From the NCBI GenBank assembly GCA_003155655.1, contig PMDS01000061.1, forward strand, positions 1 through 32,753: 32,753 bases of DNA. The letters are read 5' to 3'. Each line of letters opens with the position of its first letter. Within the stretch, counting starts at the first letter, position 1. Source of the stretch: Melioribacter sp. (GTDB taxonomy: Bacteria > Bacteroidota > Ignavibacteria > Ignavibacteriales > Melioribacteraceae). The translations under genes were made by a program, and so were the position numbers. Below are positions 1 through 32,753 of this stretch, piece after piece. Under the pieces are notes generated by a model. That model was not told the DNA's origin. It made no database searches and worked only from the letters and a program-made list of their open reading frames with translations.

Positions 1-31
1 CTGAACGGCGGAGTTATATTATTAATCATGT

Positions 32-1138
32 TTAATCAAATTCTTTACAATTATATTCAATACTCACAAGTTCAAATTTTCCGTAGCAATATTTACCGTC
101 GGGTTTATGCCAGTTTAACTCTGCATAAGATGCTATTTTTCTCCCATCAATTTCTTTATAATCCTTCATTGGTGTTGTCCATTCATAATTGTTATAAATT
201 TTACCATCAGCTGATTCATACCTATCTTTAGAAGAAAAGTCAACAAGTTCACCCTTAGCATTAAAGAAAAGAATCGCGGTGATAGTATTTCCCTGATTTG
301 TAAATTTTGCTTTCACGGTCAGGGAATCTATTGTTTTCCATTCAATATTTTTGTCAATTAAAGTTGCAGGAGCCATAACACACATATCGTTAAAAAGAGT
401 CACTGTTTCTCCTTTATTCATTTCCGGACCTTTTGCATCAACAACCTGCATTAAGGATGCAACTTTTATCCGCATAGTTGCATCCGGTCCTACATAAATA
501 TGAAGTCCGTCAAATGGAATACCATATAATTTAGACTTGATGTAAAACACTCTTGTTGGTTCATCGTAAAAATTATATTGAGTCGAAACAATATTTAAAT
601 AATCAGAATCGGGTCGCACTTTAAAACTGCCTTTATATACTGATTTGAAGTTCTGCACTTTTTCTTTTCCAATGGCACCTGAATAAATTATATACTTTTG
701 AACAGGCAGAGGAAGATGCTTAATATCTTCATTGGTTAATACAGACTGCTGCTGATATCTTTTTAATCCTTTTTCAACTTCATTTTTAAATACATTCTTA
801 TAACTTGTTGGCAAATATTCAGCGCAGCTCATTAATAAGGGAATTATTAAAATAACGTTTGCAATTGTTCCAAACTTGGCATCTTTCCAAAAAAGAATTA
901 TTAGTATTTGAGAAATTATTACTGCTGCAGTACCAGCTATCCACCAATAATCTTTATCAAAATAATATAGAATTGCACTAATAACGAAAAGAAGCATTGC
1001 CAGCAACCATAAGATTCCAACGGGCTTTGAAATATTTTGCGTTAACTTCGCCACCTTTAATAAGTCAAAAGCTTTTACAAATCCGAGAAGGTGGATTAAA
1101 CCATGAACAAGCATTAAAACAATTAGAAATATTTGCAT
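32..1138 (-). CDS. DUF6544-type membrane protein
   Basis: A 368-residue protein of unknown function. The N-terminal third is hydrophobic, with about four membrane segments in residues 1-110: one at the extreme N-terminus, one after LTQNISKPVG, one around WWIAGTAAVIISQILIILF, and one ending at the Cys-containing LLMSCAEYLP. A soluble C-terminal domain follows from about residue 140, beginning with the LPLPVQKYIIYSGAIG stretch that I associate with the DUF6544 family. That domain looks like a beta-rich, lipocalin-like fold, but its ligand is unknown. The gene is monocistronic on the minus strand and ends near the window edge. The family call is from memory of the motif. The membrane topology is read directly from the sequence. 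Confidence 0.72.
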   Translation of the reverse strand: MQIFLIVLMLVHGLIHLLGFVKAFDLLKVAKLTQNISKPVGILWLLAMLLFVISAILYYFDKDYWWIAGTAAVIISQILIILFWKDAKFGTIANVILIIPLLMSCAEYLPTSYKNVFKNEVEKGLKRYQQQSVLTNEDIKHLPLPVQKYIIYSGAIGKEKVQNFKSVYKGSFKVRPDSDYLNIVSTQYNFYDEPTRVFYIKSKLYGIPFDGLHIYVGPDATMRIKVASLMQVVDAKGPEMNKGETVTLFNDMCVMAPATLIDKNIEWKTIDSLTVKAKFTNQGNTITAILFFNAKGELVDFSSKDRYESADGKIYNNYEWTTPMKDYKEIDGRKIASYAELNWHKPDGKYCYGKFELVSIEYNCKEFD

Positions 1139-1191
1139 AACGTTCTCATATTATCCACTAAAATTATCTATCTTATTAAATTATTTCGACG

Positions 1192-1296
1192 TTAAGAATC
1201 AACTTTAATTACTTTTAATTCATGAGGCAGTAATATTAGAGAAAAATTTCCATCGAGTTTCTTAGACCAATTTGTATTATTATCGAGCAAAAACAT
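1192..1296 (-). pseudogene. 34-codon ORF, possible C-terminal gene remnant
   Basis: In the 274-base gap between the DUF6544 gene and the DUF58 gene, the minus strand holds an ATG ORF preceded at a good distance by AAAAGGAAAA. It reads MFLLDNN, then a charged stretch, then FSLILLPHELKVIKVDS and a stop. The alternating hydrophobic pattern and the LLPHELKVIKV ending resemble the last beta-strands of a larger secreted or glycoside-hydrolase-like protein. It may be a decayed tail rather than a real small gene. I cannot assign a function. The rest of the gap (1139-1191 and 1297-1412) shows nothing recognisable. Confidence 0.25.
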
Positions 1297-1412
1297 TTTT
1301 CCTTTTGTTTGCTTTTTATTTTAGTTACTCACTTTGTTTCGTTTTTTAAGGATCGACTAAGTATTTTTCCATTAAATGCGTTATGTAGAAGCAAAGAATT
1401 TGTCTTAAAGGA

Positions 1413-2321
1413 TTAATTCAATTTCGCTCTTTTGGAAAAATAATTCATTAACGCCTTGTCAAACGATTGGCTTGTATCAATCAGATTATATTCAATTCCA
1501 TAATTCAAACATTCACTCTTAAGTTTATTCAAATATTCATTAAATGCGTCCTGGTATGCCCTCTGGATCTGGTGAGGCTGGGTCGTCATTTGCTCCCTGC
1601 TTTCCAAATCAATAAAAATTGAATCACGGTCAAAGCCGAAACTTTTTTCAATTGGATCTAAAATTTGAAAAATAATCACTTCATTTTTTTTATAATGAAT
1701 ATTTTTTAATGCTGTAAGAATTGAATGAAGGTCATCAAAAAAATCGGAAATAATAATTGTTAATCCGCGCTTTTTAATTTTTTCAGCAACAGCATCCAAA
1801 CTTTTAGACGTATTAGTGTTCCCTTCCGGGATAATCTGGTTGAGCGCTGTTAATAGAGTTTTAAGATAAACACGATTTGATCTTGGGGGCAGGTAATTTA
1901 GAATTTTATCCGAGAAAACTGCCAAACCTACAGAATCCTGCTGATCGATCATAACATAAGCCAAAGCGGCAGCAAGAGTAATTGCATATTCAAGCTTTGT
2001 TATTTTTGATGTGTGCTTGTAGTCCATTGATTTACTAGCATCAATAAAAATATGGCTTATCAAGTTGGTTTCTTCTTCAAATTGCTTTATAAAAAATTTT
2101 TCACTCTTTGCGTAAACTTTCCAGTCAATATTTTTAAGAGAATCTCCCTGCATATACGGGCGATGCTGGCTGAATTCAACACTAAAGCCATGGTATGGGC
2201 TTCGATGCAAGCCAACCATATAACCTTCAACCACCATCCTTGCCCGAAGCTCAAGAGTCTTGAGTTTGGAAATAACGACAGGGTCTAAAAATTTTCTATA
2301 ATCTTTTGTTTGAACAGACAC
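1413..2321 (-). CDS. DUF58 / vWA-like domain protein
   Basis: A 302-residue DUF58 protein. The family hallmark is the N-terminal block with SPYHGFSVEF, RPYMQGDSLKNIDWKVYAK and FFIKQFEEE (about residues 40-85). A von Willebrand A-like domain follows, starting IFIDASKSMDY (a D-x-S-x-S MIDAS-like motif, about residue 92 onward). No membrane segments are evident. DUF58 proteins usually sit beside a MoxR AAA+ ATPase and batrachotolerance-type (Bat) vWA genes in envelope-stress or complex-assembly loci; no MoxR gene is in the window. The start is GTG, overlapping the TAG stop of the upstream lipoprotein gene by one base (TAGTG), so the two are probably translationally coupled. The family is clear; the cellular role is unknown. 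Confidence 0.85.
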   Translation of the reverse strand: MSVQTKDYRKFLDPVVISKLKTLELRARMVVEGYMVGLHRSPYHGFSVEFSQHRPYMQGDSLKNIDWKVYAKSEKFFIKQFEEETNLISHIFIDASKSMDYKHTSKITKLEYAITLAAALAYVMIDQQDSVGLAVFSDKILNYLPPRSNRVYLKTLLTALNQIIPEGNTNTSKSLDAVAEKIKKRGLTIIISDFFDDLHSILTALKNIHYKKNEVIIFQILDPIEKSFGFDRDSIFIDLESREQMTTQPHQIQRAYQDAFNEYLNKLKSECLNYGIEYNLIDTSQSFDKALMNYFSKRAKLN

Positions 2322-2824
2322 TATTTTTGCACAGTTTGTGACTGAAGAATTTCATCAGGAGTTTTACCCAAATTATTGAGTTCGAGTTTCACCGAGTTTA
2401 TTAATTGGCTGTTTGGGTATTTCTTAATAAATGTCTCATATGTGCTTTTTGCAGTATCCAATTGATTTAATTCGTTAGCCTGAACAAATCCTATCATAAA
2501 AAGAGATTGTTCAGCTTCAGGTTTACCCTCAAAATCATCCGAAACTCTCTTATAGTATTCAACTGCCTTTTTCAGTGATTCTACTTTAGTAAGATTTGGA
2601 ATTAAAAGACTATGATAAATTTTTGCAGATTCAAAAAGTCCTTTACAGGTCAAATCTCCTTTGGGATAATCTTTTGCTAACAAATCATATTCTTTCACAA
2701 CTTCAGAATAATTTTTTGCTTTAGCATTCACATCGGCAGAATCAAAATATTCTTTTTCAGACTTAGAATGGCATCCAACAAGCACAAAAACAATGATAAT
2801 TAATAAACTGTATAATTTTTGCAT
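2321..2824 (-). CDS. TPR-like outer-membrane lipoprotein
   Basis: A 167-residue lipoprotein. The signal peptide ends in the lipobox LVGC (Cys18) followed by HSKSEKEYF. The mature part is all helical, with tetratricopeptide-like units such as NYSEVVKEYDLLAKDYPKGD, AVEYYKRVSDDFEGKPEA and AKSTYETFIKKYPNSQ. The repeating 'YP' turns recall YbgF/BamD-type tol-pal or beta-barrel assembly lipoproteins, but it is shorter than BamD and not clearly orthologous. It is the upstream member of a two-gene unit with the DUF58 gene, overlapping it by one base. Its partner role (scaffold for the DUF58 protein or for an envelope complex) is inference from context. Confidence 0.75.
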   Translation of the reverse strand: MQKLYSLLIIIVFVLVGCHSKSEKEYFDSADVNAKAKNYSEVVKEYDLLAKDYPKGDLTCKGLFESAKIYHSLLIPNLTKVESLKKAVEYYKRVSDDFEGKPEAEQSLFMIGFVQANELNQLDTAKSTYETFIKKYPNSQLINSVKLELNNLGKTPDEILQSQTVQK

Positions 2825-2899
2825 ACAAATAATCCTGGTAATGTTATAAAATTCGACCGGAAATATACAATCAATTAAAGAAGTTAAGAAAGGTAATTA

Positions 2900-3946
2900 T
2901 TATAACTCAATCTTGTCTTTCATCTTTAAGGAATCACCCCTGCTTTCGGAAATTTTTCTACCGATAGATTCAATTTGTAGCTGCAGACAACCTTTGCAAT
3001 TTAATGGGTTTTCATCAATGCATTTTCTATCAGGATAAATCTGGTATTGTTCTCTATAAGGGCTTGGGGTTAAATCCGGCATAACAATATTTGCCCCGGC
3101 ATTCAGTCCCTTAATCCTGCCATCTTCATCAAGAGTAGCCAGGGCAGTTGTAGCAGGGATGTGAACCCTCTTTAAAACTATTCTTGCTATGGCCATTGTC
3201 CTTAAGGTGAGATCAACACTACCAGCCTGCTTATTTTGATATGGGGTGTATGGCGAAGGGATAAAAGGTCCAAACGCTGCCATATCAAGTTCTAATTCTT
3301 TACACAACAATATATCATCAGCGATATCTTCCAATGTTTGAAGCGGTAGACCAATCATATTGCCTGAACCAATTTGGTATCCTACAGATTTTAAAAATTT
3401 TAAATGTTCAAGACGATCTTCAAATCTTTGCTGATTATGATAAATCGAATACAATTTTGAATTAGCAGTTTCATGTTTTAGCAGGTAACGGTCTGCACCA
3501 GAAATTCTCCAGGCCCTGTACTCGTCAAGACCCCTTTCACCAAGGCTTAAAGTAATTGCCACATCAACTTTTTGTTTAATCTGGTAAATAACATATGCAA
3601 TCATATCTGTGTCGAAATAATGATCTTCTCCGGATTGCAGCACGATTGTAAAAATTCCAAGTTTTCGGATTGTGTGAGCTGTCTCAATTATTTCTTCAGG
3701 CTTCATTCTATAACGCGTGAGTTCTTTATTTTCTTCCCTGAGGCCGCAATAAATACAATTTTGTTCACAAAAATTTGAAAGTTCAATTATTCCGCGTAGG
3801 TGAACATCATTACCACAATATTTTAAACGCACTTCATCAGCCCGCTTAAAAAGTTTTTCATCTTTTTCTTCATTACCGGGGCTAAGAAGAAAAACAATTT
3901 CTTCTTTTGATAATTCTTCCTTATTTAAAATATGATCCAGGTTCAT
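2900..3946 (-). CDS. hydE: [FeFe]-hydrogenase maturation radical SAM protein HydE
   Basis: HydE is a radical SAM enzyme that works with HydG and HydF to build the 2Fe subcluster of the [FeFe]-hydrogenase H-cluster. The 348-residue length is normal. The SAM-cluster motif is CEQNCIYCGLR (Cys60, Cys64, Cys67; C-x3-C-x2-C), preceded by VHLRGIIELSNF as in HydE and its BioB/PylB relatives. The TIM-barrel motifs VLQSGED, GSGNMIGLPLQT and MAAFGPFIPSPYTPY are typical of HydE. A C-terminal Cys pair (NCKGC) could hold a second cluster. It starts three bases after the hydG stop, so the two are co-transcribed. PylB is the main alternative, but the adjoining hydG makes HydE far more likely. Confidence 0.92.
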   Translation of the reverse strand: MNLDHILNKEELSKEEIVFLLSPGNEEKDEKLFKRADEVRLKYCGNDVHLRGIIELSNFCEQNCIYCGLREENKELTRYRMKPEEIIETAHTIRKLGIFTIVLQSGEDHYFDTDMIAYVIYQIKQKVDVAITLSLGERGLDEYRAWRISGADRYLLKHETANSKLYSIYHNQQRFEDRLEHLKFLKSVGYQIGSGNMIGLPLQTLEDIADDILLCKELELDMAAFGPFIPSPYTPYQNKQAGSVDLTLRTMAIARIVLKRVHIPATTALATLDEDGRIKGLNAGANIVMPDLTPSPYREQYQIYPDRKCIDENPLNCKGCLQLQIESIGRKISESRGDSLKMKDKIEL

Positions 3947-3949
3947 CTG

Positions 3950-5341
3950 CTAAAAGAACACATCGTGTTCCCCATCATTAACTTTTTTAATCATTTCTTC
4001 AGTTTTTCTTTTTGTAGCGCCTTCCAAGGATCCGATCTCACGTTCAATAAATTTTTCTGCCGCTAACTTTGTTCCGCCGGATGCAAAATCATTTACATAT
4101 TCTTGAAATGTTGAAAGTGCATTTGGAACGCAAAGTTTTCCAATGTTTCCGCTTTTTGCTAATTCCATAAACCTGTCACCTGTTCTATCGGAACGGTAAC
4201 ATGCAGTGCAAAAACTTGGCAGAAATCCCAGTTCGCAAGTATCTTTAACTACTTCATCAAGTGTTCTGTGGTCTCCAAGCTGAAACTGTTCCATATCATG
4301 TTCATCCATGCTCTCAACAGATTCTTTGTAAGCACCCGGTGATGTTCTGCTGCCGGCACTTATTTGGGAGACGCCAACTTTGAAAAGTTCACGCCGCACT
4401 TCTGCACGTTCTCTTGTGGACAAAATAATTCCTGTATATGGAACTGCGAGACGAATAACAGCTATAAGCTTTTTAAATGAAAAATCATCTACTGCAAATG
4501 GAGGTTTATGAGAAACCGGGGCATTTAGCGCCGGCTCTATCCTGGGAACTGAAATAGTATGCGGACCTATCCCGAATTTATTGTCAAGATTAAAAGCATG
4601 ACTTAGCATTGCCAGAGTTTCAAATTTATAATCAGTCAATCCAAATAATGCGCCAATACCAACATCTTCAATACCAGCTTGAAGCGCCCGATCCATTGCA
4701 TATAAACGCCATGCATAGTCGCGCTTGGGCCCGTCAACATGCATTTGTAAATAAGTCGAGTAATGATAAGTTTCCTGAAAACATTGGTACGTTCCAATTC
4801 CAAAACTTTTTAGTAATTTAAAGTCATCAATACTTAAAGGAGCCGTATTAGCATTGACACGGCGAATATTTCCGCCATTAAAATTGACTTCATAAATTGT
4901 TTTGATAGTTTCACCAATATATTCCATACCGGATTTTTTGGGATGTTCGCCGCATACTACTAAAATTCTTTTATGTCCCTGTTTAACTAAAAATTCAATT
5001 TCCTGATGTATCTCTTCAAGCGATAAAGTTTTTCTTTTCAGTTCTTTGTTATCTCTTCTAAATGCACAATAAAGGCAATTATTAACACATTGATTTGTTA
5101 TATATAAAGGCGCAAATAAAACAAGCCTGTTACCATATATAGTTTCTTTGACTTCGCGTGCAACATGAAAAAGTTCTTCACTTATTTCAGGATCAGTAAT
5201 ATTTAGAAGAGCAGCACTTTCTTCTAATGTAAGCCCTTTGGCATCACGTGATTTCTGAATTATCTCTTTTTGACGCAGCGGATCATTTAATTTTTTTTCT
5301 TCCAGTAAAGAAGAAATATACCCTTCATCAATAAATTCCAT
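3950..5341 (-). CDS. hydG: [FeFe]-hydrogenase maturation radical SAM tyrosine lyase HydG
   Basis: HydG cleaves tyrosine to p-cresol and dehydroglycine, and converts the latter to the CO and CN- ligands of the H-cluster. The 463-residue length fits the family. The radical SAM motif is CVNNCLYC (Cys85, Cys89, Cys92). The C-terminus carries the diagnostic C-x2-C-x22-C motif for the second [4Fe-4S] cluster with its dangler iron (Cys378, Cys381, Cys404). That motif separates HydG from the thiamine enzyme ThiH, its main alternative. It is the first gene of a hydG-hydE unit with a 3-base spacer. A TATATTTG element on the minus strand and a GGAAGGAA ribosome-binding site lie upstream. Neither hydF nor hydrogenase structural genes are in view. 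Confidence 0.95.
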   Translation of the reverse strand: MEFIDEGYISSLLEEKKLNDPLRQKEIIQKSRDAKGLTLEESAALLNITDPEISEELFHVAREVKETIYGNRLVLFAPLYITNQCVNNCLYCAFRRDNKELKRKTLSLEEIHQEIEFLVKQGHKRILVVCGEHPKKSGMEYIGETIKTIYEVNFNGGNIRRVNANTAPLSIDDFKLLKSFGIGTYQCFQETYHYSTYLQMHVDGPKRDYAWRLYAMDRALQAGIEDVGIGALFGLTDYKFETLAMLSHAFNLDNKFGIGPHTISVPRIEPALNAPVSHKPPFAVDDFSFKKLIAVIRLAVPYTGIILSTRERAEVRRELFKVGVSQISAGSRTSPGAYKESVESMDEHDMEQFQLGDHRTLDEVVKDTCELGFLPSFCTACYRSDRTGDRFMELAKSGNIGKLCVPNALSTFQEYVNDFASGGTKLAAEKFIEREIGSLEGATKRKTEEMIKKVNDGEHDVFF

Positions 5342-5392
5342 TTATTAAGTTCCTTCCAATCAAATTGTATTTTCAACAATTTTATAGAACAA

Positions 5393-5400
5393 CAAATATA
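5393..5400 (-). promoter_or_regulatory. -7 promoter element for hydG-hydE
   Basis: The minus strand reads TATATTTG here, an exact match to the TAnnTTTG -7 element known from Bacteroidota, 51 bases upstream of the hydG ATG. No convincing TTTG -33 element is visible at the usual distance. The rest of the 196-base gap holds nothing else I can name. Confidence 0.45.
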
Positions 5401-5537
5401 CCAGCCATAAGGGGTTGAAAATGAGTTAAAAAACGACATTTTGGTTTGAAATAAGTGGGTTTTTCTTAAAAAAGAGAATGACTTCGAAATTCTAATAAGA
5501 GTAGAAAAAAATTATTAACCGTTTATTCATTAAAATC

Positions 5538-6488
5538 TTAGAGTACGGCATTCTCTGAGATATCAATATATGCATGAGTGGCATTTAGAACACATTTTAA
5601 TCCATATGGAATTGTGATATTATCTTTTACATGTCCGTGTTTAACATTATACAGAACTGGTAATTTTTGATTTTGGAAATAATGTACAATCACTTCATTA
5701 AGAGTAAAAGATTGTTTATTTGGGTCTTGTTCAACACATTCAACAAAATTTCCTAAAATTATTCCATTGACCTGCTTAAGAATTTTTGAAAGGTACAGTT
5801 GGTTCAACATCCTATCAATCCTATAAGGCGCTTCATGAATATCTTCTAATAATAAAATAGCTCCTTTAAGATTTGGAAGATATTGAGTACCCATAAGTGA
5901 ACATAATAAAGATAAATTACCGCCAAGTATTCTACCTGAGGCTCTTCCTTTATTTAAAAGATAAAATTTTTCTTTGCGCGGATTTTGAAGTTTACCAATT
6001 TTCTTATTTGAAGTTATAGTTCTCCAAAAAACTTCTTCAGTAAAGGCACTAATCTCATCATGAAAATCGACTGCAACCATAGGACCCGCAAATGTTATCA
6101 ATCCTGTCATTTTAAAAAATGCCATTTGAAGGGCATTAATGTCGCTATAGCCGACAAATATTTTGGGATTATTACGAATCATTTTGTAATCGATTTTATC
6201 AAGCAAGCGCCCGGAACCATATCCTCCGCGAATTGAAAATATGGCATTTACCATTTTGTTTCTGAACATATCATGTAAATCGTTCAAACGCTGCAAGTCA
6301 GATCCGGCAAGATAACCTTCCTGCAGCCCAACGTTCTTGCCAACTTCAACCCTGTAACCTAGTTTTTCTAAATATTCAACACCACTGTTAATTTTTGTAA
6401 GATCATCGGGAGAGGATGCTGGAGATATTATCCCAATTACATCACCAGTTTTCAGTCTTTTTGGTTTGATTATTCCCATTAAACACAA
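5538..6488 (-). CDS. LD-carboxypeptidase, peptidase family S66
   Basis: A 316-residue S66 serine peptidase (LdcA/MccF family). LdcA members remove the terminal D-Ala from tetrapeptides during murein recycling; MccF members hydrolyse microcin-type acyl-adenylate amides. The catalytic residues are all visible: Ser115 in FVGYSDINAL, Glu215 in LLLEDIHEAPYRIDRML, and a His in NVKHGHVKDN (probably His286). The ISPASSP and SIRGGYGSGRLLD motifs are standard for the family. No signal peptide is seen, so it is cytoplasmic, which fits recycling. It lies alone between the second pst operon and hydG, and MGIIKPKRL three codons in could be the true start. LdcA versus MccF activity cannot be told from sequence alone. 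Confidence 0.88.
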   Translation of the reverse strand: MCLMGIIKPKRLKTGDVIGIISPASSPDDLTKINSGVEYLEKLGYRVEVGKNVGLQEGYLAGSDLQRLNDLHDMFRNKMVNAIFSIRGGYGSGRLLDKIDYKMIRNNPKIFVGYSDINALQMAFFKMTGLITFAGPMVAVDFHDEISAFTEEVFWRTITSNKKIGKLQNPRKEKFYLLNKGRASGRILGGNLSLLCSLMGTQYLPNLKGAILLLEDIHEAPYRIDRMLNQLYLSKILKQVNGIILGNFVECVEQDPNKQSFTLNEVIVHYFQNQKLPVLYNVKHGHVKDNITIPYGLKCVLNATHAYIDISENAVL

Positions 6489-6672
6489 TCACTATGAACG
6501 AATTCTAATTCAATATAATAAATGGTAATAATTGAAGCAAAATTTAAGTTCAATTTAATCTAATTTTTAATAAAAAATTTTAAAGGCTTTTATTCAGATA
6601 ATATATCTGCCATTAGCAAATAATGTCGGTTTTCAGGCTGTAAATGAGGTTTTTTAATATTTCCGAAACTTC

Positions 6673-7359
6673 CTAGTTAACTTCATCTCTGTTGAATTTG
6701 TCTAGCTTCTTTTTATGCGCAACAATTTTAGCGTCAACATAAAAAACTATATCTTCAGCAATATTAGTAGCGTGGTCTGCTAATCTTTCTATATGTCTTG
6801 TTAGTACAATCAAGTGGGAACAAGGCTCTATTACATCCGGATGAGCCTGCATCCTTGCAATTAAAAATTTAAATATTTGTTTATTCAATTTATCAACACC
6901 TTCATCGCTTTCAATGACCACAGAAGCAAGTTCACAATTATTATTTACAAAAGAATCAATAGCTCGTTTTAACATTTCCCGGGCTTGTTTACCCATTGTC
7001 AAAATTTCTGATTCCAGCATAATTGAATGATATTCTTTTGTTTTCTTAACGCGCTGGGCAATATTAACTGCAATATCACCGCATCTTTCCAATTGATTAT
7101 TGATCATCATTGCAGAAATAATAAAGCGCAAATCCACAGCAACAGGCTGGAACAACGCAAGAATATTTTCACATTGTGTTTGAATAAGATTATCGTAAGC
7201 GTCAACCTCAGAATCCCTGGATTTAATACCCCGGCAAAGTTCAATGTCGCCCGTTTCCATAGCATCAAATGCTCTACCAACTTGTTCATCAACAAGCGAA
7301 GCCATTTTTATTAAGCTGGTTTTCAAATTTTCAATTTCCTGATTAAAATGTTCTCTCAT
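6673..7359 (-). CDS. phoU: Phosphate signalling protein PhoU (second operon)
   Basis: PhoU is a cytoplasmic helical-bundle protein that couples the Pst transporter to the PhoR kinase and restrains uptake and Pho signalling when phosphate is plentiful. The 228-residue length and the two tandem PhoU repeats are standard. Each repeat has its metal-binding signature: QLERCGDIAVNIAQR (about residue 95) and HIERLADHATNIAED (about residue 195). It is the last gene of pstS2-C2-A2-B2a-B2b-phoU2, 15 bases after pstB2b. It is strikingly similar along its whole length to PhoU1 at 11949-12647, far more than the PstS/PstC/PstA proteins of the two operons resemble each other. Confidence 0.95.
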   Translation of the reverse strand: MREHFNQEIENLKTSLIKMASLVDEQVGRAFDAMETGDIELCRGIKSRDSEVDAYDNLIQTQCENILALFQPVAVDLRFIISAMMINNQLERCGDIAVNIAQRVKKTKEYHSIMLESEILTMGKQAREMLKRAIDSFVNNNCELASVVIESDEGVDKLNKQIFKFLIARMQAHPDVIEPCSHLIVLTRHIERLADHATNIAEDIVFYVDAKIVAHKKKLDKFNRDEVN

Positions 7360-7374
7360 GATATACTCCTTTTA

Positions 7375-8148
7375 TTATCCATACTTTCCCGAAATATAAT
7401 CTTCAGTTAATTTTTTTGATGGTCTTGTAAAAATATTTTTCGTTACGTCAAATTCAATCATTTCTCCTAAAAGCATATAACCGGTATAATCAGAAACGCG
7501 AGACGCCTGCTGCATATTATGTGTAACAATAACAATTGTATAATCCTTTTTCAATTCCATCATTAGGTCTTCAATTTTCATTGTTGCTATTGGATCGAGA
7601 GACGAACACGGTTCATCCATTAAAATTACTTCAGGCTGAACTGCCAACAGCCTGGCAATACATAAACGCTGCTGCTGATCTAAAGACAGCCCCAAAGCAG
7701 GGTGATCGAGTTTGTCTTTTACTTGCTCCCATAGCCATGCTCTTTTGAGGCTATTTTCAACAATTGCATCCATCTTTTTCTTGTTATGCATTCCCGCTAC
7801 TTTAAGCCCATAAGTCACGTTTTCATAAATAGTTAGCGGAAACGGATTAGGCCTCTGAAAAACCATACCAACCCTTTTTCTCAATGCTGCAACTTCCAGA
7901 GCTGCATTATAAATATCTGTACCATCAAGAAATACATTGCCGGTTATTTTTACACCATGAATTAAATCATTCATTCTATTAAGACAGCGTAACAAAGTAG
8001 ATTTACCACAACCGGATGGACCTATTAAAGCAGTTATTTTGTTTTCCTGAACTTCTAATTCAATTGAAATTAACGCACGGAACTTGCCATAATACAAGTT
8101 TAAGTCTTTAACAGTTATTTTTTTATAAGTATTAATTTTGTTTTCCAT
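7375..8148 (-). CDS. pstB: Phosphate ABC transporter ATPase PstB2b with altered signature motif
   Basis: This is the second of two tandem PstB ATPases in the pstS2 operon, starting two bases after pstB2a ends. The 257 residues carry an intact Walker A (GPSGCGKS, 43-50), Q-loop ([10 protein letters not shown], Gln98), Walker B with catalytic Glu (ILMDEP, Glu179) and H-loop His (VTHNMQQA, His210). The ABC signature, normally LSGGQ, reads LSLDQ (154-158; the Gly-Gly is replaced by Leu156-Asp157, codons at 7678-7683). The lesion is complementary to those in PstB2a. I infer that the two form a heterodimer with one consensus and one degenerate ATP site, energising PstC2/PstA2. Confidence 0.93.
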
Positions 8149-8150
8149 TT

Positions 8151-8906
8151 TTAACCAAAGCGTCCGGTTATATAATCATTAGTCTCACTTTTTTGGGGAG
8201 AAGTGAAAATTTGTTTTGTAACACCAACTTCAATCATCTCTCCCATTAAAAAAAAAGCTGTATTATCTGCCACTCTTGCAGCCTGTTTAGTATTGTTTGT
8301 AACAAGAATTATTGTGTATTCTTTCTTTAATTGCGCAAGCGCGTCTTCAATTTTTGCAGTTGAAATAGGATCTAACCCTGAACAAGGCTCATCTAAAAGA
8401 ATTACATCTGGCTCCATTGCTAAAACTCTAGCAAGACAAAGCCTCTGTTGCTGCCCGCCTGAAAGCCGCATACCGGAAGTTTTAAGACGGTCTTTTACTT
8501 CATCCCAAAGGTATGCTGCAGATAAACTTTTTTCGACTAACTCACTTAATTTATTTTTATCATTAATCCCATCTAACTTTGGACCGTAAACAACATTTTC
8601 GTAAATACTCATTGGAAGAGCAACCGGCATTGCAAAAACCATCCCGACTTTTTTTCTAAGTGCAACAACGTCAAAGTCTGAATTATAAATGTCTTTTCCA
8701 TCTAACAGTATTTTGCCTTCTATTCTGGAAGTAATTTCAAAATCGTTCATACGGTTAAGAGATCTTAAAAAAGTTGTTTTACCCGAACCGGAAGGGCCAA
8801 TAATTCCCAAAATTTTATTAGCAGGAATTTCCAGATTAATTTCCTTCAATACTTTTTCGCTATTGAAATAAAAATTAAGATTTTGTATTTGAAATTTTGA
8901 GTTCAT
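8151..8906 (-). CDS. pstB: Phosphate ABC transporter ATPase PstB2a with altered Q- and H-loops
   Basis: The first of the tandem PstB pair, 251 residues. Walker A (GPSGSGKT, 37-44), the ABC signature (LSGGQ, 148-152) and Walker B (LLDEP, Glu173) are canonical. The Q-loop Gln is Ala92 ([10 protein letters not shown] instead of [10 protein letters not shown]) and the switch His is Asn204 (VTNNTKQA instead of VTHNMQQA). I read both codons directly, at 8631-8633 and 8295-8297. This active site should be poor at hydrolysis, although its intact LSGGQ can complete the partner's site. The gene is in frame, full length and tightly packed, so it is not decaying. It lies 16 bases after pstA2. Confidence 0.93.
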
Positions 8907-8922
8907 TCAATATAAAATAGTA

Positions 8923-9759
8923 TTAATTTCTTTTTGCGATAAAACGGTTCATCAGCCAATATGCAGATAGATTTACCAGTAGTACTGCAATAATTAATGT
9001 AGCTGCTGTTCCATAAGCATTTTCGGCAGATATTCCTTCCCTTGCCAAAATGTAAAAGTGAACAGCCATTGTTCTTGTTGAATCAAACACTGAAGTGGGA
9101 ATTCGTAATGAAGAGCCAGCTGTAAATATTACAGCAGCAGTCTCTCCTATAGAACGGCCAATGCTTAACATCACCCCAGTGACAATCCCGGGTAATGCAT
9201 TAGGCAAAATTACTTTTTTAACTGTCTGCCAGCGGGAAGCGCCTAAAGAAAAACTTACTTCACGGTAAGATTTTGGTACCGCTCTTATTGCTTCTTCCGA
9301 AGTGCGAATAATAGTGGGAAGTACCATTACTGCTAAAGTCAGTCCACCTGAAAGAATTGACCAGCCAAATCCGAGAGTGACTACAAAGAAAATGTATCCA
9401 AACAAACCAAAAATTATTGAAGGAATGCCGGCAAGACAGTCCGTTCCAAAACGTATTATTTTTGTTACATTATTTTCTTTTGTGAATTCAGAAAGATAAA
9501 CAGAAGTAAAAATTCCCAAAGGTGATGCAATTATAAGTGCAAGCAGCGGTAATAGAATAGTCCCTATTAAGGTTGGAAATATTCCTCCGGCTTTTCCCAT
9601 ATCTTCTGGGTTATCAGTAAGAAAGTGAAGACTAATAACCGGTAGTCCTTTCTCAAGAACAAAGAAGATGATGAAAATTAATATTAAAATTGTCAGCAAC
9701 GTTGCACTGCCCAAAATTGCTACCGCCCCGCGCTGTATATATCTTGGATGGATTCTCAT
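8923..9759 (-). CDS. pstA: Phosphate ABC transporter permease PstA2
   Basis: An inner-membrane permease subunit of the second Pst system, 278 residues with about six membrane helices. The binding-protein-dependent transport signature is visible as YREVSFSLGASRWQTVKKVILPNALPG (about residues 165-190), the EAA loop that contacts the ATPases. GIPSIIFGLFGY and GRSIGETAAVIFTAG are typical of PstA. Its start overlaps the pstC2 stop by four bases. It is only distantly similar to PstA1 at 13427-14293, which points to separate origins of the two operons. Confidence 0.94.
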   Translation of the reverse strand: MRIHPRYIQRGAVAILGSATLLTILILIFIIFFVLEKGLPVISLHFLTDNPEDMGKAGGIFPTLIGTILLPLLALIIASPLGIFTSVYLSEFTKENNVTKIIRFGTDCLAGIPSIIFGLFGYIFFVVTLGFGWSILSGGLTLAVMVLPTIIRTSEEAIRAVPKSYREVSFSLGASRWQTVKKVILPNALPGIVTGVMLSIGRSIGETAAVIFTAGSSLRIPTSVFDSTRTMAVHFYILAREGISAENAYGTAATLIIAVLLVNLSAYWLMNRFIAKRN

Positions 9760-10613
9760 TTCTTAACCATCCTTTTTCTGATTGCAACGCTGGCTATTGA
9801 ATTCAAAATTATAATAACAACAAATAAAACAACACCTGTTGCAAATAACGCCTGACGATGCAACCCTGTAGCATAACTCATTTCTAATGCAATATTTGCT
9901 GTTAATGTCCTAACAGAATCCAAAGCAGAATGAGGAATATTAACAGAATTGCCTGCTACCATTATAACTGCCATTGTTTCACCAATAGCTCTTCCTAATC
10001 CAAGTATTATGCTTGCAATAATTCCTGACTTTGATGCTTTAATTGTTACCATTGTTATTGTCTGCCATATTGTGGCACCTAATGCTAGTGAACCTTCACG
10101 ATAGGATTGAGGAACTGCTAAAATTGAGTCAATTGAAATACTTATAATAGTTGGCAAGATCATAATGCCAAGAATTATAGAAGCTGAAAGAAGAGATAGA
10201 CCTGGTCCTCCAAAATTATCTCTGATAATTGGCGCAAGGACCATAACGCCAATAAATCCATATACAACAGAAGGGATTGCCGCCAGCAGTTCTATTGTTG
10301 GCTTGATAATTCTCATAATATATCTTGGAACATATTCGCTAAGAAAGAAAGCACAAGCAACACCAAGCGGCGCTCCTACAATCATTGCACCGAAAGTAAC
10401 CCATAATGATGCAACAATCATTGCAAATATTCCAAACTTGCCTAAATTAGGTTGCCACTCGGAAGAAAAGAGAAAATCTTTAAGACCATATTTAAAAATA
10501 AATGGCAATCCTTCAGACAGGATAAATAGCGCAATAAGCAGTAATGCAGAAATTGCCGAGAAAGCAGTCAACATTAAAATTCTTTGAACGCCTTTTTCAC
10601 TAATTAATTTCAT
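9756..10613 (-). CDS. pstC: Phosphate ABC transporter permease PstC2
   Basis: The partner permease of PstA2, 285 residues with about six membrane helices. The EAA loop reads YREGSLALGATIWQTITMV, and the PstC hallmarks AAIPSVVYGFIGV and LGLGRAIGETMAVIMVAGN are present. It is shorter than PstC1 (322 residues) and lacks that protein's long N-terminus and periplasmic insertion. It lies 23 bases after pstS2 and overlaps pstA2 by four bases. Together PstC2-PstA2 would form the channel for phosphate delivered by PstS2. Confidence 0.94.
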   Translation of the reverse strand: MKLISEKGVQRILMLTAFSAISALLLIALFILSEGLPFIFKYGLKDFLFSSEWQPNLGKFGIFAMIVASLWVTFGAMIVGAPLGVACAFFLSEYVPRYIMRIIKPTIELLAAIPSVVYGFIGVMVLAPIIRDNFGGPGLSLLSASIILGIMILPTIISISIDSILAVPQSYREGSLALGATIWQTITMVTIKASKSGIIASIILGLGRAIGETMAVIMVAGNSVNIPHSALDSVRTLTANIALEMSYATGLHRQALFATGVVLFVVIIILNSIASVAIRKRMVKK

Positions 10614-10636
10614 TAAAACCTTTGAAGAATTTTGAA

Positions 10637-11431
10637 CTATTTAGCAGGCAATAATCCTTGAGCTTGAATAATCTTTTGCCCTTCCTCTGAAAGAACAAAT
10701 CCAATAAAATTTTTAATCTCACCTTCCATATTCCCTTTAACTAAAAGAAATATTGGGCGTACTAATTTATAATTCCCCTTGATAATTTCATCGCTAGTGC
10801 AATCCTGGTTATCAATTTTTAATGGTTTAATTTTTTCATTTACCAGCCCATGTGAGACATAACCAATAGAGTTTGCATCATTAGCAATTGTTTCACGGAT
10901 TGTTCCGTTAGAATCCTGAATGAGTGCATCCTTTTTCAAATTGATTCCTGAGATAATTTGTTCAAAAGAAGATCTTGTACCCGACCCGGCTTCCCTTGAA
11001 ACAACAGTAATTGGAATATCCCCGCCGCCGACTTCTTTCCAATTTGCAATTTTACCATTAAAAATATCACGAACCTGGTCACTTGTAAGATTAGCAACTT
11101 TATTTTGAGGGTTTACAACAACTGCAATTCCATCTTTTGCAACAATAGTTGCGGTTAAATCTTTAGCTTCCTGAGGTAATATAACAAGGTCTGCCATGCC
11201 AATTTGAGCAGCACCGGAATTTGCGGATTGAATTCCTACGGCAGATCCGCCTCCCTGGACAGTAATTATTACATTGTTATGGGTAATCATATACTGATCA
11301 GCCAGTTTTTCTGCAAAAGGCTGAAATGCTGTTGAACCAGCCATTGTAATAGATGCTTTTCCTTTGCCGCAACCCATCATAATTGCAACTAATGAAAGCG
11401 TAGTAACAATCAACAAAAACCTTTTTGCCAT
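10637..11431 (-). CDS. pstS: Phosphate-binding lipoprotein PstS2
   Basis: A periplasmic phosphate-binding protein, 264 residues, with a lipoprotein signal peptide ending at the lipobox IMMGC (Cys21), so it is membrane-anchored. The phosphate-binding family motifs are ITMAGSTAFQPFAEKLA, VQGGGSAVG and the SREAGSGTRSSFEQ loop. This is the compact PstS subfamily, unlike the longer secreted PstS1 (348 residues). It is the first gene of the second pst operon. Its own promoter has TAACTTTG at -7 and a dyad over the -33 element; I see no Pho box there. Confidence 0.94.
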   Translation of the reverse strand: MAKRFLLIVTTLSLVAIMMGCGKGKASITMAGSTAFQPFAEKLADQYMITHNNVIITVQGGGSAVGIQSANSGAAQIGMADLVILPQEAKDLTATIVAKDGIAVVVNPQNKVANLTSDQVRDIFNGKIANWKEVGGGDIPITVVSREAGSGTRSSFEQIISGINLKKDALIQDSNGTIRETIANDANSIGYVSHGLVNEKIKPLKIDNQDCTSDEIIKGNYKLVRPIFLLVKGNMEGEIKNFIGFVLSEEGQKIIQAQGLLPAK

Positions 11432-11494
11432 TTATTCCTCCGGTTAATAGACTTAGTTATTTTAAAATTCTTATAATAATTATGTTATGATATA

Positions 11495-11536
11495 CAAAGT
11501 TAGGAATTTGAGACATTGTAATCCAAATAGATTACA
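11495..11536 (-). promoter_or_regulatory. Promoter of the pstS2 operon with perfect dyad over the -33 element
   Basis: On the minus strand TTTG (11524-11527) lies 21 bases before TAACTTTG (11495-11502), matching the TTTG/TAnnTTTG promoter pattern of Bacteroidota. The -33 TTTG is in the centre of a perfect 7-6-7 dyad, TGTAATC-N6-GATTACA (11517-11536), so a dimeric regulator bound there would sit on the promoter. No 11-bp TTAACA repeats are present in the 162-base gap (11432-11593). Confidence 0.5.
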
Positions 11537-11593
11537 CTTTTGAGATTAATGCGGGGGACAGTAATTAATTAGAAAACGAAGAGAATAACATTT

Positions 11594-11971
11594 TTATAGT
11601 CTAGAGCGTTCAGCAACCGATCTGGCAAAAACACTTGAATATGCTCCTAAAAAGCATAATAAAAGTGATAGAACAGGAAAAATAACTAATGAATCATAGT
11701 TTTTTGAAGGTAAATAATCTGCCGGGATAATTAAAATTCTTATAAAATTAATTACGGGTATTAGAATCCAAATTAATAATACGGTAAGCCATATCTTTTT
11801 ATGATTTACTATCCCCCAAAAGGCTGAAAAAAATAGCAGCAATAATATTACCAGCATCGATTTTATCAGACTTTCTGATAAGAAGCTATAAAATACGCCA
11901 ATAATAAAACTGCAAGTTAGTTTGCCAATTACATTATTGGAATTTCTGTCAAACCACTTTCCCTTTTTCAC
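11594..11971 (-). CDS. Small membrane protein, unknown function
   Basis: About 125 residues with three or four hydrophobic segments: LTCSFIIGVFYSFL, MLVILLLLFFSAFWGIV, IWLTVLLIWILIPVINFIRILII and LVIFPVLSLLLCFLGAY. I do not recognise a family. The open frame extends to an ATG at 12028, but that would overlap phoU1 by 80 bases. A GTG at 11971 with GAAG just upstream gives a more usual 23-base overlap, so I chose it. It closes the first pst operon, directly after phoU1, and may be co-regulated by phosphate. Role unknown. Confidence 0.55.
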   Translation of the reverse strand: MKKGKWFDRNSNNVIGKLTCSFIIGVFYSFLSESLIKSMLVILLLLFFSAFWGIVNHKKIWLTVLLIWILIPVINFIRILIIPADYLPSKNYDSLVIFPVLSLLLCFLGAYSSVFARSVAERSRL

Positions 11972-12647
11972 TTGATTCTTCAAAGCTTTTAATCTTTTTT
12001 CTATGAGCAACAATATTTGCTTCAACATAAAAGACTAAATTTTCTGCAATATTTGTTGCATGATCTGCAAGCCGTTCAATATTTCTTGTTAATACTATTA
12101 AGTGAGAACATGGTTCAATTAATTTGTTATCAGACTGCATTTTAGCAACAAGAAATTTGAATATCTGTTTATTATAGTCATCTACTTTTTGATCATTCAC
12201 TAAAACAGATTTTGCGAGATCAGAACTATTAGTGATGAATGAATCAATTGCATTTTTCACCATTTCTTTTGCCTGCTTGCCCATATCAAGAATCTGTGAT
12301 TCAACAATTAATTGATGATATTCACCGGTCTTCTTAACTCTTTGGCAAATATTTATAGCAATATCTCCGCATCTTTCCAATTGATTATTAATCATTAAAG
12401 TTGAAATAATAAATCTTAAATCAATAGCAACCGGCTGAAATAAAGCTAAAACATTTTCACATTCAGCCTGAATAAGATTATCGTAAGCGTCTATTTCAGA
12501 GTCTTTTGCTTTAATGCCTCGGCAGATATCAATGTCGCCGGTTTCCAATGCTGTAAAAGCATGTTCAACCTGTCCATCAACAAGTGAAGCCATTCTAATC
12601 AGATTGGATTTTAGTTCTTCAACTTCTTTTTCAAAATGTTCTCTCAT
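11949..12647 (-). CDS. phoU: Phosphate signalling protein PhoU (first operon)
   Basis: A 232-residue PhoU with both helical repeats and their metal-binding motifs, QLERCGDIAINICQR and NIERLADHATNIAEN. It is expected to act in the cytoplasm between the Pst transporter and the PhoR kinase, which is not in the window. It lies 14 bases after pstB1. From MREHF onward it is collinear with PhoU2 and mostly identical, including the blocks DAYDNLIQ, LALFQPVA, NQLERCGDIA and EPCSHLIVLTR. This suggests duplication or gene conversion of phoU alone between two otherwise unlike operons. Confidence 0.95.
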   Translation of the reverse strand: MREHFEKEVEELKSNLIRMASLVDGQVEHAFTALETGDIDICRGIKAKDSEIDAYDNLIQAECENVLALFQPVAIDLRFIISTLMINNQLERCGDIAINICQRVKKTGEYHQLIVESQILDMGKQAKEMVKNAIDSFITNSSDLAKSVLVNDQKVDDYNKQIFKFLVAKMQSDNKLIEPCSHLIVLTRNIERLADHATNIAENLVFYVEANIVAHRKKIKSFEESSEKGKVV

Positions 12648-12661
12648 AATAATTTCCTTTT

Positions 12662-13411
12662 TTATCCGAATTTTCCACGGATGTAGTCTTCAGTCTGCTG
12701 TTTATCCGGAGAAGTAAACATTTTTTTTGTGTCGGAATATTCAATTAATTCACCCACATAGAAAAATGCCGTATAGTCACTTACACGGGCAGCTTGCTGC
12801 ATATTGTGAGTTACTATTACAATTGTATAATCTTTCTTCAATTCAAAAATCAAATCTTCAATTTTTGTTGTTGAGATTGGGTCTAGAGCACTTGCCGGTT
12901 CATCCATTAATATTATTTCGGGACTAACAGCAAGTGTACGTGCAATACATAATCTTTGCTGCTGCCCGCCGGAGATATTGGCGCCGGAATCATTAAGGTT
13001 ATTTTTTACTTCCTCCCAGAGCGCAGCCTGTTTTAAACATTTTTCAACAATTGGTGTAATTTGTTTTTTATTTCTGACGCCATTCAATCTTAAACCGGCA
13101 GCAACATTGTTAAAAATGGACATTGAAGGGAATGGATTAGGTTTCTGAAAAACCATACCAACTCTTTTGCGCAGTAAAACCGGGTCAGTTTTTGTTAAAT
13201 CTTCATTATCAAGAAGAATTGACCCATTAATAGTTCCTCCAACAACTTCATGCATTCTATTCAAGCATCTAATAAAAGTTGACTTTCCGCACCCTGACGG
13301 TCCAATTATTGCCACAACTTTATTTTTGGGAACATCAATCGAAATATTTTTTAAAACTTTATTCTTACCGTAATAAGCGTCAAGATTTTTAACAGATAAT
13401 TTAATTTCCAT
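12662..13411 (-). CDS. pstB: Phosphate ABC transporter ATPase PstB1 (canonical)
   Basis: A 249-residue PstB with every ATPase motif intact: Walker [11 protein letters not shown]-loop [10 protein letters not shown], signature [13 protein letters not shown], Walker B ILMDEP, and H-loop VTHNMQQA. It should work as a homodimer below PstC1/PstA1. It is the useful internal control for the altered motifs in PstB2a and PstB2b. It is 15 bases after pstA1 and 14 before phoU1, inside the Pho-box-driven porin-pst1 operon. Confidence 0.96.
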
Positions 13412-13426
13412 GTTGTCTCAATAGAC

Positions 13427-14293
13427 CTAATTCGTTTTATATTTTGACCGGGTAATAATTCTGAATAATAAACTTAAAACTGAGATTAGCAAAATAAGCA
13501 CCAAAGCAGCAGTCCATGCTTGCTGGTTCCAATCTTCAAAAGGCGCTCTGGCATAATCATATATATAAACAGTAAGCGAAGCAATAGGCTGCCCTATGCT
13601 AGTTGACCAGAAACGATTTCCAAGCGCTGTAAAAAGTAAAGGTGCAGTTTCTCCAGCAGCTCTTGACAAACCGAGCAAGACTCCGGTTGCAATCCCCTTC
13701 CATGCAGTACGTAGAACAATTGCTAAAGTTGTTTTCCATTTGGGTATTCCTAAAGCTAATCCTGCTTCTCGAAGAGAATGAGGCACAAGTTTTATCATTT
13801 CCTCGGTTGTTCTTGTGATAGTTGGAATCATTAATATACCAAGAGCAATACCACCTGCAAGAGCGGAAAAATGTTTCATTGGAACAACTACCATTGTATA
13901 AGCAACAACGCCAACAACAATTGACGGTATTCCGCTCAATACATCCGTTAGAAATCTGACTGCATATGCGAATTTATTATTGCCAAATTCAGATAGATAT
14001 GTGCCTGTCATTATACCTACCGGAACTCCGATTAAGCCGCCAAGACCAATTAAAATTAATGTACCAACTATTGCATTAGCCATTCCTCCGCCGCTTTCTC
14101 CCACCGGCTTGGGCATAGCTAAAAAGAAATCCAGATTGAGATAAGTAATTCCTTTTGAAATTGTATAGTAGAAAATGAGTACAAGTGGAATAATTGCCGC
14201 TAATGCAGCTACAAATGTAAGCGACATCATTATAAAGCTTGTAATTTTTTTCTTGTAGAAGAAAAATTTAGAATTCATCAAGTTGTTTTCCAT
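13427..14293 (-). CDS. pstA: Phosphate ABC transporter permease PstA1
   Basis: An inner-membrane permease of the first Pst system, 288 residues with about six helices. The EAA loop is SLREAGLALGIPKWKTTLAIV, and the PstA hallmarks LSGIPSIVVGVVAY and GLSRAAGETAPLLFTALGN are clear; the last is the classic PstA form, unlike PstA2. Its start overlaps the end of pstC1 by 16 bases. The frame may begin at the second Met (MNSKFFFYKK), which would remove the overlap. Confidence 0.95.
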   Translation of the reverse strand: MENNLMNSKFFFYKKKITSFIMMSLTFVAALAAIIPLVLIFYYTISKGITYLNLDFFLAMPKPVGESGGGMANAIVGTLILIGLGGLIGVPVGIMTGTYLSEFGNNKFAYAVRFLTDVLSGIPSIVVGVVAYTMVVVPMKHFSALAGGIALGILMIPTITRTTEEMIKLVPHSLREAGLALGIPKWKTTLAIVLRTAWKGIATGVLLGLSRAAGETAPLLFTALGNRFWSTSIGQPIASLTVYIYDYARAPFEDWNQQAWTAALVLILLISVLSLLFRIITRSKYKTN

Positions 14294-15246
14294 TTTCTAT
14301 CCATACTCCAGACAAGTAATCTTGCAAGTGCATTAATAATTATTGTGATAACAAATAGTACCAACGCTAATTCGATTAACGCGCTTAAATACATTTCAGA
14401 CGTTGCTTCAGTAAACTCATTCGCAATTACACTAGCCATTGTATATGAAGGATCAAACAAAGAGGGTGAAATAAGAGCCCGGTTTCCAATTACCATAGTT
14501 ACAGCCATTGTTTCACCAATAGCGCGTCCAAGACCCAGCATAGTTGCACCAAGTATTCCCGGTCTCGCATCTCTCAACACAATCATAGTTGACTGCCATT
14601 TCGAAGCACCAAGGGCTAAAGCTGCTTCACGCTGAGAACGCGGTACAGATTTCAGCACATCTCGAGAAATTGAAGAAATAATTGGAAGAACCATAACAGA
14701 TAAGATTATTACGGCAGCCAATAAACCAAATCCATACGGAGCACCCTTGAAAAATGGAAGGTACCCTAATTTATCCGATAAATATGGTTCAACTACCTTG
14801 CGTATCCAAGGGACTAAAACAAAAATTCCCCATAAGCCATAAATAACGCTTGGAATACCGGCTAATAGTTCAACCAAAAATGATAATGGTTTTTCCAGCC
14901 ACGGAGGAGCTACTTCTGATAAATATATTGCAACTCCTATACTGAGAGGTAAAGCAATAATTAATGCCAATGCAGCAGATACTACAGTTCCATAAATAAT
15001 TGGTAAGGCGCCATAAATTTCCCGAACTGGATCCCATGTTGAATTAACTAAAAAGCTCCAGCCAAATTTCTCAATTGAGAGCTTTGAACCTTGATACATC
15101 TCGTAGCCAAGAAGAATTACAAGCAGAAAGACCGACACTGCAAAAAGCAATGTCAGTCTTTCGAAAATAAAATCGCCAACGTTACTGGAAGATAATATTT
15201 TTTTAAACAGACTCTTTTTTTTGGAACTTGTTTCAACCTTTCTCAC
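14278..15246 (-). CDS. pstC: Phosphate ABC transporter permease PstC1
   Basis: A 322-residue permease with a cytoplasmic N-terminal tail of about 30 residues, six membrane helices and the PstC motifs ELLAGIPSVIYGLWGI, SQREAALALGASKWQSTM and LGLGRAIGETMAVTMVIGN. The insertion around WIRKVVEPYLSDKLGYLPFFKG between helices is typical of full-size PstC. It lies 16 bases after pstS1 and overlaps pstA1. It carries phosphate delivered by PstS1. Confidence 0.95.
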   Translation of the reverse strand: MRKVETSSKKKSLFKKILSSSNVGDFIFERLTLLFAVSVFLLVILLGYEMYQGSKLSIEKFGWSFLVNSTWDPVREIYGALPIIYGTVVSAALALIIALPLSIGVAIYLSEVAPPWLEKPLSFLVELLAGIPSVIYGLWGIFVLVPWIRKVVEPYLSDKLGYLPFFKGAPYGFGLLAAVIILSVMVLPIISSISRDVLKSVPRSQREAALALGASKWQSTMIVLRDARPGILGATMLGLGRAIGETMAVTMVIGNRALISPSLFDPSYTMASVIANEFTEATSEMYLSALIELALVLFVITIIINALARLLVWSMDRKWKTT

Positions 15247-15262
15247 AATAAACCCGGATTAC

Positions 15263-16309
15263 CTATTTAATTTTCTTTCCATTTGCGGTTATAGTAGAAA
15301 TATTCTTTTCGCACATTTTAACAACTGCCTTAGGCAGAGGCGCATAGTATAATTCAGTAGCAAAAGTTTGACCTTTTCCCATAGCCCATTTTAAGAAATT
15401 AACTAAAGCATTAGCTTTAGCTTCATCTTTCATATTCTGATAGACTAACAGCCAGGTAAACCCTGAGATTGGATAAGAATCTTTTCCAGCTGCGTCGGTA
15501 ATTGAAACACGTAAATCAGCAGGCATATCTTTAGAAGAACCCTCTGCTGCTGCACTAACAGAACTAAATGATGCTTCAACAAATTTTCCAGCTTTGTTTT
15601 TCATTGTTGCATAAGCAATATTATTTTTTACAGCATAAGCTAATTCAACATAACCTACTGAACCTTCAGTCTGTTTAACTAAACCAGCAACACCATCATT
15701 ACCTTTTCCACCAAGCCCTACAGGCCAGTTAACTGATGTACCTTTACCAACTTTAGTTTCCCAATCTTTGCTAACTTTGGTTAGATAATCGGTAAAGATA
15801 AAACTTGTGCCGCTTCCATCTGATCTATGAGCAACAACAATTGCTTTGTCGGGAAGACTAACTTTCGGGTTCAATTTTGCAATTGCGCCGTCATTCCATT
15901 TTGTAATATTTCCAAGAAATATATTAGCAAGTGTTGTACCATCAAGATTCAATTTTCCGTTTAATCCCGGAATGTTATAACTAACTACAACAGCACCCAT
16001 AACAGTTGGTATGTGTAAAACATCTGCACCTTGTTTTGATTTAGCTTCAGCTAGTTGCTGATCAGACATTGGACCATCTGTTGCACCAAAATCGACCGTA
16101 CCTTCTGTAATTTGTTTAATACCACCGCCGCTGCCAATTGCCTGATAATTAAACTGCACTCCTGTAGCATTTTTATATTCATCAAACCATTTTGAATATA
16201 TAACAGCCGGGAATGTTGCGCCTGCGCCATTCAGCTGCAGCTGTGCATGTGCAACAGACGAAATCGAAAGCGCTAGAAATACTATTGATATTATTGTCCT
16301 AAACTTCAT
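15263..16309 (-). CDS. pstS: Periplasmic phosphate-binding protein PstS1
   Basis: A 348-residue secreted phosphate-binding protein with a Sec signal peptide cleaved near SSVAHA-QLQL. The ligand-binding motifs are those of classic PstS: LNGAGATFPAVIYSKWF, YQAIGSGGGIKQI, DFGATDGPMS and HRSDGSGTSFIFTDYL. It has no lipobox, unlike PstS2. It lies 23 bases after the porin gene, in the operon driven by the four-repeat Pho box at 17445-17483. Confidence 0.96.
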   Translation of the reverse strand: MKFRTIISIVFLALSISSVAHAQLQLNGAGATFPAVIYSKWFDEYKNATGVQFNYQAIGSGGGIKQITEGTVDFGATDGPMSDQQLAEAKSKQGADVLHIPTVMGAVVVSYNIPGLNGKLNLDGTTLANIFLGNITKWNDGAIAKLNPKVSLPDKAIVVAHRSDGSGTSFIFTDYLTKVSKDWETKVGKGTSVNWPVGLGGKGNDGVAGLVKQTEGSVGYVELAYAVKNNIAYATMKNKAGKFVEASFSSVSAAAEGSSKDMPADLRVSITDAAGKDSYPISGFTWLLVYQNMKDEAKANALVNFLKWAMGKGQTFATELYYAPLPKAVVKMCEKNISTITANGKKIK

Positions 16310-16332
16310 TTTTATCTCCTTTTATTTTTACG

Positions 16333-17391
16333 TTAAAATGTAAATGCAAATGTTACTCTAGCTTGAAGGTTACTTGAAGCAGATGAACCGTTAGTATTTG
16401 TTACTTTTTCAGGAGTAAATATTTCAACGTTAGGGATAATGCTTACATTCTTTGCAGCTTTAAAATCCAATCCAGCTAACAATAAAGTTGTTTTATCATT
16501 ATCAACGTCTGTATTAGGATCATAACTGTCATATCTTGCAACTAATCTAAAATTATCAGCTAGACTAACCCATGCCCAGAAAGAAAGTCCCATTGTTTTT
16601 TGATCCATCAAAGCGCCTGTAGTTTTATAGCCATTTTGGATGCTTCTTGTAAAACCTTCAAATCCAATGGCAAAATCTGTTTTCATCTGATAGTTTAAGA
16701 ACAAAGCTGCTACATAAGCGTTATTTGGTTTTGATGTTTTATCAAAAGCATCGGTAACATCAGCTTTTGCACCGTAATCATAATATATTGTTGCCTGGAA
16801 GCCGTCTACTGGTTTTAACTGTACTAATGCATAATATCTTTTGTATTTATCTGTTTCCGGACCATTGCTGGCATTATTACCAATTTTTACCCAGTAATTA
16901 ATTGTACCAGCATCAGTAATTTTTCCTTTAAGGTCAACACCTAAATCTCTTGAAGATACTATTCCATTTAAGTCCATAATTGTTTTTTCCAAAGAGCGGT
17001 AGCCCCAGGCATTTTCAGAAATATCAAATGCAGGTGTAGGTGAAAGACCGAAAATCATGTCAGAACCGCTAAAGATTCCTTTCCACTTTAAATAAGCATC
17101 TTTAATCATAACGCCAAGTTTTCCACCGGAAGTATTTGAATTAGCGCTCTGGTCTGTTTCAGTACGAAAACGAGCATCAAAACTTTCTGCAACAGCAATA
17201 TCTGCAGTAAAGTAAATTCTTCTAAACTGGAATCCATTTAAATTCTCCTGGTTTCCGTCAACATTGTTTACGTTATAGTAGTAATCACCAAACATCAAAC
17301 CACTAAATTTGAATTTATCAGTTGCACTTTGTGCAAAACTGATTGAAGCAAATAAAATAAAGAATATTGAGATGCTGTAAAGCTTTTTCAT
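16333..17391 (-). CDS. Outer-membrane porin, phosphate-selective OprO/OprP-like
   Basis: A 352-residue beta-barrel protein with a signal peptide ending near ISFAQ, short amphipathic strands throughout (for example FSGLMFGDYYYNV and FRRIYFTADIAV), and a C-terminal strand ending in Phe (RVTFAFTF), as required by the BAM machinery. The call as an OprO/OprP-like porin rests on the fold and on its place as first gene of a pst operon, 23 bases before pstS1. Anion or polyphosphate selectivity is inference; I cannot identify the binding lysines. It would bring phosphate across the outer membrane for PstS1. Confidence 0.8.
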   Translation of the reverse strand: MKKLYSISIFFILFASISFAQSATDKFKFSGLMFGDYYYNVNNVDGNQENLNGFQFRRIYFTADIAVAESFDARFRTETDQSANSNTSGGKLGVMIKDAYLKWKGIFSGSDMIFGLSPTPAFDISENAWGYRSLEKTIMDLNGIVSSRDLGVDLKGKITDAGTINYWVKIGNNASNGPETDKYKRYYALVQLKPVDGFQATIYYDYGAKADVTDAFDKTSKPNNAYVAALFLNYQMKTDFAIGFEGFTRSIQNGYKTTGALMDQKTMGLSFWAWVSLADNFRLVARYDSYDPNTDVDNDKTTLLLAGLDFKAAKNVSIIPNVEIFTPEKVTNTNGSSASSNLQARVTFAFTF

Positions 17392-17427
17392 AATTAAGTA
17401 TTACTCCTATTATTGTTTTGAGGTATG

Positions 17428-17483
17428 CAAACATAGTTTCTGTGTGTTAACTCAATGTTAAGCTTGTGTTAAGGAATTGTTAA
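17428..17483 (-). promoter_or_regulatory. Four-repeat Pho box and -7 element for porin-pst1 operon
   Basis: On the minus strand, four perfect TTAACA hexamers occur at exactly 11-bp intervals (plus-strand positions 17478-17483, 17467-17472, 17456-17461, 17445-17450). Nine bases after the last is TATGTTTG (17428-17435), a perfect TAnnTTTG -7 element. This is the layout of PhoB/PhoP-activated promoters, where direct repeats at one helical turn replace the upstream promoter element. It is the best example of five such sites in the window. Confidence 0.9.
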
Positions 17484-17687
17484 GATTTTTTTCAAATAAA
17501 CACTTCGTCTGATTTTTGAAGTTTGGGCTAAAATGAAAAGTTAAGCCAATAAATAAATTATGGTGTAAGTAAAGACTTAATGATTATTTAATATTGTTGA
17601 CAAATGCATAGAAATTATATTGCAATGATAAAATATATTTTCCTTGGTACTGATTTTATAAAAATTTTAAAGATTAACAAACCTAAT

Positions 17688-19037
17688 ATGGAAATAGAAC
17701 AACAAATAATTCCTGAAGAAGAAATAAATTCAAAAAAAGCATGGGTAGTAACTGCGGATATGGGTTACGGACATCAGCGCGCTGTTCACCCAATTAGAGA
17801 AATTGCTGAGGAAGGCATAATTACTGTTGGTTCCGAACATGCAGTAACTAAAAATGAAGAAAAATTGTGGAAGCGTGTTCTTAACGGATATGAATTTTTT
17901 TCACGTGCAAAAGGAATTCCGGTTATAGGTAATCCGCTATTTAATTTGCTCGACGCGTTTATGCATATACCTTCCCCTTACCCAATTAGAGATCTTTCAA
18001 ATACAACATTGCAGGTTTCAATCCTTGAATCAAGCATAAACAAAGGTTTGTGCGATGGGATGCTTGAGATTGTAAAATCAAAGGATTTACCTCTCATAAC
18101 TTCTTTCTACGCAACAGCAGTGGCAGCAGACATGAAAGGCCTGCAATCAGTTTATTGTATAATATGTGATGCAGATATAAACCGTGTTTGGGTGGCTAAA
18201 GAACCCTGGGAAAGCAGAATCGAATATTTTGCACCTTGCGGCAAAGCAGCACAGAGATTAAGAGCTTATGGAGTTCAAGACGAAAAAATATTTGTAACAG
18301 GCTTTCCTTTGCCAATTGAATTACTTGGAGATAAGGATCTGACAATATTAAAAGCCGATCTGGCCCAAAGGCTTGATTATCTTGACCCGGAAAATGTTTT
18401 TTGGCGAAGGCAGAAAAGAAATGTTAAACACTTTTTAGGCAAAGAGAATTGTATTCCAAGGAAAGATAGAAAATTAACTTTGACGTATGCGGTTGGCGGA
18501 GCCGGCGCTCAAAAAGAAATTGGGGAAAGAATTGCTCTTAGTCTTAAAAACAAAATACTCAACAATGAAATCAAGCTTATTCTTGTTGCAGGTATAAGAA
18601 AAGAAGTAAAAGTTTTTTTTGATTCGGTAAAAGAGAAAATCACAGATGATAATGCAAAGATTGAAATTGTTTATGCAGAATCACTCTACAATTACTTTGA
18701 TAAATTCAACGCAATACTTAAAAACACAGATATTCTCTGGACAAAGCCAAGTGAACTTTCATTCTACTGCGGATTAGGTATACCAATAATAATTGCCCCT
18801 CCCATCGGTTCACAAGAGAAATTTAATGCAAAATGGCTGTATGAAATTCAAGCCGGTATAAGACAGGAAAATCCCGATTATACAGAACAATGGCTTTTTG
18901 AATCACTTGCAAATGGAAGAATAGCAGAAGCTGCCTGGGCAGGTTTTTTAAAAGCAAGAAAATTAGGTACGTATAAAATCCTTGAAATATTGGAAACAGG
19001 TAATATGATTCACAAAAAATCACCAGTTATGAGATAA
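17688..19037 (+). CDS. GT-B glycosyltransferase, MurG/MGDG-synthase-like
   Basis: A protein of about 449 residues with a GT-B fold of the GT28 type. The N-terminal donor/acceptor loop is WVVTADMGYGHQRAVHP, a variant of the GGGH loop. The C-terminal half has TYAVGGAGAQKEIGERI and a nucleotide-sugar-binding stretch KPSELSFYCGLGIPIIIAPPIGSQEKFNA, which follows the G-x3-E...N pattern of MurG and MGDG synthase. The frame is open from an ATG at 17604, but I chose the ATG at 17688 because the extra 28 residues match nothing. It is followed after two bases by a second glycosyltransferase. A role in sugar-headed lipid synthesis is inferred from the pair and the neighbouring phosphate genes; donor and acceptor are unknown. 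I see no convincing Pho box upstream. Confidence 0.7.
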   Translation: MEIEQQIIPEEEINSKKAWVVTADMGYGHQRAVHPIREIAEEGIITVGSEHAVTKNEEKLWKRVLNGYEFFSRAKGIPVIGNPLFNLLDAFMHIPSPYPIRDLSNTTLQVSILESSINKGLCDGMLEIVKSKDLPLITSFYATAVAADMKGLQSVYCIICDADINRVWVAKEPWESRIEYFAPCGKAAQRLRAYGVQDEKIFVTGFPLPIELLGDKDLTILKADLAQRLDYLDPENVFWRRQKRNVKHFLGKENCIPRKDRKLTLTYAVGGAGAQKEIGERIALSLKNKILNNEIKLILVAGIRKEVKVFFDSVKEKITDDNAKIEIVYAESLYNYFDKFNAILKNTDILWTKPSELSFYCGLGIPIIIAPPIGSQEKFNAKWLYEIQAGIRQENPDYTEQWLFESLANGRIAEAAWAGFLKARKLGTYKILEILETGNMIHKKSPVMR

Positions 19038-19039
19038 CC

Positions 19040-20185
19040 TTGAATTCAAATCCCCAAAACAAAAATAAATTGCTTTTTGCTTATCTTAAAACGGGCGGAG
19101 GTCACCTTGCGCCAGCAAAATCATTGGCAAAGTATTTGGAAAGACACTACAAAAATGAAGCTGAGATTGTTCTTATTGATGGATTTGAAAATAGCAAAAA
19201 ATATACAAGATATATTATCGAAGACGGGTATAGAATTCTGCAAGGCAGAATAAAATGGTTATATGAGTTAATTTATGCTTTTCACAAAATAAAAATTATT
19301 TCTGAGATAAGTTCATATTTAGTATCTATTCATACTACGAAGTATTTATCTAAAATACTATTGCAGGAGAGGCCCGATAAAATAGTTGTGTTCCATTTTT
19401 TTCTAATAAAACCCTTTTATAAAATAATTAAAAAAATGAAGCTGAATATACCTATAATCACAATTGTGACTGACCCATTTATAGCGCCGCCATTATGGTT
19501 TTTAAGAAAGAATCAAAATTTTATAGTTTTCAGCGAAGAATTAAAATACTATTGCATTAAAAAAGGAATTGATTCAAAAAACATAAAAGTATTCAATTTT
19601 GTTATAGATGAGAAATATTCCAATGCAGCCACTAAAGATGAAATACTTGCTTATAAAAAAGATCTGGGCTTCAGTAAAGAGAATGTTTTGCTAATTCTTG
19701 GCGGTGGTGATGGAATTCCTAATGGAATTCAAATTCTTAAAAATATTTTAAAATCAAAAAGTGATATTGAAATTGCCTTTGTGTGCGGTAAAAACAAAGA
19801 GTTATACGAACATGCACAAATTTTTAAATCCGGCGGCAAATACGATAATCTTAAAATATACAGTTTTGTTGATTTTATTTATGAATTAATTAGTATATCC
19901 GACGTAGTAATCTCTAAATGCGGAGCTTCTACACTCATTGAATTATTAATCTCCGGGAAAGTACAAATAGTTAATAGTTTTCTCTGGGAGCAAGAGAAAG
20001 GAAATGTTGACTACTTGGTAGAAAATAATCTTGGCATATACGAAAAAAGAATTAGTAAACTTCCCTCTCTTATAGATCAGATGTTTACAAACAAAAATAT
20101 CTTAGAGCAATTTCAAAAGAACATTACAAGTATTAATTCTAAAAATGGACTTAAAGAAGTGGCATCCTATTTACTCCAGTATTAA
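19040..20185 (+). CDS. Glycosyltransferase of the diacylglycerol glucosyltransferase/MGDG synthase type
   Basis: A 381-residue GT28-family enzyme. The glycine-rich loop is LLFAYLKTGGGHLAPAKSLAKYL at the N-terminus. IITIVTDPF (about residue 145) matches the MGDG-synthase N-terminal domain. The C-terminal donor-binding region has LLILGGGDG and VVISKCGASTLIELL, as in UgtP and MGDG synthase. Such enzymes add glucose or galactose to diacylglycerol at the inner face of the membrane. The start is TTG, two bases after the upstream stop, so the two genes form an operon and may act in sequence on one glycolipid. In many bacteria such lipids replace phospholipids under phosphate limitation; that role here is inference. 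The sugar donor cannot be told. Confidence 0.8.
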   Translation: MNSNPQNKNKLLFAYLKTGGGHLAPAKSLAKYLERHYKNEAEIVLIDGFENSKKYTRYIIEDGYRILQGRIKWLYELIYAFHKIKIISEISSYLVSIHTTKYLSKILLQERPDKIVVFHFFLIKPFYKIIKKMKLNIPIITIVTDPFIAPPLWFLRKNQNFIVFSEELKYYCIKKGIDSKNIKVFNFVIDEKYSNAATKDEILAYKKDLGFSKENVLLILGGGDGIPNGIQILKNILKSKSDIEIAFVCGKNKELYEHAQIFKSGGKYDNLKIYSFVDFIYELISISDVVISKCGASTLIELLISGKVQIVNSFLWEQEKGNVDYLVENNLGIYEKRISKLPSLIDQMFTNKNILEQFQKNITSINSKNGLKEVASYLLQY

Positions 20186-20222
20186 CCAATTGCACACAAA
20201 ACAATAATATGCGGGCTCCTGT

Positions 20223-21782
20223 TTATCTAGCAATTTCTGAAATAAATACTTCATTCATTAAATTAATCAGCTGAATCTTTTCAAACGGTTTGGAAAGATA
20301 ATGCGTAAAGCCGCACTCTAATAAATTATTCTTGTCATTCTTAAATGCATAACCGGTCATTGCAATAATTGGAATATCTTTATAATAATTCACTTTCCTG
20401 ATTTCATTAAGTGCATCCACGCCGTTCATCCCGCTACCAAGGTTAATGTCCATAAGGATTGCATCATAAAAAGCTTCTTTGATTTTTTGCAGTGCTGTAA
20501 GCGCATCCTGGGCAATTTCAACCCTACAAACATTTTTTAGAAATGTTGATGTTAGTTTGCTGTTTAATTCATTATCCTCCACCATTAAAATCAAGGGAAG
20601 ATTTTCATTTGTATATTTAGTTTTAGATGGGACAGAAACAATAGACTCTTTATTCAGATATTCACTCAACGCCGGGAATTTTAATGAAAAAACACTGCCA
20701 ATGTGTTTTTCACTTTCAACAGTTATTTCTCCACCCATAATTGTTGTCATTTTTTTTACTAGAGTAAGCCCCAGCCCAATACCCTCATGAGACCTGCTGA
20801 AGCCATTACTTTCCTGAATAAATTCATCAAATATTTTTTCTTTACTTTGGCTTGAAATACCAATACCAGTATCAATTATCTTGATTAAAGCGTAACAATT
20901 GTCATCTTTAATCATTTTTTCAACAATAACTTTAATTCCACCAGTGTTTGTAAATTTCAATGCATTATCAATTAGATTATTAAGAATTTCGGTGAAAAGT
21001 GTTCTGTCAATATGCAATCTTAAATCAAAGCAATTTATTTCCAAATGAAAATATAATCCTTTAGACTCAGCGTCAGTTCTAAATTTATCAAATATAAGTT
21101 GAACGACTTCTGAAAGATCAACTTTTGTATAATTCACATCTATTTTATCAGCTTCCAGAGTTGATAATTCAATAATTGAATGCAACGTATTTAATAATCT
21201 CTTACCCGCTTTTGAAATTTCATTAGCCATTTTTTTATGTTCGCCAAATTCCAGATCTTCCTTCATCAATTCGGCTAAACCTAAAATTCCATGCAGGGGC
21301 GTTCTTACTTCATGGTTCATATTAGAAAGCAAAGTCGATTTAAGCCTGTTGGATTCTTCTGCCTGCATTTTCAATTTTAGAAGTTCCTCTTCCTTCTTTT
21401 TCCATTCGCTTATATCCTGCCCCACAACCAGAATATAACTACAACCGGCAGATTCATCAAAAATAGGAATCAACGTACATTTAATAAAACGATTCTGGCC
21501 ATCACTATTAATTTGAAATTCAAATTCCATCTTTTGCTTCTTGGCTAGGACCATTTGAAACGCATATAAAAATTCTTTTGTTCGTTCGCCAGGTAATATT
21601 TCATCAAATCTTTTACCTAAGCACATTTTCTTTGAAATTCTCATGAGTTCTACAAAAGCCATGTTCACTGAACAGTAAATGAATTGATTATTTTCATTAA
21701 CTTTTGTGAGAAACATAATGTCTGTTGTATTATTATAAATAATAGATAGCATTTCTTTACTGTCTTTAAAATAATGGTCCAT
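20223..21782 (-). CDS. Hybrid sensor histidine kinase with C-terminal receiver
   Basis: A 519-residue soluble hybrid kinase. In order: a PAS domain (about residues 10-135, with ILVVGQDISEWKKKEEEL at its end), a short coiled coil, a HisKA domain with the H-box SNMNHEVRTPLHGILGL (about 155), a HATPase domain with N-box and IDTGIGIS, GIGLGLTL boxes (to about 370), and a CheY-like receiver (about 395-515) with the phospho-acceptor Asp in AILMDINLG and the Lys in YLSKPF. No membrane segment is present, so it senses a cytoplasmic signal. It has no DNA-binding domain and would need another regulator. It runs convergent to the glycosyltransferases with 37 bases between. It does not look like PhoR. 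Confidence 0.93.
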   Translation of the reverse strand: MDHYFKDSKEMLSIIYNNTTDIMFLTKVNENNQFIYCSVNMAFVELMRISKKMCLGKRFDEILPGERTKEFLYAFQMVLAKKQKMEFEFQINSDGQNRFIKCTLIPIFDESAGCSYILVVGQDISEWKKKEEELLKLKMQAEESNRLKSTLLSNMNHEVRTPLHGILGLAELMKEDLEFGEHKKMANEISKAGKRLLNTLHSIIELSTLEADKIDVNYTKVDLSEVVQLIFDKFRTDAESKGLYFHLEINCFDLRLHIDRTLFTEILNNLIDNALKFTNTGGIKVIVEKMIKDDNCYALIKIIDTGIGISSQSKEKIFDEFIQESNGFSRSHEGIGLGLTLVKKMTTIMGGEITVESEKHIGSVFSLKFPALSEYLNKESIVSVPSKTKYTNENLPLILMVEDNELNSKLTSTFLKNVCRVEIAQDALTALQKIKEAFYDAILMDINLGSGMNGVDALNEIRKVNYYKDIPIIAMTGYAFKNDKNNLLECGFTHYLSKPFEKIQLINLMNEVFISEIAR

Positions 21783-21865
21783 GAAGGTATATCCTTATTT
21801 TGAGAATATTAGTATTTTTTTATGTTACGGTCTTAACTATGCTCACACAATTAATATTATAAGCA

Positions 21866-23050
21866 TCAATTCTTTTCAGATATTTCAAAGTTTCTTGATT
21901 CGTTTAATTCACGTGTTTCTGATATTGGCAGTAGCACCTTAAAAGTACTTCCTTTATTTACAGCCGTATCAAGAATAATTTTACCATCGTGATAATCAAT
22001 TATTTTTTTAACTATGTACAAACCCAATCCGGTAGAAGATTCATATGAAGTAGGTTTTGCGCTTAATCTTTGAAATTTCAAATATAGTTTTGAAAGATCA
22101 TCCTCGGTAAATCCCTGTCCCTCATCTTGAATTGATATTTCAGCATATTTATCCTCATACTTAGCTTCAATAACTATTTTCTTTCCATATTCAGAATATT
22201 TAATTGCATTAGAAATCAGATTCTCAAATACTTCCTTTATTTTCTGTCTATCAGCCTTAATTATTATTTGCGAATGACTTGGATTAAACTGTACCACCTG
22301 CTTTTTAGATTCGTAATATTTCTTAAATGAAAAAACAATCGAATCGATAAGGCTAATTAATTCAAAATCTGTACAGTTAAGCTCATATTCAGTGGCGTCG
22401 TTAAGTGCAGAGGCTAGTAGATCATTCATCAAATCATTCATCTGTTTAGCGGCAATTTCAATATAATTTAGGTAGGTAGTGGATTCATCGTTAATAAAAT
22501 TAGCCTCTTTTAGTTCTTGAGAAAATCCAATAATTGAATTAATCGGACTCCGCAGATCATGAGCAAGAATTCCTAACAGCTCCTTTTTAAACTCGTTAGC
22601 TTCATTTAATGAAATGGATGTAAGTAAATGTACATGAGTCTGCGCAAGAAGCAGTTCATAAAAATCAAGGAGTTTTTTCTCGTCATTTTCAAATTCAACA
22701 ACGATCGGATCATGTCTTTTTGAATCTTCCCTTTGCAAAGCCAGACTTGCAGCTTTAAGAACTGGAGTATGATGAGGCAGAGAAAGATAACATTCACTTT
22801 CTTTAATAAAATCTGAGACAGATCTTTTTAAAAACAGATCGAACATAAATTGCTTACTCATCATTTCAAAAAATCTTTTCCTAGAAAGCATACCCAAAAA
22901 GCGTCCATTTTCTGTTATAAGAATACCTGATATTTGACTATCTTTTTCAAAGATATTATAAACGTTTGTCAAATATTCCAATGACTCAATTTTAACAGTC
23001 ATTAAATCAAGATCTCCAATAACGGCATCAATATTTATTGGACGTTTCAT
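21866..23050 (-). CDS. Histidine kinase with CBS-like N-terminal sensor
   Basis: A 394-residue kinase. The first 140 residues look like a pair of CBS motifs (ISGILITENGRFLGMLSRKRFFEMM, then HHTPVLKAASLALQ...PIVVEFENDEK), a module that usually binds adenine nucleotides. A linker leads to HisKA with the H-box LGILAHDLRSPINSIIG (about 165), then HATPase with N-box LISNAIKYSEY, IQDEGQGF and TGLGLYIVKKI. No membrane segments and no receiver domain are present. It lies 83 bases upstream of the hybrid kinase gene on the same strand, so the two may form one signalling unit. The signal is unknown; nucleotide or energy sensing is only suggested by the CBS call. Confidence 0.85.
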   Translation of the reverse strand: MKRPINIDAVIGDLDLMTVKIESLEYLTNVYNIFEKDSQISGILITENGRFLGMLSRKRFFEMMSKQFMFDLFLKRSVSDFIKESECYLSLPHHTPVLKAASLALQREDSKRHDPIVVEFENDEKKLLDFYELLLAQTHVHLLTSISLNEANEFKKELLGILAHDLRSPINSIIGFSQELKEANFINDESTTYLNYIEIAAKQMNDLMNDLLASALNDATEYELNCTDFELISLIDSIVFSFKKYYESKKQVVQFNPSHSQIIIKADRQKIKEVFENLISNAIKYSEYGKKIVIEAKYEDKYAEISIQDEGQGFTEDDLSKLYLKFQRLSAKPTSYESSTGLGLYIVKKIIDYHDGKIILDTAVNKGSTFKVLLPISETRELNESRNFEISEKN

Positions 23051-23243
23051 TATTAAATCACCTTAACTAAACAAACAGATTTATTTAGCACTAATTTTTT
23101 ACAACTGTAACACTTAATTTATTTTTCCAAACATTAATCATTTTTGTTAACATATATGGATGTACAACTCCTTTTTCATAAGAAATCTGACTCTTAATAA
23201 AATAATTATCGGTTTTAATTTTATTTAATAAGAACCAAGCTTC
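23051..23243. other. 193-base intergenic gap
   Basis: This gap lies between the CBS-kinase and phosphoesterase genes, both on the minus strand. A single TGTTAA occurs at 23145-23150, but it has no partner at 11-bp spacing, so I do not call a Pho box. I see no clear terminator or promoter. Confidence 0.4.
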
Positions 23244-24164
23244 TTAAATAGCAACTGATTGAATTAACTTTTCCTCAATTGGATTATCTGGTTTATTCAA
23301 CAGAACTGAGCATAATTCGGTAGTAATTAATTTGGGAAATACATCAATTAAAAATAGACTTGCTAAGTGATCCGAATTATTATCAAGTGAAGCTCCGGCA
23401 TTAATAAACCTGATATCCTCTCTTATATACTCTTTCATTTCATGACTGTGCCCATGAAGCACAAGTTTTACATTATTGTTTTTGAATATTTTCATAAGCT
23501 TCTTTTTGCCGCGTAGTTTCATTGTATAATTTTCAATTTTACTCCATAATGTATCCTCGGAACTATGGGAAGTAATATTCTTTGGATAGAAATGATGATG
23601 CGCCAAAATAATTTTAACTTTATCTTTGAACTCATTCCGGTTAAGAACTGTATCAAGGTATTGTCTTTGAATTTTTGAAACGTGACCATTAGATGCGAAA
23701 GGATTTTTAAACCTTGAATATTCTGCAATTGAATTTATGCCAACTATCAAAATGTTTTTAAATTCTTTTAAGAATGGGAAAAATAATTCTTCATGGGGAC
23801 GTGTTGTATTTTCAAAAAGTTCTTTGAAATATTTTACAAAACCAGCAACCTTTGCATGGTAATTAATATTCATACATTTGGATGGGAAATTTAAAACGTC
23901 CTGTGCAGTCTGCGGTCCCCCGAAAATATCGTGATTACCAATAATTATAGTAGCCTTGTCACTTCTAAGAAGATCGTATTGCTTTAATATTTCTTTAAAT
24001 ACATTAAAATCCTTTTCATCTGAGTTATCAGAAATATCTCCGGTAATAACTAAATGCTCCGCGCCATTATCTAATGCATATTCAATAAGCTTTCTTGTTT
24101 TATGAATATTTTCCGGTTTGAGCCTAGAGTTAAGGTGTAAATCCGAGATGTGAGCAATTCTCAT
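23244..24164 (-). CDS. Calcineurin-type metallophosphoesterase
   Basis: A 306-residue phosphoesterase with the full dinuclear-metal site: D-x-H (Asp8, His10 in ISDLHLN), GDISD (Asp43), GNHD (77-80), AHHHF (His189-190) and GHSH (238-241). Family members hydrolyse phosphomono- or diesters, including cyclic nucleotides (CpdA) and, in the PlcP group, phospholipids. No signal peptide is seen, so it is cytoplasmic. A Pho box with good spacing lies just upstream, which suggests release of phosphate from an internal source under starvation, possibly from phospholipid head groups. That substrate is inference. The gene is divergent from the NeuB-like gene. Confidence 0.88.
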   Translation of the reverse strand: MRIAHISDLHLNSRLKPENIHKTRKLIEYALDNGAEHLVITGDISDNSDEKDFNVFKEILKQYDLLRSDKATIIIGNHDIFGGPQTAQDVLNFPSKCMNINYHAKVAGFVKYFKELFENTTRPHEELFFPFLKEFKNILIVGINSIAEYSRFKNPFASNGHVSKIQRQYLDTVLNRNEFKDKVKIILAHHHFYPKNITSHSSEDTLWSKIENYTMKLRGKKKLMKIFKNNNVKLVLHGHSHEMKEYIREDIRFINAGASLDNNSDHLASLFLIDVFPKLITTELCSVLLNKPDNPIEEKLIQSVAI

Positions 24165-24188
24165 TAATATGATCCATAATATTTTGTG

Positions 24189-24244
24189 TAAAAATAGCTT
24201 ACTGATGTTAAGAGAATGTGAATGAATTATTAATAAATCATTAA
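24189..24244 (-). promoter_or_regulatory. Pho box and -7 element for the phosphoesterase gene
   Basis: On the minus strand, four hexamers at exact 11-bp spacing read TTAATG (24239-24244), TTAATA (24228), TTCACA (24217) and TTAACA (24206-24211). Nine bases further is TATTTTTA (24189-24196), matching five of six defined positions of TAnnTTTG. The hexamers are degenerate, but the spacing is the same as in the porin promoter. Confidence 0.65.
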
Positions 24245-24261
24245 GAAATAGACTGAGAGAA

Positions 24262-24317
24262 TTAACAATTTCTTAACCATGGCTTAATATTGAGGTAACA
24301 TCTAAAACTAATATTTG
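24262..24317 (+). promoter_or_regulatory. Pho box and -7 element for the NeuB-like gene
   Basis: On the plus strand TTAACA (24262), TTAACC (24273), TTAATA (24284) and GTAACA (24295-24300) are spaced exactly 11 bp apart. Nine bases later comes AATATTTG (24310-24317), five of six defined positions of TAnnTTTG. A strong AAAGGAG ribosome-binding site (24334-24340) precedes the ATG at 24347. It is back to back with the phosphoesterase Pho box. Confidence 0.8.
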
Positions 24318-24346
24318 CGATGAAAAAAATATGAAAGGAGTTATAG

Positions 24347-25243
24347 ATGTCAGGTAAAGTGAAAGTTGGCAGCCGGTATATTGGGGATGATCAGCCGGTT
24401 TACATTATAGCTGAAATCGGAATTAATCATAATGGCTCAATGGCGCTTGCAAAGAAATTAATTGATGGAGCAGTATTTGCAGGATGTGATGCAGTCAAAT
24501 TCCAAAAAAGGACGCCTGAACTTTGTGTGCCAAGAGATCAGTGGGATCTTGAACGTGACACTCCCTGGGGAAGAATTAGTTATATAAAATACAGACATAA
24601 AATAGAATTTGGGTTTTCAGAATTTGAAGAAATTGATTTGTATTGTAAATATAAAGGAATTGACTGGTTTGTCTCTGCGTGGGATGAAGAATCAGTTGAT
24701 TTCATTGACCAGTTTAACCCGTTAGTATATAAAATTGCATCTGCTTCATTAACAGATTTGGGTTTGCTGGACAAATTAAGAAGTACTGGTAAACCTTTAA
24801 TACTCTCAACGGGAATGTCTACAATTGAAGAAGTTGAGGAAACAGTTGAATTTTTAGGGAAGGAGAATTTGTTGCTTGCTCAGTCAACTTCTTCGTATCC
24901 ATGTAAATTGGAAGAACTTAATTTAAATGTGATCCATTCTTATAAATCAAAATACCCAGAAGTACCCGTTGGTTACAGCGGACATGAAACCGGATTGGCA
25001 CCAACGCTGGCTGCAGTTGCAATGGGCGCAACTTTTGTAGAAAGACATATAACTCTTGATAGGGCTATGTGGGGAACCGATCAGGCAGCATCAGTAGAAG
25101 TAATGGGAATGTACAGACTTGTTAAAGATATACGCGATATTGAAAAATCATTGGGTGACGGCAAAAAAAAACTATATGAGAGTGAACAAATCAGCAGAAA
25201 TAAACTAAGAAGAGTAATAGAAAAAAATAAGATTGCAGTTTAG
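24347..25243 (+). CDS. NeuB-family sugar-acid synthase lacking the SAF domain
   Basis: NeuB enzymes condense phosphoenolpyruvate with an N-acetylated or modified hexose to make sialic-acid-like nonulosonates, releasing phosphate. The 298-residue TIM barrel shows AEIGINHNGSMALAKKLID, AGCDAVKFQKRTPE, LSTGMSTIEEV, QSTSSYPC, GYSGHETG and ERHITLDRAMWGTDQAASVE. It stops there: the C-terminal antifreeze-like SAF domain (about 60 residues), which shapes the sugar site in full NeuB proteins, is missing. A cytidylyltransferase or other sialic-acid gene is not in view. It is driven by its own Pho box and followed by a long hairpin terminator, so it is monocistronic. Product unknown; a phosphate-free acidic sugar for surface or lipid use is speculation. 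Confidence 0.85.
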   Translation: MSGKVKVGSRYIGDDQPVYIIAEIGINHNGSMALAKKLIDGAVFAGCDAVKFQKRTPELCVPRDQWDLERDTPWGRISYIKYRHKIEFGFSEFEEIDLYCKYKGIDWFVSAWDEESVDFIDQFNPLVYKIASASLTDLGLLDKLRSTGKPLILSTGMSTIEEVEETVEFLGKENLLLAQSTSSYPCKLEELNLNVIHSYKSKYPEVPVGYSGHETGLAPTLAAVAMGATFVERHITLDRAMWGTDQAASVEVMGMYRLVKDIRDIEKSLGDGKKKLYESEQISRNKLRRVIEKNKIAV

Positions 25244-25276
25244 ATATACAGTTTACGGGTTAGATGCATAACCTGT

Positions 25277-25327
25277 AAAACTCCTCAACCCCGCTGTGTG
25301 ATATGCGCAGCGAGGTTGGAAAGTTTT
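25277..25327 (+). terminator. Long imperfect hairpin ending in TTTT
   Basis: Arms 25277-25298 and 25306-25327 pair at about 17 of 22 positions, with a GC-rich core (CAACC.CGCTG) and a T-run at the end. It lies 34 bases after the NeuB-like stop codon and is a good candidate for its intrinsic terminator. Confidence 0.55.
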
Positions 25328-25348
25328 AACAAAATATTGTCAGCTTGA

Positions 25349-25364
25349 TGCTCATAAATGAGCA
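25349..25364. repeat. Perfect 7-bp inverted repeat
   Basis: TGCTCAT-AA-ATGAGCA is a perfect dyad with a two-base centre. It could be an operator or a small hairpin. It is the middle of three dyads in the 188-base gap 25244-25431. Confidence 0.4.
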
Positions 25365-25381
25365 CTGATACAACCCCCTAT

Positions 25382-25413
25382 TTCCCCTCCACGATGCAGG
25401 AGGGGAAGTTTTT
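25382..25413 (+). terminator. Perfect 9-bp hairpin with GTTTTT tail
   Basis: TTCCCCTCC (25382-25390), an 8-base loop, then GGAGGGGAA (25399-25407) and GTTTTT. It has the form of a rho-independent terminator but lies only 18 bases before the start of the next gene, on the same strand. It may act as an attenuator or be part of a dispersed repeat. Confidence 0.5.
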
Positions 25414-25431
25414 AAACTCAAGGCACTTCAT

Positions 25432-26100
25432 ATGAAAATAATTCTTAATTCAATAATAATTCTTTTTATTATTGTATTAATTACAAACGCAGATGAAAAA
25501 ATAAAAGAAGTTCCGAATAATATATCCAATTATTTCCCGGTTAATAATAATACTACACTAGTTTATAAATCATCGTTTGGCAGGAGTTTAACAAGATATT
25601 TTTATGATAAAGAATTTATTATTAGTTCCAACGAGGCTGATAAATTCAAATACATACAAAAGCTACTTATAAAGGATGACGGCGTTTATGTATTTGAGGT
25701 ATACCAATACCTTCAAATATTTATTTTTATTAAAAAGGAAGGTAGATATACATACAGTAAGCCTTTATTAAGGCTGCCACTTCCATTGACCCCTGGCAAG
25801 GAATGGCAATGTAAATGCGATGAATACTCAAATAGTGACACAAATAAGGTGATAGTAACAGGGAAAGTTATTGGAAGTGAAATATTGAAAACTACTCTTG
25901 GTAATTATGAAACAATAAAAGTGGAGACAAAAATTGAAAGCGGAACAGGGAAAAACACAGTGACTGAATGGTATTCGGCCGGAATTGGATTAGTAAAAGC
26001 AAATATTATAATCGAAGGCGGTGGTCTAATGGGTTTTGCAAGAGATATTCTGGGATACGGTGAAATTAATTTCGATTTAGAGGAAATTAAAAAAGATTAA
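25432..26100 (+). CDS. Secreted protein, unknown function
   Basis: A 222-residue protein with an N-terminal signal peptide (IILNSIIILFIIVLITNA) and a beta-rich body. It has the pattern NYFPVNNNTTLVYKS near the N-terminus, a central KVIVTGKVIGSEIL...GNYETIKVET block and WYSAGIGLVKANI near the end. I know this arrangement from secreted DUF3108-like or lipocalin-like proteins of related bacteria, but no function is attached to it. It runs convergent to the OlsF-like gene; the two stop codons overlap by three bases within TTAA. A perfect hairpin sits immediately upstream. I see no Pho box of its own. Confidence 0.65.
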   Translation: MKIILNSIIILFIIVLITNADEKIKEVPNNISNYFPVNNNTTLVYKSSFGRSLTRYFYDKEFIISSNEADKFKYIQKLLIKDDGVYVFEVYQYLQIFIFIKKEGRYTYSKPLLRLPLPLTPGKEWQCKCDEYSNSDTNKVIVTGKVIGSEILKTTLGNYETIKVETKIESGTGKNTVTEWYSAGIGLVKANIIIEGGGLMGFARDILGYGEINFDLEEIKKD

Positions 26101-27851
26101 ACGGAAACATTTAACAAATTATTAAAATACGAACCAATGTATTTTTGTTTTTTCTCCTCTTTGATTTTATCAACATCAATCAATAATAATCCATCAACGC
26201 AGTTCTCAAAGTCAGGGTCGATTCCAAAATCAAGAAATTTTATTCCGCCGTCATTACATAAATCAGAATAATGTTTATAAAGAACAGGGACAGATAGACC
26301 AAGCTGTTTAAGCATATTCTTTAAGATTTTGAAGTCATCCTTGGCAGATTTGGATATGAATATTTGATAAAATTCTTTCTGAGTTTTTTCAGGAATTAAA
26401 TACCTGTTTCTTGAAACAGACAAAATTTGGCCAGATGAATACCATTTTCTAAAAAAATATATGATTAATTCCTTAGCATAAACAGGATAATTGTTACTAA
26501 GGCTAACACCACCAAATAAATATTTAACAGATGGGTTGTTTGCCAAATAAGCACCGATGCCAAACCATAAATAATTTAGGGCATTAGTATTCCAATATTT
26601 TTTTTGCACAAAACTTCTTCCCAGTTCAATAGAATCTGATAAATATTCTGAAACAAAATCTTTGTTGTGATCAAATAAAGATGAAGTATAAAATCCTTCC
26701 TTTCCGTATTTCTGATATATTTGGTTACCTAACCCGATCCTGTAAGAGCCTACAATTTCAAGCTCATTTTCATCCCAAATTATTAAATGAGAGTAATAGC
26801 CATCATACTTATCTAAATCCATCTTTTTCCCGGTTCCCTCACCAACTTTACGGAAAGTTATCTCCCGTAGTCTGGCTATTTCATTTACAACATGTGGAGA
26901 TTCGTTCTTTGTTGTTAAAAATATCTTCATCCCATCCTTAATTTTCCCTATCATACTATTATTATTCAGTTCACGTTTTAACAGTCTTCTATCAATAGGA
27001 TGAATTACATTTTTTTCAGTTTTATATATTCCGTTTTTATTTTTCCCCAAAAGGTAAACGTGCTTTTTAATCAACTTCATTTGATATTCATCTTTTATAT
27101 AGGAAGAAGTAAAGACTTTTGAGGGAATTAAATCGCCGATTTTAATATGAATCGTTTTATTTTTTTTATTAAATAGTTCATGTACAAGTAAAAACATTGA
27201 AAGTCTTTTGCTGAAAATTGACACTAAATAAAACAAAAGAGAATTTTTTGCATCAATATGAATTGGAGTGACCGGGACATTATATTTTTTTGCAAAATAG
27301 ATTGCTCCTTTATGCCATTTTGAATCAACAATATGAAACCATTCAAGTCTTGATACTGTAGCAGCTGGAAATATAATAACAGCATAATCATTTTCTAATG
27401 CTTCACCAATCCTGGAAATATTTTCCTTCTGTGCTTTTTTCCCGATTATATCAAACGGCAGTAATAGGGGACGAATATTTTCAATGTTAAAAAGTATATC
27501 ATTTGCAACAATCTTTAGATCGTTTCTTATCTCTAATATAGCTTTAAGAAGCGAAAGACTATCCAGGCTGCCAATAGGATGGTTGGCAACACATATCAAT
27601 TTACCTTCAGATGGGATTTTTTGTATATCACGGTCAGAAATCAAATAAGAAAAGTTCAACTCGTCAAATAATTCATTAATAAACTGTTTAGGATCAAGAT
27701 GGCTATTTTTTTCTAGAAATGAGTTTATTGAATTAATGTATAATAATTTACGAAGAAACTTTAGAAATGCTTTTTTTAGTATTCCATATTTGTTTAAAAA
27801 GGTGTTATTGTAATATTTGGATAATATATTCTCAAGGTCTATTGGATTCAC
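26097..27851 (-). CDS. olsF: Bifunctional acyltransferase, OlsF-like (ornithine/amino-acyl lipid synthesis)
   Basis: A 584-residue fusion. The N-terminal half (about 60-280) is a PlsC-type O-acyltransferase with NHPIGSLD (His91, Asp97) and IIFPAATVSRLEW. The C-terminal half (about 310-520) is a GNAT/OlsB-like N-acyltransferase with EIARLREITFRKVGEGTG, SIELGRSFVQKKYW and LWFGIGAYLANNP. This order and length match OlsF (known from Serratia and Flavobacterium), which N-acylates ornithine and then O-acylates lyso-ornithine lipid, giving a membrane lipid without phosphorus. The amino acid used here could differ, for example glycine. It is the third gene of a unit starting at 28488, behind a four-repeat Pho box, with a 44-base gap to the gene before it. 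Induction under phosphate limitation fits its known role. Confidence 0.82.
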   Translation of the reverse strand: MNPIDLENILSKYYNNTFLNKYGILKKAFLKFLRKLLYINSINSFLEKNSHLDPKQFINELFDELNFSYLISDRDIQKIPSEGKLICVANHPIGSLDSLSLLKAILEIRNDLKIVANDILFNIENIRPLLLPFDIIGKKAQKENISRIGEALENDYAVIIFPAATVSRLEWFHIVDSKWHKGAIYFAKKYNVPVTPIHIDAKNSLLFYLVSIFSKRLSMFLLVHELFNKKNKTIHIKIGDLIPSKVFTSSYIKDEYQMKLIKKHVYLLGKNKNGIYKTEKNVIHPIDRRLLKRELNNNSMIGKIKDGMKIFLTTKNESPHVVNEIARLREITFRKVGEGTGKKMDLDKYDGYYSHLIIWDENELEIVGSYRIGLGNQIYQKYGKEGFYTSSLFDHNKDFVSEYLSDSIELGRSFVQKKYWNTNALNYLWFGIGAYLANNPSVKYLFGGVSLSNNYPVYAKELIIYFFRKWYSSGQILSVSRNRYLIPEKTQKEFYQIFISKSAKDDFKILKNMLKQLGLSVPVLYKHYSDLCNDGGIKFLDFGIDPDFENCVDGLLLIDVDKIKEEKKQKYIGSYFNNLLNVSV

Positions 27852-27895
27852 AATGATTAAGGTTATTTTTTTGGGTTTGGTTAAGAAATGCAGAA

Positions 27896-28243
27896 TTAAA
27901 CAAAATTCGTTTCTTCATCTTTTTTTATTGATTTATCTTTGTATAGGGTCTCATAATTATCCTCAAGTTCCCAGTTAAAAGAGGTGATTTTTTTTGCGTC
28001 ATTAGTAATTATACTAAGCCAATTTTTATTAACAAGAATTTCAAAAATAATCCTGTTTTCTTTTGCGGAGAGGTCTTCCAAAATTGTGCGTTCTTCTAAA
28101 GATAGGTTTTTATGAAACTCTTCTACATTTTTAACTTTACTATAAATATTTCTTTTATACTTACTAATTCTGTAAAGTTCACTAACAAGCTCCTCAAATA
28201 AGGGAGAATTATAAAGAGCAATTTCATAACTAAGACCGGGCAT
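27896..28243 (-). CDS. Small soluble helical protein, unknown function
   Basis: A 115-residue, charged, mostly helical protein without signal peptide or membrane segment. It begins MPGLSYEIALYNSPLFEEL and ends in a lysine/glutamate-rich tail. I do not recognise a family. It lies 29 bases after the small membrane gene and 44 before the OlsF-like gene, so it is probably in the same Pho-box unit. Confidence 0.5.
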   Translation of the reverse strand: MPGLSYEIALYNSPLFEELVSELYRISKYKRNIYSKVKNVEEFHKNLSLEERTILEDLSAKENRIIFEILVNKNWLSIITNDAKKITSFNWELEDNYETLYKDKSIKKDEETNFV

Positions 28244-28272
28244 ATTTCATTTTTCCATTAATAAACGTCGTA

Positions 28273-28488
28273 TTATATTAAATATGAATAGCTTCCCTCG
28301 GGATCAATTACATTATTATTCGATTCCTGATCCGCTACCGGTAATAAAGATAAAATCACTAAAGCAAAAAATGAAAAAACAAATCCAAGAACGAACCATT
28401 CTTGAGTTGCGCGGTTTTTTTCTTTTGCTTTAACTGAACAGAATAACCCAAAAATTAGACCTATTATTGAAAACCAAAGACCGAACAT
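28273..28488 (-). CDS. Small two-helix membrane protein
   Basis: A 71-residue protein with two membrane helices, LWFSIIGLIFGLFCSV (about 4-19) and WFVLGFVFSFFALVILSLLP (about 31-50), joined by a charged loop KAKEKNRATQE. The loop plus WFVLGF motif recalls small membrane proteins of the 'KG(R)S..GWFLLGLLFGP' type, of unknown function. An AGAGG ribosome-binding site precedes the ATG. It is the first gene after the four-repeat Pho box at 28527-28565 and probably leads the transcript that includes the OlsF-like gene. Confidence 0.6.
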   Translation of the reverse strand: MFGLWFSIIGLIFGLFCSVKAKEKNRATQEWFVLGFVFSFFALVILSLLPVADQESNNNVIDPEGSYSYLI

Positions 28489-28509
28489 ATTTACCTCTTT
28501 TTGTTGGGT

Positions 28510-28565
28510 TAAAGATCGGCAATCAATATTAACTCATTATTAACTGAATGTTAAGAAAATGTTAA
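28510..28565 (-). promoter_or_regulatory. Four-repeat Pho box for the small-gene/OlsF unit
   Basis: On the minus strand TTAACA (28560-28565), TTAACA (28549), TTAATA (28538) and TTAATA (28527-28532) are spaced exactly 11 bp apart. Nine bases further GATCTTTA (28510-28517) is a weak -7 candidate (four of six defined positions). The first gene downstream starts at 28488. Confidence 0.75.
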
Positions 28566-28603
28566 GATTTTGGGGGCTGCATTGATGAAAATAATTACCG
28601 GAA

Positions 28604-28918
28604 TTAAGATTTTTCTTTCTTCTCTTTTTTGAAGAGAGAAAGAATCAACCAAATTCCTATGACCAGGTCGATTACAATCCATATTGTTTTGGTCAAATGT
28701 ATCTTTAAGATAGGTTGAAATAATACGGCTAAACAAATAAAAATGATAGTTTCGATATTTCTCTTCTTTTTGCGCGCATCATAAGCTAGAAAACTGAACC
28801 CAATTAATGCTAATGTCCTTACAATATCATAGAACCAATAGAGCATATCAAATGGGCAAATGAATAAAATAATTGCTGCAATAAGTTTAACAAGATCTAC
28901 GTTAATTTTCTTTATCAT
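28604..28918 (-). CDS. DUF6804-like four-helix membrane protein
   Basis: A 104-residue protein with about four membrane helices: LVKLIAAIILFICPFDMLYWFY, IVRTLALIGFSFLAY, ETIIFICLAVLFQPILKI and IWIVIDLVIGIWLILSLF. The 'RTLALIGF.LAYDARKK' and 'AVLFQPILKIHL...IWIVIDLV' pattern matches my memory of DUF6804, a family without known function. A good AAGGAAG ribosome-binding site precedes the ATG. It has its own Pho-box-like repeats 88 bases upstream and ends just before the next Pho box. Confidence 0.7.
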   Translation of the reverse strand: MIKKINVDLVKLIAAIILFICPFDMLYWFYDIVRTLALIGFSFLAYDARKKKRNIETIIFICLAVLFQPILKIHLTKTIWIVIDLVIGIWLILSLFKKEKKEKS

Positions 28919-28989
28919 GGAACTTCCTTAGAAATTTCACATTAATAATAATGGGATATTTTAATTTTTCATAGAAAAATATCGTGTTA

Positions 28990-29033
28990 ATAATATAATA
29001 ATGGTTGATAAATTCATGTTAAGAAATTGTTAA
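28990..29033 (-). promoter_or_regulatory. Pho box-like repeats upstream of the DUF6804 gene
   Basis: On the minus strand TTAACA (29028-29033), TTAACA (29017-29022) and TTATCA (29006-29011) are spaced 11 bp apart. TATATTAT (28990-28997) lies eight bases further, a four-of-six match to TAnnTTTG. There are three repeats instead of four, so this is weaker than the other sites. Confidence 0.6.
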
Positions 29034-29187
29034 GTTTTTATGGAATTGTTTTTAGCTTCAAAACACCTATTTTATCTTGGGTTCCTTCAAGTGAATTAAG
29101 TTTCATATTTATCTTATAGGAATTTATAGTAGCAATTAGTTTTGCTTAAAAGATAGTAAACAACCGATTCTTTTTATTACAAAAATA

Positions 29188-30498
29188 TTATTTTACTATA
29201 TTTTTTACCCAATCTATAAGTACACCGGGATAATCTTTTGCATTTTGCGGCCATTGGAAATTACCAGTTGTTTTCTGTACCAGCCTGAGTGTATGGTCCG
29301 CATTAGTGAATATTTTAATTGTAACATCATCTGCATTTTGTGTTAATAGATTTTCAGCAATCCGTGTAATACTTTTTCTTACAGGCACACGCTCATCTTT
29401 TTGACCATATAAAAAGAGAACCGGCGCATTTACTTTTTTCCAGTAAGTTACCGGATCATAACCGGATATTTTTTTTGAGAATGTCCAATAGTAATCATCC
29501 TGAGGTGGAAGTTTAAAAGCCCAGGGTTCATCTTTAATTGTATTCCAATACTTAACAAGCTCTGAATATGGAAAATTATGATATCCAGTTTGAACAACTG
29601 CATACACAAATTCTTCTGCCTTTTTCTTTTGTTTTGGCTGCAAAGTATCAATACCAATATTGTTCATAAGGCTGTATCTCTCAACTTCATCCATCCTTAT
29701 GCCTGGACCGGACGAACATACTATAAATGCAAGGTTCTGCTCTTTAACCGCTACCCAAGGCACTATTGCCCCTCCCTGACTGTGGCCGTGTATGCCAACT
29801 TTATTGGAATCAATTCCATCGTGCTTTTTTAATGTACGTATTACAGCAGCGGCATCATTGACAAGATCTTCAAAGCCGGCAGACTTCCAGTCACCAGTAG
29901 AGCTGCCGACTCCCCTTTTATCATAAATGAATGCAGCAATACCATTCTGCGCAAAACGAACAGCTAAATATTTTGAAGCCCATCTTCCCTCGGGACCGGA
30001 ACCGTGAATAAATATTATCAGCGGAAATTTTCTACCGGTTCCGTCAGGATGCAGCAACGTACCTGAAATATTTACGTCGCCATTTTTAATAACCAATTCT
30101 TCTTCAAGAGGCTTTTCAGGTTTCTCTTTAGAACGAACAAAAAGGAATACTCCACCTGATTTACCATCCTGAAAAACACCAACTATTTTATCACCGGATA
30201 TTGTGCCGTTAAAAAGAGTTGTTGAAGCATCCCCAACAAGTTTCCAGCTTATTTTTTGACCAATAAGGTTCACTTCTTGAAGCGGAATATCAATAGCCCG
30301 CAGTTGATCAGAACTGAAAGTTCCTTTTAACTTTCCGTTGGATGAAATAAAATTTGTTGAAACAGTAAGTTTTGCACCGTTCTGGAGCCAGTCACCAGCC
30401 CACAAACCTTCCGGTTTTTCGTTAGGCTGGGCAGTTATTTTAACTGTAGTTAGTAATATTGCTGTTAAAATACCCAGCGCCTTGAAACTATTATGCAT
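29188..30498 (-). CDS. Secreted alpha/beta hydrolase
   Basis: A protein of about 436 residues with a signal peptide (LGILTAILLTTVKITAQ). An N-terminal beta-rich domain of about 110 residues follows, then a serine hydrolase domain. The catalytic triad is visible: Ser in GIHGHSQGGAIVPW, Asp in LYGQKDERVPV and His in NADHTLRL. FIHGSGPEGRW supplies the oxyanion region. It resembles dienelactone-hydrolase/S9-type esterases with a DUF-like N-terminal domain; the substrate is unknown. The frame is open to 30543, but I chose the ATG at 30498 because AAGGAAG lies just before it and it makes a clean signal peptide. No Pho box was found upstream. Confidence 0.82.
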   Translation of the reverse strand: MHNSFKALGILTAILLTTVKITAQPNEKPEGLWAGDWLQNGAKLTVSTNFISSNGKLKGTFSSDQLRAIDIPLQEVNLIGQKISWKLVGDASTTLFNGTISGDKIVGVFQDGKSGGVFLFVRSKEKPEKPLEEELVIKNGDVNISGTLLHPDGTGRKFPLIIFIHGSGPEGRWASKYLAVRFAQNGIAAFIYDKRGVGSSTGDWKSAGFEDLVNDAAAVIRTLKKHDGIDSNKVGIHGHSQGGAIVPWVAVKEQNLAFIVCSSGPGIRMDEVERYSLMNNIGIDTLQPKQKKKAEEFVYAVVQTGYHNFPYSELVKYWNTIKDEPWAFKLPPQDDYYWTFSKKISGYDPVTYWKKVNAPVLFLYGQKDERVPVRKSITRIAENLLTQNADDVTIKIFTNADHTLRLVQKTTGNFQWPQNAKDYPGVLIDWVKNIVK

Positions 30499-30560
30499 TC
30501 TACTTCCTTTCGTTTTTTCTGTTATAGAATTGACGTATGCCAATTATTATGCTTATTTGT

Positions 30561-31214
30561 TTACATTACTTTTTGGGGATAAAAATCGCCGCTAGTTATT
30601 GAAATCCACCTTCCATCAAAATAATAATGGATAAAAGAACGTCTTTTTTCAAATATATCTTCAATACCTGCATGGTCAATCTTAGGGAGCTTTAAAGTAA
30701 TATTCTCAATAATATTTGTATGCACTTTATTTATCTCTTTTACAGAAGCGGTCCTAATGTACCTTGCAAAAACCAACCCGGGATTGTCTTTATCCAAGCT
30801 TGTTGCAGTTATATAGGCAATATCTTCTTTCAGTCCCAAGTCGAAAACATGAGCCGAATCAGTCTTACCTTCGTGAAAAATAATAATTCTTGTACGGAAA
30901 TTCTGCGACGCTGCAACTGCCCAGTCGGTTTTCCCTTTACTTATAAAATCCCCCTTACAGAAACTGTGAGAAGATGTATGGCATTTAGGAATATCAAATT
31001 TATTTTCAACTAAGTATTTTATAATGTTCCGTGGAAGTCCGATGAGAGAATCGGGCGGCAGTCTTACAATTTTCTTTTCATTATCTTCAAATATTTTTTT
31101 CCAATCCTGGGGGTAAGAGTTAGAAAAAAACAAAATTGTAAGAGTTAAAATAAATAATATTTTTTTTAAGCCGTCTGGATATAGCCATTCAGATGTACTC
31201 ATTTGAAAATTCAT
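30561..31214 (-). CDS. Secreted protein, unknown function
   Basis: A 217-residue protein with a hydrophobic N-terminal segment (KKILFILTLTILFFSNSYP) that serves as a signal peptide after a 16-residue leader; a later start at Met5 is possible. The body includes KFDIPKCHTSSHSFCKGDFISKG with two Cys, and KTDWAVAASQNFRTRIIIFHEGK, which looks like an FG-GAP/VCBS-type 'dataset' strand pattern. I do not recognise the family. It is upstream of the hydrolase gene on the same strand, with 62 bases to the chosen hydrolase start. Confidence 0.6.
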   Translation of the reverse strand: MNFQMSTSEWLYPDGLKKILFILTLTILFFSNSYPQDWKKIFEDNEKKIVRLPPDSLIGLPRNIIKYLVENKFDIPKCHTSSHSFCKGDFISKGKTDWAVAASQNFRTRIIIFHEGKTDSAHVFDLGLKEDIAYITATSLDKDNPGLVFARYIRTASVKEINKVHTNIIENITLKLPKIDHAGIEDIFEKRRSFIHYYFDGRWISITSGDFYPQKVM

Positions 31215-31319
31215 TTATTGACCCTTGAATTATAAAGCGAAATTATAAACTACATTTTTAAATTTTAAGATTTGCGGTGCGTTCCAAAACCGGAATTAAT
31301 TGCAAGTATTCACGTACTG

Positions 31320-31826
31320 TTATTCTGTGCTTTCCGGTTTATAGTATTTATTTAATAAAGATAAAAAAACAAGCAGAACCACGCCAGTAGTAATGTATAG
31401 ATCTGCCAAATTAAAAATGCCGGTGTGATAATTAAGTATCCTCATCACAATAAAATCTATAACCCGGCCGTTATTAGTGAACCTGTCTATTAAGTTGCCA
31501 ATACCACCGCTAAAGATAAAAATAAACGCAATTATTGAGCCCTTACTGATTCTTTTATTTGTAATAGTATAAATAAATAATAAGGCAAGCATAAGTACTA
31601 CGAAATATCTAAAAATTATAAGTTTGGTTTTTTCTGATGTTCCAATGCCAAGGCCTAACATACCACCGGAATTTTCCGCATAAACCAGATTAATACCGCC
31701 TCCAAGATATGAATGCGCAGATAAATCTCTCAACTCATTTTTTACTATTTTCTTTGAAGTATAATCGCAGCCAACAAGAAGAATTATGCTTAAGCATACC
31801 AATAATATTTTTCGCATAAATTTCAT
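31320..31826 (-). CDS. lspA: Lipoprotein signal peptidase (LspA, divergent)
   Basis: A 168-residue inner-membrane aspartic peptidase that removes signal peptides from prolipoproteins. Four membrane helices are seen, with the family boxes in order: GCDYTSKKIV (usually DQxTK), NLVYAENSGGMLGLG (usually N-x-G-x-AF-G), GGIGNLIDRF and VIDFI, and IFNLADLYITTG. The two catalytic Asp are in NLIDR and NLADL. The first box and the SGGML box deviate from the consensus, so it may be a second, specialised LspA rather than the housekeeping copy. The many lipoproteins in the window (PstS2, the TPR protein) would be substrates for such an enzyme. Confidence 0.85.
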   Translation of the reverse strand: MKFMRKILLVCLSIILLVGCDYTSKKIVKNELRDLSAHSYLGGGINLVYAENSGGMLGLGIGTSEKTKLIIFRYFVVLMLALLFIYTITNKRISKGSIIAFIFIFSGGIGNLIDRFTNNGRVIDFIVMRILNYHTGIFNLADLYITTGVVLLVFLSLLNKYYKPESTE

Positions 31827-32046
31827 CTAATCTTTTACGAAAGATAAATAATTTTTAATTGAGAATGGTGAATTGAGAATTGAGAATTATAAACATTAGA
31901 AACTTTAAAAAAAATAACTTGACAGGACTTACAATTCTCCAAAATAACAATTATTAAATTGATTGAATAACTGTGTTATGTTTTATAGCAGCCCCATTGT
32001 TAACTATCGGAGCTATTAAGCATAATGTCAGGATGCTAATTAAAAG
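31827..32046. other. 220-base gap with short GAATTGAGA repeats
   Basis: This gap is upstream of lspA and downstream of the DUF4440 gene. Around 31861-31890, GAATTGAGAATT-like units recur three times with small changes, a low-complexity tandem pattern. I see no gene, no 11-bp hexamer repeats and no clear terminator. Confidence 0.35.
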
Positions 32047-32442
32047 TTATGATCCCTCAACAATTGTTCCTTGGTGATATACAATTTTCCAATCATTATC
32101 ATATTTCTTCCAAATTGTCGATCTTCTTGTTATTCTTTTTTTATCCTGGATTAAAGTATAAGTTACTAAATAATTATTCTCAGCTATCTCCAGACAAGAA
32201 AAATCTTTTATTTCCCATTCATCCATTGGAGGATTCTTAAATCTCTTATCCAAAGTATCCAATACAAAATTTCTGCTGTAACATTGTCCGGAAGCGCCAA
32301 CTTCCCAAAATGTTTCCTCTGTCATCCTTTCAAAATCTTCTCTTTTTGTTCCATATTCCGGATGGTGAAAGATGGGTTCGCGTTTTTTCAGTTCTTCCAT
32401 TACATCCAAATATTTTGAGTCTGTTTTTAATTTTGGTGCCAT
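32047..32442 (-). CDS. DUF4440/NTF2-like protein
   Basis: A protein of about 131 residues with the NTF2-like fold of the DUF4440 group. Family blocks are EELKKREPIFHHPEYGTKREDFERMT, FWEVGASGQCYSRNFVLD, WEIKDFSCLEIAENNYLVTYTL and RRSTIWKKYDNDWKIVYHQGT. These small proteins bind small molecules or act in unknown reactions; no function can be given. The frame is open to a TTG at 32487. I chose the ATG at 32442 because AAAAGAG precedes it and family members usually start shortly before the EELxKREP block. Confidence 0.75.
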   Translation of the reverse strand: MAPKLKTDSKYLDVMEELKKREPIFHHPEYGTKREDFERMTEETFWEVGASGQCYSRNFVLDTLDKRFKNPPMDEWEIKDFSCLEIAENNYLVTYTLIQDKKRITRRSTIWKKYDNDWKIVYHQGTIVEGS

Positions 32443-32753
32443 ACTCTTTTCTTTTATATAATCTGGACGCTTTATAGTTAATTCCAATACTTTTATAAAA
32501 AGATGAGAACCTTGGAATAAATAAGTTTCTTACTGAATTCAACTTAAAATAAAAAATTAAATATTCAAAACGAATTTAGTATAGAGTACTCAGTCCGCCG
32601 CAGCGAATAGTATTTAGACTGAACCAACTCTCACCACGGCTTTGCTCACTCCAAACTCACCCCGTCCCCCTCTCTTAAAAAGAGATGGGATTTAAAGGAC
32701 GAGTTATAAAGAATTGTCTAAATACTAAGTGACAATAAGCAGAACATCGGTAA
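32443..32753. other. 311-base right-end region without a gene
   Basis: It contains the DUF4440 upstream region, then from 32608 a possible small mobile repeat with 12-bp inverted ends (listed separately) and a hairpin-like CCCTCTCTT-AAA-AAGAGATGGG stretch. No open frame of note is present. Confidence 0.4.
32608..32727. repeat. 120-bp element with perfect 12-bp terminal inverted repeats
   Basis: TAGTATTTAGAC (32608-32619) and its exact reverse complement GTCTAAATACTA (32716-32727) enclose 96 bases that are less AT-rich than the surroundings and include an internal inverted repeat near 32671-32690. This is the form of a MITE-like non-coding element. I see no target-site duplication and have no second copy in the window. 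Confidence 0.4.

Follow-up and report, generated by a model that had tools for sequence, protein, structure and literature searches.

How the phosphate genes of Bacteroidota are controlled is a question that the parts of the literature considered here answer by naming genes, and not by giving the layout of their control sites. It is raised by a 32,753-nucleotide stretch of DNA from Melioribacter sp. (contig PMDS01000061.1; hereafter, the window), which belongs to a 4.62 Mb genome grouped as an Ignavibacteria relative and for which a preliminary description had proposed five promoters of one phosphate-starvation regulon. We conclude with considerable confidence that four of these, designated A-D, are promoters of one Pho regulon, in which a PhoB-type regulator would bind four repeat units as two dimers and contact sigma-A/RNA polymerase, and whose output would be phosphate uptake and lipid replacement. 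The kind of element is already known from Pho boxes and from the TTTAACA motif of Riemerella PhoP, while we have not found this layout described. What is gained is a promoter grammar both precise and open to test, consisting of four TTAAYA units at an 11-bp period, a nine-base gap and TAnnTTTG. It makes Pho regulons readable from sequence in a group that is represented mostly by metagenome-assembled genomes.

Each of sites A-D comprises four head-to-tail TTAAYA units 11 bp apart, followed after nine bases by a TAnnTTTG-like element, with the start codon 21-36 bases further on. Below, scores are given for a weight matrix and for a model, R1, each built from 91 sites in other genomes, R1 having been trained on none from the source genome. 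Site A (17445..17483, minus strand; R1 49.4 bits, matrix 60.0) consists of four perfect TTAACA units (0/24 mismatches), the last of them nine bases upstream of the -7 element TATGTTTG (17428..17435, minus), which has 0 mismatches to TAnnTTTG. It precedes a porin-pstSCAB-phoU operon on the minus strand, which begins with an outer-membrane protein of the porin O/P family (16333..17391; PF07396, 5e-06, above cut-off) and continues with PstS (15263..16309; TIGR00975, 4.6e-121), two Pst permeases in the PstC (14278..15246) and PstA (13427..14293) positions (both PF00528), an ABC ATPase in the PstB position (12662..13411; PF00005) and PhoU (11949..12647; TIGR02135, 8e-55). The R1 scan of the window revealed no array at its second pst operon.

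Sites B and C are arranged back to back. Site B (24206..24244, minus; 2/24 mismatches; R1 29.8 bits, matrix 37.3), with its -7 element TATTTTTA (24189..24196, minus; 1 mismatch, nine-base gap), lies upstream of a calcineurin-like metallophosphoesterase (23244..24164, minus; PF00149 1.7e-19, PF12850 2.3e-13), for which a search for evidence of PlcP identity returned zero NCBIfam models above cut-off and zero solved relatives at 1e-8. Site C (24262..24300, plus; 2/24 mismatches; R1 42.3 bits, matrix 49.6), with AATATTTG after the same gap (24310..24317, plus; 1 mismatch), precedes a 298-aa NeuB-family protein (24347..25243, plus; PF03102 1.8e-74, under equivalog cut-offs). Site D (28527..28565, minus; 0/24 mismatches; R1 42.3 bits, matrix 50.5), again nine bases from its -7 element GATCTTTA (28510..28517, minus; 2 mismatches), heads a unit on the minus strand composed of a 71-aa ORF without an NCBIfam family (28273..28488), a 115-aa ORF without a family (27896..28243) and the bifunctional ornithine lipid synthase OlsF (26097..27851; NF052615, 705.8 bits against a cut-off of 620).

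The arrays recur in related genomes. Among 57 genomes, the source genome included, the four-unit pattern matched 154 times versus 5 times in the mirror control, counts that contain related genomes and are not independent of one another. Five of the matches belong to the window itself and 4, from genome G041, were unlisted; the 145 listed ones were merged into 122 sites, of which 2 (G039) were left out, leaving 120 sites in 45 other genomes, themselves selected for four units at the 11-bp period. Only 2 of these 120 lie within an ORF of at least 100 aa, compared with 86% of random positions, so that the location outside genes is borne out. The next gene encodes a porin O/P-like protein in 24 cases, a TonB receptor in 22, the OlsF unit in 14, a phosphoesterase in 10, a glycosyltransferase in 10 and a protein without a recognised class in 25; these classes show recurrence rather than independence, because they were seeded partly with same-site proteins. 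Homologues of the 71-aa ORF also come after the array in relatives. In 80 named loci around NeuB relatives, sampled independently of the box, an array was found at 14 of the 22 phosphoesterase homologues and at 5 of the 12 OlsF homologues; NeuB homologues carried it at only 4 of 81 places. R1, whose 91 training sites were those of the 120 that had TAnnTTTG with at most 2 mismatches and no coding flag, duplicates being removed, matched at E <= 1e-4 in 35 of 198 genomes sampled across the phylum, including sites upstream of PstS-type binding proteins, a permease, a porin and TonB receptors. The layout also brings forward new candidate phosphate-starvation genes: a TonB receptor, a family of glycosyltransferases, the NeuB paralogue and the small genes that lead the OlsF unit.

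The distance to the promoter core is also nearly constant. TAnnTTTG with at most one mismatch stands exactly nine bases on at 69 of the 120 relative sites (37 exact) and in 27 of the 30 genera having sites, as compared with 2 sites at offset 8, one at offset 10 and an out-of-register mean of 1.48, while 42 sites lack it in register; these counts are based on all 120 sites, and not on the 91 used for R1, whose -7 columns are partly selected because its training sites were required to carry the element. Shorter arrays were sought as two units, a gap and TAnnTTTG in the 57 genomes, with 24, 78 and 32 forward matches at gaps 8, 9 and 10 versus 92, 46 and 35 in the mirror controls; this test is weak and the mirror a poor null, given the high mirror counts at gaps 8 and 9. 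Of the 78 matches at gap 9, 46 coincide with four-unit sites already counted and the remaining 32 match the level of the adjacent gaps, so that arrays of fewer units seem to form no large class.

The -7 element is not confined to Pho genes. Upstream of other genes in related genomes TAnnTTTG is enriched 21-60 bases before the start (38 of 66 matches in that range), whereas mirror and permuted controls give 21-24 matches in all, without such a peak; the element is of the Bacteroidota type. The consensus of the Bacteroidota sigma-A promoter also includes TTTG at -33. Unlike in this consensus, TTTG at spacing 17-23 is missing here from Pho promoters (0/37) and nearly missing from non-Pho promoters (2/37); bare TTG at spacing 17 occurs in 10/37 Pho promoters and in 12/78 in a second count, and in the 80 named loci and the window no spacing of TTTG-N-TAnnTTTG between 12 and 27 notably exceeded the mirror control. 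The -7 element itself is shared by the Pho promoters and the non-Pho genes with the sigma-A promoter of Flavobacterium psychrophilum, in which TAnnTTTG is located at -12 to -5 (PMC9723704).

The four-unit, nine-base layout is very probably the switch that would turn these genes on at phosphate exhaustion, because it recurs in relatives upstream of genes for phosphate uptake and lipid swapping. A phosphorylated PhoB-type response regulator would bind all four units as a tandem pair of dimers facing one side of the DNA, the last dimer lying at the position of a -33/-35 element and standing in for the -33 contact. This dimer probably touches sigma-A/RNA polymerase directly, since the distance to TAnnTTTG hardly varies, and we propose that a promoter without the full -33 element would therefore fire only at low phosphate; the layout makes it possible to test how activation proceeds with a sigma-A that can do without a complete -35/-33 element. 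The regulon would serve phosphate uptake via the porin and PstSCAB-PhoU, and the replacement of phospholipid by ornithine lipid through OlsF, perhaps with the phosphoesterase involved. A wider version can be offered only tentatively: the arrays may mark a class of Bacteroidota promoters, spread across the phylum and dependent on an activator, in which the -33 element gives way to four PhoB units (two dimers) and nine bases to TAnnTTTG are obligatory, 'TA' thus lying where, by helical phase, a fifth unit would be. In Ignavibacteria this class would link phosphate uptake with lipid replacement, and a duplicated NeuB-type enzyme would have been recruited to make a surface or lipid product free of phosphate.

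Similar systems are known, in each case from the portions of the sources considered here. PHO boxes in general are head-to-tail 11-nt direct repeats upstream of phosphate genes (PMC4415409), a description that also fits our arrays, including their closeness to the promoter core. The arrays differ from the E. coli box in the unit (TTAAYA instead of CTGTCAT), in number (four units instead of the basic two) and in the core (TAnnTTTG); the spacing here is nine bases from the last TTAAYA to TA, and the E. coli boxes are placed 10 bp ahead of -10 (PMC1906773). The cyanobacterial SphR boxes, CTTAACCT, of 8 bp with a 3-bp linker, are closer, with a nearly identical unit, the same period and three or more units, but they belong to another phylum and another promoter core and are described without a stated fixed distance to it (PMC1906773). 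Among relative sites, C is favoured ahead of TTAA at three of the four units, as in SphR boxes. Within the Bacteroidota, the DAP-seq motif of Riemerella anatipestifer PhoP, most conserved at TTTAACA, shares with our arrays the hexamer, the wider phylum and a Pho-type regulator, while that account describes it as ArcA-like, with 583 target peaks, and in the part considered gives no 11-bp array, four-unit rule or -7 gap (PMC9603813). Phosphate depletion in Flavobacterium johnsoniae raises TonB transporters, PlcP and a glycosyltransferase of PF04101, and the OprP porin, which adjoins phoBR, is not induced (log2 -1.3, p 0.25); the induced set and the porin beside phoBR resemble the classes linked to arrays here, but there expression was measured and a binding motif is absent from the text considered, whereas ours are known from sequence (PMC8115612).

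The preliminary description counted a fifth promoter, site E (29006..29044, minus), upstream of the DUF6804 gene (28604-28918), and we consider it unlikely that this is a genuine, weaker member of the regulon. It is intergenic, lies on the strand of the gene and has three TTAACA-like units, two perfect and one near-perfect, with 'TATATTAT' as a core. Its scores, however, are inside the background (matrix 0.1; R1 14.6 bits, E 0.14 genome-wide; 9.9 bits without filters in the window), its gap of 8 is at background in relatives, and the DUF6804 homologues, found in 2 of 56 other genomes, are both without an array. Site E was therefore not accepted: the 11-bp repeats and the nine-base gap stand for A-D, and the single regulon stands for their four transcription units.

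A second alternative accepts the arrays and the regulon but has them bound by a different OmpR-family regulator. Six proteins of the genome match the PhoB model strongly and at full length. The best for TIGR02154 is encoded at locus L016 (contig C21), where a PhoB-like regulator, whose DNA-binding part matches E. coli PhoB 1gxp, adjoins a PhoR-like kinase; both stay under the curated cut-offs (for the regulator, NF053854 243.7 versus 270 and TIGR02154 about 228.3-228.9 versus 296.2), and the L017 regulator comes near that of L016 with 216.8. A regulator paired with the window's two histidine kinases is another candidate, and in relative G010 an array does precede a homologue of the second of them. 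Against this, L016 exceeds L017 on NF053854, the kinase next to it resembles PhoR more than the other three kinases tested do, the best match of L017 is YycF, and the genes at the arrays are those of a Pho regulon. Autoregulation of phoBR through a box is common, not defining; an R1 scan of L016 at E <= 1 found no array upstream of its phoBR-like genes. We regard a different binder as quite improbable and the C21 regulator, identified by resemblance, as most likely the one that would bind the arrays of the Pho regulon.

The weakest alternative, that the repeats reflect chance or a tract property of AT-rich intergenic DNA, can draw on loose patterns, as TTAACA-N5-TTAACA pairs with up to 3 mismatches number 129 in the window versus 107 expected, and a three-unit pattern allowing 2 mismatches occurs 41 times in the genome versus 54 for the mirror control (so that three units alone are powerless), but it is refuted, and its probability practically negligible, by the excess over the mirror control across the 57 genomes, the fixed gap and a 4-Mb first-order Markov sequence built from the window, whose top matrix score of 11.8 never attains those of A-D. 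A two-unit site at 17576-17595 (plus), upstream of a glycosyltransferase pair at 17604, reached 9.5 bits (E 0.041, window scan) and was not accepted. Among the candidates scored with R1 in the 4.62 Mb genome (150 of 5860 first-look ones), A-D are the only strong matches, the next having 16.4 bits, and of the seven next-best inspected five lie inside ORFs and two fit the repeat part only. The four-unit pattern with up to 3 mismatches matches the genome 10 times, of which 7 are registers of sites A-E (mirror control 3), and three units with 9 bp and TAnnTTTG, at the same tolerance, match 5 times (control 3), all in the window, as the four sites A-D and one shifted register.

In the window, four TTAAYA units repeated at an 11-bp period, followed nine bases on by a -7 element with a TAnnTTTG-like core, were found at site A before the porin-pstSCAB-phoU operon (17445-17483, minus strand, -7 element TATGTTTG), at site B before the metallophosphoesterase gene (24206-24244, minus strand, TATTTTTA), at site C before the NeuB-like gene (24262-24300, plus strand, AATATTTG), and at site D before the small-gene/OlsF unit (28527-28565, minus strand, GATCTTTA). 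According to the coordinates, the start codon lies 36, 24, 29 and 21 bases past the end of the -7 element in A, B, C and D, respectively. The preliminary description had listed five Pho-box promoters with 11-bp repeats of TTAACA-related hexamers and a gap of nine bases in four of them and eight in the fifth; it holds for A-D, which, judging from their sequences, are very probably promoters of a Pho regulon of a familiar kind. R1, a sequence-only model trained on 91 sites of other genomes and none of the own genome, scored A at 49.4, D and C at 42.3 each and B at 29.8 bits, with the next match at 16.4 (150 of 5860 first-look candidates scored). Site E, before the DUF6804 gene, was rejected as a member of the regulon, as only three of its units are good, its gap differs, it lacks a credible -7 element and its R1 score is 14.6 bits.

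The own genome comprises 4.62 Mb in 137 contigs, of which the window is one complete contig (G000:C16, 32,753 bases). Four units with at most three mismatches matched the genome 10 times (seven matches being registers of the five sites and three lying elsewhere), versus three matches of the mirrored pattern used as a null. Three units with at most two mismatches gave 41 matches versus 54 in the mirror control, a count no better than the control, and therefore specificity depends on adding a fourth unit or requiring the -7 element; three units combined with the -7 element gave five matches, all in the window, versus three in the control. No strong R1 site was found outside the window among the 150 of 5860 candidates scored. 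Out of seven next-best matches inspected, five lie inside open reading frames (ORFs) of at least 80 aa, and the two outside ORFs (L273 and L274) match in the repeat positions only, without the -7 part. A weight-matrix scan against random sequence had been proposed as a check: a plain matrix agrees with the R1 ranking, and a 4-Mb Markov sequence never exceeded 11.8.

The layout of A-D, with its fixed distance, gene content and conservation, is shared with related genomes. In the own genome and 56 others from its genus, family and order, the four-unit pattern with at most two mismatches gave 154 matches, at least one in each of 48 of these 57 genomes, versus five in four genomes for the mirror control. 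After registers had been merged, 120 sites from 45 genomes other than the own one were read. In 69 of them TAnnTTTG, allowing one mismatch, stands exactly nine bases past the last unit (37 exact), compared with two sites at offset 8 and one at offset 10 (out-of-register mean 1.48, highest 5). If further downstream units are allowed (register 9 + 11k), the number rises to 78 of 120, with 1 to 8 in each of the ten other registers. In these 78 sites conservation is 88-96% for units one to four and 15% for the fifth, of which only the drop at the fifth unit is informative, because the sites were selected by four units. Occurrence inside genes, another proposed check, is rare: the midpoints of 2/120 sites fall into ORFs of at least 100 aa, versus 86% of random positions in the same loci.

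The expected recurrence before pho-type genes was borne out by the next genes of the 120 sites, as classified by homology: porin O/P-like proteins (24), the OlsF unit (14, in 10 genera), phosphoesterases (10) and PstS (3), along with one glycosyltransferase family (10), two small protein families (6 and 3), and NeuB, a kinase and DUF47 (one each), while 25 sites were left without a class. The most widespread target in the relatives is a TonB-dependent receptor (22 sites in 20 genera, including L223, L255 and L261), in contrast to the own genome, where the R1 scan gave no strong site beyond those of the window. In a box-independent sample, the surroundings of 80 NeuB relatives, the array was present before 14/22 phosphoesterase, 5/12 OlsF, 2/2 small-first-gene and 1/1 porin homologues, and absent before the 1 to 4 homologues of each inner pst1 gene and PstS2-like genes (0/10). 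Only 4/81 NeuB homologues had it, hence membership among the Pho genes is not general for NeuB but confined to a close group. The NeuB-family gene is duplicated in the own genome (window 24347-25243 and G000:C47:21390-22253, 72% identity), and the array precedes the window copy only. The labels of the best named relatives of this NeuB-like protein read Ignavibacteria, Melioribacter or Melioribacteraceae, Stygiobacter, or just Bacteroidetes.

Besides the porin-led pst1 operon (11949-17391, minus strand), the window encodes a second one, pst2 (6673-11431, minus strand), with a short PstS-type protein, two permeases, two ATPases and PhoU. It lacks an array promoter of the A-D type, so of the two pst systems in the genome one seems to be controlled by phosphate and the other in some different way. 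Other genes include a pair of MGDG/diglucosyl-diacylglycerol synthase-type glycosyltransferases (17604-20185), the metallophosphoesterase, the NeuB-family gene, OlsF and small genes. Between the Pho promoters there are also two histidine kinases (20223-23050), of which one carries a receiver domain; in the relative G010 an array stands before the homolog of the second kinase. The arrays of B and C are placed back to back (24206-24300). Comparison with L028, L029, L038, L042, L033 and L051 revealed spacers between the facing first units, counted by eye, of 15-17 bases in five relatives as well as the window, which suggests helical phasing of the two arrays; the spacer is 26 bases in L033 and far longer in L070.

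TAnnTTTG is probably a general promoter core in these Ignavibacteria-type genomes, since 240 array-free upstream regions, taken from the window and from relatives, contained 66 matches to it, with 38 of these placed 21-60 bases upstream of the start, versus 21-24 matches without such a peak for mirror and permuted motifs. This agrees with the Bacteroidota-type -7 element proposed earlier. TTTG at spacing 17-23 before TAnnTTTG was found in 0/37 Pho and 2/37 other cases. Some Pho promoters might nevertheless retain a -33 remnant, because in 10/37 (12/78 in the larger in-register set) a bare TTG occurs at spacing 17, where it falls between the third and fourth units. In Flavobacterium psychrophilum the TAnnTTTG core is located at -12 to -5 (PMC9723704), by analogy with which the last TTAAYA unit would fall at about -27 to -22. 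PhoB-type regulators bind head to tail to 11-nt direct repeats (PMC4415409). We infer that two dimers would bind the four units, the downstream one taking the -33 place and touching the polymerase, and that one array-to-core distance would be strongly preferred. The likely regulator is encoded at C21:20794-21471 (L016), next to a PhoR-like kinase; in its DNA-binding part the regulator matches 1gxp, the entry for E. coli PhoB (2.4e-19), and no array was found before its own gene.

Pho regulons are of a known kind: cyanobacterial boxes, CTTAACCT, have the same period (PMC1906773), the motif of a Pho-type regulator in Riemerella anatipestifer is centred on TTTAACA (PMC9603813), and in B. fragilis PhoB binds the pstC promoter, the passages of that report giving no motif (PMC3547664). 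Searches of open-licence papers turned up no description of the array layout, the titles and abstract openings that they gave mentioning neither an array of four units set at one distance from TAnnTTTG nor an Ignavibacteria Pho regulon; a term search of the main text of the Melioribacter roseus multi-omics paper found no mention of a Pho regulon or promoters (PMC5492636). Phosphate depletion in F. johnsoniae is reported to induce PlcP, a PF04101 glycosyltransferase and TonB transporters, but not the porin OprP encoded beside phoBR (PMC8115612), a response that fits the present gene set for the most part, though not entirely. In marine bacteria PlcP-type phosphoesterases with Pho boxes are described as serving lipid replacement (PMC4796936); the metallophosphoesterase of the window could be of the PlcP type.

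At E <= 1e-4, R1 matched 35 of 198 genomes spread over the phylum, these 35 including 14 of the 16 genomes listed for the own family (own genome included). Ten proteins behind matches outside the order comprise, according to Pfam, two PstS-type binding proteins, one permease, one porin and two TonB receptors, with no Pfam family in the other four; within the own family, two more matches stand before proteins resembling phosphoesterases in sequence. Three phylum-level genomes gave weaker matches (L313, L318 and L324), in which TTAACA arrays that lack a -7 element nine bases on are followed by a small secreted-looking protein; these may be something else, possibly another regulon.
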